Assembly (NCBI GenBank): GCA_022701275.1
Contig: CP031740.1
Span: 3,049,001 to 3,113,000, forward strand
Direction: 5' to 3'
Source: Microcoleus vaginatus PCC 9802
GTDB taxonomy: Bacteria > Cyanobacteriota > Cyanobacteriia > Cyanobacteriales > Microcoleaceae
Length of the DNA: 64,000 bases
Made by a program: the position numbers and the translations under genes. The notes below the pieces were generated by a model. That model made no database searches and was not told the DNA's origin. It saw nothing but the letters and a program-made list of their open reading frames with translations. Below are positions 1 through 64,000 of this stretch, piece by piece. The stretch's first letter is position 1; every line of letters starts with the position of its first letter.

Positions 1-2793
1 GGTATGCGGCGCATTTTTCAATACGTTATTTTGCGCGTCCACATTACCTTTTTCAATTTCCGCAATTTCAGATCGAATCGCAATCATCGCTTCGCAAAAA
101 CGGTCTAATTCCTGCTTCGATTCGCTTTCCGTCGGTTCCACCATTACTGTACCAGCGACCGGCCAAGAAACCGTCGGCGCGTGATAGCCGTAATCCATCA
201 ACCGTTTAGCAATATCTTCAACTTCAATAGCCGCAGATTTTTTGAGCGATCGCAAATCCAGAATACACTCGTGCGCCACCAAACCAGCTTTCCCTTTGTA
301 CAAAACCGGATAGTAAGATTCTAAGCGTTTTGCCATGTAATTAGCATTAAGAATTGCTACTTTTGTTGCCTCAGTTAAACCCGCTCCTCCCATCATCCGA
401 ATGTACATCCAAGAAATAGGCAAAATGCTAGCACTTCCCCAAGGCGCTGCGGAAACAGCACCAACTGATGTTTGTTGACTGTTGACTGTTGACTGTTGAC
501 TGTTCGCTGTTGACTGTTGACTGTTAAGAATAGAATGACTGGGCAAAAATTCTACTAAATGAGACATTACCCCAATCGGCCCCATTCCCGGCCCGCCGCC
601 ACCGTGGGGAATACAGAAAGTTTTGTGCAGATTTAAGTGGCAAACATCAGCACCAAAATCACCGGGGCGGCACAAACCAACTTGAGCATTCATATTTGCG
701 CCGTCCATATAAACTTGTCCACCGCAGTTGTGGACAATATCGCAAATATCTTTAATCTCTTCCTCAAAAACGCCGTGCGTTGATGGATATGTCACCATCA
801 AAGCCGCCAGTTCATTTTTGTGTTTTTCTGCTTTTTTATGTAAGTCAGCAACATCAATATTGCCCTGAGAATCGCACTCGACAGCAACTACTTTCATCCC
901 CGCCATCACCGCGCTAGCCGGATTTGTACCGTGGGCTGACTGGGGAATCAAACAGATATTTCGGTGAGATTCGCCTTGGTGTTCGTGGTATTGACGAATA
1001 ACTAACAAACCCGCGTATTCGCCCTGAGAACCAGCGTTTGGCTGCAAAGAAATTCCCGCAAAACCGGTAATTTCGGCTAGCCACTGTTCTAGTTGCACGA
1101 ACATCATTTGATAGCCGCGAGTTTGATCGCGCGGTGCAAAGGGATGTATCTTGCCAAATTCTGCCCAAGTCACCGGGATCATCTCTGCTGTTGCATTCAA
1201 TTTCATGGTGCAAGAACCCAAGGGAATCATCGATGTATTTAGCGATAAATCTTTGGCTTCTAAACGGTGCAAATAGCGCAAAAGTTCAGTTTCGGAATGA
1301 TAGCTGTTGAAAACTGGATGCGCGAGATAGCTGCTGGTGCGATCGCAAAAATCTGGTAATGTCAAATAGCCACTCAATGCGTCTGCATCCAACGCCATGT
1401 TGAGAGCATTCTGCCCGTCAGCCCTGATATAATCCTTATCCTGTGCAAAAATTTTCCACAACTCTTGCACATCTTCAACGGTGACAGTTTCATCTAAACT
1501 AATTCCCACTGTCGAGTTATCGAAAATTCGGAGATTAATTTTGCGACTTTTAGCAGCTTCTAGAATTTCGGACAGCGGTTTGTCTCCCAATTCTACCCGC
1601 AAAGTATCGAAGAAATGTTGAGAACAAATTTTGTATCCGAAACTTCTTAAACCGGATGCCAAAAGGGCAGTTAAATTCCATACTTTCTCAGCAATGTCAT
1701 TCAGTCCAGACGGGCCGTGATAAACAGCATACATACTCGCCATCACTGCCAGCAAAACTTGAGCCGTACAAATATTGCTAGTAGCTTTTTCTCGGCGGAT
1801 GTGCTGTTCACGAGTTTGCAAGGCCAAACGCAAAGCAGATTTGCCGTTAGCATCTTTAGAAACGCCGACGATTCTCCCGGGAACTTGACGTTTAAACTCT
1901 TCTCGCGTGGCGAAATAGGCTGCGTGGGGCCCTCCGAATCCCATCGGCACTCCGAAGCGCTGAGTGCTTCCTACGGCTATATCCGCGCCGAATTCGCCGG
2001 GGGGTTTGAGCAAGCAAAGGCTCAAAATGTCCGCGGCAACTGTGACTAATGCGCCGACTTCGTGTGCCGATCGAATAAAATCGGTATAGTCGTAAATTGC
2101 GCCGTCTGTGGCAGGGTATTGCAGGAGAGCGCCGAAGATTGTACGATCGAACTCAAAGCTGTGATGGTCGCCGACAATTATCTCAATTCCCAGCGGCTTA
2201 GCGCGAGTTTGCACAACTTCAATAGTTTGAGGGTGGCAATCTTGGGAAACAAAAAACGCTTTTGCCTTATTTTTGCTGGCGCCGTAACTCACCGCCATCG
2301 CTTCCGCCGCCGCTGTCCCTTCATCCAGCAAAGAAGCGTTGGCAATTTCCAAACCCGTAAGGTCAATAATCATCGTTTGGAAGTTCAGCAAAGCTTCCAA
2401 TCGCCCTTGAGCAATTTCGGCTTGGTAAGGAGTGTAAGCTGTATACCAGCCGGGATTTTCTAGGATATTCCGCTGGATGACCGGGGGAGTGATGCAGTCG
2501 TGATATCCAGTGCCGATGTACGATCGAAATACCTGATTTTTTGCAGCAATTTCTTTCAATTCTGCCAAAGCGCTGTACTCGCTTTGCGCTGCAGGAAGTT
2601 GTAGGGGTGCAGAAATGCGAATCGCCGCTGGAACCGTTTTGTCAATCAAGTCATCGAGGCCCGAAAGGCCCAAAACCTCCAGCATTTGCTGGATTTCGCT
2701 GGGTGTCGGGCCAATGTGTCTGCCCGCAAAACCATCAATGGATGAAAGGTCTTGCTGCTGGTTGGGTTCAAGTTGAGGGCTGTAGAGTACCAA
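1..2793 (-). CDS. gcvP: Glycine dehydrogenase (decarboxylating), P protein; C-terminus cut by window edge
   Basis: This is the P protein of the glycine cleavage system, which decarboxylates glycine with pyridoxal phosphate and passes the aminomethyl group to lipoyl-H protein. 931 codons are present; the last ones read NVLKNAPHT, close to the usual family C-terminus. The PLP lysine lies in [17 protein letters not shown] (about K724). No ATG fits the N-terminus; a TTG at 2793 preceded by GGAGA at a normal distance gives [14 protein letters not shown], followed by the conserved FAGRHIGP. gcvH lies upstream on the same strand. Oddity: positions 473-528 are eight heptanucleotide repeats read in frame as an NSQQST-rich loop between EFLPSHSI and [12 protein letters not shown]. 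Confidence 0.96.
473..528. repeat. Heptanucleotide tandem repeat (TGTTGAC)x8 inside gcvP
   Basis: Eight 7-bp units run head to tail. Six are exactly TGTTGAC, one is TGTTCGC and the last is TGTTAAG. On the gcvP strand the unit is a rotation of CAACAGT, the cyanobacterial STRR3 heptamer. Three units make 21 nt, so the peptide repeats every seven residues. Confidence 0.9.
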
Positions 2794-3095
2794 GGCTGAT
2801 TCTCCTGAATTGACTTTTCTTCTTTGTTTGTAACATTTTGCTAAGAAAACAAGGAAGATTTTCTGCGTCTATCAAAGTCCGCTAGGGGTTGAAATCCCTG
2901 TCTCACACCTAAAGTCGTCTTCAGACAACTTTAGATTAAGCTGCACTTATCGCAACTCCCCGCGCCACAGCTTAGTATTTCAGTCATCTTTAGACGACTT
3001 GTGCTAAAAGCCCCGTCGGTTTCAACCCCTAGCGGATGGTGGAGGAATCAAGGAACCCTAGCCCCAAATTTCAACTCAAAACCCAAAACTCATAA
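2794..3095. repeat. gcvH-gcvP spacer: palindromic dispersed element
   Basis: No gene is seen. A perfect 16-bp inverted repeat (CCGCTAGGGGTTGAAA at 2879-2894, its complement at 3020-3035) encloses smaller hairpins, among them 2911-2932 (AAAGTCGTCT pairing with AGACAACTTT, one wobble) and a related copy near 2991-3000. It looks like a non-autonomous MITE/REP-type element. Modules resembling it occur inside the gene at 24841. It may also fold in the gcvH-gcvP transcript. Confidence 0.6.
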
Positions 3096-3485
3096 CTACT
3101 CCCCTTCCACCATTTTGCGATACTCCGGGGCCGAGAAAGCCTCGTCTGCGTCGCTGGTGTTGTCAACGCGCACTTTCAGCAGCCACCCAGCGCCATAGGG
3201 GTCTTCCGCCAAATTTTCGGGAGACTCTATAATTTCATCATTGCGTTCTACGACTGTACCGGTAACTGGTGCTTTCAAGTCTTCAACCGCTTTCACTGAC
3301 TCGACTGTACCGAAAGCCTCGCCTTTTTCCAACCCAGCACCCACTTCTGGCAAATCTAGAAACACGATATCGCCGAGTTGGTCAACTGCAAAGGCACTAA
3401 TGCCGATCGTGGCAATTTCGCCTTCGAGTCGAATGTATTCGTGGGTGTCTAGGTATTTCAAGTCATCGGGGTATGTTAGTGCCAT
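3096..3485 (-). CDS. gcvH: Glycine cleavage system H protein
   Basis: This is the lipoyl carrier that shuttles the aminomethyl intermediate between P, T and L proteins. It has 129 residues, the normal family length. The lipoylated lysine is K65 in [11 protein letters not shown], with the conserved [12 protein letters not shown] before it and the family C-terminal region [12 protein letters not shown] after it. It starts with ATG at 3485 ([12 protein letters not shown]). gcvP follows on the same strand after about 300 bp of repeat-rich spacer. A hydrolase gene diverges from its 5' side, leaving only about 55 bp for both promoters. Confidence 0.98.
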
Positions 3486-3544
3486 GTCTTTTCTCGCAAT
3501 AAAAAAGTATTAGTTAAATCTTATTCAACTATGAGCCTTTAGTG

Positions 3545-4378
3545 ATGGCTAACTCGAACAAAAAAAATATTAAACGCTTGCTTTTCGGAGAATTTTCTGT
3601 CAAACGACTTATGCGCTCTATAATTTTTATTTACGCATTTCTGTGTTTTTACGGTTTCTTTTTTTCAGAACGACTAATTTTTCAACCTCCCCCATCTAGT
3701 CAGAGTGAGAGCAGGGAAGTTATCAAAGTTAGCTCAGCTAATGGCGTGAAAATTTCTACTGTTCATTTTCCTAACCCGCAAGCTAAATATACGATACTTT
3801 ACAGTCACGGAAATGCGGAAGACTTGGACGGCATTTTGTGGCTACTCAGAGAGATTCGAGATAGCGGGTTTGCTGTGTTTGCCTATGATTATCAAGGTTA
3901 CGGCACGAGTCAGGGAAATCCTTCTGAGTATAATACTTATCGTGATATTGATGCTGCTTACAATTATTTAACGCAACAGTTGGGAGTACCTGCAAACCAA
4001 ATTATTCTTTATGGCCGTTCTGTGGGCGGTGGGCCGACCATTGATTTAGCTTCGCGGCAAAAAGTCGGCGGTTTGGTAGTTGAAAGTTCCTTTGTTTCGG
4101 CTTTTCGGGTGTTGACGCGGATTCCGATTTTACCCTTTGATAAGTTTGTGAATCTTAATAAGATTGGCAAAGTTCGATCGCCTGTTTTGGTGATTCATGG
4201 TAAGGCTGATGAGGTGGTGCATTTTTGGCATGGAGAGCAGTTGTTTGCGGCGGCGAAGCAGCCGAAATTAAATTTTTGGGTTGATGGGGCCGGTCATAAT
4301 GATTTGATGGATGTGGCGAGCGATCGCTATGCTGCAACTTTGCGACAATTTGCTAAGCTAGTAGATGAGTCTTCTTGA
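3545..4378 (+). CDS. Membrane-anchored alpha/beta hydrolase
   Basis: A 277-residue alpha/beta hydrolase of the BEM46/ABHD13-like type. One hydrophobic segment at about residues 25-40 (SIIFIYAFLCFYGFFF) should anchor it in a membrane. The nucleophile elbow is GRSVGG with S159; the other likely triad members are D222 (GKADEVVHF) and H251 (GAGHNDL). The oxyanion HGNAED motif is also present. A GTG one codon upstream (3542) is an alternative start. It sits on the opposite strand between gcvT and gcvH and is unlikely to belong to that pathway. The substrate cannot be told from sequence. Confidence 0.88.
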   Translation: MANSNKKNIKRLLFGEFSVKRLMRSIIFIYAFLCFYGFFFSERLIFQPPPSSQSESREVIKVSSANGVKISTVHFPNPQAKYTILYSHGNAEDLDGILWLLREIRDSGFAVFAYDYQGYGTSQGNPSEYNTYRDIDAAYNYLTQQLGVPANQIILYGRSVGGGPTIDLASRQKVGGLVVESSFVSAFRVLTRIPILPFDKFVNLNKIGKVRSPVLVIHGKADEVVHFWHGEQLFAAAKQPKLNFWVDGAGHNDLMDVASDRYAATLRQFAKLVDESS

Positions 4379-4392
4379 CCACAATTATGAGC

Positions 4393-4411
4393 AACGGGCT
4401 AGAAGCCCGTT
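4393..4411. terminator. Hairpin between convergent hydrolase and gcvT
   Basis: AACGGGCT, a 3-base AGA loop, then AGCCCGTT make a perfect 8-bp stem just past the hydrolase stop. It lacks a clear U-tract, so it may be a dispersed palindrome serving as a bidirectional terminator. Confidence 0.45.
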
Positions 4412-4492
4412 CCACAACAACACATACACTTATACTTTATTGTGAACCGTTGCTATGAGCAACGCCCCTGAATTAAGGCTTATCTACTTAAT

Positions 4493-5644
4493 TTAACTGG
4501 GGCGGTTTGGCGATCGATAAAATGGTTTTTTTACCACACTAGCCGGATAGTTTTTCCCGCGAATTTCGATTTCTAATTGCTGACCGATTTTAGCTAATTT
4601 TGCCGGAACAACTGCGAGGGCAACTGCCCGATTCAAAGTAGGCGATAATGTACCGCTACTCACTTCTCCTACTTTTTCACCTTCATATATTAGCGGATAG
4701 CCGTGGCGCGCAATGTGCCGCCCCTGCATTTCTAAACCTACCAACCGCTTTGATACTCCACTCGCTTTCTGCTGTTCCAAAACCTCCCGACCAATAAAAT
4801 CGCCTTTGGTGTCGAGGTGAACTACCCAACCCAATCCAGCCTCTAAAGGTGTGATATTGTCGTCGATATCTTGACCGTAAAGAGCCATTGCTGCTTCTAA
4901 ACGCAAGGTATCTCTGGCACCCAAACCGCAGGGTACAACGCCAGCGGCTAACAATTTTTGCCACAGTTCTTTTCCTACTTCGGCATCCACCATGATTTCA
5001 AACCCATCTTCGCCGGTGTAACCAGTTCTGGCGATAAAACTCGGCTGTCCCAACAGATTTGTTTCTAAGTGGCCGAATGCCTTAATTGCTGCGAGGTTGT
5101 CTTCCACAAAAGACTGGAGATAGTTAACAGCCTCTGGCCCTTGAATGGCAATTAAAACTTTATCTTCGGAGATGTCTGTAAAACAGAGTTCGCTCAATTC
5201 TAAGTGAGTGGCTATCCATGCTTTGTCTGCGATGCGAGTGGCAGCGTTGACAATAATTACTGCACGTTCTTCGCTAGTGATAGGGTCTGGTTCTTGGCAG
5301 TAGAAAATAATGTCGTCTAAGATGCAGCCTTTGGCATTTAGCAAGACTGTATATTGAGCTTGACCCGGTTGCAAGCGGCTCAAGTCTGAGGGTACTAAGG
5401 GTTGAAATTTTTCTATTACTTGTTTCCCTCTCAAACCAAATTTTCCCATGTGGGAAATGTCGAACATTCCTGCTTGCTGGCGTACTGCTTGGTGTTCGCT
5501 GCTGATGCCTGCGTACTGCACCGCCATCTCCCACCCGGAAAAGGGCACCATTCGGGCTTTGAGTTCTAATGATAGGTCGTACAGAGGCGTGCGGGCAAGT
5601 TGGCTCGGACTCTCTGGATTGCTGGGTTCAGTTGACTTTGCCAC
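4493..5644 (-). CDS. gcvT: Aminomethyltransferase, glycine cleavage T protein
   Basis: T protein releases ammonia from the aminomethyl-H intermediate and transfers the methylene to tetrahydrofolate. It has 383 residues, slightly long because of an N-terminal tail (MAKSTEPSNPESPSQLA) before the conserved TPLYDLSLELKARMVPFSGWEMPV-like start. Family signatures include GMFDISHMGKF, the folate-site region ARTGYTGEDGFEI, and GLGARDTLRLEAAM. It shares its strand with gcvH and gcvP but is separated from them by the opposing hydrolase gene. Its upstream region contains repeats and no recognisable glycine riboswitch. Confidence 0.97.
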   Translation of the reverse strand: MAKSTEPSNPESPSQLARTPLYDLSLELKARMVPFSGWEMAVQYAGISSEHQAVRQQAGMFDISHMGKFGLRGKQVIEKFQPLVPSDLSRLQPGQAQYTVLLNAKGCILDDIIFYCQEPDPITSEERAVIIVNAATRIADKAWIATHLELSELCFTDISEDKVLIAIQGPEAVNYLQSFVEDNLAAIKAFGHLETNLLGQPSFIARTGYTGEDGFEIMVDAEVGKELWQKLLAAGVVPCGLGARDTLRLEAAMALYGQDIDDNITPLEAGLGWVVHLDTKGDFIGREVLEQQKASGVSKRLVGLEMQGRHIARHGYPLIYEGEKVGEVSSGTLSPTLNRAVALAVVPAKLAKIGQQLEIEIRGKNYPASVVKKPFYRSPNRPS

Positions 5645-5709
5645 AGGTAGCGCTTTGGTTGCGGGTAGACTGTTTTGATTTTACGGGAAAATTGGTTTTC
5701 GCGGTGTGT

Positions 5710-5875
5710 AGCGCGATCGAAATTAAGGACGCGCCAATGCTGTTTAGGTACAACTCGCGATCGAAATTAAGGACACGGCAGTGCCGTGTCCCTACGAGTA
5801 AGGACACGGCGATGAGGACACAGCAGTGCCGTTTCCCTAGGAGTAAGGACACAGCAGTACCGTTTCCCTACTGTA
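5710..5875. repeat. Direct and palindromic repeats upstream of gcvT
   Basis: Two direct copies of GCGATCGAAATTAAGGAC (from about 5711 and 5758) are followed by three degenerate copies of a GGACACGGCAGTGCCGTGTCC-type palindrome. The first (GGACACGGC, AGT loop, GCCGTGTCC) is perfect. A related sequence lies near 46107 (GGACACAGCAATGCGGTGCC). It looks like dispersed palindromic repeat DNA amplified locally. Confidence 0.6.
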
Positions 5876-5882
5876 ATGTTTA

Positions 5883-5955
5883 TGGAGAATAGCGGGCTCG
5901 AACCGCTGACCCCTACAATGCCATTGTAGTGCTCTACCAACTGAGCTAATTCCCC
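5883..5955 (-). tRNA. tRNA-Ala (anticodon GGC)
   Basis: Read on the minus strand, the 7-bp acceptor stem GGGGAAT pairs with ATTCTCC (one G-U). The D-arm is GCTCAGTTGGTAGAGC. The anticodon stem CTACA/TGTAG holds the loop ATGGCAT, so the anticodon is GGC and the tRNA is alanine. The T-arm contains GGTTCGAGCC. The discriminator base is A, and CCA is not encoded. The gene is 73 nt. Confidence 0.96.
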
Positions 5956-6107
5956 TTTCTTTTCGCGCTCTCAATCATGCCTTAACGGACCAATATTTGT
6001 CAAGCTTTTTGGGCAAATTAGTTTTGAACCCTGGAGTGGCAAGGCTTTCGGCTTTTTTTTCCCAAAAATCTCATCGCTTCTGGACAATGGTCAATCCCTA
6101 CTATCAT

Positions 6108-6311
6108 TTAGTAAGTGTGTTGGGATATTTCGGTCAAATGGCTCAAACAAGACCCCATGAGGAAGTAGACGACTACCAGGGCCGCGGCTGAGACCGCAAC
6201 TAGGGTGCCGGCTAGCATTAGTGAAAATTCCCGTTGCGCGATCGCCTCCTGCATTAAGTGCAAAGACCAGGCAACGAGGGCAACGTCAATTATTAAAATA
6301 GAAACCAGCAT
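6108..6311 (-). CDS. Small two-helix membrane protein, function unknown
   Basis: A 67-residue reading frame starting with ATG at 6311. Two hydrophobic segments are visible (about residues 2-16, and 31-53 with LAGTLVAVSAAALVVVYFLMG), joined by an amphipathic stretch LHLMQEAIAQREFS. The composition and hairpin-like topology suggest a genuine small membrane protein, and it resembles small cyanobacterial conserved hypotheticals. I cannot assign a function. It lies alone on the minus strand upstream of the tRNA gene. Confidence 0.6.
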   Translation of the reverse strand: MLVSILIIDVALVAWSLHLMQEAIAQREFSLMLAGTLVAVSAAALVVVYFLMGSCLSHLTEISQHTY

Positions 6312-6672
6312 AAGTTACGATTTGTAACAGCTTACCTATTGTAACAAAACTTTTCGCTCAGTGCAGAGAAGCTCAGGCGTATTTAACTTTTGCTGTAAAA
6401 CCCGAAGGGAGCAGCGGAAAGCTACTGAGAAAAAATTATAGCTTTTGGTGATAATTACAATATGCAAAGTAAATGAGAGCTAGCTCAGCTTTAGAGGTGG
6501 CGTTTTTGACTCTTGAGCCAGCGGTTCCCTGGGGGATAGCTGCGCTTCACACGCTTTTTTGAGGGGGTAGGGTGCGATCGACCTTTGAGTATAACTGGCT
6601 TGATAGCAGAAGGTCTGAGCCACTGTGGCACTTGGATGCTGTAAAATTAACTTTATTAACCTGCTTGAAAAG
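6312..6672. other. Non-coding gap with a dispersed repeat
   Basis: No convincing gene. Positions 6525-6550 (TTCCCTGGGGGATAGCTGCG and six more bases) match 18183-18208 at all but two of 26 positions, so this is a dispersed repeat. The promoter of the restriction-modification gene should lie here. Confidence 0.5.
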
Positions 6673-9600
6673 ATGACAAATCGCTCTACTCGCGCCCTTT
6701 TTCACAGCAAAACACTCAACACTGCTTTGCGTGCTTTTAGCTTTCCGCAAGATATGGAAGTGCGCCACCAAAAATTGGGAACGTGGATTGCTGCACTTAA
6801 AACGGGTACGTTAGACGAAGTTAAAGAACTTTCGCTGCACGGCAATTTTATTAATGATATTTTTCAGGATATTTTGGGATATCGCTCGGTAATTCAAGGT
6901 GCGGGAAAAGCTTGGGAAATTAACGCGGAACAAACGATATCTGATGGCGGCGGTTCTGCTGACGGGGCGATCGGCTTTTTTACTGCTGCTGACAATCCTA
7001 AAGGTAAAGCCGTGTCCCTGCAAGGTAAAGTGATTGCTCCGATCGAACTCAAGGGAGCGAAAAATGATTTAGACCGTCCCGCATCCGGGCGATCGGAATC
7101 AGCAGTTGACCAAGGTTGGCGCTACGCTAATTATACACCCGATTGTCGCTGGATTATTGTCTCAAATTATCGAGAGTTGCGACTTTATCATACCAATAAA
7201 ACTCCCGCTTATTACGAACAATTTTTTCTGACTGACTTGGCGGATATTGAAGCTTTTAAGCGGTTTTACTTTCTGCTGTGTCGCAGCAATTTTTTGCCTA
7301 AAAACCAAGCTCAAACAGTTTCTGTTATTGACAGACTGTTAAAAGACTCTGACGAAGCTCAAGAGGAAATTACCAATAAATTATATCAAGAATACAAAGC
7401 AATTCGACTGGCTCTCGTCAAGCACTTTCGCTTTTCTGGGCCGCAGGATATCCCCAACTGCGATCGCGTACTCATCGAAAAAGCTCAAAAAACTTTAGAC
7501 CGCGTTTTATTCATTGCTTTTTGTGAAGATAAAGGGTTGCTACCGCGAAACACCCTCAGCAACGCTCACGACCACAAAGACCAATACAATCCTAGATTAA
7601 TTTGGGAAAATTATCAATCTGTATTTCGCTGGGTAGATGTGGGAAATGATGACCCTCCTGTACCGGGATACAACGGCGGCTTATTTAAATTCGATCCGGT
7701 TTTAGACGCACAATTGACAGTGCCAAATCCTTTATGCAGTCTGCTTAATAAGCTGACCAGATTTGATTTTGATACCGAAGTTTCCGTCGATATTTTGGGG
7801 CATATTTTCGAGCAGTCTGTTACAGATTTGGAAGAGTTAAATGCTGAGACTACCGGACAGGAATACAATCCGAAAAAAGGCAAGCGGAAAACTCAAGGTG
7901 TGTTTTACACGCCAGCTTATATTACTCAATATATTGTCGAGGTTTCTCTCGGCGGCTATTTGCAGCGGCGAGAGCAAGAGTTGCGCGGTTTCTTCCTAAT
8001 GGGCGAAGTTGCTGAAGAGTCGGTTCAGCCACCAAAGAAAACTGCAATTAAGTTTTGGAAAGCGTATCGAGACGAAGTGTTGCAAAAAACGCGCGTCATC
8101 GATCCGGCGTGCGGTTCGGGTGCTTTTTTGATTGCGGCTTTTGATTATTTAATGCAGCAGTATGAAAGAGTCGATCGAGAATTGAATGCTTTGGGGTATA
8201 AGCCAAAAAACGGCAACTCGGTGGAATTTGACAGAAGCATTTTAAGCAACAACCTGTACGGCGTAGATTTGCTGTCGGAATCGGCGGAAATTACCAAGCT
8301 TTCGCTGTGGTTGAAGACGGCCCAAGCGGGTAAAACGCTGACTTATTTGGATGATAATATTAAAGCGGGAAACTCGATCGTCGCTGACAGTAATGTAGCA
8401 GATACAGCGTTTGATTGGCAAGCTGAATTTCCCCAAATTTTTGCTGATAGCGGTTTTGATGTTGTCCTTGGCAATCCACCTTACGTGCGACAGGAATTGC
8501 TATCTCCAATTAAACCGTATTTGCAAGCAAATTATGAATCCTATAACGGCGTAGCAGACCTTTATACTTACTTTTATGAACTCGGGTTAAAGATTCTCAA
8601 ACCGGGGGGAGTGCTTTCGTATATTGTCACAAATAAATGGCTGAGGTCGGGATACGGCGAACCTCTACGCAAGTTCTTTGTCAGTCAAGGTTTACTCGAT
8701 CAAATTGTTGATTTCGGACACGCCCCAATTTTTGAGGATGCTGATACTTTTCCCTGTATTGTCGCAGTCAGAAAACCTAACGCTTCTCTATGTATCTCTG
8801 AAACTGAAAGCGAGATTGAGCAAGGTAAATTTGAACCTAATTCGTCTGTGATTGTTTGTCCGGTTCCGCGCGAGGAACTTGCTAATATCAACCTTACACA
8901 ATACGTTCAAGAACACGGTTATCAAATTTCGAGATCGCGTTTCACTGCGAATTCTTGGAGTCTGGAACCTCCTGCTGTTGATGAGTTGATGCAGAAAATT
9001 CAACGAGTGGGTGTTCCGCTCAAGGATTTTGCAGGGGTTAAGCCTTATCGGGGTATATTAACAGGATTTAACGAAGCTTTTTTTATTGATGAAGCCACTA
9101 AAAATAGTTTAGTTAAAGCAGAGCCTAAATCCGCTGAAATAATCAAGCCATTATTGCGAGGTCAGGATATTAAACGCTGGTATCCTCAATGGGATGAAGT
9201 TTGGGTAATCTTCGCTCATAGAGATATTGAGATAGAAAACTATCTTATGATAAAATCTCATCTGCAAAAATATAGAACTAAGTTAGAAGCAAGATCAGGT
9301 AAACAATTATGGTGGCAGTGGCAAGCATCTCCATCTTTTTGCAATCTATTTCTACAGCCTAAACTTATATATCAGGAAATTCAATTTCATCCAGCATATA
9401 GCTATGATAATAGGAGTTATTTGACCAACAATAAAGCTTTCATTATTCCGACCTCTGAATTGTATATCTTGGGAGTGCTTAATTCAGCACTTATGTGGTG
9501 GCATAATTGGCGGTATTTACCCCACATGAAAGATGAAGCACTGAGTCCGCTTGGCGAATTGATGGAAAAGCTTCCGATCGCACCACCAACCGACTCAATT

Positions 9601-10008
9601 CGTGCCGAAGTCGAACTAATTGTCAGCCGTTTAATTGAAATCACCAAAACTAATCAAGAAACTCACCGAGATGTCTTGCAATGGCTGGAAATCACTTATT
9701 TAATTGATAAACTCGGACAAAAACTCGAAGATTTTTCTGCCCTTTCCTTTGCAGAGTTCGTAGCAGAAATCAGAAAGCGAATGCCGAAAACTAAATCCTC
9801 CGATCCTCTCGGCGTTGCTGGACTAAAAGCAGTCCGCGAAACTTATAATGAATATGCACCGGCCATTCAATCTCGCAAAGCTGAGGCGTTGAGACTCGAA
9901 CACCGTTTATCTGACTTAGTTAATCAAGCTTACGGATTGACACCGGAAGAAATAGATTTGATGTGGAAAACAGCACCTCCGCGAATGCCGATCGCCCGAC
10001 AGATTTGA
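6673..10008 (+). CDS. Single-chain restriction-modification enzyme (type IIG / Eco57I-like)
   Basis: About 1111 residues combining cleavage, methylation and recognition. An N-terminal PD-(D/E)xK-like nuclease region has SADGAIGFF followed by PIELKG. The N6-adenine methyltransferase core has motif I DPACGSGAF (about 125 codons before motif IV) and motif IV NPPY in DVVLGNPPYVRQ. The C-terminal third (from about KPYRGILTGFNEAF through LLRGQDIKRWYPQW) looks like a TaqI-type target recognition domain. I chose ATG 6673 (MTNRSTRALFH) because it begins a family-like N-terminus; an in-frame GTG at 6625 is possible. No separate specificity subunit lies nearby. It acts on DNA, probably methylating one strand and cutting at a distance. 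Confidence 0.88.
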   Translation: MTNRSTRALFHSKTLNTALRAFSFPQDMEVRHQKLGTWIAALKTGTLDEVKELSLHGNFINDIFQDILGYRSVIQGAGKAWEINAEQTISDGGGSADGAIGFFTAADNPKGKAVSLQGKVIAPIELKGAKNDLDRPASGRSESAVDQGWRYANYTPDCRWIIVSNYRELRLYHTNKTPAYYEQFFLTDLADIEAFKRFYFLLCRSNFLPKNQAQTVSVIDRLLKDSDEAQEEITNKLYQEYKAIRLALVKHFRFSGPQDIPNCDRVLIEKAQKTLDRVLFIAFCEDKGLLPRNTLSNAHDHKDQYNPRLIWENYQSVFRWVDVGNDDPPVPGYNGGLFKFDPVLDAQLTVPNPLCSLLNKLTRFDFDTEVSVDILGHIFEQSVTDLEELNAETTGQEYNPKKGKRKTQGVFYTPAYITQYIVEVSLGGYLQRREQELRGFFLMGEVAEESVQPPKKTAIKFWKAYRDEVLQKTRVIDPACGSGAFLIAAFDYLMQQYERVDRELNALGYKPKNGNSVEFDRSILSNNLYGVDLLSESAEITKLSLWLKTAQAGKTLTYLDDNIKAGNSIVADSNVADTAFDWQAEFPQIFADSGFDVVLGNPPYVRQELLSPIKPYLQANYESYNGVADLYTYFYELGLKILKPGGVLSYIVTNKWLRSGYGEPLRKFFVSQGLLDQIVDFGHAPIFEDADTFPCIVAVRKPNASLCISETESEIEQGKFEPNSSVIVCPVPREELANINLTQYVQEHGYQISRSRFTANSWSLEPPAVDELMQKIQRVGVPLKDFAGVKPYRGILTGFNEAFFIDEATKNSLVKAEPKSAEIIKPLLRGQDIKRWYPQWDEVWVIFAHRDIEIENYLMIKSHLQKYRTKLEARSGKQLWWQWQASPSFCNLFLQPKLIYQEIQFHPAYSYDNRSYLTNNKAFIIPTSELYILGVLNSALMWWHNWRYLPHMKDEALSPLGELMEKLPIAPPTDSIRAEVELIVSRLIEITKTNQETHRDVLQWLEITYLIDKLGQKLEDFSALSFAEFVAEIRKRMPKTKSSDPLGVAGLKAVRETYNEYAPAIQSRKAEALRLEHRLSDLVNQAYGLTPEEIDLMWKTAPPRMPIARQI

Positions 10009-10044
10009 TCTAATATTAGAGCAGCATCACTGAGAATGAGTTTA

Positions 10045-10323
10045 TTATAAAAGGCGCTCTAATTTTTTGTACACTTCATCATCGTTACGCTTGCCAACTA
10101 GAATAACTTCTACCAAATCTTCATCTGGATTAAAGTTGTAAACAATCCGATACTCGCCACTATCTACCCGATAATAACCCGGATATCCTATTAATTGCTT
10201 GCTATCATTAGGTAAAGGCTCGACATTCAGCGCTAACACTTTTTTAGCAATTTGAGCCGCTATTTTAGGTTGCAAACCCTTGAGAAAGTCGAGAACTGTT
10301 TGTAAACCATCAAGTTTCGCCAT
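10045..10323 (-). CDS. RelE/ParE-family toxin
   Basis: A 92-residue RelE/ParE-superfamily protein. The conserved core YYRVDSGEYRIVYNF, then VEVILVGKRNDDEVYKKL, is characteristic of RelE-type mRNA interferases. It overlaps the preceding antitoxin gene by 14 bp, the usual antitoxin-first order, implying translational coupling. By family knowledge it would cleave ribosome-bound mRNA and be neutralised by its partner. ParE-like gyrase poisoning cannot be excluded by sequence. Confidence 0.9.
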   Translation of the reverse strand: MAKLDGLQTVLDFLKGLQPKIAAQIAKKVLALNVEPLPNDSKQLIGYPGYYRVDSGEYRIVYNFNPDEDLVEVILVGKRNDDEVYKKLERLL

Positions 10324-10579
10324 TTGCCAGTTGTTTTAGTGTTTCTACAAAGGTTTGGGTACCCACCATTTGAGACTGACTCAGGGCGGATTTTGCTGCT
10401 TTGCCTAAAAGCATATCTTCTAATTCCATCAGTCGCTCTATCAAGCGCTGATAGGCATCAGCGGACATAATTACGTGACTGGGCTGTGATTTATCAGTGA
10501 GTAAAACTGGCTCGACAGCAGCTTGGTTAAAGACTGTCCCCTGTGGATTGCAGGCTTCTGCGAGGGTGTAACTTTGCAT
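10310..10579 (-). CDS. Phd/YefM-family antitoxin
   Basis: An 89-residue antitoxin. The N-terminal half carries the Phd/YefM pattern (EPVLLTDKSQPSHVIMSADAYQRLIERLMELED), expected to dimerise and bind the operon promoter. The C-terminal tail (GTQTFVETLKQLAN) is the likely toxin-binding segment. It lies first in a two-gene operon with the RelE-like toxin, overlapping it by 14 bp. It should autorepress the operon by family analogy. Confidence 0.88.
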   Translation of the reverse strand: MQSYTLAEACNPQGTVFNQAAVEPVLLTDKSQPSHVIMSADAYQRLIERLMELEDMLLGKAAKSALSQSQMVGTQTFVETLKQLANGET

Positions 10580-10662
10580 GACAGATGTTATGAGTGTGGG
10601 TTATGTCTATTTTAGGCAAAATCGGCAGTAATTGGGAGCTCGATCGATCGCCACTGCGACAT

Positions 10663-10992
10663 TTAGCCAACAGCAAACTCGGTATATTGCCGTCTGTAGG
10701 GAGCGTAAAATGCCAAAACAATATCTGTCTTGGGCACTCCGGCTTCTACTAATTCATTAGCCACTCCGATTTCTGTTCCATCGCGCTCAATCCAAATTTT
10801 GCCATCTTTGATTTCGATGTAGATGATACAGCCAAATACCCGCGTCATATCTTGCCAACCGATATGCAAAACTTGATAGCGATCGCGCTCTTGGTCAAAT
10901 ATTAAATGAGTTTCTGTCTCCCTCTGCGAATAATTTTCGGTGCGAGTTTTAAGAATTTTCTGCACCAATTCGCGATAATTTAATTTCTCCAC
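10663..10992 (-). CDS. xisI: XisI-like protein (fdxN element excision controlling factor family)
   Basis: A 109-residue XisI-family protein (MEKLNYRELVQKIL; HLIFDQERDRYQVLHIGW; YIEIKDGKIWIERDGTE; YAPYRRQYTEFAVG). XisH and XisI were named for a role in excision of the Anabaena fdxN element, but many copies occur in cyanobacteria without that element and their biochemical role is unclear. The start is GTG at 10992, overlapping the last codons of the upstream, decayed xisH in another frame, as in intact xisHI pairs. The frame appears intact although its partner is broken. Confidence 0.88.
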   Translation of the reverse strand: MEKLNYRELVQKILKTRTENYSQRETETHLIFDQERDRYQVLHIGWQDMTRVFGCIIYIEIKDGKIWIERDGTEIGVANELVEAGVPKTDIVLAFYAPYRRQYTEFAVG

Positions 10993-11397
10993 AAGACAAT
11001 CTCCTGCCGCTCTACATTAAAAATTAAAAATCTTAGGTTGATGTTCTGCAATTACTCTTTGAATAAATCGGCGATTAAAAAATTACTCGTAAATATCTAT
11101 CGCTACTGCCAAATATAACACCCGTTCGGGCTGCGTCAATCTTAAAGCTGAACGGTAATTGAGAAATTGACCGAGAGCTGAGTGAAACTAATTTACTTCT
11201 GATGCTCCTAGAAACGATTTGATCTCTACTGCTATCTTTTGACCAGCTTTTTCGGCTGCTAAAACTTTTTCAGCCCCTAAATCTATATAAAAATCAACAT
11301 CTTCAGCCCGGATGAATAGAGGATCGTCTGTAATCGTCCAACCATCTTTTTCTATAGCTATTTTAACTACATTGTGGAATTTATCTTTAGCTGCCAT
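10980..11397 (-). pseudogene. xisH: xisH, broken by two stop codons and a frameshift
   Basis: From ATG 11397 (MAAKDKFHNVVKIAIEKDGW) the frame reads as XisH for 69 residues, to IKSFLGASEVN, then meets TAG. Beyond it the same frame continues as XisH (FHSALGQFLNYRSALRL, then ERVLYLAVAIDIYE) to a TAA, then FFNRRFIQRVIAEHQPKI. One extra T in a T-run near 11030 shifts the frame; correcting it gives the family-like tail IFNVERQEIVLWRN ending at 10980 and overlapping xisI. The first TAG sits where homologues often have Glu and the TAA where Gln is expected. The full product would be about 138 residues. A 69-residue N-terminal peptide could still be made. Confidence 0.88.
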
Positions 11398-11596
11398 GAA
11401 TAAACTTTAATTTTGCACTAATTTTAGTATAACAAATAGAAGAAACCGACGAGGATTAACCAATGGGTAGAAAATACATGATTTTTCGTGCCGAATGGAC
11501 TGAAGATGAAGGGGCAGATAAGTAGGTCGGCGAGAAAAAACAAAACTATGTTAAGATACATAAATAAAACTCTAGCTCTAGTGGGGTAACTAATAT

Positions 11597-12064
11597 ATGG
11601 GCGCTCGATTAAGAGTATTTCTGACTCAAGAGCAAGACAAAACCCTATCAAATTTGAGAACGGCGAAAGTACCACAAAAAGTCAAAGATAGAGCAGAAGT
11701 AATCAGGTTAAATGCACATGGCTGGTATGTTGAGAAAATAGCTGCTCACTTTAACTGGGCTTCACAAACAGTGAGAGGAGTTTTACATAAATGGGAAAAG
11801 TTTGGTATAGAAAGCCTTTGGGAAAAACCAGGTCGAGGGGGAAAAGCCAAGTGGAAAGAAGAAGATCTAGAGTTTTTGGAAGAATGCCTTAAAAAAGAAC
11901 CACGTACATATAACAGTTTTCAATTAGCTGATAAATTAGAAAAAGAGCGCTCTATTAAATTAAGTCCCGACAGATTAAGACGGGTACTAAAAAAAAGGGG
12001 ATTATTTGGAAAAGAGCTAGTCCAAGTCATAAAGGAAAACAAGACTCCAAAGAACGAGAAATAA
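11597..12064 (+). CDS. IS630-family transposase, upstream frame (DNA-binding part)
   Basis: A 155-codon frame carrying the helix-turn-helix part of an IS630 transposase (VIRLNAHGWYVEKIAAHF, NWASQTVRGVLHKWEKFG). A run of eight A residues at 11989-11996 lies in frame as CTA AAA AAA AGG, so 11989-11995 is an A_AAA_AAA slippery heptamer. A -1 slip there enters the next frame (KGIIWKRASPSHKGKQDSK), joining it to the DDE part for a product of about 351 residues. Without slippage the protein ends at 12064 and lacks catalytic residues. Confidence 0.85.
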   Translation: MGARLRVFLTQEQDKTLSNLRTAKVPQKVKDRAEVIRLNAHGWYVEKIAAHFNWASQTVRGVLHKWEKFGIESLWEKPGRGGKAKWKEEDLEFLEECLKKEPRTYNSFQLADKLEKERSIKLSPDRLRRVLKKRGLFGKELVQVIKENKTPKNEK

Positions 12065-12651
12065 AGCAATCAGACCTAGATATGCTGGAATGGGCTGCTG
12101 CTGCGGGAGAAATCGACTTAAAGTATTTAGATGAATCAGGATTTTGTGCGTGGAGTAAACCGAGTTATACCTATTACAACAAAGGTCAGCAAAAACGTAT
12201 ACAACAAACTAAACATCGAGGTCGTAGATTAAGTATTGTGGGGCTTTTTGAACCTTTAAGTAGTTTCGTCTATGGTTTGGTCATTGGAGGTGTTGATAGA
12301 AAAGCTTATATTCAAATGATGGATCAAGAAGCCGAAGCTGCTGCTAAGATGAAACGGCTCAGAATCATCGTACAAGACAACGGACCCATACACAAATGTC
12401 AGGAGGTTAAACAGTTATGGTCAAAGTGGGAAGAGCAGGGTTTATATATCTTTTTCTTGCCCAAATATTGTTCCGAAATGAACCCAATTGAATTAGAGTG
12501 GCAACACATTAAAGAAGATGAATTAGCGGGACAAATGTTTGACGATGAATTAGACCTCGCCTACGCCGTAATTGATGGAGTAGAAGTTAGAGGCCAAAGA
12601 GGAAACTACAGTACACAACGTATTAAATTTAAGTCCCATCACCCTACTTAA
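11995..12651 (+). CDS. IS630-family transposase, downstream frame (DDE catalytic part)
   Basis: This is the catalytic half, open in the -1 frame from the A8 run; the first ATG within it is at 12082. The DDE triad is visible: Asp in KYLDESGF, Asp in IIVQDNGPIH, Glu in EMNPIELEW. It ends with TAA at 12651, about 40 bp from the right inverted repeat. It should be expressed as a fusion with the upstream helix-turn-helix frame by -1 ribosomal frameshifting. A fixed inactivating frameshift is the alternative. Confidence 0.87.
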   Translation, partial: KGIIWKRASPSHKGKQDSKEREIKQSDLDMLEWAAAAGEIDLKYLDESGFCAWSKPSYTYYNKGQQKRIQQTKHRGRRLSIVGLFEPLSSFVYGLVIGGVDRKAYIQMMDQEAEAAAKMKRLRIIVQDNGPIHKCQEVKQLWSKWEEQGLYIFFLPKYCSEMNPIELEWQHIKEDELAGQMFDDELDLAYAVIDGVEVRGQRGNYSTQRIKFKSHHPT

Positions 12652-13057
12652 TTTTTTGTTACATACTTGTGATTTTCCCCGCCGACCTACTTAATAGGTT
12701 GTTAGCCCACACAGGGGCATACACTGATATCCTTGCAGAGTATTTTGACTCATCCAACGCACCTATCCCCGCACCGGGGTACAGATTGCTTGAGTTTCAC
12801 AGCGCTGATGGTTCCGGTTCTAGCACCCACTACCGTACTGGAGACTGGGAAGTGGTGAGGGTGGAAGAGTACCCAACAGCAATACCTACTAACGAGTTTG
12901 AGGCGATTGTAGTTGGATACTGCAAATATGTTCCCGTCGAAACTCCGCTGATACCAATGCCAAAAGCTCAGGTTTCGATCGACTCTTTTGGAGATGAATC
13001 GGCTTATCAAGAATTCCTTCAGAGCGAGGCAGTTAAAGATTACACATTAGTGTAATT

Positions 13058-13104
13058 TAAATAGATGAAAAAAGGGGCAACTCGCGTCGCCCCTCATCTA
13101 TTTA
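13058..13104. terminator. Bidirectional terminator before the end of gltB
   Basis: The arms TAAATAGATGA and TCATCTATTTA are perfectly complementary (11 bp). Inside them GGGGC pairs with GCCCC. It lies between the convergent interrupted hypothetical gene and gltB, directly after both stops, with A/T-rich flanks. Confidence 0.8.
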
Positions 13105-13117
13105 ACCAACTGCAAAA

Positions 13118-16100
13118 TTACACTTCCACAGCTATCTTTTGTTCCGAAGCCTCCGGGGAATTCGCTTCACTTGGCGGCACAACTTGCCAGAACTTAGGCA
13201 AATATTCCGACCAATTTGCTAAAATCTTCTCAGCTTTCTTGCTACCCGTTCGATCGCGCTGAGCCTCAATCAACTCCTTCAATTGCGCCTCCCCAGCCGC
13301 CGTACAAACCCGCTGCACCTTCACAATCTCCCCGTTGACGTGAGCTGGGAAAGCCCCATCTTCATCGAGGAAATATGCCAAGCCGCCAGTCATTCCAGCG
13401 CCGACATTCCGGCCGACTTTTCCTAACACGACAATCACGCCACCAGTCATGTACTCGCAGCAGTGATCGCCCGCACCCTCGATCACAGCTTTCGCCATCG
13501 AGTTACGCACCGCAAACCGTTCGCCAGCTTTACCCGCAGCCAACAGAGTTCCCCCCGTCGCGCCGTACAAACAAGTGTTACCGACGATCGCATTTTCGGA
13601 AGCATCATAAGTAGCACCAGCCGGAGGTGCGATCGCGATTTCGCCACCGTGCATCCCTTTACCAACGTAGTCATTGGCTTGGCCTGACAGTACCAGCGTC
13701 ATCCCCGGCAAATTGAACGCGCCGAAGCTTTGGCCCGCGCTACCAGTGCAATTGAGGGTGATTTGACCACTAAAGCCGGTGTTGCCGTGTTGCTGTGCGA
13801 TCGCACCTGCCAAACGCGCTCCCACAGTGCGATCGGTATTCACCAATTTTACACTCTTGCTAACAGTGCCGTGATTGGCGATCGCACTTTGAATCTCAGC
13901 ATCCGCCAGCAAATCGTCATCCAAAACCGGGCCGTTGCTGTGCACGGGTTCGTGTACCAAGAAAGATCGATCGCTCTTAGTATCCGGTAACTTGGTCAAA
14001 CAATCCAAATTAATCGCTTGGGTTTTAGTTAGTTTCACCCCATCGCGCATTTTCAGCAAATCCGCGCGGCCGATGATATCTGCGATCGACTTATAACCCA
14101 ATTTCGCCAGCAAACTCCGCACTTCTTGTGCTACGAAATAGAAGAAATTAACAACGTGTTCCGGTGTACCAGGGAACCGTTTCCGCAAGTGTTCTTGTTG
14201 AGTTGTCACCCCCACCGGACAACTATTCATGTGGCAAACGCGAGCCATAATGCAGCCTTCTGCAATCATTGCCACCGTGCCGAAACCGTACTCTTCGCCG
14301 CCCATCAAAGCGCCTACAATCACGTCCCAGCCGCTTTTAAAGCCACCGTCAACGCGGAGCAAAACTCGATCGCGCAATTTATTTTCCATCAGCACCCGGT
14401 GAACTTCTGTTAATCCGAGTTCCCACGGAGAACCTGCGTGCTTAATCGAACTCAATGGCGAAGCACCGGTGCCGCCATCGTGGCCGGAAATTTGAATCAC
14501 ATCAGCATTTGCCTTGGCGACACCGGCCGCTACAGTCCCGATGCCGACTTCCGACACCAACTTCACCGAAACTCCTGCTTGCGGATTGATTTGGTGCAAG
14601 TCAAAAATCAACTGCGCCAAATCCTCGATCGAATAAATGTCGTGGTGAGGAGGAGGCGAAATCAGCGTAACACCCGGTTTCGATCGGCGCAAATAAGCAA
14701 TGTACTCGCTCACTTTCGCCCCTGGCAATTGACCGCCTTCACCTGGTTTCGCACCTTGTGCGATTTTAATTTCGATTTGTTTGGCGTTCATCAGGTACTC
14801 AGGAGTCACCCCGAAGCGCCCCGAAGCTACTTGTTTGATGGATGAAGAAGCTGTATCGCCGTTCTGCAAACCTTTTAAGTGAGGTAGCGTTTGTGAGAAA
14901 CCCGCCGCACTCACATCGTTTAGCACTTTGTAGCGCACCGGGTCTTCGCCGCCTTCGCCCGAGTTCGATTTGCCGCCGATGCGGTTCATCGCAATCGCTA
15001 GCGTTTCGTGGGCTTCCGGGGACAAAGCGCCGAGGGACATACCGCCGGTGGCGAACCGCTTGACAATATCTGCTACAGATTCTACATCTTCGATGGCAAT
15101 GGGAGGGCGATCGCTCTGGAAATCCAGCAAATCCCGCAAAGCCGTTACCGGGCGATTTTCGAGCTGTTGCTTGTAAACCTCGTAGTGATCGTAAGCCGTT
15201 TTTGCCTCAGTGCGATCGTCCCCGCTCGCGCCAAGGACTGAATTACCGTTACCGTTGCTTCCTTCTTCCTCTTCCCTTCTTCCTTCTTCCTTCTTCCTTC
15301 TTCCTTCGTTAAAAGTAGTCACAGCCTTGTGCAAAGCCTTGGCCATTTCCGGGCTGTTCATGTGATATTCACCACCGCGGCGGTACTGCACGAAGCCGAA
15401 GTTTTCCAGCTTTTTCAGAATCAATTCTGGGAAAGCCTGACTGTGGAAAGACATTACCTCATTAGCCAGTTCCGCCACACTCAAACCGCCGATGCGGGAA
15501 ACAGTGCCTTTGAAACCCAAATCGAGCAGATCGCCGCCAATGCCGATCGCCTCAAAGATTTGCCCTCCTTGATAGCTAGACAGCAGCGAAATCCCCATTT
15601 TTGACAAAATCTTCAGCAAGCCGTTTTCCACCGCTGTGCGGTATCTAGCTTGAGCCTGCGTCACGGTAATATTGGGAACTTTGCCGTGCTGCATCAAGTT
15701 TTGAGTCTTCGTGTCAGACCACCAGGCGCGCACGCTTTCCAATGCCAAGTAAGGGCAAATAGCCACCGCACCGTAACCCATCAAACAAGCGAAGTGGTGA
15801 GTGCTCCAACATTGGGCGGTATCCACAACCAGCGAAGTTTGCATCCGCAGCCCGACGCTAATTAAGTGGTGGTGAACCGCACCAACTGCCAGCAAGGGCG
15901 GAATGTAAGTACATTCAGCGCTCAATCCAACAGCAGAAGATTCGCCTTCTTTCTTCAAAAGTCGATCGCTCAAAATCAGAATTCTCGAACCCTCGCGCAC
16001 CGAAGCAGCCGCCTTTTGACAAAGTTGCTCGACTGCGGTTTTCAAACCAAAAGGCCCGGCAGCAATTTTGTAAAGCGTTGACAATTCGGTTGCGGGGAAA

Positions 16101-17893
16101 GACTTTTGATCTTTCAAGAAAGACAGTTCAGCGTCGTTGAGTACGGGGGAATCAATTTTCAGCAGCTTGGCATTTTCCGGCACTGCTTGCAGTAAATTGC
16201 CCCGCAGACCCACATTCATAGTCAGCGACATCACCATCCCCTCGCGCAGGGGGTCGATCGGCGGATTTGTCACTTGAGCGAACCGCTGTTTGAAATAGTT
16301 GTACAGCAACTGAGGCTTTTCTGACAACACAGCCAAGGGAACGTCATCGCCCATGCAGAAAGTCGGTTCTTTCCCAGAACTCGCCATCTCGACGATCACC
16401 ATGTCCAAATCTTCGGCTGTGTAGCCAAAAGCAGTTTGGGTTGCTAACAGCGTTTGCGAGTCGAGGGTTGGTGTTTCGGCAAAAGGCTGCGGCTGCAAGA
16501 TTTCGCGGTTTTGTTTCAGCCATTCGCCGTAGGGGTGCCGCTTAGCAATTCGCTGCTTGAGTTGCCAATTTTTGAGAATTTCTTGAGTTTGCAGGTCAAC
16601 TGCAATCATTTGTCCGGGCCCCAAACGGCCTTTTTCGACAATATCTGCTTCGGGAATATCGACAACTCCCGCTTCGGAAGCCACAATTACCAAACCGTCT
16701 TTAGTAATGCAGTAGCGGGCCGGCCGCAAACCGTTGCGATCGAGCGTAGCACCTACTTGTTTGCCGTCGCTGAACACCAGCAGTGCCGGGCCGTCCCAAG
16801 GTTCTTGAATGCCGCTGTAATACTCGTAAAAATCGACAATTTCTGGGTAGGGAGCCAAATCCGGCTGATTTTTGTAGGCTTCGGGTACCATAATTGTCAG
16901 GGATTCTAGGGGAGTGCGACCCGAGTGCACCAACAACTCCATCACGTTGTCCAAGTTTGCCGAATCGCTGCTTTCGGATTTGACAATTGGGTTGAACGTG
17001 TCGATGTCCGCTTGACTCCAATTCGGGTGAGATAAATTGGCTTGCCGCGCCTTCATCCAGGTAATATTGCCCAACAGCGTGTTAATTTCCCCGTTGTGTC
17101 CCAGCAAGCGCATCGGCTGGGCTAAGTGCCAGCGGGGCATCGTGTTCGTGCTGAAGCGTCGGTGATAGACGGCAAAGGAGCTTTTATAAGCGGGATTTTT
17201 CAGGTCTTCGTAAAATTCTGCCAGTACGGCCGCTCGCACCATGCCTTTATAGACGATCGTGCGGCAGGAAAAAGAGCAAGTATAAAAGTCTCGGCGGGTG
17301 AAGTTGGGGCGATTTGACAGCGCGTGTCCGATCGCGCGGCGCGCCAGAAATAGCTGTCTGTCGAGAAAGTCTCCGGCTAAGTGCGGTGAACTGACAATTA
17401 CTTGTTCGATTTGAGGTTGATTTTCTAGCGCTTGCTCGCCCAAAACCGACGGTACAATGGGAACTTGGCGCCATCCCCAAAGTTTCAGCCCGCGATCGGC
17501 CAGAACTTGCTCAACCACCTGCCGCGCTATAGTCGCTTGAAATTTATCTTGAGACAAAAACAGCATTCCCACGCCGCAGTTTTCCCGTGCCGGAGGCGCA
17601 ATTCCCTGTTCGGCAAACCAAGTATCCAGCAATTCCCAAGGAATCGCGGTCATCAAACCCGCACCGTCGCCGGAATCTTGGTCGGCGGTGCAACCGCCGC
17701 GATGTTCCAGACAAGTTAAAGCTGGGAGCGCTTTTTGAATAATCGAGTGGGTAGCTTCGCCGCTTTGGTTGGCAATAAACCCCACACCGCAGGCATCTCT
17801 TTCTTCCACCAACCAGCTTTGGCCGGCATAGGGAGTTCCTCGCTCAGTTTGATGCACGTTTCTGTTTCTGTTTGGATCGATCGTGTTACCCAT
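13118..17893 (-). CDS. gltB: Glutamate synthase large subunit, probably ferredoxin-dependent
   Basis: GOGAT makes two glutamates from glutamine and 2-oxoglutarate, completing ammonium assimilation. 1591 residues. The N-terminal amidotransferase nucleophile is C35 in ERDACGVGF after a short propeptide. The FMN/2-oxoglutarate domain has [10 protein letters not shown] and [14 protein letters not shown]. The 3Fe-4S cysteines are [16 protein letters not shown]. The C-terminal GXGXG-type beta-helix contains [14 protein letters not shown]. No small subunit gene is adjacent, which with the cyanobacterial context favours the ferredoxin-dependent type (glsF), though the ferredoxin loop was not verified. 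A Glu/Arg/Lys-rich insert at about residues 862-885 comes from a heptanucleotide repeat. Confidence 0.95.
15258..15308. repeat. Heptanucleotide tandem repeat (CTTCTTC-type) inside gltB
   Basis: About seven 7-bp units of CTTCTTC with two variants lie in the gltB coding strand as GAAGAAG. They are translated as [15 protein letters not shown]. The insert lies in the linker between the central and FMN-binding domains (before [15 protein letters not shown]), where extra length is tolerable. Confidence 0.85.
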
Positions 17894-18489
17894 GTTGATT
17901 GAATGTTATTTCCGTGATTGTGTGGTTGATGCGTTTTTATAGCTCGGAGAGAGAAGGCTGCCGAGCGGTGGGAGGCTAGTAAACTTTAAGACAGCACGTT
18001 GGAAGCTGATTTGATTAAAAATTTACGTCTATGCGGCCTGTACTTAGCACTGAAACCCTGTTTGCAGATTTTAAATTATCTCGCTCGCATCGCCTCGGAG
18101 ATGTCTCCTAGAATACCCTGCTGTTAAAAAGCAGTGATTCTTTGGGCGATCGCCGCCCTGCAACTAGATACATTGCAGGCGATTCCCTACGGGATAGCTG
18201 CGCTTCACGAGTTTTTTGTCTGTTTTTTTCCTGAGTCCGCAAGGGTAGCCTTGCAGCGAACACAGGTAGATAGTAAATCTAGCTTTATTTTGCTTGCAGC
18301 GCTGTTGAGTTGCTGTCGTCAGCGCCCGCAGAGACAAAAGCCACCTGCCCGCTCAGTCGGTAGGTGCAATGTTGTAGCAGCGCGGTTCACAACTGGTAAA
18401 ACCTGTCTTATTGTGCAGTCAACCCTCGGGCCGCGAACATCAAGTGTATCAAGAAATGGATAAAATTTCACCGCTTACAGTTCGAGTTT
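17894..18489. other. Gene-poor region upstream of gltB
   Basis: No gene is supported. It should hold the gltB promoter near its left end. 18183-18208 is the second copy of the repeat seen at 6525. Small hairpins occur (for example ACCTGCC with GGTAGGT around 18345-18366), but I match no known RNA and no glutamine riboswitch. Confidence 0.45.
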
Positions 18490-18711
18490 GCACGCAAGTC
18501 TGGTCAGCGATCGTCCAGAACTCACGCTAAGATGCCTTGCCGAAAAAGGTTGACAGTTGTGCATAACCCTAATTTGTATTTTTTTAGCCACCAACGTTTG
18601 TAACTCATCAACGAAGCCTATTTCAAGGATTTCTGACACCTTGGGAGCATCTGGTAGAGCCAGCGCAGCCTTTTTTACCGCGCCCAAAAACAGATACTTA
18701 CTTGCTGACAA
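18490..18711 (-). pseudogene. IS1-family transposase relic
   Basis: On the minus strand the frame FLGAVKKAALALPDAPKVSE, then FVDELQTLVAKK, resembles the catalytic region of cyanobacterial IS1-family transposases (LPDAPK...VGELDELETFVGSKK). After KK the similarity continues in another frame as YKLGLCTTVNLFRQGILA, a stop, VLDDR, and another stop, matching WLWTAVNHFQPGILAWVLGD-like sequence. It thus has at least one frameshift and two stops and no complete ends. Identification rests on motif memory, not alignment. Confidence 0.6.
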
Positions 18712-18774
18712 AAGTCGTGGAGAGGCAAAAATTTTAGACTCTTGTTGAATCTCGCAGATTCATTTGTGCAGTAA

Positions 18775-18798
18775 ATCTCAAATCTCCAATCTCAAATC
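18775..18798. repeat. ATCTCAA heptad repeat, three units
   Basis: Three near-identical 7-bp units (ATCTCAA, ATCTCCA, ATCTCAA). The same heptamer occurs four times near 56587-56616. Confidence 0.55.
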
Positions 18799-18855
18799 GA
18801 CTGACGCCCACCAACTTGGCAGTAGTAATTTTCTTTAGCTCAACGGTGGCAGTTC

Positions 18856-18984
18856 TTACGGATTTGAGTGGATTGCCATTTGGGACATTTCCTTTCTATC
18901 CATAATGATGCCACCCCTATTAATTAGCTTCTTAAGTTCCTCTTCAATGAACTGCTGTGGTTCCATCAGCGTTCGCGGAGTCAT
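18856..18984 (-). CDS. Possible 42-residue protein, unrecognised
   Basis: A short frame starting with ATG at 18984 (MTPRTLMEPQQFIEEELKKL), ending HSNP. It is hydrophilic with a predicted helical Glu/Lys-rich middle. The only ribosome-site candidate is weak (AGTAGAAA). It may be a real microprotein or a degraded gene end. No function is assigned. Confidence 0.25.
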   Translation of the reverse strand: MTPRTLMEPQQFIEEELKKLINRGGIIMDRKEMSQMAIHSNP

Positions 18985-19187
18985 TTTCTACTTAGTCTCA
19001 ACTCCCGTCTCAACATCTCTTACATAAAATATTAAGTCTTGCTCTTAAAATCGCTCTTTCATAATTGGTTTTTCAAAATATATTAAGAAAAATGTAATTA
19101 ATGAATAGCACCGCAGATAGAGCGAAAATAGTAGATATGAACTCTAAGAATCTTCAGGCTTGAAAGAAGCAGTAGGAATACGTAGAT

Positions 19188-22100
19188 ATGGCTAGCATAA
19201 CAAATCTTTTTCTAGGATATCACATTAACGAGCAAATATATGTAGGTAATCGCACTCTAGTTTATCGCGGTCTTCGCACTTCAAATGGGGAGCCGGTCGT
19301 GATCAAACTGCTACGGAATGACTTTCCCCGCTTCAACGAGTTGGTTCACTTCCGCAACCAGTACGTCATTGCTAAAAACTTAGAGATCCCCGGCAGTGTC
19401 AAGGCATACAGCCTGGAAAACTACCATAACCACTATGCTCTGGTAATGGAAGACTTTGGCGGAATCTCCTTGAGTAGCTACCTCGCTCGTCTAGCAGCCG
19501 AGAGTAAGGAACCCCTAGAAGGCTTGCCCATTAACGAGTTTCTTCCCATTGCAATTCAAATTGCCCACGCCCTTGACGGACTTTATCGCCACCACGTCAT
19601 CCATAAAGACCTCAAACCGGCCAACATTCTAATTAACCCCACCAGCAAAGAAGTGAAGCTGATTGACTTCAGCATCGCTTCTCTGCTGCCTCGCGAAACC
19701 CAAGAAATTCAAAATCCCAACGTCCTTGAAGGCACCTTACCTTACATATCTCCCGAACAAACTGGGCGAATGAACCGAGGCATTGATTACCGCACAGATT
19801 TCTACTCGCTAGGAGTAACATTCTACGAATTACTAACAGGAAAGTTACCCTTCCAAACGGATGACCCAATAGATTTGGTACACTGCCACCTCGCCAAACA
19901 GCCACTCCCAGCCTCAATTGTCAACACAAGCGTTCCATTGGTGCTGTCTGAGATGGTAAGCAAACTGATGGCGAAGAATGCTGAAGCTCGCTATCAAAGC
20001 GCCCTAGGACTCAAGTACGACTTAGAAACTTGCTTATCCCAGTGGCAAGAGACAGGGACGCTCGCTAACTTTGATTTAGGGCAGCGAGATTTGTGCGATC
20101 GCTTCATCATCCCCGAAAAATTATACGGTAGAGAAAGCGAAGTATTCTCCCTGCTAGCGGCGTTTGAGCGCGTGAGTGCCGGCAGCGCCGAAATGATGCT
20201 CGTTGCCGGTTTCTCCGGCATTGGCAAAACCGCTGTTGTCAACGAAGTTCACAAACCAATTGTGAGACAGCGCGGATACTTTATTAAAGGCAAATTCGAC
20301 CAATTCCAACGTAACCTTCCCTTTTCAGCATTTGTCCAAGCTTTTCGCGACTTTATGGGACAATTGCTATCGGAAACAGATGCTAAAGTTGAACAATGCA
20401 AGTTGGAAATTTTGGCAGCTTTGGGCGATAGCGCTGGGGCGATAATTGAAGTCATTCCCGAACTAGAACGTATTATCGGACAGCAACCGCCCGTCCCAGA
20501 ACTTTCTGGCAGCGCCGCTCAAAATCGATTTAATTTATTGTTTGATAAATTTATTCAAGTGTTCGCAAGAAAAGAACATCCTTTAGTGATTTTCTTAGAC
20601 GATTTGCAATGGGCAGACTCAGCATCATTAAAATTAATTCAACTGCTGATAAGTGCTACTGACAACGGCTATCTCTTATTAATAGGAGCTTATCGTGATA
20701 ACGAAGTTTTTCCAGCACATCCATTGATGCTAACGTTAGCAGAGATTCAAAAAACTCAAGCAAAGGTGAACACTATTACCTTAGCGCCGCTTGATCGAGC
20801 GGGCGTAAATTGTTTAGTTGCCGATACTCTAGCTTGTTCTAAACCGTTAGCGGAACCCTTGACAGAATTGGTTTATCAAAAAACTAAAGGTAATCCATTT
20901 TTTGGCACTCAATTCCTAAAGTCTTTACACGAAGATGGATCGATTACATTTAACTTAGATACGCGCTATTGGCAGTGCGATATTGCACGAGTGCGATCGC
21001 TAGCCATCACCGAGGATGTGGTTGAATTTGTGGCGATTCAGTTACAAAAGTTGCCAACACAAACGCAAGAAGTTTTGAAGTTGGCAGCCTGTATTGGCAA
21101 TCAGTTCGATTTGGCGACCCTGGCAATTGTTAGTGAAAAAGTTGCCGTAGACACTGCATCCGCTTTATGGAAGGCACTACAAGACGGGCTAATTTTACCC
21201 ATTAGTCAAGTTTATAAATTTTATCAAGCAGAGGGGAATAGCGAATCGGTAGTGGCTAATGGAAAGGAATCTGAGCAATTACCAATTACCCATGACCAAT
21301 TACCCAAATATAAGTTTTTACACGATCGCGTCCAACAAGCAGCCTATTCCCTCATTCCTGAAGGCCAAAAGCGATCGACTCACTTAAAAATCGGTCAACT
21401 GTTATTAAACAATACACCCGAAGCCGAGCGAGAAGAAAGAATTTTTGATATTGTCAACCACTTAAATGTGGGAGTTGAGCTAATTACTCAGGAGGCAGAA
21501 CGGGAGAAATTAGCACGCTTGAATCTGGTTGGTGGAAAGAAAGCCAAAGCTGCTACTGCCTATTGTGCAGCAGTTGAATATTTCAATAGTGGCAGAGAAT
21601 TACTGGCAGTAAATAGTTGGGAAAATCAATACGAACTAACATTAGCGTTGCATACCGAAGCAGCAGAAGCGGCATATCTAAGCGGTGACTTTGACCGGAT
21701 GGAAGAATTGGCATCAGTCGTGGAAACCTGCGCCAAAACCCTACTGGACAAAGTGAAGGTATATGAAGTACAGATGCAAGCTTGTATGGCGCAAAATAAG
21801 TTACAGGAAGCGCTGAATACGGGACTACAAGTTTTAAAACTGTTGGGGGTAGAGTTTCCCTCCGAGCCCAATCCGTCTGATATTGGGCAGGTTTTAGGGG
21901 AAACTGCGGGAATTTTGAACGGGAAGCGAATTGAGGATTTAATTGAGCTGCCTGAAATGAGCGAGCCCTATAAACTAGCAGCTATGAGACTTTTATCAAG
22001 TATCTTTGCTCCTGCATACATTGCTGCTCCTGCACTGTTGCCTTTGACGGTGTGCAAACAAGTACAATTATCCGTCCAATATGGGAATGCTTCTGTTTCT

Positions 22101-24662
22101 CCCTTTGCTTACGCCAATTATGGTTTTCTTCTTTGTGGAGTTGTGGGAGATATTGAGTCAGGTTATCAGTTCGGTCAATTGGCTTTAAGTCTAGTGTCAA
22201 AGTTAAATTCTCAAGAAATCAAAGCCAAGACAGCCTTCATAGTAAATTTATTTATCCGACATTGCAAAGAGCATCTCAGAGAAACCTTAGAGCCTTTGGT
22301 GTCAGCTTACTCTAGCGGAATGGAGGCAGGAGATTTAGAATATGCAGGCTATAATTTATTACAGTCCTCCTGTTCAGCTTACTATAGTGGCAAAGAACTG
22401 ACTGTCCTGGAAAGAGAGATAGCAAGAAACAGAGATGCTCTTCATAAAATTAAGCAAGAAACAGCGCTTAATTATATAGAAATCTATTGGCAGGCTATCT
22501 TGAATTTGCTGGGAAAAAGTGAGAATTACTGCCTTCTAAAGGGTGAAGCCTGCGATGAGCAGATGAAGTTGCCATTTTACCAGCAAGCGAACGATAAAGC
22601 GGGAGTTGCATACATATATTTAAACAAACTTTTACTTTGTTATTGGTTTGAAAATTACTCAGAAGCGATTGAGAATATCGCTATAGCAGAGAAGTATTTA
22701 GATGCAGTGGTAGGAATGCCCGTTGTTGCTATCTTCTATTTCTACGATTCTTTGGTGTGGTTGGCGGTGTATTCTGATGCTCCACAGTCAGAGCAACAGG
22801 GGATTCTTGACAGAGTACAAGCTAATCAAGAAAAAATGCAGAAATGGGCGCATCATGCCCCCATGAATCATCTGCATAAATTATATCTAGTGGAGGCTGA
22901 ACGGCATCGGGTTTTAGACGAAAAAATAGAAGCGATCGAGATGTACGACAAAGCGATCAATGTTGCTAAAGAAAACGAGTACATCAACGAAGAAGGTCTT
23001 GCTCACGAACTCGCCGCCAAATTCTATTTGGAATGGGGCAAAGAAAAAATTGCCAAACCCTATTTAATTGATGCTTACTATGCTTACGCTCGTTGGGGAG
23101 CAAAAGCAAAGATTGATTATCTAGAACAGCGTTATCCCCAATTGCTTGCTGTGATCCTGCAACAGGAGCGAACTCGCCAGAATCCGAGCGAAACAATTCA
23201 CACATCCACCCATAGTGAATCATCCCTATCTAACACGAGTAGAACAATTATCGGTAGCACCAGCAGTTGGGGGTTAGTAGATTTGCCGACAGTTATCAAA
23301 GCTTCTCAAACTCTATCTAGCGAAATTAAACTCGATCAATTGCTCACTACCCTCATGCAAGTGGCGGTGAAGAATGCCGGAGCACAAACCGGAGCATTAA
23401 TTTTGAATGAAGAGGGAAACTGGAGGATAAACGTTCACTGCACAAACCGTCAAGACTGCCTTCTGCAATCAATTCCGGTTGAGGAGAGCGATGTAGTTCC
23501 TCTCACTCTGATCAACTACGTCAAACGTACAAAAGAAACCGTAATTTTTGATGATGCTAGCAATCAACCAAGATTTGCATCTGACCCCTACATTATCCAA
23601 CAGCAACCTCAGAGCCTGCTTTGCACTCCGATCAGCGAGCGAGGGAAAATGCTCGGGATTTTGTATTTGGAAAATAATTTAGCAACAGGGGTATTCACGA
23701 GCGATCGCGTCGCCATCCTCAACATCCTGTGCTCCCAAGCTGCAATTTCCTTACAGAACGCCCGACTGTATCAGCAATCCCAGGAGTATGCCCAAAAACT
23801 AGAGCTTTATCTCAACGATCTCAAACAGATGCAACTGCAACTGGTACAGAATGAGAAGATGTCTGCTCTCGGCAATTTAGTCGCAGGAGTAGCCCACGAA
23901 ATTAACAATCCGGTAGGCTTTATCGCCGGCAACTTGCAACCGGCTCAAGAATACCTACAAGATTTGTTCGAGCTAATCGATGTATATCAAGATAGTTTTC
24001 CCAAGCCAGGAGCTAAAGTTGAAGAAAAAATCGAGGCCATAGACTTGGAGTATTTGCGAGAAGATTTGCCCAAATTGATTGGCTCGATGCAGGAGGGAGT
24101 CGAGCGCATTCGCAATATCAGTACAAGTTTGAGAACGTTTTCGAGGGCAGATAGCGATCGACCAGTTGCTTTCAATATTCATGACGGACTCGAAAGCACT
24201 CTCCTGATTCTCAAGCACCGTTTAAAAGCGAGCGAGTTTCGCCCTGCCATTGAAGTTGTGAAAGAGTATGGTAACTTGCCCCTCGTGAAATGCTTTCCCG
24301 GACAGTTAAACCAGGTATTTATGAACGTACTGGCTAATGCCATTGACGCTCTGGAGGAGTCAAATAAGGGGCTCCATTTTAGTGAAATTAAAGCCCTAGC
24401 TAATCAAATAACGGTTCAAACTGTTCTGAGCGAAGACCAAAATCAGGTTTTGATTCGCATTAAGGATAATGGAGTGGGGATGTCTAACGAAGTCAAGGAA
24501 AACATCTTTAACCACTTATTCACAACCAAGTCTGTCGGTCAAGGAACCGGATTAGGATTGTCGATCGCCCACCAGATTGTTGTGGAAAAACATGGAGGTA
24601 CGTTAACAGTGAATTCCTCCCTAGGGCAGGGTTCGGAGTTTGTTATTTGTATTCCAGGGTGA
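19188..24662 (+). CDS. Ser/Thr kinase-ATPase-GAF-histidine kinase giant hybrid
   Basis: 1824 residues. An N-terminal protein kinase (to about residue 270) has VIKLL lysine, HKDLKPANI in place of HRD, DFS in place of DFG, and YISPEQ. An AAA/STAND-like ATPase has Walker A GFSGIGKT (about 343-350) and LVIFLDDLQWAD. A helical TPR-like middle follows to about 1330. A GAF domain starts near 1360. The histidine kinase has H1570 in GVAHEINNP and ATP-binding boxes NAIDALEE, DNGVGMS and GQGTGLGLSIA. The architecture is typical of cyanobacterial trifunctional kinases; the signal is unknown. The DFS change may lower or alter kinase activity. Start ATG 19188 (MASITNLFLGYHINEQIY). Confidence 0.93.
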   Translation: MASITNLFLGYHINEQIYVGNRTLVYRGLRTSNGEPVVIKLLRNDFPRFNELVHFRNQYVIAKNLEIPGSVKAYSLENYHNHYALVMEDFGGISLSSYLARLAAESKEPLEGLPINEFLPIAIQIAHALDGLYRHHVIHKDLKPANILINPTSKEVKLIDFSIASLLPRETQEIQNPNVLEGTLPYISPEQTGRMNRGIDYRTDFYSLGVTFYELLTGKLPFQTDDPIDLVHCHLAKQPLPASIVNTSVPLVLSEMVSKLMAKNAEARYQSALGLKYDLETCLSQWQETGTLANFDLGQRDLCDRFIIPEKLYGRESEVFSLLAAFERVSAGSAEMMLVAGFSGIGKTAVVNEVHKPIVRQRGYFIKGKFDQFQRNLPFSAFVQAFRDFMGQLLSETDAKVEQCKLEILAALGDSAGAIIEVIPELERIIGQQPPVPELSGSAAQNRFNLLFDKFIQVFARKEHPLVIFLDDLQWADSASLKLIQLLISATDNGYLLLIGAYRDNEVFPAHPLMLTLAEIQKTQAKVNTITLAPLDRAGVNCLVADTLACSKPLAEPLTELVYQKTKGNPFFGTQFLKSLHEDGSITFNLDTRYWQCDIARVRSLAITEDVVEFVAIQLQKLPTQTQEVLKLAACIGNQFDLATLAIVSEKVAVDTASALWKALQDGLILPISQVYKFYQAEGNSESVVANGKESEQLPITHDQLPKYKFLHDRVQQAAYSLIPEGQKRSTHLKIGQLLLNNTPEAEREERIFDIVNHLNVGVELITQEAEREKLARLNLVGGKKAKAATAYCAAVEYFNSGRELLAVNSWENQYELTLALHTEAAEAAYLSGDFDRMEELASVVETCAKTLLDKVKVYEVQMQACMAQNKLQEALNTGLQVLKLLGVEFPSEPNPSDIGQVLGETAGILNGKRIEDLIELPEMSEPYKLAAMRLLSSIFAPAYIAAPALLPLTVCKQVQLSVQYGNASVSPFAYANYGFLLCGVVGDIESGYQFGQLALSLVSKLNSQEIKAKTAFIVNLFIRHCKEHLRETLEPLVSAYSSGMEAGDLEYAGYNLLQSSCSAYYSGKELTVLEREIARNRDALHKIKQETALNYIEIYWQAILNLLGKSENYCLLKGEACDEQMKLPFYQQANDKAGVAYIYLNKLLLCYWFENYSEAIENIAIAEKYLDAVVGMPVVAIFYFYDSLVWLAVYSDAPQSEQQGILDRVQANQEKMQKWAHHAPMNHLHKLYLVEAERHRVLDEKIEAIEMYDKAINVAKENEYINEEGLAHELAAKFYLEWGKEKIAKPYLIDAYYAYARWGAKAKIDYLEQRYPQLLAVILQQERTRQNPSETIHTSTHSESSLSNTSRTIIGSTSSWGLVDLPTVIKASQTLSSEIKLDQLLTTLMQVAVKNAGAQTGALILNEEGNWRINVHCTNRQDCLLQSIPVEESDVVPLTLINYVKRTKETVIFDDASNQPRFASDPYIIQQQPQSLLCTPISERGKMLGILYLENNLATGVFTSDRVAILNILCSQAAISLQNARLYQQSQEYAQKLELYLNDLKQMQLQLVQNEKMSALGNLVAGVAHEINNPVGFIAGNLQPAQEYLQDLFELIDVYQDSFPKPGAKVEEKIEAIDLEYLREDLPKLIGSMQEGVERIRNISTSLRTFSRADSDRPVAFNIHDGLESTLLILKHRLKASEFRPAIEVVKEYGNLPLVKCFPGQLNQVFMNVLANAIDALEESNKGLHFSEIKALANQITVQTVLSEDQNQVLIRIKDNGVGMSNEVKENIFNHLFTTKSVGQGTGLGLSIAHQIVVEKHGGTLTVNSSLGQGSEFVICIPG

Positions 24663-24840
24663 GCAGTTCGTAGTAGGTCTTTAGCGCAATTAGCGCCATC
24701 GGCTAACCTAGACTCGATCGACAGCTTCATGCCGATCGTAGTCATCCTCAAAAATATCGGGTTTAGTAGGAAGAAACATACGGATATTCCGGGTTTCTAG
24801 ACACCCATGCGTTTAGAAGTGAAATTGTGAGTTGTAAGCT

Positions 24841-26973
24841 GTGAAACGTAATTTATCTTATTGGCGTCCAATATTGTCAGTTTCGATTTTACCCGTACTG
24901 GCGATCGCCCCGTCTTTGCTCTGGAATCAACCCGGAAGAACACAAGAGGGGGAGAGGGCCGGCCTGATTGATGCTTCGAGAGCCCGCCAGGGAATTCATT
25001 CCCTGGCTGATAGCGAAAGTCGGTTAAAACCGACTGAAATATTCACCGATAGTTCTCTTGAGAGAACTTCAGCTATGAGACAGGGGTTGCAACCCCTGTC
25101 GGACTCTAGGCTTTTGGCTCAATCTGTACCGCCCTCTTCGATCATGAGACAAGGCCGCCAAGTATCTCTAAACGGTCGCATTCTCCCCCTAACTTGGACT
25201 CAGCAGCCGGAAAACAGCACTTCTGGGAATTTCCGAACTTGGATTGCTGACGTTGGATTGATGCAAAGTGCGGGAGTGGATTTGCTCAGCGCCGCCGACA
25301 GTGCCAAACAACCGGTGCAGTGGTTTTCGGTATCTTTAACCGGCGCTCAAAGCTTAGCAGCGCGGGCAACAGGCCCGTATCGTTACTTAGATGTTACCGA
25401 TTTTGCTAGACTTGCGGGCTGGGAGATATCTGCTGATGGGAATATTCTAAAAATTACTTCTCAAAGTGCAAGTGTTACCGGAATTCGGCAAGCAGAAATA
25501 GAATCGGGCGATCGCATTGTTGTAGATCTCGATCGGCCCGCCCCTTGGCAAGTCAACTTTGTCGATAAACCAAGCCCGTCGCCGACACCCACACCCAACC
25601 CGCCCGACGACCCCACAAAGCCCGCTATCCCACTGCAAAACCTCAGCGCAGCGCCAAACCTCGAAACACCAGACGACCCGACCAAACCCGCCGTCCCGCT
25701 GCAAATAACGCCCGCAGCGCCGATCGCCGGTCAAGAATGGTCGATCGCGATCGATGCCAAAGTCGCTCCCGCCTTACTTCAGGACACTTTTCAAACCAGC
25801 AAACAATTGCTATCACTAAAAATCGAACCTGACGGCGCTCAAACTAAAGTCAAAGTGAAGATTCCTTTAGGTTGGCGGCCGCAAGTTTTCAGCCTGGGAA
25901 ATCCCAATCGATTAGTTATCGACATTCGGCCAGATTCGTTAGTAGAAAAAAATATTGTTTGGGCGCCCGGTGTGCAGTGGCGGCAGCAGTATCAAAATTT
26001 AGGAACTGCTCGTTTTCCAGTAGTTTGGTTAGAAGTTAATCCGCGTCAATCCGGTGTAAAAATTCGACCAATTCTCAGCAATCCGCCTGCCGATCAAGGC
26101 ACTGCACCTTTATTGCAAACAGCAGAAGTGTCGGGTGCGGCTGCGGCGATAAATGCAGGGTTTTTCAATCGGATAAATCGGTTAGCTTTAGGGCCAATTC
26201 GGCGCGACAATAAATGGCTTTCCGGGCCGATATTGAACCGGGGGGCGATCGCCTGGAACGATCGGGGAGAATTTGCGATCGATCGTTTAACTTTGCAAGA
26301 AACTGTGATAACTCCGGCAAATCAACCTTTGCCCGTTTCTCATCTCAATAGTGCCTATGTGCAATCGGGAATCGGTCGCTACACTCCTGAGTGGGGAACA
26401 ACTTATACTCCGTTGTCTGGCAATGAAATAGTTGTGACAGTTGCGGGCGATCGAGTTGTCAGCCAATCCCCCGGAGGTGCGGCGGGAACAACAACTTTTC
26501 CCATTCCAGCTAACGGTTATATTTTGGCTTTGCGTTCGGATTTTTTCCCTGCTGATCAACTCTCTATCGGCACTTTATTGCGTTTAGAAACTAACACTTT
26601 TCCTGCTGATTTTAACCGTTTTCCTTACATTCTCGGCGGCGGGCCGATGTTGGTACAAAACAGTCGAGTTGTGCTGGATGCTAAGGCGGAAGGGTTTAGC
26701 GATGCGTATGTTCGACAGACAGCAATTAGAAGTGCGATCGGGCGAAATGCTGCGGGGAATTTGCTGATTGTAGCCGTGCACAATCGCGCGGGCGGGGCGG
26801 GGCCAAATTTCGCAGAACTGGCGCAGATATTGCAGCAAATGGGTGCTGTGGAGGCTTTAAATTTGGATGGGGGAAGTTCGACGAGTTTGTATTTGGGAGG
26901 TAGTTTGCTCGATCGACCTCCGTCAACTGCTGCGAGAGTTCATAATGCGATCGGTATTTTCATTCAACCATAA
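24841..26973 (+). CDS. Exported phosphodiester glycosidase family protein
   Basis: 710 residues from GTG 24841. A signal-peptide-like start (MKRNLSYWRPILSVSILPVL) suggests export. A copper-amine-oxidase-like or AMIN-type N-terminal part is followed by a Pro-rich linker with a duplicated PDDPTKPA[IV]PLQ unit. The C-terminal NAGPA-type domain has AAINAGFFN, the RSAIGRN region, and LNLDGGSSTSLYL; relatives remove N-acetylglucosamine from phosphodiesters or act on cell-wall sugars. The true substrate is not known. Residues about 45-90 (RQGIHSLADSESRL to MRQGLQPLSD) are translated palindromic repeat DNA between the signal peptide and the first domain. Confidence 0.85.
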   Translation: MKRNLSYWRPILSVSILPVLAIAPSLLWNQPGRTQEGERAGLIDASRARQGIHSLADSESRLKPTEIFTDSSLERTSAMRQGLQPLSDSRLLAQSVPPSSIMRQGRQVSLNGRILPLTWTQQPENSTSGNFRTWIADVGLMQSAGVDLLSAADSAKQPVQWFSVSLTGAQSLAARATGPYRYLDVTDFARLAGWEISADGNILKITSQSASVTGIRQAEIESGDRIVVDLDRPAPWQVNFVDKPSPSPTPTPNPPDDPTKPAIPLQNLSAAPNLETPDDPTKPAVPLQITPAAPIAGQEWSIAIDAKVAPALLQDTFQTSKQLLSLKIEPDGAQTKVKVKIPLGWRPQVFSLGNPNRLVIDIRPDSLVEKNIVWAPGVQWRQQYQNLGTARFPVVWLEVNPRQSGVKIRPILSNPPADQGTAPLLQTAEVSGAAAAINAGFFNRINRLALGPIRRDNKWLSGPILNRGAIAWNDRGEFAIDRLTLQETVITPANQPLPVSHLNSAYVQSGIGRYTPEWGTTYTPLSGNEIVVTVAGDRVVSQSPGGAAGTTTFPIPANGYILALRSDFFPADQLSIGTLLRLETNTFPADFNRFPYILGGGPMLVQNSRVVLDAKAEGFSDAYVRQTAIRSAIGRNAAGNLLIVAVHNRAGGAGPNFAELAQILQQMGAVEALNLDGGSSTSLYLGGSLLDRPPSTAARVHNAIGIFIQP
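24989..25100. repeat. Four-hairpin palindromic cassette inside a coding sequence
   Basis: Four perfect hairpins follow each other: CAGGGAATTCATTCCCTG (24989-25006), AGTCGGTT/AACCGACT (about 25018-25035), AGTTCTC/GAGAGAACT (25051-25068) and GACAGGGG/CCCCTGTC (25079-25100). The cassette resembles intergenic dispersed palindromes such as 2879-3035, yet stays open in the gene's frame. Confidence 0.8.
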
Positions 26974-27095
26974 ACCGTCACCTTAAATTGTAGGGGGCGT
27001 CAGTGTGCGTTATTTGCTCAAAAATTGAGAATCTCCGCACTGACGCACCTTACAAACTCTTGTCCCCCCCTTATTAACTACCCTGTACACACAAG

Positions 27096-27182
27096 CCTTG
27101 CTAAGGGGGGAGTAAGAGTTAATCCCTTGCTCAGGGGGGGGAGTAAGAGTTAATTCCTTGCTAAGGGTGGGAGTAAAAGTTT
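27096..27182. repeat. Three-copy tandem repeat, about 29-31 bp per unit
   Basis: Units start at 27096, 27125 and 27156 with CCTTGCTAAGGGG and end in AGTAAGAGTTAAT. Differences are mainly in the length of a G-run (6, 8, then interrupted), suggesting slippage. It is non-coding. Confidence 0.75.
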
Positions 27183-27453
27183 CTATAATCCCAAGTCGAT
27201 CGGCTTGTTTGTATGTGATGATAACGGGATCTTCCCCGCGCCATTTGCAGGGTCAAGACCCGTTTTGGGCGGTTTTGCAATGATGCGGTTCCTGTGCGCG
27301 ATCGCACTTCAGCCATTCCTCAACCGCTAGCCACAGTTATCGATCGCGCTTTAATTGACAATCCTGATATTTATTATAAAAGTGCAGCGGTATTTAAACA
27401 AGCCCTATTCAATAGTATATCGTAATTTATGGTTCGACTAGCAATAGGTTTTC

Positions 27454-27486
27454 AGAAACGCGGTTTCTTGAATAAACCGCGTTTCT
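27454..27486. terminator. Terminator hairpin AGAAACGCGGTTT / AAACCGCGTTTCT
   Basis: A perfect 13-bp stem with a 7-base loop (CTTGAAT) lies just beyond the stop of the AstE-like gene on the minus strand. It may serve both convergent genes. Confidence 0.65.
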
Positions 27487-27494
27487 TGGTATTC

Positions 27495-28628
27495 TTAATC
27501 TGCCATCACAGACAACACATACTCTCCTTGATTTACTGACTGATTGGTCGAAACATCAAAAATGAAAACATCCGACTCAGCACAAACATCAACCAAACTG
27601 GGGAATTCCCCATTCTTATTAAAGCTGAGAATTTGATAAAGCCGATCGCCCTTTTTGACATAACTCCCCAACTCCACTCGATTTTGAATCATCCCGCCCG
27701 CCGGCGCGTAGTATTTGAACACCGAATTCTTGGGGGTAAAAATAACTTGATGGGCGGCAGTTTCCGGCAGGGGAAATCCATCTATTTTCACTAAACCCTT
27801 ACTGGCTAAGTAATTTTTGATTCCCCGCAAGCCATTCGCCACCGACTCGGGACTCATTTCCATCCCCGAACCTAATTCTAAAGTCCAGGCTTCCACGTCA
27901 AATTCGATCGCACTTCCCAACTGGGCCAAAATCTTCTCCAAAGCCAGCCAAGGCTTGAGAAACGCCTCGTCAAAAGCATCGCCGTCGTACTCGTTCATCA
28001 AGATAGCGCGATCGAGCAAAAAAGCTTTCGCACTCTCCTGGCGGGAATTAAAACAGTAAAGGTAATCTAAACTTTGATTCGTAGAACTGTGCAAGTCCAG
28101 CACATAGTCAGCATCCAAACACAAAGATTGTAGCTGATATCGGTAAAGTTCGCTGTAGGGGCGGCAACTAGGAGCGTTAATTTTTTCCAACTCTTTCGCA
28201 AAACTCAAAGCAATAGCTTTTCTGTAATTAACTTTGACAGTATCGGCATCGAGATGGATGTGAGACTTAGCAAAACCCAGAATATCTTCCCCTTGTTTTT
28301 CAAAATCCCAGAAAATCCGGTTCCAATTTACCCCATCATAAAGATTGTAGCGACCCGGAGAAAAATGGTGCGATCGCTGACTGACACCCACAGGATTGCA
28401 AACCGGAACTAGCCAAATTTCGCCGCTTAACTGACTGCTGTCCAAAGACATTAAAAACTCAATTAATTGGTGAATCACAGCATTACCGCTAATCTCAGCG
28501 CCGTGCAGGTTAGATTGGAGATAAGCTTTTTTGCCGGGAATCGCACCTTGGAACTGATAGACTTGCAGTGAAAGCCGATCGCCCGAAGCAAGCTGCACCA
28601 CAGGAATAGTCGAAATAACTGGAATCAT
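27495..28628 (-). CDS. Succinylglutamate desuccinylase/aspartoacylase family protein
   Basis: 377 residues of the AstE/AspA branch of zinc carboxypeptidase-like hydrolases. The zinc site is visible as H and E in NLHGAEISG and H in DYVLDLHSST; the catalytic Glu is probably in AWTLELGSG. The substrate-binding Arg/Asn region is VPVCNPVGVSQR and NWNRIF. By family it hydrolyses an amide bond of a small acyl-amino acid; the substrate is unknown. I start at ATG 28628 (MIPVISTIPVVQLASGDRL). The 20 upstream codons (PSSLFSLPSSLFPLP-type) are a translated heptad repeat, not conserved protein. Confidence 0.87.
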   Translation of the reverse strand: MIPVISTIPVVQLASGDRLSLQVYQFQGAIPGKKAYLQSNLHGAEISGNAVIHQLIEFLMSLDSSQLSGEIWLVPVCNPVGVSQRSHHFSPGRYNLYDGVNWNRIFWDFEKQGEDILGFAKSHIHLDADTVKVNYRKAIALSFAKELEKINAPSCRPYSELYRYQLQSLCLDADYVLDLHSSTNQSLDYLYCFNSRQESAKAFLLDRAILMNEYDGDAFDEAFLKPWLALEKILAQLGSAIEFDVEAWTLELGSGMEMSPESVANGLRGIKNYLASKGLVKIDGFPLPETAAHQVIFTPKNSVFKYYAPAGGMIQNRVELGSYVKKGDRLYQILSFNKNGEFPSLVDVCAESDVFIFDVSTNQSVNQGEYVLSVMAD

Positions 28629-28686
28629 AGAGAAGGAAGAGGGAAGAGGGAAGAGGGAAGAAGGAAGAGAGAAGAGGGAAGAAGGC
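28629..28686. repeat. GGGAAGA heptanucleotide repeat at the 5' end of the AstE-like gene
   Basis: About eight 7-bp units of GGGAAGA with AGGAAGA and GAGAAGA variants directly precede ATG 28628 on the gene's 5' side. They are open in the gene's frame, so they either extend the protein by 20 residues or form a pyrimidine-rich 5' leader. Confidence 0.8.
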
Positions 28687-28837
28687 AAAAATTTTTTTCT
28701 TTATTGTGCCAACTGCCAACTGACTTATTCCTTAATAGCCGATTTGCTGACGAAGGTCTAAAATCAATACAGTTCTCTGCTGCCTTGCTTTCAGCAAGAT
28801 TTAAGCATACTTACCCTGAAACCTCATAATAATCCTT

Positions 28838-31585
28838 GTGTCAGACACTGCCCAGAACCGCCCAGAGCTGGATCTGAAGACCATATTTCCCTTCGAGCTA
28901 GATAACTTTCAGAGAGAGGCGATCGCCGCCCTCGATGCAGGTAAATCCGTTGTCGTGTGCGCTCCCACAGGCTCTGGGAAAACGTTAATCGGGGAATACG
29001 CCATCCATCAAGCACTCTCCAGGGGGCGGCGCGTCTTCTACACCACTCCCCTCAAAGCACTCTCTAACCAAAAGCTGCGCGACTTCCGCAGTCAATTTGG
29101 AGACGACAACGTAGGTTTGCTCACGGGCGACATCTCCGTCAATCGAGATGCGCCGATTTTGGTGATGACTACCGAAATATTTCGGAATATGCTCTACGGT
29201 ACGCCGATCGGAGAAGTCGGTACTTCCCTCACCGGAGTCGAAACCGTGGTGCTCGACGAGTGTCACTACATGAACGATCGCCAGCGTGGTACCGTCTGGG
29301 AAGAATCCATCATCTACTGTTCGAGCGAAATTCAACTACTCGCCCTCTCAGCAACCGTTGCCAATAGCGAGCAACTCACAGACTGGATTAACAAAGTCCA
29401 CGGGCCCACAGAACTCGTCTACTCAGACTTTCGGCCAGTGCCGCTGCAATTCCACTTCGCCAACCAAAAAGGGATATTTCCCCTGCTAGACGAGACCGGC
29501 AAAAGAGCTAATGTCCGGTTAGTCCCCAAAAAGAAGCAGCAAAAAGTAGAAAGAGGCAGCATCCCCACTCCGAGTTTGACCGATGTTTTGGCGCGGTTGG
29601 ACGATCGAGATATGCTACCAGCAATTTACTTCATCTTCAGCCGTCGCGGGTGCGACCAAGCAGTCGCAGAAGTCGGCAATTTCTCCCTGGTTAACGAAGC
29701 CGAAACAGCCGAACTCAAACGCATCATTGACGATTTTTTACAGCGAAACCCAGAAGCCGAACGCTTCGGTCAAAAAGAAGCACTTTTAAAAGGCATCGCC
29801 GCCCACCACGCAGGCATTTTGCCCGCTTGGAAAGGTTTAGTAGAAGAACTCTTTGGCAGAGGTTTGATTAAAGTCGTATTTGCCACCGAAACCCTAGCAG
29901 CCGGGATTAATATGCCCGCCCGCACCACAGTCATTTCCACCTTGTCCAAGCGCACCGACAAGGGACACCGACTGCTAAACGCTTCAGAATTCCTGCAAAT
30001 GGCCGGTCGGGCTGGTCGCAGGGGCATGGACAAGTTGGGGCACGTCGTCGCAGTTCAGACGCGCTTTGAAGGCGCAAAAGAAGCCTCTTATTTGGCAACA
30101 GCCAAAGCCGACCCCCTGGCCAGTCAGTTTACGCCCAGCTACGGCATGGTGCTGAATTTGCTGCAAACTCACACTCTCGACGAAGCTCAAGAGTTGGTAG
30201 AACGCAGTTTTGGTCAATATCTGTCTACCTTGTACTTGCAGCCCCAGCAATCAGAATTAGACCGGCTGCAAACAGAATTGGCTGTGCTGGAACAGTCCCT
30301 GGCCGCCGGAGGCAATGTCTCCACCCTGGAAAAAGAGCTTGCCCATTACGAAAAATTGCAGGGAAGACTCAAAGAAGACAAACGTTTGCTCAAAATTCTC
30401 TTGCAGCAAGCTGAAGAAGCGCGATTTAAGGAGATGTCCGTAGCTGTGGCTTTTGCAGTGCTCGGCACGGTTCTGAGTCTCAAAGGCAAGCACGTTCCGA
30501 CAGCCAAACGATCGCACACAAATCCTGTACCCGCCGTATTGGTTGCCAAAATCGCAGGTTCCGGCCAAGCACCAAATTTGGTGTGCTTGGGCAAAGATAA
30601 CCGTTGGTATGTCGTCGCCATTAGCGATGTCGCTACCCTGCACGCGGAATTACCTCGCTTGAGCGTTGCAGATACCTTGAACCCGCCGTCGGAAATGCCG
30701 CTGAGACTCGGCCAGTGCCGCTTGGCAAATGAAGAAACTGCTTCAATTGCTGCATCGATTCCAGAATTGCCGACACCGGAACCGAGTCCAGAGGCGATCG
30801 AGCAACAGCAGAAAATCGCAGCCCTAGAAGCTCAGCTAGAAGTTCACCGGGTTTTAGAATGGGGCAATCCCGGTACTTTGCTCAAACGCCAGCGCCGCCG
30901 GGAAGAATTGAAAAAAGAAATCCGCAAAAGCGAACAAGAGTTAGAAAAGCAGCGAGCTCGCTACTGGGAGCAATTTCTCAATTTAATTGACATCTTGCTG
31001 AATTTCGGCTGCTTGGAAAGAGTAGTTTCGGCAACGGGAAACCGAGATGACTCCTCCGACAGGTTGGTACCCACAATCTTGGGCCAAGCTTGCGCGGCTA
31101 TTCGCGGCGATAACGAACTGTGGCTGGGTTTGTCCCTGATGTCTGCGGAGTTTGACGAACTCGACCCCCACCACCTCGCTGCTGCTTGTGCGGCCTTAGT
31201 TACAGAAGTTTCTCGGCCCGACAGTTGGACTCACTACTCGCTGTCGCCAGAAGTTTTGGCACCTTTGGACAATCTGCAAAAAGGCTTGCGCCGCCGGTTG
31301 TTTCAAGTTCAGTACCGTCATGAAGCTGCCATCCCGATTTGGCTCGAACGGGATTTAGTGACTTTGGTTGAGCAGTGGGCTCTGGGTGTTGAATGGCTGG
31401 AACTGATTAGCCATACGAGTTTGGATGAAGGGGATGTGGTGCGGATTTTGCGCCGGACTTTGGATTTCTTGTCTCAGATTCCTCATGTTCCTCATGTTTC
31501 GGATTCTTTGCGGAGAAATGCTTGTCGGGCGATGCAGTTAATTGATCGATTCCCCGTGAATGAAGCTGCAACGCCAGAAAATTAG
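28838..31585 (+). CDS. Ski2-like DEAD/DEAH-box RNA helicase
   Basis: 915 residues from GTG 28838 (MSDTAQNRPELDLKTIFPFELD). Helicase motifs: Q-like FELDNFQREAI, Walker A APTGSGKT, Ia TTPLKALSNQK, II DECHYM, III SATVAN, and the C-terminal FATETLAAGINMPARTTVI and QMAGRAGRRGMDKLG. The rest has coiled-coil segments and a C-terminal DSHCT-like helical region. It resembles cyanobacterial relatives of the chloroplast helicase ISE2 and of Mtr4/Ski2, so a role in RNA unwinding or processing is likely. It is cytoplasmic. It stands alone, with no partner genes visible. Confidence 0.92.
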   Translation: MSDTAQNRPELDLKTIFPFELDNFQREAIAALDAGKSVVVCAPTGSGKTLIGEYAIHQALSRGRRVFYTTPLKALSNQKLRDFRSQFGDDNVGLLTGDISVNRDAPILVMTTEIFRNMLYGTPIGEVGTSLTGVETVVLDECHYMNDRQRGTVWEESIIYCSSEIQLLALSATVANSEQLTDWINKVHGPTELVYSDFRPVPLQFHFANQKGIFPLLDETGKRANVRLVPKKKQQKVERGSIPTPSLTDVLARLDDRDMLPAIYFIFSRRGCDQAVAEVGNFSLVNEAETAELKRIIDDFLQRNPEAERFGQKEALLKGIAAHHAGILPAWKGLVEELFGRGLIKVVFATETLAAGINMPARTTVISTLSKRTDKGHRLLNASEFLQMAGRAGRRGMDKLGHVVAVQTRFEGAKEASYLATAKADPLASQFTPSYGMVLNLLQTHTLDEAQELVERSFGQYLSTLYLQPQQSELDRLQTELAVLEQSLAAGGNVSTLEKELAHYEKLQGRLKEDKRLLKILLQQAEEARFKEMSVAVAFAVLGTVLSLKGKHVPTAKRSHTNPVPAVLVAKIAGSGQAPNLVCLGKDNRWYVVAISDVATLHAELPRLSVADTLNPPSEMPLRLGQCRLANEETASIAASIPELPTPEPSPEAIEQQQKIAALEAQLEVHRVLEWGNPGTLLKRQRRREELKKEIRKSEQELEKQRARYWEQFLNLIDILLNFGCLERVVSATGNRDDSSDRLVPTILGQACAAIRGDNELWLGLSLMSAEFDELDPHHLAAACAALVTEVSRPDSWTHYSLSPEVLAPLDNLQKGLRRRLFQVQYRHEAAIPIWLERDLVTLVEQWALGVEWLELISHTSLDEGDVVRILRRTLDFLSQIPHVPHVSDSLRRNACRAMQLIDRFPVNEAATPEN

Positions 31586-31963
31586 TTGATTGACAGTTGA
31601 CTGTTGAGTGTTGGCTGTTGACAGTTGACAGTTGAGTGTTGACTGTCCGGCATCTAAATTGTATTTTTGGTTTTTCAACCCAAATGCACGCAGATTTTAA
31701 TCTAAAATCGTTTCCGGTTGCATCGGTATTGTTCAAATGTCCAAACAGTCCACACTCAACAGTCAACTGTCAACTGTCATCAGGACTACACCCAGATTTA
31801 AATCTAAAATCCCAAATCTAAAATCGCAAATCTAAAATCGCTCGATCGCACATTTTCCTGATTCAGGTTGCAGGGCAGGATAGAAAATTGTATGGTGCGG
31901 ATCGATCGCTCTTAATTGTTATTGAATTTTTGTCTAGCGGTGTGCTGGGTAATTCTCCTATTT
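31586..31963. repeat. Heptad-repeat spacer with inverted STRR blocks
   Basis: No gene. TTGACAG/TTGACTG heptads at about 31590-31646 face a complementary block at about 31745-31779, so an imperfect long hairpin of about 30 bp can form. A third block at about 31799-31844 is a period-7 ATCTAAA/ATCCCAA/ATCGCAA repeat. It lies just past the helicase stop and could act in termination or only be STRR DNA. Confidence 0.7.
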
Positions 31964-34735
31964 ATGATGCAACAAATCAAAAAGCCTCATCAAATGCCTG
32001 ATGCCTGCTCCCAGGCTCAAAGAATTCGCTTTTTTACTTTCTTGCAAAGAGTCTTAATTGGAACTCTAGCGAGTACATTACTCAATCTATTCATCCTATT
32101 TCCCTCTCCGAGTTTCGCAGAAGTAGTTCTGGGCGTTGTTCGCAGTTCCGAGAATTCTCCCGACTGGGTGAAGATTACCACGCGCCTCTGGGAAAGCGGC
32201 ATTGCTTACAAACCAATCAATTTGGAAGAAATCAAAAATTTGGCGGATTTAGCAGGCGTTAACGTGCTGTTTTTGCCCAACATTGAAACTTTGAGTCCGG
32301 CGCAAATTAAAGTTTTAGAAGCTTGGACAAAACAGGGCGGCCGCTTGATTGCTTCGGGCCCAGTCGGCCGCAGTTCCCCGGCTTTGGTGCGCCAATCTTT
32401 GCGATCGCTCCTCGGGGCCTATTGGGCTTTTCCGTTAACCCAGCCGGCTACCCCGCAACCGCGCAGCCGCTGTCGGGATCTTGCTTGCACTACTTCTAGC
32501 AATTGGGTGCCGACTGCACAACAAAATGCTTCTGTCCAAGGTGGTGTCTTGATTCCGGCTGATGCGAACAGTCAAACAATTGCTACTTGGAAAGATAGTT
32601 CCGGTTCCTCCGCAGCCATCGCCACAGATCGCGCTACCTATCTCGGCTGGCGCTGGGGTAGCGACGGTTCGGGAAATGTAGATAAGGCTTGGCTGCAAGC
32701 CTCGATCGCCCGCTGGGGAGGCACAATCGCTTCAGGGCCTGTAGCGCCGCCCACTGCTGCCACGACCCCACTGCCAACTCCCCCCTCAAGAGTCACTAGA
32801 AATAGCCCTAGTTCGCCGCGTAGTACCCCGCTGAGCCGACTTTCTCCCTCTCCCTCGCTTCCCGATTCAGTTCCTCCAACTTTTACAGACCCTTCCGATC
32901 AGTCGGCGCCGCCCGGTTTGGACGTGCAGGTAAATTCCAATAAGCCGATCGTCAGCATTGAAGCGTACTTGATGCGCCAAGAACTCACTAACCTCCTCGG
33001 CCGGTTTGAAAGCGCCCTAACAGCATCTAATTCAGGCAATACCGCCATCAATCTCAATGCTGCTACCTCCCCTCAACTGGTGGCTGCAGAACAGGGCGGA
33101 GGCGCCCCGGCAAGCAGCCGCCTCCCTGTTCTACAAGCGAGCAGGACGGGGGCGATCGCCCAAGCGCGGCAGGTTTTGCAAACTTTCGACCAACTTCTGC
33201 AAGAGCAAAACTACGCCGAGGCTAGAAAGCAGTGGGTGGAAGCGCGGCAGTTGCTATGGCAAAATTACCCGAAGGAAGGACAGCGCGTTGGGGCGGAAAT
33301 TCGGGCGGTTTGGCTCGATCGCGGGACGATCGTCGCAGCGCGATCAGAACAGGGTTTGGCGGCAGTGTTCGATCGACTCGCAGCCGCCGGTATCAATACC
33401 GTTTTCTTTGAAACTTTGAATGCCGGATATACGATTTATCCCAGTCAAGTTGCACCGCAACAAAATCCCCTAACAGTTGGCTGGGACCCGCTGGCATCTG
33501 CGGTTAAATTAGCTCACGAGCGAGGCATGGAACTGCACGCTTGGGTTTGGGTTTTTGCCACAGGAAATAAGCGCCACAATACTTTAATTGGTCAGCCTAC
33601 TTCTTATCCCGGTCCGGTGCTTTCCGCTCATCCACAGTGGGCGAATATTGACAATAAAGGACGCACGCAAAATCCTAACGATGGTAAATTTTATATCGAT
33701 CCGGCAAACCCGGAAGCGCGTAATTATTTGCTACGAATTGTCAGCGAAATTGCCAACAACTACAAAGTAGATGGGGTGCAATTAGACTATATTCGCTATC
33801 CTTTTCAAGATGACAATGCGAATTTTACTTACGGTTACGGGATTGCGGCTAGGCAGCAATTTAGGCAGTTAACTGGTGCAGATCCGGTGAATATTTCCCC
33901 CAGGGACGGCAGTTTGTGGCGCCAGTGGGTTGAGTTTAAAACTAATCAAATTAATAGTTTTGTAGCTGAAGTTTCTCAGCTTTTGCGGCAGAATTATCCG
34001 CGCACAATTCTGTCGGTGGCTGTGTTTCCGCACCCGGAAAGTCAGCGGATTTACAAAATTCAGCAAAATTGGGAAGTTTGGGCTCGTCAGGGCATTGTAG
34101 ATTTGATTGTGCCGATGACTTATGCTTTGGATACGAACCGACTTCAGCGCATCACCGAACCGTTGGTAAAGGAACAAATTCTGGGTTCGGCTTTGATTTC
34201 TCCGTCGGTTAAGTTGTTGACTCTCCCGGAAGTTGTGGCGATCGACCAAATTCAAGCTTTGCGCGATTTGCCGACAGGGGGCTATGCTATTTTTGCCGTG
34301 GAAAGTATCAGCAGCGGGATGCAGGGGTTTTTTAACCGCACTCAAGGCACGCCAGTGCGTTCCACTTCTGCTACGGAGCCGATTCCTTACCGACAGCCGT
34401 TTGCGGCGGCGGCTTCGCGGTATACTGCTCTCAAGCAGGAATGGAGTTTTTTGTTGGCTAACAATCAGTTGCGGATGTCGGAATCTGAACTGAAAGTTTT
34501 GCAAAGTAGAGCGGATGAATTGGCGCAAGCTTTGAGCAAGTTGGCGGCAAATCCTTCTACGGAAAGTTTAGCAACTACTAAAAGATTGTTAAGGGGTTTT
34601 CAATCTCAATTTCAATCTTCGATGCGCTTGCATTCTGCTGAAAATAGCTATCAGGTGCAAACTTGGCAAAATCGTTTGGAGAGTTTGGATATGCTGTTAC
34701 GTTACGGCGAAAGGATGGAGTTGAATCGCAGGTAA
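31964..34735 (+). CDS. Exported GHL10 (glycosyl hydrolase-like 10) family protein
   Basis: About 923 residues. After a polar start comes an export segment FFTFLQRVLIGTLASTLLNL ending near PSFAEV. The N-terminal third resembles a ThuA/amidotransferase-like fold (LFLPNIETLSPAQI, GRLIASGPVG). A Ser/Pro/Thr linker follows. The C-terminal GHL10 barrel begins EIRAVWLDRGTIVAARSEQG and contains HAWVWVFATGNKRHN, VDGVQLDYIRYP and VDLIVPMTYALDT, with the likely acid residues in QLDYIRYP and EVS. GHL10 proteins are thought to act on cell-wall glycans. TTG 31916 would add 16 hydrophobic residues; ATG 31964 or 31967 is preferred. Confidence 0.86.
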   Translation: MMQQIKKPHQMPDACSQAQRIRFFTFLQRVLIGTLASTLLNLFILFPSPSFAEVVLGVVRSSENSPDWVKITTRLWESGIAYKPINLEEIKNLADLAGVNVLFLPNIETLSPAQIKVLEAWTKQGGRLIASGPVGRSSPALVRQSLRSLLGAYWAFPLTQPATPQPRSRCRDLACTTSSNWVPTAQQNASVQGGVLIPADANSQTIATWKDSSGSSAAIATDRATYLGWRWGSDGSGNVDKAWLQASIARWGGTIASGPVAPPTAATTPLPTPPSRVTRNSPSSPRSTPLSRLSPSPSLPDSVPPTFTDPSDQSAPPGLDVQVNSNKPIVSIEAYLMRQELTNLLGRFESALTASNSGNTAINLNAATSPQLVAAEQGGGAPASSRLPVLQASRTGAIAQARQVLQTFDQLLQEQNYAEARKQWVEARQLLWQNYPKEGQRVGAEIRAVWLDRGTIVAARSEQGLAAVFDRLAAAGINTVFFETLNAGYTIYPSQVAPQQNPLTVGWDPLASAVKLAHERGMELHAWVWVFATGNKRHNTLIGQPTSYPGPVLSAHPQWANIDNKGRTQNPNDGKFYIDPANPEARNYLLRIVSEIANNYKVDGVQLDYIRYPFQDDNANFTYGYGIAARQQFRQLTGADPVNISPRDGSLWRQWVEFKTNQINSFVAEVSQLLRQNYPRTILSVAVFPHPESQRIYKIQQNWEVWARQGIVDLIVPMTYALDTNRLQRITEPLVKEQILGSALISPSVKLLTLPEVVAIDQIQALRDLPTGGYAIFAVESISSGMQGFFNRTQGTPVRSTSATEPIPYRQPFAAAASRYTALKQEWSFLLANNQLRMSESELKVLQSRADELAQALSKLAANPSTESLATTKRLLRGFQSQFQSSMRLHSAENSYQVQTWQNRLESLDMLLRYGERMELNRR

Positions 34736-35186
34736 ATACAGATTTTTGGGCAGAGTTCTTGTTTAGCTACTGTTTGTTCAAACTGAGATGTTGCACTATT
34801 CTCAATAACCCTTCTCTGGGCGGGCAGGATGCCCACCCCACAAGAAAATGTACTTGTTGTGGAACAGGCATCTTGCCTGTTCCACAATAAAATTCATCTC
34901 TTGTGGAACAGGCATCTTGCCTGTTCCTAAATAAGTAATTGAGAATGGTGCAATACATAAGATGATTTCGGCTTAGGCTGATAACGCCCACTTATCTGTA
35001 TCAGTAGTTACGAAAAAACTCTGAGTATAAATCCGCTATATTGAGTTAAATTGATCGACGGTACTGTCGTCAGTAAACTACAGCATCAGGAGAAAAGGAA
35101 TGGCAAAGGAAACATAATTTACACTCAAAACTCCCAACAGTTACCAATGCCCAATTCCCCATGCCCAATTCCCAATTCCTCTTAGG
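34736..35186. other. Intergenic region with paired palindromes
   Basis: No gene. GTGGAACAGGCA, TCT, TGCCTGTTCCAC (34859-34885) is a perfect 12-bp hairpin and a second copy lies at 34905-34927; a related GGGCAGGATGCCCACC sits just before. Copies of ATGCCCAATTCCC at about 35148-35175 precede the next start. An AGGAG-preceded five-codon frame (ATG 35100, MAKET) is not treated as a gene. Confidence 0.6.
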
Positions 35187-38100
35187 ATGGCTATGTTTCC
35201 TAAACCCCTAAATCGTTTGGCTACAAAATTTATCGGCAAAGCTCCATTACAAACGGTGCTCGTGGTTCCTTTTTTAGTGCAAATAGTGGGCACGGTAGGA
35301 GTTGTAGGTTGGCTATCTTTCCAAAACGGTCAGCGGGCAGTCAACGAGGTTGCCGCTCAGTTGCGGGGAGAAATTAGCGATCGCATCAAAGACCGCATGG
35401 AAAATTATATGTCAATTCCCCACATTGTCAATCACCTGAATGTTCAAGGCATAAAATTGGGGCAGTTGAACTTAGAAAACCAGCAAAAACTAGAACATCA
35501 TTTCCTAGAACAAATTCAATATTTTGATTCGATCAGCATCATTTACACAGGTAAAGAAAATGGAGAACATTCGGGAGCAATCCGCACTAAAGAGCGGACT
35601 TTGATATCTGCTGCCGACAGCTCTACTGGCAATAAATTAGCTCGGTATAGTGCTGACTCTCAGGGAAACCGCGTTCAATTAGTGCAAATTTCATCCGATA
35701 TTTACGACCCGCGAACTCGCCCTTGGTACATAGCTGCGGCTGCGGCAAAAAAACCTATTTGGACTCCAATCTATACAGATTTTTTGACTAGGGAACTGGC
35801 AATTACTGCTGCTTTACCTATCTACGACGACGCTGGCAAATTGTTAGGAGTAGCGGGCAGTGATTTGCTTTTTTCCCGAATCAAAGAATTTCTCGTTAGC
35901 CTCAAAATTGGCAAATCAGGACAAACTTTTGTGATGGAGCGCTCGGGGATGTTAATTGCTACTTCAACGGCGAGTCAAGAATTCGTGGTAGAAGGTAAAG
36001 AAACAAGACGCATCAAAGCTTCAGAAAGCGAGAATCCGGTAATTCGACAAACCGCACAGCATTTAGATAAACACTACGACAGCTTAGCTAAAATCAATAA
36101 TTCTCAACAGCTTACTTTTGATGTTGACGGCCAGCGAAATTTTATTCAGGTAGCTCCTTTTAAAGACGATCGAGGGTTGGATTGGCTAATTGTAGTAGTT
36201 GTACCAGAGTCTGACTTTATGGAGCAAATTAACGCCAATACGCGCACGACTTTTTTACTGTCGCTTGCAGCTTTGATGGGGGCGGCAATCCTGGGGATTC
36301 TTACTGCTAAATGGGTAGTTCAGCCGATTTTAAGATTGAATGCGGCGGCGAAAGCTTTGGCGCGGAATGAATGGGATACAAAGCTCACTCTAAATCGCCA
36401 AGACGAACTCGGAGAACTTGCGACTGCTTTTAACAGCATGGCAGAGCAATTGCAGCATTCATTTACTTCCCTCTCAGAAAGCGAAAGCCGAGTCAAACAA
36501 TTTCTCAATGCAGTACCGCTAGGCATTTTTATTGCAGAGCCAAACGGTCAACCTCACTACATTAACCCTACAGGAAAAAAACTTTTATCTCAAGGAATTG
36601 TGGCAGCCGATGCCGAAAAACTGCGCCAATTATACCGAGTTTATTTAGCTGGGACTCAGGAAATTTACCCGGCGGAACGCGACCCAATTTTAAATGCTTT
36701 GCAGGGCAAAAGTGTAACTGTTGATGACATGGAAATCTCCTCCAATAACAAAACTGTTCCCCTGCAAGTTTGGGGGACTCCTATTTACGACGCCCAAGGA
36801 AATATTATTTACGGAATGTGCGCTTTTCAAGATATTACGAAACGCAAAATAGCGGAGAAATTATCAAGGGCATACAACCAAAATTTAGCAGTGCAAGTTG
36901 CAGAACGCACCGCAGATCTTGGCAAGGCCAAAGAAAAGTTTTCTAAAGCTTTTCGTTCGAGTCCGAATGCGATTACAATTACAAGAATTAGTGACGGTTG
37001 CCACCTAGAAGTTAATGATAGTTTTTGCCGAATGATGGGCTACACCCAGGAAGAAATTATCGGTAAAACAGCAGTTGAACTCAACTTCTGGGCGAGTTTG
37101 AAAGAGCGTGACCGCATGATTCAAATGTTAAAAGATAAGACAGCAATTCACAATTATGAGCTGAGGTTTCGCAATAAAAATGGTACAGAAAGAACGGCAC
37201 TGCTGTCTATAGAAACCATCGATATTGATGGAGAAGCTTGTTTTTTGTCGATTTCTAGCGATATTACCGATCGCCAAAAAGCAGAAACTGCCCTCCGGGA
37301 AGCCGAAGAAAAGTACCGCAACATTTATGAAAATGCTTTGAATGGAATTTTTCAAACTGCTGTTGACGGGAAATACATCAGCGCTAACCCCGCTTTAGCA
37401 AACATCTACGGTTACGACTCGCCAGCAGATTTAATAGCAGCACAGCCGAATTTCAATAACCAGCTTTACGTGAAACCCAACCGCCGCGACGAATTTGCAG
37501 CGCTGATGAACGAGTGCGGGATACTATCAAACTTTGAATCGGAAATTTACCGCAAAGATGGCAGCATAATCTGGATTTCGGAAAATTGTCGCGCTGTCTG
37601 CGATGAAGCAGGAAATTTACTTTACTACGAAGGTTTTATTAAAGACATTACTGATAGCAAACAAGCGGAAATCAAAATGCAGCAGGCGAAAGAAGCGGCC
37701 GAAGCAGCAAACAAAGCTAAGAGTACCTTTCTCGCCAATATGAGCCACGAATTGCGATCGCCCCTGAACGCGGTCATAGGCTTTGCTCAAGTCCTGATCC
37801 GCAGTCAAACGTTGTCTCAGGAAAATCAAGAAGATGTCGGAATTATCCTGCGGAGTGGCGAACATTTACTGGCTTTAATTAACCAAGTTTTAGACTTGTC
37901 AAAAATCGAAGCCGGACGCACGACGCTTAATGCCAAAAGCTTCGATTTGTACCAACTAATCGACGATTTAGAAGATATGTTTGCTCTCAAAGCGGAGCAA
38001 AAAGGTTTGCAGTTAATCTTCGACAGAGACGCAGAAGTTCCCCATTACATTTGTACTGATGAAGTTAAATTGCGTCAAGTGTTAATTAATTTGCTCAATA

Positions 38101-39137
38101 ATGCAATTAAATTTACTTCAGAAGGGGGAGTGTCGGTGCAAGTCAAAGGAGAAAGGCGGAATATACATAAAAACAGCACTGACCAATTGCCCAGCCCCTA
38201 CTGGCTGCATTTTGAAGTTCAAGATACTGGTGCAGGCATTGCTGCTGAGGAAATCCATCAGTTGTTTGAAGCATTCGTGCAGACGAAAACAGGTAAAGAT
38301 TCTCACGAAGGAACGGGTTTAGGTTTAGCTATTAGCCGCCAGTTCGTGCAATTAATGGGAGGTGAAATTACTGTTAGCAGCGAGATCGGAAAGGGTGCAT
38401 TATTTCAGTTTTACATCCAAGTTCATCTGGTTGAAGCTAGTGATATTGAAAGCAAAAAAAGTCAACGTCGAGTTATTGCCCTCGAACCGAATCAGCCGAG
38501 TTATCGCTTGCTAATTGTGGACGACAAACCTTTGAACCGCCAACTGTTAGTAAAACTTCTCAGTCCACTCGGATTTGAGTTGAGAGAAGCTAATAACGGT
38601 AAAGAAGCGGTTGATATTTTTATGGAGTGGGAACCGCATCTGATTTGGATGGACATGAGAATGCCTGTCATGGACGGCTATGAGGCAACGAAACAGATTA
38701 AAACTACAACTGGCGGGCAAGCAACGGCGATTGTGGCCCTAACTGCTAGCGTTTTGGAGGAAGAACGGGCGGTGATTCTTTCGGCGGGTTGCGATGATTT
38801 TATGCGGAAACCGTTCCGAGAGGAGGATATCTTTGTGGCAATGGGAAAACATTTAGGAGTACGCTATATTTATGAAGATCCAACCCCAGTAAGTGTCGCA
38901 GGTGTAGAGGAGTCAAGTCAGGAGGTACTCACACCGGAGGCTTTTGCCTCTCTTTCTCCAGACTGGATGGCCCAATTCAAGCAAAGTATTTTGAGTGTGG
39001 ACATGGAGGCGATCGCTAGTTCGATCGCACAAATCGGCACTGTCAATCCCTCTCTTGCGGGCAAGCTTCAAGATTGCATTAATAATTTTGAATATGACAG
39101 AATTTTGAACATAATCGAACTCAGCGAGGAACCGTAA
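35187..39137 (+). CDS. Cache-HAMP-PAS hybrid histidine kinase with receiver
   Basis: 1316 residues. TM1 is about 20-45 and TM2 about 350-375 (TFLLSLAALMGAAILGI), bracketing a periplasmic dCache sensor with DPRTRPWY. A HAMP and three PAS domains follow. HisKA has H854 in NMSHELRSPLN; the ATPase has NLLNNAIKF, DTGAGIA and HEGTGLGLAIS. The receiver phospho-acceptor is D1156 (WMDMRMPVMDGYEA). A C-terminal helical tail (LSPDWMAQFKQSI to YDRILNIIELSE) resembles that of the kinase at 41169. It starts at ATG 35187 and is followed after 7 bp by the next signalling gene, so the two are probably cotranscribed. Confidence 0.93.
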   Translation: MAMFPKPLNRLATKFIGKAPLQTVLVVPFLVQIVGTVGVVGWLSFQNGQRAVNEVAAQLRGEISDRIKDRMENYMSIPHIVNHLNVQGIKLGQLNLENQQKLEHHFLEQIQYFDSISIIYTGKENGEHSGAIRTKERTLISAADSSTGNKLARYSADSQGNRVQLVQISSDIYDPRTRPWYIAAAAAKKPIWTPIYTDFLTRELAITAALPIYDDAGKLLGVAGSDLLFSRIKEFLVSLKIGKSGQTFVMERSGMLIATSTASQEFVVEGKETRRIKASESENPVIRQTAQHLDKHYDSLAKINNSQQLTFDVDGQRNFIQVAPFKDDRGLDWLIVVVVPESDFMEQINANTRTTFLLSLAALMGAAILGILTAKWVVQPILRLNAAAKALARNEWDTKLTLNRQDELGELATAFNSMAEQLQHSFTSLSESESRVKQFLNAVPLGIFIAEPNGQPHYINPTGKKLLSQGIVAADAEKLRQLYRVYLAGTQEIYPAERDPILNALQGKSVTVDDMEISSNNKTVPLQVWGTPIYDAQGNIIYGMCAFQDITKRKIAEKLSRAYNQNLAVQVAERTADLGKAKEKFSKAFRSSPNAITITRISDGCHLEVNDSFCRMMGYTQEEIIGKTAVELNFWASLKERDRMIQMLKDKTAIHNYELRFRNKNGTERTALLSIETIDIDGEACFLSISSDITDRQKAETALREAEEKYRNIYENALNGIFQTAVDGKYISANPALANIYGYDSPADLIAAQPNFNNQLYVKPNRRDEFAALMNECGILSNFESEIYRKDGSIIWISENCRAVCDEAGNLLYYEGFIKDITDSKQAEIKMQQAKEAAEAANKAKSTFLANMSHELRSPLNAVIGFAQVLIRSQTLSQENQEDVGIILRSGEHLLALINQVLDLSKIEAGRTTLNAKSFDLYQLIDDLEDMFALKAEQKGLQLIFDRDAEVPHYICTDEVKLRQVLINLLNNAIKFTSEGGVSVQVKGERRNIHKNSTDQLPSPYWLHFEVQDTGAGIAAEEIHQLFEAFVQTKTGKDSHEGTGLGLAISRQFVQLMGGEITVSSEIGKGALFQFYIQVHLVEASDIESKKSQRRVIALEPNQPSYRLLIVDDKPLNRQLLVKLLSPLGFELREANNGKEAVDIFMEWEPHLIWMDMRMPVMDGYEATKQIKTTTGGQATAIVALTASVLEEERAVILSAGCDDFMRKPFREEDIFVAMGKHLGVRYIYEDPTPVSVAGVEESSQEVLTPEAFASLSPDWMAQFKQSILSVDMEAIASSIAQIGTVNPSLAGKLQDCINNFEYDRILNIIELSEEP

Positions 39138-39144
39138 ATACCCG

Positions 39145-40569
39145 ATGACTTCAACTTTACCTAGAACCAATCGAGCTAATATTTTAGTAGTGGACGATAC
39201 GCCCGAAAACCTGCGGCTGCTGGCCGGAATTTTGAGCGAAAAAGGCTATCAAGTTCGCCCCGTACCCAATGGCAAGCTAGCATTGTCTGCTGCTCAAAAA
39301 ATACCCCCGGATATAGTGTTGCTGGATATTATGATGCCGGAAATGGACGGCTATCAAGTTTGTCAGCAACTCAAAAGTTCTGAAATTACCAAAGACATTC
39401 CTGTTATTTTTATTAGTGCCATCAATGACGTGCTGGATAAAGTTAAAGCTTTTGCAGTGGGCGGAGTTGACTTTATTACTAAACCGTTTCACGTTGAAGA
39501 AGTTTTAGCCCGGATAGAAACTCATTTAAAAATTTGTTCACTGCAACAAACTTTGCAAGAAAAAAATCAAGATTTAGCAACGGCGCTGCACCAACTGCAA
39601 GCCACCCAAGAGCATTTGATTCAATCGGAAAAAATGGCAGCCCTAGGACAACTTATTGCTGGCATTGCCCACGAAATAAATACCCCCCTGGGCATTATAG
39701 GTTCCTCTATTAATAATATAGCTAATTTTTCCGACGATTTTTTAGAAAAATTTCCTGAAATTTATCAACAACTTTCTGACGAAAGCAAAGCTTATTTTTT
39801 AGCTTTACTGTACAGAGCCAGCCATCAAGAAGTTTTATTCACAAGCAGAGAGAAACGCAAATTTAAGCAGCAGTTGGCGGCGGATTTGATGGCAGAATCT
39901 GTTGAGAACTCTGAGGAAATTGCGGATACTTTAGTTGACATGGAAATATACGAAAAAATAGAAGAGTTCTTGCCGCTTTTTAAATCGCCGGATTGGGAAG
40001 TAGTTTTAAATAGTGCTTACCAGTTTGCGAGCTTTAAAAAAAGTATTAGCCTGATCCAAAGAGCAACAGCGAAGTCTGGGAAAGTAGTATTTGCCTTAAA
40101 AACCTACGCTCATTTTGATAGCAAACCAGAAAAAGTCCAGGCGAACTTGCACGATGGCATTGAAACGGTGTTAACCCTTTATCAAAATCAACTGAAACAC
40201 GGTATAGAAATAGTTAAAAATTATGGAGATTTACCCCAAATTATGTGCTATCCCGATGACTTAAATCAAGTTTGGACTAATCTCGTTCATAATGCCCTGC
40301 AAGCCATGGATTATAAAGGTATTTTGACAATTGAAACTCGGCAGCAAGAGGCAAAGATTTTCCTCAAGTTTACTGATAACGGCAAAGGTATTCCCTCAGA
40401 AGTTATTCCCAAAATTTTTCAGCCGTTTTTTACGACTAAATCTGCGGGCGAAGGTAGCGGTTTGGGCTTGGATATTGTGAGAAAAATTGTGGAAAAACAC
40501 GAAGGCACAATTGCTGTAGATTCTGTACCGGGGCAGACCACTTTTACAGTCTCGCTGCCTATTTATTAA
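39145..40569 (+). CDS. Receiver-histidine kinase (REC-HisKA-HATPase)
   Basis: 474 residues. The N-terminal receiver has DDTPENLRLL, acceptor D61 (VLLDIMMPEMDGYQV), switch FISA and Lys in FITKPF. A coiled coil (LQQTLQEKNQDLATALHQL) links it to a kinase with GIAHEINTPLGII, N-box NLVHNALQAMD, G-boxes DNGKGIPSEV and GEGSGLGLDIV. It has no membrane or sensor domain, so it should be controlled by phosphorylation of its own receiver, plausibly by the Cache kinase 7 bp upstream. Overlap with the coding style of its neighbour suggests one operon. Confidence 0.92.
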   Translation: MTSTLPRTNRANILVVDDTPENLRLLAGILSEKGYQVRPVPNGKLALSAAQKIPPDIVLLDIMMPEMDGYQVCQQLKSSEITKDIPVIFISAINDVLDKVKAFAVGGVDFITKPFHVEEVLARIETHLKICSLQQTLQEKNQDLATALHQLQATQEHLIQSEKMAALGQLIAGIAHEINTPLGIIGSSINNIANFSDDFLEKFPEIYQQLSDESKAYFLALLYRASHQEVLFTSREKRKFKQQLAADLMAESVENSEEIADTLVDMEIYEKIEEFLPLFKSPDWEVVLNSAYQFASFKKSISLIQRATAKSGKVVFALKTYAHFDSKPEKVQANLHDGIETVLTLYQNQLKHGIEIVKNYGDLPQIMCYPDDLNQVWTNLVHNALQAMDYKGILTIETRQQEAKIFLKFTDNGKGIPSEVIPKIFQPFFTTKSAGEGSGLGLDIVRKIVEKHEGTIAVDSVPGQTTFTVSLPIY

Positions 40570-40779
40570 ACACAACTTACCTGTAGGAGGCTGATTCCCC
40601 GTGACACTCGTCGCTGTCTCGCTGACAAATACAAGATTTATTACAAGAAATTGGGTTTATCTTCGGAAGTCCTATTAAAATAAGATAGGGGACAGATATG
40701 CTGCATCCTTGCCCGAAATCAATAATGTAAAAGCAAGTCATGTCAGTAAACCTACTAAAATTTAAGCAGAGAGGAAAAG

Positions 40780-41172
40780 ATGAATAAGCCTATAATTCTT
40801 TGCGTTGATGATGAACCGGATATCTTGAATACTCTCAAGATGCAGCTCAAAAATGAATTTAAAAATGCTTACTTTTATGAATTAGCTGAAAGTGGTGATG
40901 AAGCTTTAGATTTACTGGAGGACTTTCAAGAAAAAGCTCAGGTGATTGTGGTTGTTTCTGATTGGCTGATGCCTGGAATTAAAGGTGACGAACTTTTAAT
41001 TAAAGTTCACCAAAAATATCCTAAAATTATTAAAGTAATGTTGACGGGACAAGCGGATGCAGCGGCTGTTCAGCGGGCAGTAGAAGAAGCAGATTTATAC
41101 TGTTGTTTGTACAAACCCTGGCAAAGCAAAGACTTAATAGAGATTATAAAATCGGGGCTGGCTAAGTTATGA
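40780..41172 (+). CDS. Single-domain response regulator
   Basis: 130 residues, a stand-alone receiver: acidic pair D10/D11 (ILCVDDEPDILNTLK), acceptor D61 (VVSDWLMPGIKGDEL), Thr in VMLTGQAD and Lys in CLYKPWQ. There is no output domain, so it probably shuttles phosphate or regulates by binding. It is a close relative of the N-terminal receiver of the next protein, with which it overlaps by ATGA, implying translational coupling and a recent duplication. Confidence 0.93.
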   Translation: MNKPIILCVDDEPDILNTLKMQLKNEFKNAYFYELAESGDEALDLLEDFQEKAQVIVVVSDWLMPGIKGDELLIKVHQKYPKIIKVMLTGQADAAAVQRAVEEADLYCCLYKPWQSKDLIEIIKSGLAKL

Positions 41173-43739
41173 AAAAACCTGTGATTGTTTGTATTGATGA
41201 TGAACCTGACGTTTTGAATAGTTTAAAGATTGAACTGAAAAAGGTGATCGGCGATCAGTGTATAATTGAAACCGCTGAAGGGGGGGCTGATGCTTTAGAG
41301 TTGCTGGCTGATTTGCAGGCAGATGAATACGAGATTGCTTTGGTGCTTTCCGATTATATCATGCCGGATATTAAAGGTGATGAACTGCTCAGAAGAATTC
41401 ACGAAAACTCGCCGGAGACGCTGACCATTATGCTAACGGGGCAAGCAGATTTGGAAGCCCTGAGTAATGCTATAAAGTATGCTAAATTGTACCGTTATAT
41501 TCCTAAACCTTGGCAAAATGAAGACTTAAAATTAACGGTAGTAGAAGCAGTTCATAGTTATTTGCAAGATCAAAAATTAACAGATGAAATTCATAAGCGC
41601 CAAGAAGTAAACGAGGAGTTAAAGCTAGTAAATGAGGCGCTGTCTGCGAGTGAAAGCCGCCTGAGTCAATTTTTAGAAGCTTTGCCAGTGGGGGTATCTG
41701 TTTATCATCCCGATGGTTCGATCGCCTATTTAAACCAGGCAGCGCGGGATTTGCTGGGTGCAGACACGATCCCGGAAAGCACTGCGGAACAATTAGGTGC
41801 CACTTATCAACTTTATGTTGCCAATACTGATGAGCTGTACCCGCCGGATAATCTGCCAATTTTGCGGTCACTGAAAGGAGAATCTGTCAAGGTTGACGAT
41901 CTAGAAATCCGTCAAGATGGCAAAAGAATTGCGATCGAGATCAATACCACGCCGATTTTTGACGCTAGCGGAAATATTGTTTATGCGATCGCAGCTTTTC
42001 AAGATATTAGCGATCGCAAACAAGCTGAAAAAATACTAGCAGATTACCAGCACACATTAGAAGCCCAAATTGAGGAACGGACAGAACAACTGCAACAAGC
42101 CGCATTAGCTGCTGAAGCAGCAAACAAAGCTAAAAGCACCTTTCTTGCCAATATGAGCCACGAGTTACGCACCCCTCTCAATTCTATACTCGGGTTTGCA
42201 CAAATCATGGAACCCAGCCCGGATCTTAGTGTCGAAAACCGAGAAAATATGAGAATTATTCGCCGTAGTGGCGAACACTTGCTCACCTTGATCAATGAAG
42301 TCTTAGACTTGTCAAAAATCGAAGCGGGGCGGATGACGCTCAACCCGAAAAACTTCGACCTCTACCGCTTGCTTGACGATTTGCAAGATATGTTTCAACT
42401 GCGGGTAGAGAATCAAGACTTGCAGTTGCGTTTCCAGCGCGATGCTGACGTTCCTCAGTACGTGCGAGCCGATGACATTAAACTGCGGCAAGTGCTGATT
42501 AATCTTCTGAGTAATGCGATTAAGTTTACGCAAACAGGCGAAATTATCTTAAGAGTTATAAAGTTAGAAAAATCGGGATATCTGGATTTATTGGATAGTC
42601 CCACCGCTTGCTTTGATACCACAAGAAGTATTCGGGATTTTTCGAGAACTAGCAGTGATTTTGCAAGGGATCGATGGAGGGATGAGGCTGAGGATTCAAC
42701 TGTGCCAGCTTTTTTCCTTCTGTTTGAAATTGAAGATACAGGAGTTGGCATTGCTCCCGAAGAATTGGGCAATATTTTTAAGGCTTTTGTGCAAACAGCT
42801 TCCGGTAAAAAAAATCCGAAAGGTACGGGTTTAGGATTGAAGATCAGCCGTCAATTTGTCCGCCTGATGGGAGGAGAAATTGTCGTAGAAAGTGAACTGG
42901 AACTCGGCACCACTTTTAAATTTGAAATTCCAGTCGGTGCAGTTTATGCTGCTGAGCTTCCAGATCCGCAACTTAACCGCGAAGTTAGTGGGTTGGAACC
43001 CAATCAACCGTGCTACCGGATTTTAATTGTGGACGATCGCGAAGACAACCGCCAACTTTTAGTCAAAATGCTTTCTCCTTTAGGTTTCGGGGTGGAACAA
43101 GCCACCAACGGCCAGGAAGCAATAGAAATGTGGGAAAATTGGCATCCGCATTTAATTTTGATGGATGTGCGAATGCCAGTGATGGACGGCTACGAAGCTA
43201 CTAAACAAATTAAGGCTAGAATCAAGCAGAGAGAGCAAGAGCAGCAAGGAAATGGGGAAATGAATATTTCCCATCCCGACTCCCCGATTCCGAAGATTAT
43301 TGCTTTGACAGCTAGTACAATTGAAGGAAAGCGATCGTTTGCTTTATTGGTCGGCTGCGACGATTTTATTAGCAAACCTTTCCGCAAAACAGATATATTT
43401 GATACCCTCAGCAAACATTTGGGGGTGAAGTATGTCTACTCTAACTCAACGGACTTTATCTCAACAGGCGATCGAAATAATTTATCTGGCTCCCTCCCTA
43501 AAGCTGCGCTTGCTTATTTACCTACACTTCCCGCAGAATGGATAGACAACATGAAGCAGGTAATTCGCAGTGCTGATTTTGACTTAATTGTCAGAACAAT
43601 TGACGAAATAAGGGAGCCTCATCCTGAATTGGCGGAAATCCTCCAGGGTCATCTCGATAATTTTGATTACCAGAAAATTCTCAATTTAATTGCCGAGGCG
43701 GAGGAATCAGATCATGCAGATGAAGGCGGAACAAACTGA
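41169..43739 (+). CDS. REC-PAS-histidine kinase-REC hybrid
   Basis: 856 residues. Receiver with D62 (VLSDYIMPDIKGDEL), a coiled coil, a PAS domain (SRLSQFLEALPVGVSVYHPD), HisKA with H331 (NMSHELRTPLN), the ATPase (NLLSNAIKFTQTG, DTGVGIA, PKGTGLGLKIS), then a second receiver with D666 (ILMDVRMPVMDGYEA). The C-terminal helical tail LPAEWIDNMKQVI to YQKILNLIAEAE is shared with the kinase at 35187. It is cytoplasmic, with input through the first receiver and PAS. It overlaps the preceding gene by 4 bp and the following one by 26 bp. Confidence 0.93.
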   Translation: MKKPVIVCIDDEPDVLNSLKIELKKVIGDQCIIETAEGGADALELLADLQADEYEIALVLSDYIMPDIKGDELLRRIHENSPETLTIMLTGQADLEALSNAIKYAKLYRYIPKPWQNEDLKLTVVEAVHSYLQDQKLTDEIHKRQEVNEELKLVNEALSASESRLSQFLEALPVGVSVYHPDGSIAYLNQAARDLLGADTIPESTAEQLGATYQLYVANTDELYPPDNLPILRSLKGESVKVDDLEIRQDGKRIAIEINTTPIFDASGNIVYAIAAFQDISDRKQAEKILADYQHTLEAQIEERTEQLQQAALAAEAANKAKSTFLANMSHELRTPLNSILGFAQIMEPSPDLSVENRENMRIIRRSGEHLLTLINEVLDLSKIEAGRMTLNPKNFDLYRLLDDLQDMFQLRVENQDLQLRFQRDADVPQYVRADDIKLRQVLINLLSNAIKFTQTGEIILRVIKLEKSGYLDLLDSPTACFDTTRSIRDFSRTSSDFARDRWRDEAEDSTVPAFFLLFEIEDTGVGIAPEELGNIFKAFVQTASGKKNPKGTGLGLKISRQFVRLMGGEIVVESELELGTTFKFEIPVGAVYAAELPDPQLNREVSGLEPNQPCYRILIVDDREDNRQLLVKMLSPLGFGVEQATNGQEAIEMWENWHPHLILMDVRMPVMDGYEATKQIKARIKQREQEQQGNGEMNISHPDSPIPKIIALTASTIEGKRSFALLVGCDDFISKPFRKTDIFDTLSKHLGVKYVYSNSTDFISTGDRNNLSGSLPKAALAYLPTLPAEWIDNMKQVIRSADFDLIVRTIDEIREPHPELAEILQGHLDNFDYQKILNLIAEAEESDHADEGGTN

Positions 43740-45372
43740 AAACTATCAAGCAGATATTTTAGTAGTTGACGATACGCCAGATAATCTGCGTTTGTTGATT
43801 AGAATTTTGCAAAAAAATGGCTATAAAGTTCGACCAGTTACTAATGGTTTTTCGGCGTTAGATGCAATTCAATCTAGCGCACCCGATTTGATTTTACTCG
43901 ATATTATGATGCCGGATATTGACGGCTACGAACTATGTAAGAAATTAAAATCAGAATCGGAATTTAGGGAAATTCCCATCATTTTTCTCAGCGCGCTAGA
44001 AGAAGGAATAAATAAAGCCAAAGCTTTTGAAGTTGGCGGAGCAGATTATATCACCAAACCTTTTCAAGTAAAAGAAGTATTGGCGCGAGTGAGCAATCAG
44101 CTTACTGTGCGTTCATTGCAAATACAATTGCAAGAAAAAAATCAAAAATTGACCGCTCAAAATATCCAGTTGCATCAGGAAATCGCGGAACGCCACCAGG
44201 TAGAAATGGAAACAAGATTGCTGCTGCAGGCCACTCAAGCTATTAGCAAATCTGAGGATTTTGAGTCGGCTATAGATGTGATTTTAGGTTTAATTTGCCA
44301 AACTATTGAATGGAATCTGGGCGAAGCTTGGATTCCTTGCAGTGAGGGGTTTTTAAAATGCGCTACAGGCAGGTACGTCAGCGACTTGAGGTTTGCCCAA
44401 TTCCGACAAACAAGTTGGCAGTTGATTTTTGCTCCCAGTGTGGGACTCCCAGGCAGGATTTGGCAGTCGCAGCAGTCTGAATGGATCGATGATGTTTCTA
44501 CTGCACCGGAACAAGTTTTTTTACGCGCGGAAATTGCGGTGAGTGTGGGATTGAAAGCGGCTTTTGGGGTGCCAATTTTGGCCGACAACCAAGTGTTAGC
44601 TATTTTGATTTTTTATCGCGAAAAAGTTCTGAAATGTCAGCCGCGCTTGTTGGAATTAGTGAGTGCGGTTGCTACGCAGCTAGGTTCGTTGATTCAGCGG
44701 AAACAAGCTGAAGCAGCGCTGAAAGTGCAACAAGGACAAACCGAGAAATTGCTGCTGAATATTTTACCGAAACCTATTGCAGATCGCTTGCAAAAAGAGC
44801 AAAAGTTGATAGCGGATCATTTTGATGAGGTGAGCGTCTTGTTTGCTGATTTGGTGGGTTTTACAGAGTTTTCGGCTCACAAAAGTCCGACGCAGTTGGT
44901 AGAAATTTTGAACGGGATTTTCTCGGAGTTCGATAGGTTGTCTGAATTGCACGGGTTGGAAAAGATTAAGACGATTGGGGATGCTTACATGGTGGTTGGG
45001 GGTTTGCCGACGCCGCGGGAGGATCACTGTGAGGCGATCGCACTTTTAGCTTTGGAGATGCAGGCAGCTTTGAGGAGGTTTAATGCCAAAATGGGAGAAA
45101 ATTTTCAATTGAGGCTCGGAATTGACAGCGGTTCGGTGGTGGCTGGAATTATTGGGATTAGTAAATTTAGCTATGATTTGTGGGGGGATACTGTTAATGT
45201 TGCTTCACGCATGGAATCTAACGGATTGCCTGGTAAAATTCAAGTGACGGCGGCGACTTACGAGCGTTTGAAAGAGCAGTTTGTTTTGGAAAAACGGGGT
45301 TATATCCCGATTAAAGGTAAAGGAAGAATGCTGACTTACTGGTTAATTGAAGAACAAAAGAAATCTTTTTAG
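43714..45372 (+). CDS. REC-GAF-class III adenylate cyclase
   Basis: 552 residues. A receiver (acceptor D63 in LLDIMMPDIDGYE), a coiled coil and a GAF domain precede a class III cyclase. Metal aspartates D379 (FADLVGFTEF) and D423 (TIGDAYM) are present. The purine-selecting pair is K419 (KIKTIGD) and D488 (SYDLWGD), the adenylate rather than guanylate pattern. The transition-state pair N495/R499 (NVASRME) is intact, so it should make cAMP. ATG 43714 follows GGAGG at a good distance; TTG 43690 is an alternative. The start lies 26 bp inside the hybrid kinase gene. It is the only effector with a recognisable second messenger in the cluster. Confidence 0.93.
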   Translation: MQMKAEQTENYQADILVVDDTPDNLRLLIRILQKNGYKVRPVTNGFSALDAIQSSAPDLILLDIMMPDIDGYELCKKLKSESEFREIPIIFLSALEEGINKAKAFEVGGADYITKPFQVKEVLARVSNQLTVRSLQIQLQEKNQKLTAQNIQLHQEIAERHQVEMETRLLLQATQAISKSEDFESAIDVILGLICQTIEWNLGEAWIPCSEGFLKCATGRYVSDLRFAQFRQTSWQLIFAPSVGLPGRIWQSQQSEWIDDVSTAPEQVFLRAEIAVSVGLKAAFGVPILADNQVLAILIFYREKVLKCQPRLLELVSAVATQLGSLIQRKQAEAALKVQQGQTEKLLLNILPKPIADRLQKEQKLIADHFDEVSVLFADLVGFTEFSAHKSPTQLVEILNGIFSEFDRLSELHGLEKIKTIGDAYMVVGGLPTPREDHCEAIALLALEMQAALRRFNAKMGENFQLRLGIDSGSVVAGIIGISKFSYDLWGDTVNVASRMESNGLPGKIQVTAATYERLKEQFVLEKRGYIPIKGKGRMLTYWLIEEQKKSF

Positions 45373-45440
45373 TTTTTTGATGTAAATTTCAATTAATATG
45401 AAAACTAGACCGCATTTATACTTTCAGGAGGGCTAATCCT

Positions 45441-45956
45441 TTGCAAACATTTGAAACAAAATCGCCGACAGCATGGAAAAAAGTTCTGGTTATTTTAATA
45501 TCACTGCTAGCAGTAGCGGTACTGTCGATCGCTAGTTTTATCGCTATACCAGGAGAAAAAACAATGTTTGCTGGAACAAGACCTGCCAATATCGGGATTC
45601 AGTCAGGAAAACTCGCAGCGTGCCCGAGTGCCGCCAACTGCGTCAGCAGCTTCAGTCAAGATGCCGAACACAAAATTGAGCCTTTGGGATACACTTCGTC
45701 CCAGAGTGAAGCGATGGTAAAGCTCCAAGGGGCGATCGAGTCCTATGGAAAAACTAAAATTATCACGGCAACTGATAATTACCTCTATGCGGAGTTCACC
45801 AGCGCTTTAATGGGCTTTGTTGATGACGTTGAATTTTTGGTAGATGATGAAGCAAAAGTTATCCATGTGCGATCGGCTTCGCGTCTGGGAGAGTCGGATA
45901 TGGGAGTTAACCGCAGTCGGATAGAAGCTATCAGAACTCAATTCAATCAACTCTGA
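45441..45956 (+). CDS. DUF1499 family membrane-anchored protein
   Basis: 171 residues from TTG 45441 (MQTFETKSPTAWKK), preceded by AGGAGG. One membrane segment at about residues 15-35 (VLVILISLLAVAVLSIASFIA) should anchor it, with the rest outside the cytoplasm. The DUF1499 core has LAACPSAANCVSSFSQD, TDNYLYAEFTSALMGFVDDVEFLVD and HVRSASRLGESDMGVNR. The two cysteines in the first motif could form a disulfide. The function of the family is unknown. A terminator follows. Confidence 0.88.
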   Translation: MQTFETKSPTAWKKVLVILISLLAVAVLSIASFIAIPGEKTMFAGTRPANIGIQSGKLAACPSAANCVSSFSQDAEHKIEPLGYTSSQSEAMVKLQGAIESYGKTKIITATDNYLYAEFTSALMGFVDDVEFLVDDEAKVIHVRSASRLGESDMGVNRSRIEAIRTQFNQL

Positions 45957-46346
45957 ACTTAAAATTTCTAACTTTCCGGAAGCCCCTCTCCTGCAAGATG
46001 AGGGGCTTTGATATTTGGCTATTACTATGTAATGTTGATTTTTCACCACCTAGTTAACAATTATTAACAGTAGGCACAGCGCAAAGGAGTCTCCTGCAGG
46101 GGGAGTAGGACACAGCAATGCGGTGCCCCTACGGTTGGCTTTGAGTTTTAATACTTGTTATAAGATTGATGATTGTATAGTTTTACAATCTTTAAAATAG
46201 CTGAGCGCGCTAGCACAGAAGCAGAGAGGCCGTAGTATTCCTATAGTATTAAACACCCTAAATTATACACTTCTGACTTTAGGGAGAGGGAACTGAACGA
46301 ATTAATTTCTACTATTAATGGAAGTAGAGCAAAGAGGAAAAAACAC
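45957..46346. other. Intergenic region with terminator and repeat
   Basis: It contains the hairpin at 45980-46008 and a palindrome near 46107-46124 (GGACACAGCA, ATGCGGTGCC) related to 5710-5875. Otherwise it holds the promoter region of the DUF2382 gene. No gene is seen. Confidence 0.55.
45980..46008 (+). terminator. Rho-independent-like terminator after the DUF1499 gene
   Basis: AAGCCCCTC and GAGGGGCTT pair perfectly (9 bp) around an 11-base loop, followed by TGATATTT. It starts 24 bp after the stop codon. Confidence 0.75.
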
Positions 46347-47201
46347 ATGGCACTTCAAAGATTGGCAGAATTTTATCCTAACTATCAGGAAGAGATCTTT
46401 GCTGGAGACGACATCAAGGGATTTGATGTTTATGCTGGCGACTCTGATGAAAAAGTAGGCACTGTTTATGATGCTTTGGTTGATGACACTGGTCGTTTCC
46501 GCTATCTGGTAATTGATACCGGTATTTGGATTTTTGGCAAAAAAGTATTGTTGCCAATCGGCTCGGCTCGCTTCGACTACGGAGCCCGTCGCGTCCACGC
46601 CACAGGTCTTCGCAACAAAGCTCAAGCAGAACAATTGCCGGCTTACAATGAATTAGAAGCAGTAGATTACGATCGCGAAGAACAGGTAAGAGGCGTCTAC
46701 CGCACTCAAGAAAGTGCCGCTCCAAGCACTGCAACTGCTGCTAGCTATGATCGCAGCAGCTACAACTACGATATGGACCGCCCCCTCTACGAAACCAACG
46801 AACAGCAGCACCAAAATCTCAAGCTTTATGAAGAACGCTTGATAGCCAACAAACACCGCGCAAAAACAGGCGAAGTAGCTGTTAGCAAGCGCGTGGAAAC
46901 TGAAACAGCGCGAGCTTCAGTACCCATTGAAAAAGAACGAGTCGTAATTGATCGAGTAACCCCGGTAGAAGCAGGTCGAGTAGTTTCAGTCGGTGAGGCT
47001 GACTTCCAAGCAGGGGAAGTTGCACGCATGGAAGTCTACGAAGAAACGGCTGACATTCACAAGGAAGCTTTCGTCCGGGAAGAAGTCAACGTCAGAAAAG
47101 AAGTTGTTCGCACCACTGTTGAGGGCGAAGAAACCTTGCGTCGTGAAGAATTAGAGGTTAAGACCGATGGAACTGCGGTTGTAGATAATAAAAACATCTA
47201 A
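46347..47201 (+). CDS. PRC-barrel/DUF2382 stress protein
   Basis: 284 residues. An N-terminal PRC-barrel (FDVYAGDSDEKVGTVYDALVDDTGRFRYLVID) precedes a C-terminal DUF2382 (YsnF-type) domain rich in charged pairs (LKLYEERLIANKHRAKTGEV, VEKERVVIDRV-like, GEETLRREELEV). A Glu/Arg-rich linker separates them. Such proteins are linked to osmotic, heat or desiccation stress in cyanobacteria and Deinococcus; the molecular role is unknown. No signal peptide. GAGGAAA precedes ATG 46347. A second DUF2382 gene follows about 220 bp downstream. Confidence 0.88.
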   Translation: MALQRLAEFYPNYQEEIFAGDDIKGFDVYAGDSDEKVGTVYDALVDDTGRFRYLVIDTGIWIFGKKVLLPIGSARFDYGARRVHATGLRNKAQAEQLPAYNELEAVDYDREEQVRGVYRTQESAAPSTATAASYDRSSYNYDMDRPLYETNEQQHQNLKLYEERLIANKHRAKTGEVAVSKRVETETARASVPIEKERVVIDRVTPVEAGRVVSVGEADFQAGEVARMEVYEETADIHKEAFVREEVNVRKEVVRTTVEGEETLRREELEVKTDGTAVVDNKNI

Positions 47202-47422
47202 ACCAATCGCAACAGGTATTGCATAGGAATTTCGCCTTAATCACATAATTCTGTCAGGGCGCAGGTTTGATTTGATTGGTAGCGATGGCGCAATTCCTAT
47301 GTGAGCGGCGGCGGGGGTACAACACTTGTCTACTTTTGGCAAAGTTGATGCACTTTCCCCGCCTTTACCAATTTACCGTTACCACCTCATAATAAAAATC
47401 CCTAAGCAGGAAAGTTTAAAAA

Positions 47423-48316
47423 ATGAACGGTCAAGCATCAGCAGAAAAGATAGCAACTGCCCAATCAATAACCCGTCTCAACCGGGTGCCTGAAAAAGTC
47501 AGAACTAAGCTAAAAAGTTTTACCGTCAAAGACAACAAAGGTCAGTTGGTAGGCAAAGTTAAAGATGTCTATTTTGATGCTAAAGGTCAGTTAAACTTTG
47601 TGGTAGCCGGGCTAGGTAGCGAAAATACCCGCGCTTTTTTATTAAGTATTAAGCTGCTCAAAAAAGTCGATTATCACCAAAAATCGCTGTTTGTAACTAT
47701 TAATTCGGATCAAGTCGATCTGCTGCCGATTGTTTCGGCAAGTGGGGGTCATCCCTATTTAGAAAATGCGTCTGAAACGCATAGTGAATTTAGCAACAGT
47801 GAGTTAACCAATCCCTCAACAGTTATGTCAAATCTAACAGATGCCGATCGCACAGATGCAAATTTGGAGACAGATGAGGATGAGGAAAACTTCGATATTG
47901 TCGATCAAGAAGTAATTCGCCTGCTAGAAGAACGATTGGTGATCAATCGCAGCAAGCGCAAAGTTGGCGAAGTCATAGTGCGTAAAGAAATTGAAACTCG
48001 GATGGTACAAGTACCCATCCAGTGGGAAAAGCTGATTGTCGAACAAGTCGGCGACGATCCGAAGGTGTTGGCAGAAATAGATTTAGGCGAGGGCAACATC
48101 ACCGGTATAGATTTGACGGAGATTAAGAGCGATCGCCAAGAACCGACCGTTAAGGCTGAATTTACCTCTGTGCAGAAAGCTAGCAAGATCTTAAATTCGA
48201 TCGCCTCTCAACCCCGTCACGGTTGCGTCAAAGTCCGCCTAGAACTCGTTCTCGAAGACAAGCAACTGCAGGATACTTACCAAAAATGGATGACGGAACA
48301 CCACTCCGAGAGTTAA
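47423..48316 (+). CDS. DUF2382 protein with PRC-like N-terminus
   Basis: 297 residues. The N-terminal region (KLKSFTVKDNKGQLVGKVKDVYFDAKGQLNF) is PRC-barrel-like, the middle is acidic (DEDEENFDIVDQ), and the C-terminal part is DUF2382 (IRLLEERLVINRSKRKVGEV, IRKEIETRMVQVPIQWEKL). It appears to be a diverged paralogue of the gene upstream and may act in the same stress response. It starts at ATG 47423 with CAGGAAAG upstream. Confidence 0.85.
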   Translation: MNGQASAEKIATAQSITRLNRVPEKVRTKLKSFTVKDNKGQLVGKVKDVYFDAKGQLNFVVAGLGSENTRAFLLSIKLLKKVDYHQKSLFVTINSDQVDLLPIVSASGGHPYLENASETHSEFSNSELTNPSTVMSNLTDADRTDANLETDEDEENFDIVDQEVIRLLEERLVINRSKRKVGEVIVRKEIETRMVQVPIQWEKLIVEQVGDDPKVLAEIDLGEGNITGIDLTEIKSDRQEPTVKAEFTSVQKASKILNSIASQPRHGCVKVRLELVLEDKQLQDTYQKWMTEHHSES

Positions 48317-48457
48317 AATATTCGTCCTTTTCCCTCTAGATTTTAGCTATTAGCGAGAAACATAAATCTAAGAGGGGACTGGCGCGAGTCGTGCTGGGGA
48401 GAAAGTTCACCGCCATCTACTAAGATCATGTTCGGTAAATTAACCGTAATTTTGGTA

Positions 48458-48511
48458 GGGGCGGGTTCACCCAGATCTATAATATAAGCGTGAGATCCCT
48501 CAACCCGCCCC
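48458..48511. repeat. GGGGCGGGTT inverted-repeat element
   Basis: GGGGCGGGTT (48458-48467) and AACCCGCCCC (48502-48511) flank a weaker inner pairing (CAGATCT with AGATCC), within the gap before the glutathione peroxidase gene. It is probably a dispersed palindrome. Confidence 0.5.
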
Positions 48512-48606
48512 GACCGGAATATTGAAATTTTTAGCGCTCAACCTCTAGACAAAATTGTACCCACTTGCGGTAAAATTGTGGTGGTCAAATTTAAAAGTAT
48601 TTGAAA

Positions 48607-49092
48607 ATGCCCAGCACAATCTCCGACATTAAAGTAAAAACGATCGCAGGCGAAGACAAGCAACTAGGAGAGTACGCTGGCAAGGTACTCTTGATAGTTA
48701 ATGTAGCTTCCAAATGTGGTTATACACCTCAATACAAAGGGCTCGAAGAATTGAGCCAGAAGTACAGCGCCGCTGGACTCCGTGTTTTAGGATTTCCCTG
48801 TAACGACTTCGGAGCTCAAGAACCCGGAAGTAATCCAGAAATCGTCAATTTCTGCACTACAAAATACGGCGTCACCTTTGAATTATTTGACAAAGTACGC
48901 GCTAAAGGCACTCAGCAACACCCGCTGTACGCTAAGCTTACGAGTGCAGTCGATCCCAAGGGTGAGGTTTCCTGGAATTTTGAGAAATTCTTAGTTAGCA
49001 AACAGGGTGAAGTGGTTGCCAGATTCCGCAGCAGTGTTGGCCCCGATTCGCCCGAACTAATCGCTGCTATCGATCGAGAATTGGCAAAATAA
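48607..49092 (+). CDS. Glutathione peroxidase family (thiol-type)
   Basis: 161 residues from ATG 48607 (MPSTISDIKVKTIAGED); an in-frame TTG at 48601 is possible. Peroxidatic C37 in ASKCGYTPQYKGL replaces selenocysteine, and Q71 (FGAQEPGS) and W123 (VSWNFEKF) complete the catalytic triad. Cyanobacterial enzymes of this type usually reduce lipid hydroperoxides with NADPH or thioredoxin rather than glutathione. It is cytoplasmic and stands alone. Confidence 0.93.
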   Translation: MPSTISDIKVKTIAGEDKQLGEYAGKVLLIVNVASKCGYTPQYKGLEELSQKYSAAGLRVLGFPCNDFGAQEPGSNPEIVNFCTTKYGVTFELFDKVRAKGTQQHPLYAKLTSAVDPKGEVSWNFEKFLVSKQGEVVARFRSSVGPDSPELIAAIDRELAK

Positions 49093-49144
49093 GAAGTTCG
49101 GCAAATAAGCAGTGTACAGAATTTAACGGATTAAACGGATGGAT

Positions 49145-49163
49145 GTTGAGGGAAGAGGGAAGA
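49145..49163. repeat. Short GGGAAGA heptad repeat
   Basis: Two to three units of the same heptamer (GGGAAGA) found at 28629-28686 lie just downstream of the glutathione peroxidase gene. Confidence 0.5.
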
Positions 49164-49291
49164 AATTAATAGGCTTTTTTTCTAATAAGTTGAGATCTGA
49201 TTTTTTTCTTCTCTTCCCCATTGTGTGTAAGCACTCAGCAATTAACAATTACCGATGATTTTATTATTTAAGTGGAGAACGGTTTAATTTA

Positions 49292-49405
49292 ATGGAAAAT
49301 ACATCGGGATTAGATTTAGTTGTAGGTGTACTTGCCTTCGCAATTCTGGCAGGTGGTCTAGTCATGCTATTTGTAGGCATGGCCTCCTTTCCTAAAGAAA
49401 AATAA
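49292..49405 (+). CDS. 37-residue single-helix membrane peptide, unrecognised
   Basis: The frame from ATG 49292 reads MENTSGLDLVVGVLAFAILA, then a continuing hydrophobic run (GGLVMLFVGMASF) ending PKEK. A polar N-terminus, one membrane helix of about 25 residues and a charged C-terminus fit the layout of small photosystem or NDH subunits, but I match it to none of them. A GGAGA lies rather far upstream (about 49274). A perfect palindrome follows. Confidence 0.55.
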   Translation: MENTSGLDLVVGVLAFAILAGGLVMLFVGMASFPKEK

Positions 49406-49456
49406 TAATACTAATGGATATTATGTGTGAGGGCACGACCATAATAAAAGTGCTTG

Positions 49457-49506
49457 TAGTGAAAACTTAAGTCCTCATAGAAATCTGAGGACTTAAGTTT
49501 TCACTA
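49457..49506. repeat. Perfect 21-bp inverted repeat (TAGTGAAAACTTAAGTCCTCA)
   Basis: Arms of 21 bp with an 8-base loop (TAGAAATC) lie between the small membrane peptide and the VOC gene. A similar TAGTAAGGACTTTAGTCCT-type palindrome is at 62807-62863, and shorter relatives are near 60760 and 63511. It is a dispersed palindromic family that could double as a terminator. Confidence 0.8.
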
Positions 49507-49587
49507 CCCACTTAAAACGGTTATTTTACAGGGCACCATCTGAATAAATCTAACAGCATTCAATTTGAACATTCGCAATTGACAATC

Positions 49588-50049
49588 ATGCACACTACCG
49601 AAAACAACGTCAAACTTGCCCTCGCGCCGGGGAATTTGCGCCGGGTTCACCATATCGCTTTAAACGTGCGCGACATGAAAGCTTCCCGCGACTTCTACGG
49701 TACAATTCTCGGCCTGCACGAACTAACAGGTGCAGAAATTCCCGCAACTTTAACAGAAATGGTAGCCGCTGGTAAAGTCGCTAATTTCGTTACCCCTGAC
49801 GGCACTGTTATTGACTTATTTTGGCAGCCCGACTTAGAACCGCCAAACCCAGACCCGGAGAAAGCTTTTACCCGCGCCAACCACTTAGCCTTCGACATCG
49901 AGCCGGATTTGTTCGATCGCGCTCTGGAAGTGCTAAAGTCAAATCAAATTGCGATCGACAGTGGCCCCGTCACTCGCGCTACAGGACGCGGCATTTACTT
50001 TTACGATCCTGATGGATTTATCATCGAAATCCGTTGTGATGCAGTTTAA
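49588..50049 (+). CDS. VOC/glyoxalase-bleomycin resistance family protein
   Basis: 153 residues from ATG 49588 (MHTTENNVKLALAPGNL); TTG 49579 is an alternative. Two beta-alpha-beta-beta-beta halves are visible: VHHIALNVRDMKASRDFYGT with metal His early, and NHLAFDIEPDLFDRALEVLK ending IYFYDPDGFIIEIRCD with the metal Glu. The family includes glyoxalases, dioxygenases and resistance proteins. The substrate is unknown. The neighbours give no pathway. Confidence 0.85.
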   Translation: MHTTENNVKLALAPGNLRRVHHIALNVRDMKASRDFYGTILGLHELTGAEIPATLTEMVAAGKVANFVTPDGTVIDLFWQPDLEPPNPDPEKAFTRANHLAFDIEPDLFDRALEVLKSNQIAIDSGPVTRATGRGIYFYDPDGFIIEIRCDAV

Positions 50050-50142
50050 ACAGTCGCTCTCTGGTTCTTGGTAGTCCGGGTGCACCCTACATTTACTCTT
50101 TGGAGCGCGGTGATTCGTAAACATCCTACCTTTAAAGTTGTT

Positions 50143-52728
50143 TTATGTTCCCTCTTGGCTAATAGGTTGCTTCGGCCAAGTAAACCGAAAAGTTGCTCCC
50201 TCACCTTCGGCAGATTCGAGGGAAATACTGCCCCCTTGACCTTCGACAATTTTTTTCACCAGCGACAAACCAATCCCAGTATTTTCTACTTTATCGCGAG
50301 CTTCCAAGGTCTGAAAAATCACAAAAACTTTATCGTGATATTGAGGAGCAATCCCCGGCCCGTCATCCTCTACAGAAAACTCGTAAAAATCCTCTAACTC
50401 TTTAACCGATATTTTTACATGACCCGATTCAGCTCGGTTGTGCTTAATTGCGTTGCTAATTAAATTAGCAAAAACCTGCTGTAGTGGCAATTTTTCGGCT
50501 ACAAAAGTCGGCATTCCCGGCTCAACTTTCACCTCAAATTCAGACGGCGGCGCCAACGAATCAATAATTTCTGCTAATAAATTCTCAACTTTTACCATCT
50601 CTGAAGGCACTTGAATCCGTCCGACGCGGGAATATTGCAGCAGTCCCTCAATCAAACCTTCCATCCTGTGAACTCTGCCACGCAGCAGGTTCATTTGGTG
50701 GAGAGTATCCTCTGTCATCGACTCGCTGAGGTCTTCTTCTATCCAACTGCTAAGATTTGCGATCGCCCTGAGCGGCGCTTTCAAATCGTGAGAAACTACA
50801 TAAGCAAACTGGTCTAATTCTTGATTCCGCTTTGTTAAAACATTCGTCGTTTGAGCCAGACTTTGGGCTGTCAGCCTCAATTCTTGAGCGCGCAACCGCA
50901 GCGATTCCTCCACTTTTTTGCGCTCCCTAATATCTTCTACCACACCCATCAGAAACTGACTGCCATCTTGTTCTCGCAGCAGCGAAACCGTTAAGTTTGC
51001 CCACACCAACTCTCCCTCTTTGCAGATGTAGCGCTTTTCCAGAGAGAAATTTTCAATTTCTCCTGCTAACAATTGGCGCAAAAGTTCCAGTTCGCTTGCC
51101 AAATCTCCGGGCCAAGTAATGTCCTGAAATCTTTTCTCCCCCAATTCTTGGCGGCTGTAGCCCAAAATTTCGCAAAGTTTTTGATTGACTAACAGAAATT
51201 TGCCTTCCACACTGGCTTGAACCATGCCGACTGCCGCCTGCTCAAAAGTAGCGCGAAACCGCTGCGCGCTTCGGGCCAAAGCAATTTCTGAGCGTTTGCG
51301 ATCGCTAATATCGTTGCTGATTTCCAAAATAGCCACGGGTTGATTTTGATCGTCGTGCTGCAAAGTCCATCGGCTTGCGACCGTTATTTTTGTGCCGTCT
51401 GCCTTGGTACGCACCAGTTCCCCTTGCCAAGAACCCCGCTCGAAAAACACTTTTTGAATTACCTCAAAAGGTTGAGTCCATTCTGTTTGTAAAAGCTGGT
51501 GAATATTTTTTCCTATGGCTTGCGACTTCCGCCAGCCGTAGAGCCACTTGGCACCCGAATTCCAATAAGAAATCGCCCCGTTCAAGTCTAGTACCGCGAT
51601 GGTATCGTTTGCCAAATCCAGCATTTGCGCTTGCTTTCGCAGAGTTTCCTCGGCTTGTTTCCGTCCTCTGGCATCGCGGCAAACTGCAATAAACAAGTGT
51701 TGATCGGCCAGACGCATTTCGCTGACAGCCAATTCCATCGGAAACTTAGTTCCGTCGTGGCGAAGTCCCACTGTTTCTTGCTGGTAAGTCTTCAGCGTAG
51801 TATCGGGATGTAACACAAAATATTCGATTGAATAATCCCCCACGCTGCTGTACGGCTGCGGTTGAGCTATCAGCCGCCGCAGGTTCGAGCCAATTATTCG
51901 ATCGGCTTTGTCGCCAAAAATCTTTTCTGCTGCCCTATTAAAAGACTCAATATTTCCCCGTTCGTCCAAAGTAATAATCCCGTCAGCCGCATTATCTACC
52001 ACAGCTTGAATGCGACTTTTACTTTCTTCTAAGCCCGCTTCCCGCTTTCTCAATTCCTTCTCTAAACTATCAAATAAATACCAGGAAGCCCCTGCACCCA
52101 AACAGTTGAAAAGCAAACCAGCAAATTGCAGGAAATTAGTGAAATTTCTCAACTCCTGTACTTGCTGATCTACAACTTTTTGGTACGCTTCGCTGGCCTC
52201 AGCAAACGCCTTAATTTTTGCGCGGAGGTTATCCATCTTCAATTTGCCTTGAGCGAACACCTGAATTATTTCCGGCGACTGTAAGCTGGTTGCCGAATTG
52301 TCGAGCTTATTCAAAGTGTTTTGCAACAAATTTATATACTGTTCGCTACTTTTTTTAATTTCTTCAAATCGCTGAGATTGCAGTTTATTTTCTTGAACTA
52401 TAACCTGGACTTTAGCCAGCAGCGGAGGCAAACTCTTCTTTGCTTCTAAGTAGGGTGATAGAAATTCGCGGCGTTTCGTCAACCCGTAACCCCGAATGCC
52501 CGTCTCTGCATCCACCATCGTCGCTAACAAGCGGTTAGCTTCCTGAAGTATTATTTTATTAGTATCTGATCCCTTTCTTATGTGTAGGGCCCTATCGCGG
52601 AGACCTGCAATTCCTATCAGCGAAGCAAAGAGACAAATCACGGGGATAGAAACGATGATTGTTCCCCGTTGGCGAATTGGTCGGTCTGTCCATACAAACT
52701 GGACGCAGCGATCGAGCAAATACTTCAC
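50143..52728 (-). CDS. CHASE3-PAS sensor histidine kinase
   Basis: 861 residues from ATG 52728. TM1 (TIIVSIPVICLFASLIGIAG) and TM2 (about residue 200, FLQFAGLLFNCLGAGASW) flank a CHASE3 sensor (LLATMVDAETGIRGYGLT). Three PAS domains follow (RIQAVVDNAADGIITL, TIAVLDLNGAISYWNSG, FRATFEQAAVGMVQ). The kinase has H647 in YVVSHDLKAPLRAI and the ATP site NLISNAIKHN, DDGPGIA, NTGIGLSLV. This bacteriophytochrome-type HisKA suggests transfer to a small response regulator encoded elsewhere. No receiver is attached. The input signal is unknown. Confidence 0.92.
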   Translation of the reverse strand: MKYLLDRCVQFVWTDRPIRQRGTIIVSIPVICLFASLIGIAGLRDRALHIRKGSDTNKIILQEANRLLATMVDAETGIRGYGLTKRREFLSPYLEAKKSLPPLLAKVQVIVQENKLQSQRFEEIKKSSEQYINLLQNTLNKLDNSATSLQSPEIIQVFAQGKLKMDNLRAKIKAFAEASEAYQKVVDQQVQELRNFTNFLQFAGLLFNCLGAGASWYLFDSLEKELRKREAGLEESKSRIQAVVDNAADGIITLDERGNIESFNRAAEKIFGDKADRIIGSNLRRLIAQPQPYSSVGDYSIEYFVLHPDTTLKTYQQETVGLRHDGTKFPMELAVSEMRLADQHLFIAVCRDARGRKQAEETLRKQAQMLDLANDTIAVLDLNGAISYWNSGAKWLYGWRKSQAIGKNIHQLLQTEWTQPFEVIQKVFFERGSWQGELVRTKADGTKITVASRWTLQHDDQNQPVAILEISNDISDRKRSEIALARSAQRFRATFEQAAVGMVQASVEGKFLLVNQKLCEILGYSRQELGEKRFQDITWPGDLASELELLRQLLAGEIENFSLEKRYICKEGELVWANLTVSLLREQDGSQFLMGVVEDIRERKKVEESLRLRAQELRLTAQSLAQTTNVLTKRNQELDQFAYVVSHDLKAPLRAIANLSSWIEEDLSESMTEDTLHQMNLLRGRVHRMEGLIEGLLQYSRVGRIQVPSEMVKVENLLAEIIDSLAPPSEFEVKVEPGMPTFVAEKLPLQQVFANLISNAIKHNRAESGHVKISVKELEDFYEFSVEDDGPGIAPQYHDKVFVIFQTLEARDKVENTGIGLSLVKKIVEGQGGSISLESAEGEGATFRFTWPKQPISQEGT

Positions 52729-52859
52729 GGATATTGAAGGAGAAAGTTTGCTGCCAGTATATCGCTTTTTGGCAGTTTAGGCTATGGATAAGTTTGTTTT
52801 GTTTAGTTTGACGAGCGCCGGGGACTAACCGTGGAAACTAGATTAGACCCCTGCGATAG

Positions 52860-53135
52860 CTACCTGCTGACACTAACAGCAGATTTTTTGGCACGGTGTT
52901 TAAACTGAGGCACGGAGAAAGAAAGGACTTTTTTAGACACCGAGACAGCAGGCGAAGCAGAAAGGATCGTTTCTGCTTTACCTTCGTTTTCGCCTGCGGC
53001 TTCTGCTTTTAAACTAGAGTCTGTTTCGCAAGTGTTTGGAACACTTGTAACTACAGTAGTCCACCTGCCTGTAGCCGGATCGCGATAACAAGTAAAAGGA
53101 TTTATTTTTAGCGGTTGACTGCAAGGTTTAATCAT
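52860..53135 (-). CDS. Small protein, unrecognised
   Basis: 91 residues from ATG 53135 (MIKPCSQPLKINPFTCYRDP), preceded by AAGGAG at normal spacing. The N-terminal half is conserved-looking (CYRDPATGRWTTV); the C-terminal half is Ala/Glu/Ser-rich and low in complexity. No signal or membrane segment. The function is not recognised. An in-frame ATG 12 codons upstream is less likely because the ribosome site lies after it. Confidence 0.6.
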   Translation of the reverse strand: MIKPCSQPLKINPFTCYRDPATGRWTTVVTSVPNTCETDSSLKAEAAGENEGKAETILSASPAVSVSKKVLSFSVPQFKHRAKKSAVSVSR

Positions 53136-53679
53136 GTAGATGCACTCCTTTGATTCTGAGAAATTGTGCATTGCTTTCAGCAGCAGTGCTATCTCGCCAG
53201 TAGAAGCAGTATGAAGGCAAAAAGCAGAATTGTGTTTCTGCGTCCAGAGACTTTTGAGAATTCCTGATTTCCTGTTAACTTTTGCCTTCTACTGCTTCGC
53301 GACCATAGCATTACTTTTACCAAATTGCCTTTCTGGAAGCAACCCCCCACCCCCTTAATTAGGTTGAGGTGGGATTTGTAAATGCAGCGAGGCGCTTGAT
53401 CGTGCCTGCAAGACAATTTTGAGATAATATAGGTATTCTAGGCTGAAAAAAAATGCTACTGTGTGATCGACAACAGAGGTGGAGCGCGATCGGTGTCACA
53501 ATTAAAAAGGGAATGGGTAATGGCTAATGGCTAATTGGTAAGGGGGGAATGGGTAATTGGGGAATTATTCCCTCTTTTGCCATCCGTTAAATCCGTTAAA
53601 TCCGGTACACAATTCCTGGCCCAACCCCCACCCGTTAAATCCCTTAAATCCCCTACATTTATAGTGGCCCAACTTGCTT
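53136..53679. other. Intergenic region with short repeats
   Basis: No gene. Short tandem units occur: AATGGCTAATGGCTAAT (about 53518), two copies each of GTTAAATCC near 53587 and 53630, and a pyrimidine-rich CCCCCCACCCCC near 53342. Possibly promoter DNA of the small protein gene at 52860-53135. Confidence 0.45.
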
Positions 53680-55818
53680 CTAACTAATATCAACTTCTGC
53701 CTTTAAATTAACAGTAAAAGTAGAGCCAACATCCAACTGACTCTCAACAGTGATATCGCCGCCCATCATCTGACAAAACAAACGGCTAATGGCCAATCCT
53801 AAACCGGTGCCGCCGTACTTGCGAGTAGTCGAAGCGTCCCCTTGAATAAAAGGTTGAAACAAACCCTGCTGCTGTTCGACCGACATTCCAATCCCCGTAT
53901 CAGATACCTGCAAATAAACCCAATCGCTGCCGCCTGCTGGTTCACGAGTCGCGCTCAACAGAACCGTTCCACCTTCGGTAAACTTCAGGGCATTCGAGAG
54001 CAAATTGAACAGAATTTGCCGGACTTTAGTCAAATCTGCATACATCACTCCCAAATTTTCAGAGCAAGAAACTTGCAATTGATTGTGATTTTTTTCGACC
54101 AAAGGGTGCAAAGTTGCAACGACTTCTTCTATTAAATTACTGAGATCAAATTTTTCTAAATAAAGCTCCATCCGACCGGCTTCTATCTTAGAAAGGTCTA
54201 GAATATCGTTAATTAAAGTCAGCAAGTGTTTGCCGGCGTTATAAATTTTTTGGGTATCGGGAATGATGTCTTTGAGTCCCGATTCCAGTGCTTCTTCTTG
54301 TAGCATTTCGCTGTAACCGATAATCGCGTTGAGCGGCGTGCGGAGCTCGTGGCTCATATTGGCTAAAAAAGTGCTTTTAGCTCTCGAAGCTGCTTCAGCT
54401 TTGTGTAAGGCTTCTTGCAAAGCTATTTCGGCTCTTTTGCGCTCGGCAATTTCAATGCGGAGCAGTTTATTGGCGGCGGTGAGTTGAGCGGTGCGCTGAT
54501 CGACGGTCATTTCTAGCTGCGCTTTGGCTTTGGAGAGTGCTTCCTGAGCTCGCTGGCGCTCAAATCCCTCGATCGCCAGGGCTACCAAATTTGCCAAAGA
54601 ATCGGCGAAGGTGCGCTCCTCCAGAGCCCACTGGCGGGGCGCGCCGATATGTTCGAGAGAGAGTATGCCCACGATCTGACCGCCAAGCCTAATTGCTACA
54701 TTTAATATGGATGAATTGGGCTTGTTGGCATTCGGCAGCACTGCGGAATGTTCGGCTAGCGAAGATGAGTGGGACAAATCTGTTTGTAGAGATTTTTGAG
54801 TCTTTGTCGCAGGTTCTAAAGCATTGTTCGATCGCAAATTGTCGCCTGGTGCGTCGCCTTCAACATCTGAAATTGAAAATTTTAAATCGCTTGCGGATAT
54901 GGACGGGCTGCTCAAATGATTTTCCTGGGTGCGATCGTACAAGTCGAGACAAACTAATTTGAGGCTGGGGATTTTAAACTTAGAATGATTAACCCCCTCG
55001 TGTTGCTGTGGGGCGGCGGCCTCTGTATCGAGTGGCTCTGTTTGGTTGTGGGCGATCGCTCTCTCCGTAAAATTTAGCTGCGGATCGATCGGGTAGCGAG
55101 TTCCAAATCTTCCATGGTTGTAAAGCCAGACGCTGACTTTTTCCACATCCAAAGTCCGGGCGGCAGCCTCAGTAATTTCGCGAATTCCCACATTCAGCGC
55201 ACCGCTATTGAGAGTCCTCTGCCGACCTAGCTGCAACAAAGCCAAACTCTGGCGGCGGAGCCGCTTTTCGCTCTCTTGGAGGGTTTGTTCTGCTTCCTTG
55301 CGCTGGGTGAGGTCGTACAAGGCGCACAATGCCGTCTGCTGCCCGTTAAACACCAGCGACTGAACCGAGATCATCGCCCAGAAAGCGGTGCCGTCTGATT
55401 TTTTGCAGTGGAGTTCGTAGTTTTGGAGGTATCCGTTTTTAGCAAGTGCCTCAAGTACCTTTGGGCGATCGGCGGGGTTGAAGTAAAAGTCTGGAGTGCT
55501 GCAGCCGATCAATTTTTCTAGGGGTATGTTCAGGAGAGAAGCCAATTGAGCGTTCGCATACATAATTAAGCCGTCAGCGAGGCGAGAAACTAATACCGGC
55601 ACGGGAGTTGCCGAGGCGATCGCCCGAAACTGCTCTTCGCTTGAACGCAGCGCCAACTGAGCTTTGCTCAGCAAGTGAGCTTCCATCGTATCTGAATGTT
55701 CGGTGGTAGTCTCCAGCAAAAGTTCTAGGTCAACCTTTTCGCGCTTCAAGTTTTCAAGTTCCGCACTCAGCCGCTGAACGTCGAAAAGTAGCTGTTCTGT
55801 CGATGGTTCTTCCTGCAT
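53680..55818 (-). CDS. PAS-GAF histidine kinase
   Basis: 712 residues from ATG 55818. A PAS domain (FRAIASATPVPVLVSRLADG) with PAC-like end, then a GAF-like region (IREITEAAARTLDVEKVSVWL) interrupted by a low-complexity insert, a coiled coil (LEMTVDQRTAQLTAANKLL), HisKA with H490 in NMSHELRTPLNAI, and the ATPase (NLLSNALKFTEGG, DTGIGMS, YGGTGLGLAIS). It has no membrane segment and no receiver. Cytoplasmic. It lies near a STAS protein gene on the same strand, but no operon is evident. Confidence 0.91.
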   Translation of the reverse strand: MQEEPSTEQLLFDVQRLSAELENLKREKVDLELLLETTTEHSDTMEAHLLSKAQLALRSSEEQFRAIASATPVPVLVSRLADGLIMYANAQLASLLNIPLEKLIGCSTPDFYFNPADRPKVLEALAKNGYLQNYELHCKKSDGTAFWAMISVQSLVFNGQQTALCALYDLTQRKEAEQTLQESEKRLRRQSLALLQLGRQRTLNSGALNVGIREITEAAARTLDVEKVSVWLYNHGRFGTRYPIDPQLNFTERAIAHNQTEPLDTEAAAPQQHEGVNHSKFKIPSLKLVCLDLYDRTQENHLSSPSISASDLKFSISDVEGDAPGDNLRSNNALEPATKTQKSLQTDLSHSSSLAEHSAVLPNANKPNSSILNVAIRLGGQIVGILSLEHIGAPRQWALEERTFADSLANLVALAIEGFERQRAQEALSKAKAQLEMTVDQRTAQLTAANKLLRIEIAERKRAEIALQEALHKAEAASRAKSTFLANMSHELRTPLNAIIGYSEMLQEEALESGLKDIIPDTQKIYNAGKHLLTLINDILDLSKIEAGRMELYLEKFDLSNLIEEVVATLHPLVEKNHNQLQVSCSENLGVMYADLTKVRQILFNLLSNALKFTEGGTVLLSATREPAGGSDWVYLQVSDTGIGMSVEQQQGLFQPFIQGDASTTRKYGGTGLGLAISRLFCQMMGGDITVESQLDVGSTFTVNLKAEVDIS

Positions 55819-55965
55819 AGCAATTGAAAATTGGTAATTTTTAGTCTGTTATGAAGTTTTTTACGGTTTTGTGCTAGTTTAACTATGACTTATTCCGATT
55901 AACTTCAGCCACCCTCATCCTGGTTCCCGGACTTAGCCGGGGATTCATCTTTACCTTTTTCGCTA

Positions 55966-56310
55966 CTATTCCAATTCTAAGTGCAAGGAAGGCATCAGCC
56001 GCTGCAAGTTTTTCAGGGATTTTATCTGCCAGGGGATCTGTTTAGAACCTTTGATGGCGATTTGAATATTTTTTTGCTGGCGCACTTTGATCACAAATTT
56101 TGAGACAATATTCATTCCAGAACTATTTAAAAATTCTAGCTTTCGCAAGTCTAGAGTCACCGTGTTTGGGCAGGAGTCAGCCACTTCGTTGAGCAGATTG
56201 ACGATCGGTGCGTATTCTTCCACCTGGCTGAGTCGGAACGAGCCGCTACAGGTGACTGTTTGCGTAGCGCGATCGTACTGGATCGTGTAATCTTTGGTCT
56301 GAATCTCCAT
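55966..56310 (-). CDS. STAS-domain protein (slr1659-like)
   Basis: 114 residues forming a single STAS-like domain, similar to the cyanobacterial slr1659-type regulators. The phosphorylatable serine is in FLNSSGMN (S63 or S64). Relatives pair with PP2C phosphatase/anti-sigma kinases in partner-switching. No such partner lies in this window. The start is ATG 56310 (MEIQTKDYTIQYDRAT). Confidence 0.83.
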   Translation of the reverse strand: MEIQTKDYTIQYDRATQTVTCSGSFRLSQVEEYAPIVNLLNEVADSCPNTVTLDLRKLEFLNSSGMNIVSKFVIKVRQQKNIQIAIKGSKQIPWQIKSLKNLQRLMPSLHLELE

Positions 56311-56765
56311 ACTTTTGTCAGTTGCTGGTTTTGAGTGGTAAAGGGGCTTTGCCTGCGTGAGCGAGGATTGAGCTTCAGCCTAGCACGATCAAAATTCAGC
56401 CGTTTGCGGAATGCCGAATGCCATTGCGGGTGTAACTTTTATTACATATACTGCCAACTGTACCATTGTCGCAGGGCCGTTATGAGTTATTTTAGGATTT
56501 ATCAGTTGTATCAGTTGTGATACCAGTTGGAAAAAAGAATGCAACTGTTGACTAGCTCTCAACCCTGGTAGTCATCAGTCATTGCCAATCTCAAATCTCA
56601 AATCTCAAATCTCAAATTGTATGAGTTGTGGGGGTTAACGAGACCAACTTTTGCTGCTGTTCCGAGCTATCAATTCGATTTTTTTTCTCAACTTAGTATT
56701 GACAAAATCACCAAAATGTGAGACATATTTCACATCTGACACAGAAGTGAAGGGGAGAATATTTA
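56311..56765. other. Intergenic region with ATCTCAA repeat and cynS promoter
   Basis: Four AATCTCA heptads (about 56587-56616) precede the cynS promoter. No gene is seen in the rest. Confidence 0.55.
56699..56735 (+). promoter_or_regulatory. Putative cynS promoter with overlapping palindrome
   Basis: TTGACA (56699-56704) and ACATAT (56723-56728) form a sigma-70-like promoter with 18-bp spacing. The palindrome TGTGAGACATATTTCACA covers the -10, with arms TGTGA/TCACA separated by eight bases. CRP-type sites have six, and NtcA sites are GTA-N8-TAC, so neither fits exactly. Confidence 0.5.
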
Positions 56766-57209
56766 ATGGCAATTTCAGGAATTACAGAAAAGCTTTTGGC
56801 GGCTAAAAAAGCTAAGGGAATTAGTTTTGCAGATTTGGAAAAAGTTTTGGGGCGCGACGAAGTTTGGATTGCCGCGGTTATTTACCGTCAAGCTACCGCA
56901 TCAGAAGAGGAAGCCGAGAAAATTGTCTCGGCTTTGGGGCTAGATAGCGAGACGGCTGCGGTTCTCTGTGAACCTCCGTTAAAAGGTTCTTTGGATGCCT
57001 CGGTTCCAGTTGACCCTCTGCTTTATCGATTCTATGAAATAATTCAGGTTTACGGGATGCCGCTCAAAGCAGTGATACAGGAAAAATTTGGTGACGGGAT
57101 TATGAGCGCGATCGACTTTACTATGGATGTCGAGAAAGAAGCAGACCCAAAAGGCGATCGAGTGAAAATAATTATGTCGGGAAAATTTTTGGAATACAAA
57201 AAATGGTAA
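56766..57209 (+). CDS. cynS: Cyanate hydratase (cyanase)
   Basis: 147 residues. It converts cyanate and bicarbonate to ammonia and CO2, supplying nitrogen. The catalytic residues are R88 and E91 (LLYRFYEII) and S114 ([11 protein letters not shown]), matching Arg96/Glu99/Ser122 of E. coli with a constant offset. GGGGAGA lies before the ATG. In many cyanobacteria cynS sits with a cyanate transporter; none is visible here, and clpX follows instead. Confidence 0.97.
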
Positions 57210-57436
57210 GCCCGGGCAGCTTTACTTTCAAGTGAAAAATAAAAATTCAAATTTGCTCCAATGACTCATGACTAATGACTAAAGCCTCAAAAGTGTTAAC
57301 TTAGAAATAGAGATCGCGAAGCTTGACTGGCTTGGGTGTCCGATCGGGAAACCCTTCTAGGGCAAAGCTAAGGTCGCTCCCGCGGCAACTTCCCCAGTCG
57401 AAACAAGCAACCGCAACCGTAAATTAAGAGGCAAAT

Positions 57437-58819
57437 ATGTCAAAATATGACTCCCATCTCAGATGCTCGTTTTGCGGCAAGTCGCAAGAGTACGTCCGCA
57501 AGTTAATCGCTGGGCCCGGCGTCTACATTTGCGATGAATGCGTGGAACTGTGCAATGAAATTTTAGAGGAGGAGTTCTTTGACTCCAGTAAAACAATTGG
57601 TCAACAGATTCCCCAATCAGAGGTGCGAGAGTCTCAGGGACAAGGAACGCGGCGCCCGGGTCGATCGAATAAATCGAAAATCGTTTTAGCTCAAATTCCG
57701 AAACCAACAGAGATTAAGCAGCATTTAGACAACCACGTCATCGGCCAGCATTCAGCAAAAAAAGTCCTTTCTGTAGCAGTTTACAACCACTACAAGCGCT
57801 TGAGCGTTGACCAAGCTAAAGATAGCGACAAGTCTTCCCCTGACAGCGATGTAGAACTGCAAAAATCCAACATCCTCCTAGTGGGCCCCACAGGTTGTGG
57901 CAAAACTTTGTTAGCGCAAAGTTTGGCACAAATGCTCGAAGTGCCGTTTGCGGTAGCGGATGCGACGACACTGACAGAAGCTGGATATGTCGGCGACGAT
58001 GTAGAAAATATCTTGCTGCGGCTGTTGCAAATGTCAGATTTTGATGTTGAAGCGGCGCAGCGTGGCATTATTTATATTGATGAAATTGACAAGATTGCTC
58101 GCAAAAGCGAAAACACTTCGATCACTAGGGATGTATCGGGAGAAGGAGTGCAGCAAGCGCTGCTAAAAATGTTGGAGGGAACAGTGGTTAACGTGCCCCC
58201 GCAAGGCGGCCGCAAACATCCTTACCAAGATTTTATTCAAGTTGACACTAGCAAAATTCTATTTATTTGTGGCGGTGCTTTTGTCGGTTTGGAAAAAATA
58301 GTTGAACAGCGTTTGGGCAAAAAATCTTTGGGCTTTATTCAGCCAACAGAAAGCGACAGCAACTCGACTTTGCCGGCGAAAGACAAGCGGGCCGCTGATA
58401 TTTTGCAGCAGGTACAGCCGGACGATTTAGTCAAGTTTGGTTTGATTCCTGAGTTTGTCGGGCGGATACCGGTGGTGACGGTGATTTCGCCGCTGGATGA
58501 AGCAGCTTTGATGCAGATATTGACCGAGCCCCGGAATGCGCTGGTGAAGCAGTATCAAAAGCTGTTGAAGATGGACAGCGTGGAATTGGAATTCCAGCCG
58601 GAAGCGCTGCGGGCGATCGCCCAGGAAGCCTATCGTCGCAAAACGGGCGCGAGAGCTCTCCGCAGCATTTTAGAGGAGTTAATGCTGGATGTGATGTACG
58701 AATTGCCTTCTCGTAAGGATGTGGCTAACTGTATGATTACTCCTGAAATGGTCGAGAAGCGATCGACTGCTGAATTGCTGTGGCATCCCGCTTGGCGCAA
58801 ACAGCACGAAACTGCATAA
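57437..58819 (+). CDS. clpX: ATP-dependent Clp protease ATPase ClpX
   Basis: 460 residues, AAA+ unfoldase of ClpXP. The N-terminal zinc finger is CSFCGKS then CDECVELC. Walker A is GPTGCGKT (about 150-157), Walker [17 protein letters not shown] [11 protein letters not shown], and the ClpX C-terminal domain has [12 protein letters not shown] and [14 protein letters not shown]. The IGF-loop region that binds ClpP has the family form ([10 protein letters not shown]). In most bacteria clpP precedes clpX; here no clpP or tig lies within 5 kb upstream. A hairpin follows the stop. Confidence 0.97.
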
Positions 58820-58827
58820 TTTATAGT

Positions 58828-58856
58828 TTGTAGGGTGCTTGTGGCGCACCCTACAA
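58828..58856 (+). terminator. Hairpin after clpX
   Basis: TTGTAGGGTGC and GCACCCTACAA pair perfectly around a 7-base loop, nine bases after the stop. The sequence is also a common dispersed palindrome, and a half-site (GCACCCTAC) occurs near 50084. Confidence 0.65.
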
Positions 58857-58874
58857 GCTTGGCAAATTTAGTTT

Positions 58875-59477
58875 ATGACAGTTAAAAAAATGTCAGCCAA
58901 TGTAGCTAAAGCCAGTAAAAAATCGAGATTGTCAGTATCCAGTTTGCTGCCGAGGATTGCAATTTACAGCACAGTCGTGGCTGGCCTCATGGCGTCATTT
59001 TACGATTTCCCACTCAATACCATCGTCCCGCCCCCCTCCCCGTCAAGGGGTAAGAATTTTTTTGAAGCCATACAATATATTTCAAGCATCAATAGAGCGC
59101 AGCAAGCTTACTATGCAGAATACGGTCAATTTAGCGATTCCATTGCAAAATTGGGTATTGGAATTAAAGAACAGACTAATAACTATTATTACACCCTCGT
59201 CTCATCAATGGGCCCGGTTCAAACTAGGCACAATCACCGCAAACCAGCACAATTTGAAAGCGCGATCGCGATTGCCCAACCTAATGATATTAGTATCGGG
59301 AAATCCTACACTGGCGCAGTGTTTGCTTTTAAAGAAAAGGGTAGCAATATTATAACAACTATTGCTGCAATTTGCGAGAGCGATCGAATTAATGCAAGTT
59401 ATGCAGAAACTTGGAATCCGCCAACTTTTGACGGCAAAGAAATTCACTGCCAGCCCGGTACAACTATCTTAAGGTAA
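58875..59477 (+). CDS. Type IV pilin-like G/H family protein with atypical N-terminus
   Basis: 200 residues. The C-terminal part matches cyanobacterial type IV pilin-like proteins (ISSINRAQQAYYAEYGQFS, SIAKLGIGIKEQT, NYYYTLV). The N-terminus is unusual: instead of a short leader and a GFTLIE-type processing site it has a basic Lys-rich stretch and a plain membrane helix (LPRIAIYSTVVAGLMASFY), then a Pro-rich segment (VPPPSPSRGK). It may be a membrane-anchored relative, not an assembled pilin. It overlaps the convergent kinase gene by 9 bp. Confidence 0.75.
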   Translation: MTVKKMSANVAKASKKSRLSVSSLLPRIAIYSTVVAGLMASFYDFPLNTIVPPPSPSRGKNFFEAIQYISSINRAQQAYYAEYGQFSDSIAKLGIGIKEQTNNYYYTLVSSMGPVQTRHNHRKPAQFESAIAIAQPNDISIGKSYTGAVFAFKEKGSNIITTIAAICESDRINASYAETWNPPTFDGKEIHCQPGTTILR

Positions 59478-60743
59478 GACCTTGAAACTATTTTGCGCCA
59501 CTCTTTCACCGTCTAAGTAAAATTCAAACTTCCAATTTCCCGGCTTGTCATCCTTTTGAAAATTGTACCAACACCAAGTATTTAATCGATCGCCCGTCGT
59601 TTTTAAATAAGATTGACTTTGGGCTGCGAATAGTCTTTGAGGGTTGACAACCTTACAATAACTTCTATATTCTCCTTCTGGCAAGTTAGCAGCACTTACA
59701 GCAAAATAGACTTTTTTGTTTTGCTTCAAAGACCAAACATCCCTAGGTTTCGTTGATTCTAATTCGTCAGTTAACATTACTTGAGTCTTAGGGTTAAAAT
59801 TTTCTGAGTTGATTACTCGTTTGAGCTCTACTGCTGTTTGAGGTTCGGGAGATTTCCAAAAAAGCGGAATAAAAATAGCAGAAATTGCTGTTAATACTCC
59901 GACTGATATCAATACCGGTTTTAAGTTGTTACGTTGCTGAACTACTTCGAGGGGAATCAAAGCATTTAAGGCCGCATCTGCGGAAGGATAGCGGTTTTTG
60001 AAATTAGGTTCCACCATTTTTTGCAACCAGTCAAGAAATTCTGGAGTTAGCTGTGGCAACCGATGTTTAAAATTAATCCGCCCGGTATCGTCCATCAAAC
60101 TGCCAATTTCGGTAGAATTGATGCCGATTAGCAAGCAAATTAGCGTCGCGCCGAGACTGTATAAATCCGATGCAACAGTTAGCTGCCGATTGAACATTTG
60201 TTCTGGCGGCATAAAGCCCAAAGTGCCTTTAACAACGCTGCTGGCGGCCACTTCTCCCCCGCCGATTCTAGCAAATCCAAAATCGACAAGGCTGACATTC
60301 ATCCGGTCATTTACCAAGATATTTTCCGGTTTTAAATCTCTGTGGATGACTGGCGGAACGCGGTTTTGCAAATATTTGAGTATTTCTAAAACAGAGATAG
60401 CAATTTGCTTGGTTCGCTGCGGTGTTAGCTGGCGCAAAATAGCGAGAGAATCGGCATTTTTGTATTCCTGAACCATGCAGAAACCCGATGCAGTTTGGAA
60501 GGAATCTAAATAGCGGGGAATGTTGGGATGATCCAGTTCTCGCAAAATCTGAATTTCTTGTTCGCACGCTTGATATTGATCCCAATTAGCGTCTGTTTGG
60601 GCAAATTGAAATTGTTTGACAGCGACGGAACGTTGGGTATTAATTTCGGTAGCGAGATAGGTAACTCTCCCGCCGGCGCGATTGTGTCCGAGTTCGCGAG
60701 TTACTTGATAGCCGTAGTTAGAAAAGTCAGGAAAAGCGTTCAT
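59469..60743 (-). CDS. Ser/Thr protein kinase with membrane helix and external domain
   Basis: 424 residues from ATG 60743 (MNAFPDFSNYGYQVTREL). The kinase has K43 (SVAVKQF), catalytic D136 (VIHRDLKPENIL), DFG at 154 (SLVDFGFA), and GFMPPEQ. One membrane helix (about 280-300, VLISVGVLTAISAIFIPLFW) and an external C-terminal region (DVWSLKQNKKVYFAVSAANL, WCWYNFQKDDKPGNWKFEFY) follow. The kinase is complete. Its N-terminus is nearly identical in plan to the next gene, so the two are paralogues. The activating ligand is unknown; the external part may sense it. Confidence 0.9.
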   Translation of the reverse strand: MNAFPDFSNYGYQVTRELGHNRAGGRVTYLATEINTQRSVAVKQFQFAQTDANWDQYQACEQEIQILRELDHPNIPRYLDSFQTASGFCMVQEYKNADSLAILRQLTPQRTKQIAISVLEILKYLQNRVPPVIHRDLKPENILVNDRMNVSLVDFGFARIGGGEVAASSVVKGTLGFMPPEQMFNRQLTVASDLYSLGATLICLLIGINSTEIGSLMDDTGRINFKHRLPQLTPEFLDWLQKMVEPNFKNRYPSADAALNALIPLEVVQQRNNLKPVLISVGVLTAISAIFIPLFWKSPEPQTAVELKRVINSENFNPKTQVMLTDELESTKPRDVWSLKQNKKVYFAVSAANLPEGEYRSYCKVVNPQRLFAAQSQSYLKTTGDRLNTWCWYNFQKDDKPGNWKFEFYLDGERVAQNSFKVLP

Positions 60744-60826
60744 AAATTTGTAAGGTTTGTAGTAATGACTTCAGTCTTTAAAATTCTTGAATAATCCGAA
60801 CTAAAGTTATTAGTAGGAACGGTTGA

Positions 60827-62788
60827 TTATGGTTTAATCAAATATGGCTTGGATTTGCGGTAGCCAGCAATCATTCTGTTTCTTTTAAGAACAATCAAGT
60901 AAATTAAGGGAATAGCGGTGACGAGGAGAGGGGCAGTCGCACTTGCTGCTAAAACTAAAACTTTTAAGGGTTCGATCGATCCCATCTCATTTGCCAACCT
61001 TAAGTACCGTTGAAATACGGCTCCTAAACTGATATAAAATCCAGCGGTTAAAAATGCGATTGCTACAGCATCTTTCTTAAAAAAACCTATTTTAATCTGT
61101 TCGTAACTCCTGGCTTTAGCTAAGGTATAAACTACCTTAAAACAACCCAAATTAGTAACCAAAAGCACAAATATCAATGCTATACTCGACGGTAAATAAA
61201 AGACTATCAAAAGTCCACAAGCTACAAAGGTCAGGATTGTCAAACTCCTACTCTTCTCAACACCACCTGAAGCACCAACTATAGCTGAAATCACCAAACA
61301 AAAAAGTAAAGCGATTTCTTTACCCGTACTATTACCAAAACCACTACCAACAAGTGATGAAAAAGTAGTCGCTGCCAGAAATATTGCTGTAATTCCTAAA
61401 GTGGCTCCTAAGATAGATTCAAACCAATTTACAGTTTTATTTACTTTTGTATATAGAGTCTTTTCTTTTTCTGTATAGAGCGTCTTTTCTGCTGCTGCAA
61501 AACCCGGAAGTAGGACAGCTATTAACGCGAAAAACATCTGTGGGTCCATCGGGTTGCTTAGCAGCCAACCGACGCAGATAAATACCAACATAAAACTCCC
61601 TTTATCTTTAAACAAATATGGCATTTGCTTTGGTTCTGGAAGAGGAGCGGTTTTAACTTCAACCTCAATTTTATGGGTATCTGGATCGGAATTAACGTGG
61701 AGTATCATCTGGCGATGATAAATTTTATTTGCTAACAATTTGCTCGTATCTACCGTTATTTTGCACCTGACCTCATTGCCCTCAAATTTCTGCGGTTCAA
61801 AGGAGATGCAAGGGTGGTCGTAAGGAGTATGTGGCGGATCGTTCGGGTGCGGTGCTACTTCCCATCGACCTGCTAAAATTGTATCGGGAATAGGGTTGCT
61901 AACGGTAACGATTTGTGTTACTTTGTCTCCATATTCTGCGGCGGCGAATTGAATTCGATCGCGCTCAATTCTCACTTTCGGCAACCTGCTGACATCCAAA
62001 GATTCTAGCGCAGTTAAAGCATCCGCAGCCGATGGATATCGGTCTTGCAATCTCGGCGCTACCATTGTTTCCAGCCAGTTCATCCAACCACGCTGTAACG
62101 GCGGGACTAAATGCCGGAAATGAATGCTATAATTATCATCAATCAAGTTGCCTATTTCCCCCGATTGTGTACCACTTAATAAGCAAATCAGCGTCGCTCC
62201 CAAGCCGTAAAGGTCGGATGCTTTTGTTAATTTTCGGTTGAACATTTGTTCGGGTGGCATGAATCCCATCGTGCCTTTGACGACGCTGCTAGCCGCGATA
62301 TTTCCACCTCCTAGCCGAGCAAAACCGAAGTCTACTAAGTAAACATTTAACTGTTGGTCGATTAACAAGTTTTCCGGTTTGATGTCGCGGTGAATTATCG
62401 GCGGTTTCTGAGCTTGCAGGTAAACTAAAATCTCTAAAGTGGCGATCGCAATTTGTTTGATATCCGGCGGCGAAAAAGTCCGGGCGACAGCAGATTCGGC
62501 ATTTTTGTATTCCTGCACCATGCAGAAACCGCTGTCAGTCTGGAAAGAATCGAGATAGCGTGGAATGCCAGGAAGATCCAGATTTTGCAAAACTTTAATT
62601 TCTTGTTCGTAAGCTTCGTATTCGGTCCAGCTAGCACCTAATTGAGCAAATTGAAATTGCTTAATTACAACGGATTTTTTTGTGTGAATTTTTGTAGCGA
62701 GATAGGTGACGCGGCCGCCCAAACTGTTGTATCCGAGTTCGCTACTTATTTGATAGCCATGTTGGGAAAAGTCAGGAAAAGCGTTCAT
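60827..62788 (-). CDS. Ser/Thr protein kinase with Ig-like domain and polytopic membrane part
   Basis: 653 residues from ATG 62788 (MNAFPDFSQHGYQISSEL). Kinase K43, D135 (IIHRDIKPENLL), DFG at 153, and MGFMPPEQ. After about residue 275 comes a beta-rich Ig-like stretch (RDRIQFAAAEYGDKVTQIVTV), then at least six membrane helices (for example ALLFCLVISAIVGASGG, IALIFVLLVTNLGCF, VAIAFLTAGFYISLGAVF). A short duplicated segment EKTLYTEKEKTLYTKV lies between helices. The kinase resembles the adjacent gene's, but the rest differs wholly. The Ig-like part should lie in the cytoplasm given its place before the helices. Confidence 0.88.
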   Translation of the reverse strand: MNAFPDFSQHGYQISSELGYNSLGGRVTYLATKIHTKKSVVIKQFQFAQLGASWTEYEAYEQEIKVLQNLDLPGIPRYLDSFQTDSGFCMVQEYKNAESAVARTFSPPDIKQIAIATLEILVYLQAQKPPIIHRDIKPENLLIDQQLNVYLVDFGFARLGGGNIAASSVVKGTMGFMPPEQMFNRKLTKASDLYGLGATLICLLSGTQSGEIGNLIDDNYSIHFRHLVPPLQRGWMNWLETMVAPRLQDRYPSAADALTALESLDVSRLPKVRIERDRIQFAAAEYGDKVTQIVTVSNPIPDTILAGRWEVAPHPNDPPHTPYDHPCISFEPQKFEGNEVRCKITVDTSKLLANKIYHRQMILHVNSDPDTHKIEVEVKTAPLPEPKQMPYLFKDKGSFMLVFICVGWLLSNPMDPQMFFALIAVLLPGFAAAEKTLYTEKEKTLYTKVNKTVNWFESILGATLGITAIFLAATTFSSLVGSGFGNSTGKEIALLFCLVISAIVGASGGVEKSRSLTILTFVACGLLIVFYLPSSIALIFVLLVTNLGCFKVVYTLAKARSYEQIKIGFFKKDAVAIAFLTAGFYISLGAVFQRYLRLANEMGSIEPLKVLVLAASATAPLLVTAIPLIYLIVLKRNRMIAGYRKSKPYLIKP

Positions 62789-62806
62789 AGGTAATTACTA
62801 TGGTTG

Positions 62807-62863
62807 GTAGTAAGGACTTTAGTCCTGAAGACGTTATCTTATAAGGACTAAAGTCCTTACTAC
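62807..62863. repeat. Perfect 20-bp inverted repeat GTAGTAAGGACTTTAGTCCT
   Basis: The left arm is 62807-62826, the right arm 62844-62863, with a 17-base loop. It belongs to the same dispersed palindrome family as 49457-49506. It lies between the kinase start and the cobalamin riboswitch, in the region of divergent promoters. Confidence 0.8.
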
Positions 62864-62929
62864 GAAGGAAACGATCGCTATTACTAACATAACTTTTTTG
62901 AAAAAAGGTGGCAAGTGCGGTATGATGTG

Positions 62930-63060
<131 letters not shown>

Positions 63061-63091
63061 ACTCACTTTTGAACGCATCTGCGAGGTACGG

Positions 63092-63502
63092 ATGATGGAT
63101 GGAATTAACACGGCTGTACGCACAAAGCACAGTCTACTTGTTTGCACTGCTTGCGCTAGTGTTTGGAAAAACGGCAAGCGCGAAGGCAAAAGCGGCGGTC
63201 AACAATTCATGGAAAATTTGTCGCAACTCGCTAAAGATTGGGAGTTTTCTGATAAGTTTGAGATTCAAGAGGTTGAGTGCATGAGTGCTTGCAGTCACTC
63301 TTGTGCGGTGTGTTTTGCTGCTGTTGGAAAGTACACTTATCTGTTTGGCGATTTACCAGCAAATGAGTCGGAAAGCGTCGAGGCGGTACTCGAATGCGCG
63401 GGTCAATACTATGCTAAACCGGACGGTTTGTTGCCTTGGTCTGAGCGTCCTCAAGCTCTGAAAAAAGGCGTTTTGGCGAAGATTCCACCGCTACCAAATT
63501 AG
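63092..63502 (+). CDS. DUF1636 metal-binding protein
   Basis: 136 residues from ATG 63092 (GAGG 6 bp upstream). Six cysteines are placed as LLVCTACASVW, then VECMSACSHSCAVCF, a pattern of DUF1636, thioredoxin-like metal or 2Fe-2S proteins. Its position between a cobalamin riboswitch and a CobW-family gene suggests cobalt handling or a B12-related metal trafficking role. Direct biochemistry for this family is not known to me. Confidence 0.88.
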   Translation: MMDGINTAVRTKHSLLVCTACASVWKNGKREGKSGGQQFMENLSQLAKDWEFSDKFEIQEVECMSACSHSCAVCFAAVGKYTYLFGDLPANESESVEAVLECAGQYYAKPDGLLPWSERPQALKKGVLAKIPPLPN

Positions 63503-63570
63503 ATAGGTTTGTAGTAAGAACTTTAGTTTTTTCCCTTTCGTTCCTAGGAAGAGCCTGGTAACGCATATGC

Positions 63571-63625
63571 AGAGGCTCTGCCTCGTATTAAAAGCGCTCC
63601 TTTATTCCAGCGAGGCAGAGCCTCT
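63571..63625. repeat. 15-bp inverted repeat AGAGGCTCTGCCTCG
   Basis: AGAGGCTCTGCCTCG (63571-63585) and its exact complement (63611-63625) flank a 25-base loop. A third copy of the core (GGCAGAGCCT) is at 63640. It is a dispersed palindrome in the DUF1636-cobW spacer. Confidence 0.65.
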
Positions 63626-63692
63626 ACATCGGTATTCCCCGGCAGAGCCTCGGAACAAGATATCCCACTACCAAATAAGCACAAAATTATCA

Positions 63693-64000
63693 ATGCACAA
63701 AATCCCTGTTACTGTCATCACTGGTTTTCTCGGTAGCGGAAAAACTACCTTAATTCGCCACTTATTGCAAAATAATCAAGGTCGCCGCATTGCTGTTCTG
63801 GTTAACGAATTTGGCGAAATCGGAATTGACGGAGAATTGCTGCGCGATTGCCAAGTTTGCGACAAAGAAGAAGAGGTCAGCAGCAATATTGTAGAACTAA
63901 CAAATGGTTGTCTTTGCTGCACTGTTCAAGAGGAATTCTTGCCGACTATGCAGGAATTATTGAAGCGCAGAGAACAAATTGATTGTATCTTAATTGAGAC
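63693..64000 (+). CDS. cobW: CobW-family GTPase, C-terminus cut by window edge
   Basis: The first 102 residues of a G3E-family metallochaperone GTPase. Walker A is GFLGSGKTT (residues 11-19), the metal-binding motif is GCLCC in NGCLCCTV, and the domain begins MHKIPVTVITG. The upstream cobalamin riboswitch and DUF1636 gene support CobW and cobalt delivery to B12 synthesis, not a zinc-specific COG0523 member. The gene runs off the window, so the C-terminal domain was not seen. Confidence 0.92.
   Translation, partial: MHKIPVTVITGFLGSGKTTLIRHLLQNNQGRRIAVLVNEFGEIGIDGELLRDCQVCDKEEEVSSNIVELTNGCLCCTVQEEFLPTMQELLKRREQIDCILIE

Follow-up and report, generated by a model that had tools for sequence, protein, structure and literature searches.

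How five adjacent signalling genes might be wired to a nucleotide cyclase is the question raised by a locus within the window analysed here, the whole 64,000-nt stretch of Microcoleus vaginatus PCC 9802 that covers positions 3,049,001 to 3,113,000 of contig CP031740.1. The initial annotation described five adjacent genes with six receivers, three kinases and overlaps of 4 and 26 bp, and read them as a branched phosphorelay that converts an external signal to cAMP. Open reading frames and Pfam matches confirm the inventory: five neighbouring plus-strand ORFs encode three histidine kinases, six receiver (REC) domains, one dCache sensor and one REC-GAF-cyclase. The wiring is a different matter, and we consider it probable that the locus encodes a serial two-component cascade of REC-controlled kinases, not a phosphorelay.

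All features of the cluster lie on the plus strand. HK1 (35187..39137, 1316 aa) has the Pfam order dCache-HAMP-PAS x3-HisKA-HATPase-REC, the receiver being of class II and followed by a helical tail, with H854 and D1156 as predicted phosphotransfer residues; its dCache and HAMP domains point to a membrane location. HK2 (39145..40569, 474 aa) joins a class I REC (D61) to a histidine kinase with a long insert (H176), and was recognised by Pfam, by an HK2-type profile and by the conserved insert; its HisKA match of 18.6 bits falls below the Pfam cut-off of 26.9. A gap of 210 bp (40570..40779) follows, compared with 7 bp between HK1 and HK2, a contrast that the initial annotation left unstressed. 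The lone receiver (40780..41172, 130 aa) is of class III, with D61 and a Cys (C109) at the usual aromatic switch position. It overlaps by 4 bp (41169-41172) with HK3 (41169..43739, 856 aa), which reads class III REC (D62)-PAS-HisKA-HATPase (H331)-class II REC (D666) and ends in a helical C-terminal tail (approximately residues 783-842; 43515..43694). HK3 overlaps in turn by 26 bp (43714-43739) with the cyclase gene, CYC (43714..45372), in which a class I REC (D63) and a GAF domain precede a Guanylate_cyc domain, that of class III nucleotide cyclases. The CYC ORF spans 43690-45372 and gives 560 aa from a TTG or 552 aa from the ATG at 43714; the numbering of D63 in the initial annotation is correct provided that translation starts at this ATG. 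Kinase and receiver classes were assigned with local profiles and similarity cuts built on this genome, and Pfam served to check the assignments for the proteins of the window and for 16 further ones. No Rfam family matched within the cluster at gathering scores, and among the NCBIfam matches listed for the five proteins all fell below the curated cut-offs except a general PAS model on HK1.

Class III adenylate cyclases are recognised by two metal-binding Asp residues, a Lys/Asp pair for base recognition, an Asn and an Arg. The CYC sequence carries this set, its base-recognition residues K419 and D488 are adenylate-type, and its best matches among solved chains are adenylate cyclases. The initial reading of a Cache input and a REC-controlled cyclase is supported. 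CyaC of Arthrospira and Anabaena is a single chain of the order REC-kinase-REC-cyclase, and CyaC-type cyclases (class IIIb) have Thr at the base-recognition position. HK3 and CYC taken together present REC, kinase, REC and cyclase in that same order; unlike CyaC, they are two chains from separate overlapping genes, the cyclase chain has an additional REC and a GAF domain, and D488 stands where CyaC-type enzymes have Thr. The genome also encodes a 1173-aa REC-HK-REC-CYC protein, and this paralog does have the Thr.

The expectation of conserved synteny was borne out, the order being kept throughout the Microcoleus group wherever the sequence covers it (L009, L016 and L021 stop at contig edges), save in L006. 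Over the relatives' loci, the window itself included, HK1 and HK2 are separated by 7 bp in 17 of 20; HK2 and the lone receiver stand 99 to 439 bp apart over 21; the lone receiver shares 4 bp with HK3 in 20 of 21 when counted from the aligned start (the twenty-first, L024, shows +17 from the aligned start and the 4 bp from the first start of its ORF); and HK3 overlaps CYC by 26 bp in 20 of 25, the remainder comprising three overlaps of 20 bp, one of 29 bp and one 1-bp gap. Given its variable length, the 210-bp gap is perhaps a border between two transcription units. The His, Asp and Lys residues of phosphotransfer and the metal and base residues of the cyclase that were tested are identical in all orthologs that span them, with the single exception of Thr for Ser at the CYC receiver in 2 of 26 orthologs, and the phospho-acceptor His and the receiver D, D, T/S and K are conserved in all orthologs spanning these sites. 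At a strict cut-off (E 1e-150) the cyclase gene is present in 27 of the 28 genomes of the window's genus and in none of the 32 from other genera of the family. In L006 a rearrangement, which could be an assembly artefact, has deleted HK2 entirely and HK1 for the most part, together with the lone receiver and the first REC of HK3, and has left the cyclase and a PAS-kinase-REC frame that has no clear start (TTG at 8729).

The genes at the centre of the cluster form a unit that is found again, with its members adjacent, in other cyanobacteria, and that we name here by its three parts, an HK2-type kinase, a lone REC and a REC-effector; the window has all three genes, in this order and on one strand. 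Similarity to the lone receiver of the window, at E 1e-38, was used to collect loci, and no more than 21 or 14 candidates were scored per genome, for which reason the genome tallies are lower bounds. Removal of five of the 70 loci with identical last 100 residues (L124, L125, L134, L147 and L151) left 65 distinct lone receivers of class III, found in 51 genomes; 14 of these receivers come from the window's genus and 51 from elsewhere. For 63 of the 65 the nearest recognised same-strand upstream gene is an HK2-type kinase within 1.1 kb (no more than 150 bp away in 49, 151-400 bp away in 6 and farther in 8; in L136 two unassigned ORFs intervene), the two lacking one being L115, at a contig edge, and L116. 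A second class III REC follows on an effector within 400 bp in 47 cases, the effector being a cyclase (18), a HisKA kinase (17), an HK2-type kinase (3) or unassigned (9, some of them because the locus ends); it is absent directly downstream at this cut-off in the other 18. Some effectors are truncated in this set, since the sequence of 30 of the 70 loci extends over only about 3.4 kb. As a control, none of five lone receivers of other classes (<200 aa) in this genome, a small sample, is preceded on its own strand by an HK2-type kinase, and for one of them (3657682) such a kinase lies on the opposite strand. Longer stretches of the order are repeated as well: a second locus of the same genome, locus B, reads dCache-hybrid, REC-HK, REC and REC-PAS-PAS-cyclase, with a 4-bp overlap, and L121 reads HK2-type kinase, REC, REC-HK-REC and REC-CYC, an order that L112 and L129 match in part.

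In a tree of these receivers the lone ones occupy one side of a branch and every effector receiver the other, with one change between labels; the effector set also takes in four outgroup receivers and therefore is not a clade in itself, and support is weak for 58 of 113 inner branches. The two sets also differ in sequence. At the switch position 53 of 65 lone receivers have Cys where effector receivers have Tyr; W62 (65 of 65) and R99 (62 of 65) are near-fixed in the former, and Y107, R108 (each 47 of 47) and Y109 (46 of 47) in the latter. The initial annotation took the lone receiver for a natural phosphate shuttle. This is not supported, for in one genome (L007) the lone receiver has two in-frame stops while HK1, HK2, HK3 and CYC remain open, and no Hpt lies in the cluster or the window. 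A rather unlikely alternative, compatible with the proposed cascade, is that the lone receiver binds the sister receiver of the effector as a split PleD-like doublet, gating by binding and not by competition for phosphate. The largely adjacent or overlapping placement of the two receivers, their near-fixed differing residues and the single branch of the lone ones would fit such a doublet, as would P. aeruginosa PilH, which lowers PilG phosphorylation through the kinase and not as a sink (PMC10519157); against it, every one of the 65 lone receivers retains the phosphorylation residues, one of them with Ser in place of Thr, which is what would be expected of receivers that accept phosphate, and the decayed copy of L007 suggests that an effector can manage without its lone partner.

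A second pairing, that of a hybrid kinase followed by a REC-output gene, occurs twice in the cluster, as HK1-HK2 and as HK3-CYC. A class I REC stands at the N terminus of 27 ORFs in the window and 40 other stretches, which cover part of the genome only. In 19 the nearest recognised upstream gene within 400 bp encodes a kinase that ends in REC, a fraction that may be biased upward since the stretches were hand-picked after some pairs had been noticed, and in 8 no such kinase lies directly upstream. Gene order of this kind suggests which kinase addresses which receiver. It is nevertheless conceivable, if unlikely, that two or three independent two-component systems merely stand side by side, HK1-HK2 and REC-HK3-CYC having no cross-talk; the variable gap between HK2 and the lone receiver and the richness of the genome in such genes (155 matches to the modules of the cyclase protein) would allow this, but the nearly constant HK2-type kinase upstream of lone receivers, the repetition of the entire order in locus B and its retention in the Microcoleus group all speak for a connection.

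Flow of phosphate from Asp to Asp needs an Hpt. Pfam finds no Hpt domain in the five proteins, and none of the 11 Hpt matches of the genome falls inside the window. The tails that follow the receivers of HK1 and HK3 were considered as a hidden Hpt and rejected by sequence: no His is conserved among 84 distinct tails (29 of 84 in the best column), and hhalign gives 1.1% for tail against Hpt and 99.5% for a split-Hpt control. In a structure model the tail is predicted to form four short helices (block pLDDT 72-90), and with the tail-containing model the best 50 of 1645 Foldseek matches are receivers or receiver proteins. The phosphorelay of the initial annotation finds no support in the sequence of cluster, window or tails. 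A true multistep phosphorelay, in which the receivers of HK1 and HK3 pass phosphate through an Hpt encoded elsewhere to HK2, the lone receiver or the cyclase, is the least probable reading, for although the 11 genomic matches mean that an Hpt could act in trans, and CdgK-CdgS of Anabaena relays through an Hpt that ends the hybrid kinase (PMC9927289), the tail that occupies the corresponding position here has neither the conserved His nor any Hpt signal.

The serial cascade fits the absence of an Hpt, and likewise L006 and L007, which after their losses still keep a kinase-REC and the cyclase, better than does a phosphorelay. Its foundations are catalytic residues that are intact, order and overlaps that are conserved, two pairings that recur, and lone and effector receivers that separate on the tree; every phosphotransfer, with its direction and sign, and the signal itself are inferred. 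The Cache domain of HK1 would sense a periplasmic ligand and H854 would autophosphorylate, with phosphate passing both to D1156 in the kinase's own receiver, as a brake, and to the receiver of HK2 at its D61. Once phosphorylated, the latter would switch the HK2 kinase up or down, and HK2 would phosphorylate two sister receivers of the same class, the lone receiver at D61 and the first receiver of HK3 at D62, the lone receiver acting as a competing or modulating partner and not as an obligatory link. HK3, which may also read its own PAS domain, would phosphorylate D666 in its own second receiver and D63 in that of the cyclase, and the receiver-GAF region of CYC would set cyclase activity and hence cAMP.

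PilG and PilH are both free-standing receivers, unlike the receiver pair considered here. The P. aeruginosa PilG/PilH-Chp-CyaB system resembles the present one in having two receivers for one kinase and a link to an adenylate cyclase, CyaB, and differs in the evidence there against PilH as a phosphate sink (PMC10519157). In Anabaena, AphC "purportedly phosphorylates and activates" CyaC in trans (PMC4284465). In CdgK-CdgS of Anabaena PCC 7120 a membrane hybrid kinase lies immediately upstream of a REC-second-messenger enzyme and is cotranscribed with it (PMC9927289), the same arrangement of hybrid kinase and REC-output gene; the differences are the Hpt with which CdgK terminates and the c-di-GMP output, whereas the window has no detected Hpt and a cAMP-type cyclase. 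In Rhodospirillum centenum CheA3 phosphorylates the REC of the kinase CheS3, which phosphorylates the lone CheY3 (PMC3868531); there too one kinase controls a second through its receiver and only the second phosphorylates the lone receiver, although that system is of the chemosensory type with MCP input and has, in the portion available, neither a cyclase nor a receiver-effector sister. LvrB of Leptospira, from the LvrA-LvrB system, is termed a prototype of Rec-controlled kinases (PMC13269768), and the available part of that account has no lone receiver and REC-effector pair on the Leptospira side; LvrB (8vc9) is also the top Foldseek match of the HK2 model (rmsd approximately 26), a model so poor (pLDDT 60, whole-chain matches with rmsd over 20) that no inference is drawn from the HK2 fold. 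Hik36-Hik43-Rre6 was set aside as a relative, being a tax3/pilG system (PMC7656254). The view that no described system has exactly this arrangement therefore holds in the literature searched, outside which most subscription papers lie, and must be tempered in that a known relative exists for almost every link. The parts are of known kinds; the three-gene unit is without an account among the literature matches listed.

Filamentous cyanobacteria have very many two-component genes and few known partners for them. We tentatively propose, as an idea somewhat less secure than the cascade itself, an undescribed cyanobacterial unit in which a long-insert kinase is joined by a pair of sister receivers, a free one and an effector-fused one, that have stayed adjacent since an old split, the free one with its Cys switch serving as a dedicated modulator of the threshold or duration of the effector, in many cases a cyclase; the Microcoleus group would have this unit stacked, with a Cache-sensing hybrid kinase before it and a second kinase with a cyclase after it, giving a three-tier cascade to cAMP. 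A repeating three-part unit would provide a wiring rule with which kinase-cyclase pairs could be predicted, and would offer a natural case of paired free and effector-bound receivers. If true, a three-tier cascade of Asp-controlled kinases would be a bacterial counterpart of amplifying kinase cascades.

It is clear from open reading frames and Pfam domains that the plus-strand cluster of the initial annotation is accurately described: it has five genes, which carry six receivers and three kinases, and both overlaps are there. The genes are HK1 (35187-39137), a dCache-HAMP hybrid kinase with three PAS domains; HK2 (39145-40569), a receiver joined to a kinase with a long insert; a lone receiver (40780-41172); HK3 (41169-43739), REC-PAS-kinase-REC; and the cyclase CYC (43714-45372), REC-GAF-cyclase. 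The window lies inside one 6.70-Mb contig. Clear relatives of the CYC gene are present in 27 of the 37 loci found in named genomes (L005-L031), in cyanobacteria including Microcoleus, Tychonema, Lyngbya and other Oscillatoriales, and the order HK1-HK2-REC-HK3-CYC is retained wherever the stretch read spans it, with a few exceptions. At L006, after a rearrangement between HK1 and HK3, what remains is a stub of HK1 (269 aa), a PAS-kinase-REC frame (660 aa) and the cyclase; at L007 the lone receiver gene has decayed; at L020 HK2 is split into two pieces; and L030 and L031 are more distant and carry a REC-PAS-cyclase, preceded in L030 by a dCache hybrid kinase. The L006 rearrangement, between two paralogous kinases, has shrunk the cluster of Microcoleus vaginatus HSN003 (L006:7692-10711), and in Microcoleus sp. 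FACHB-61 (L007:7761-8153) the decayed receiver gene is interrupted by two in-frame TGA codons, with open genes on either side. HK3 copy number varies from one to three, with three in L012 and L014 and two in L019, L020 and L025; two HK3 pieces in L021 read as fragments of a single copy. The HK3 copies in these five loci have diverged from one another.

Under a strict cut-off, 27 of the genus's 28 genomes have the cyclase gene (the exception, G015, is 74% complete), and none of 32 from the family's ten other genera does. With an identity of at least 74%, the lone receiver is present in at least 26 of 29 genus genomes among the matches listed, which include a copy with two stops (G024) and none for G015, G037 or G038. 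Two adjacent PRC-barrel/DUF2382 genes (46347-48316) lie downstream of the cluster, as in many relatives, and a cobalamin riboswitch (Rfam RF00174, 55.8 bits) occupies 62923-63069.

Two recurrent pairings can be read in the cluster. In the first, a hybrid kinase precedes a REC-output protein, as in both HK1-HK2 and HK3-CYC. Among 27 ORFs that start with a class I receiver (the local-profile class of HK2 and CYC), 19 have a kinase ending in a receiver as their nearest recognised gene upstream within 400 bp, a proportion that may be high, as these ORFs came from the window and 40 stretches of its own genome selected from cyclase-protein matches after pairs had been noticed among them. At most 16 residues from the hybrid-kinase end lies a helical tail, conserved and about 60 residues long (84 tails, 81 with a Trp; 43515-43694 in HK3), which occupies the position of the Hpt in CdgK and matches no Pfam family on HK1 or HK3.

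The second pairing is a three-gene unit on one strand, comprising an HK2-type kinase, a lone receiver and a REC-effector, and four occur in the genome: in the window and at 2.70, 4.45 and 5.52 Mb. Lone-receiver matches at E 1e-38 are found in at least 66 of 195 genomes of the order and at least 16 of 291 of the phylum, tallies that are lower bounds because few candidates were scored per genome. Reading of 70 loci (30 plus 40) yielded 65 distinct lone receivers, spread over 51 genomes. In 63 cases an HK2-type kinase is the nearest recognised gene upstream on the same strand, at up to 1.1 kb (49 lie within 150 bp, six at 151-400 bp and eight farther; two unassigned ORFs intervene in L136). In a small control, none of five lone receivers of other classes had such a kinase upstream on the same strand, and one had it on the opposite strand. 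The hallmark of HK2-type kinases is a long kinase-helix region (median 195 residues; 74 of the 108 examples were near full length), in which positions lying after the phospho-acceptor helix and before the following kinase motifs are conserved. A second receiver of class III, the class of the lone receiver and the first receiver of HK3, follows within 400 bp downstream in 47 of the 65; its carrier is a cyclase in 18, a HisKA kinase in 17, an HK2-type kinase in 3 and an unassigned protein in 9. In the variants L091, L120 and L123 the class III receiver is on the upstream HK2-type kinase itself, followed by the lone receiver. Elsewhere in the window, a 1824-aa protein (19188-24662) ends in an HK2-type kinase by local profile, and no recognised receiver gene adjoins it.

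The acidic pair and phospho-acceptor are invariant across the 65 lone and 47 effector receivers, the conserved Thr is replaced once, by Ser, and no lone receiver lacks the Lys, which 46 effector receivers share, the remaining effector row being a gap. The residue after the acceptor is Trp in 65/65 lone receivers versus Tyr in 36/47 effector receivers, and 53 lone receivers have Cys at a site holding Tyr in 46 effector receivers. A quick tree that used four other receivers as outgroup, and of whose 113 inner branches 58 are weak, sets the lone receivers apart on one side of a branch with SH-aLRT 100, lone and effector labels being separated by a single change; the effector receivers were not recovered as a clade, the outgroup falling within them. 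Given this branch and the residue differences, the lone receiver looks like a single old lineage with its own constraints rather than a group of recent, local duplicates.

CYC has both metal aspartates and the pair K419 and D488, which is typical of adenylate cyclases, and among solved chains its best matches are adenylate cyclases too. Where a cyclase sits on a class III receiver and could be read, the base position holds Thr (18/18 distinct proteins; L082-L151 and L055; the survey comprised 17 of the 18 downstream of lone receivers, L089 being cut, and locus B of the same genome). CYC, whose receiver is of class I, has Asp there, and for this reason the window output departs from the kind of cyclase that the three-gene unit usually carries.

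How a signal might cross the cluster bears on the branched phosphorelay originally proposed, of which the branched outline stands; the terms phosphorelay and, for the lone receiver, shuttle are not supported, given that no Hpt was found in the cluster or the window and given the loss at L007. Neither Pfam searches of the five proteins nor the window yielded an Hpt, nor was one recognised by sequence in the hybrid-kinase tails, and we know of no route for phosphate from one receiver to the next without one; it is for these reasons proposed that the signal would pass through control of each kinase by its own receiver. Such control has been demonstrated in CheA3-CheS3-CheY3 (PMC3868531). The separate ideas are likewise covered by CyaC with AphC (PMC4284465), CdgK-CdgS (PMC9927289), PilG/PilH (PMC10519157) and LvrB (PMC13269768); no description of the three-gene unit was found among the papers listed from open-licence literature. 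Within the proposed scheme the lone receiver would form the branch point, where it may act as a sink, a binding partner or a separate output, and its loss in L007 argues no more than that it is not obligatory.
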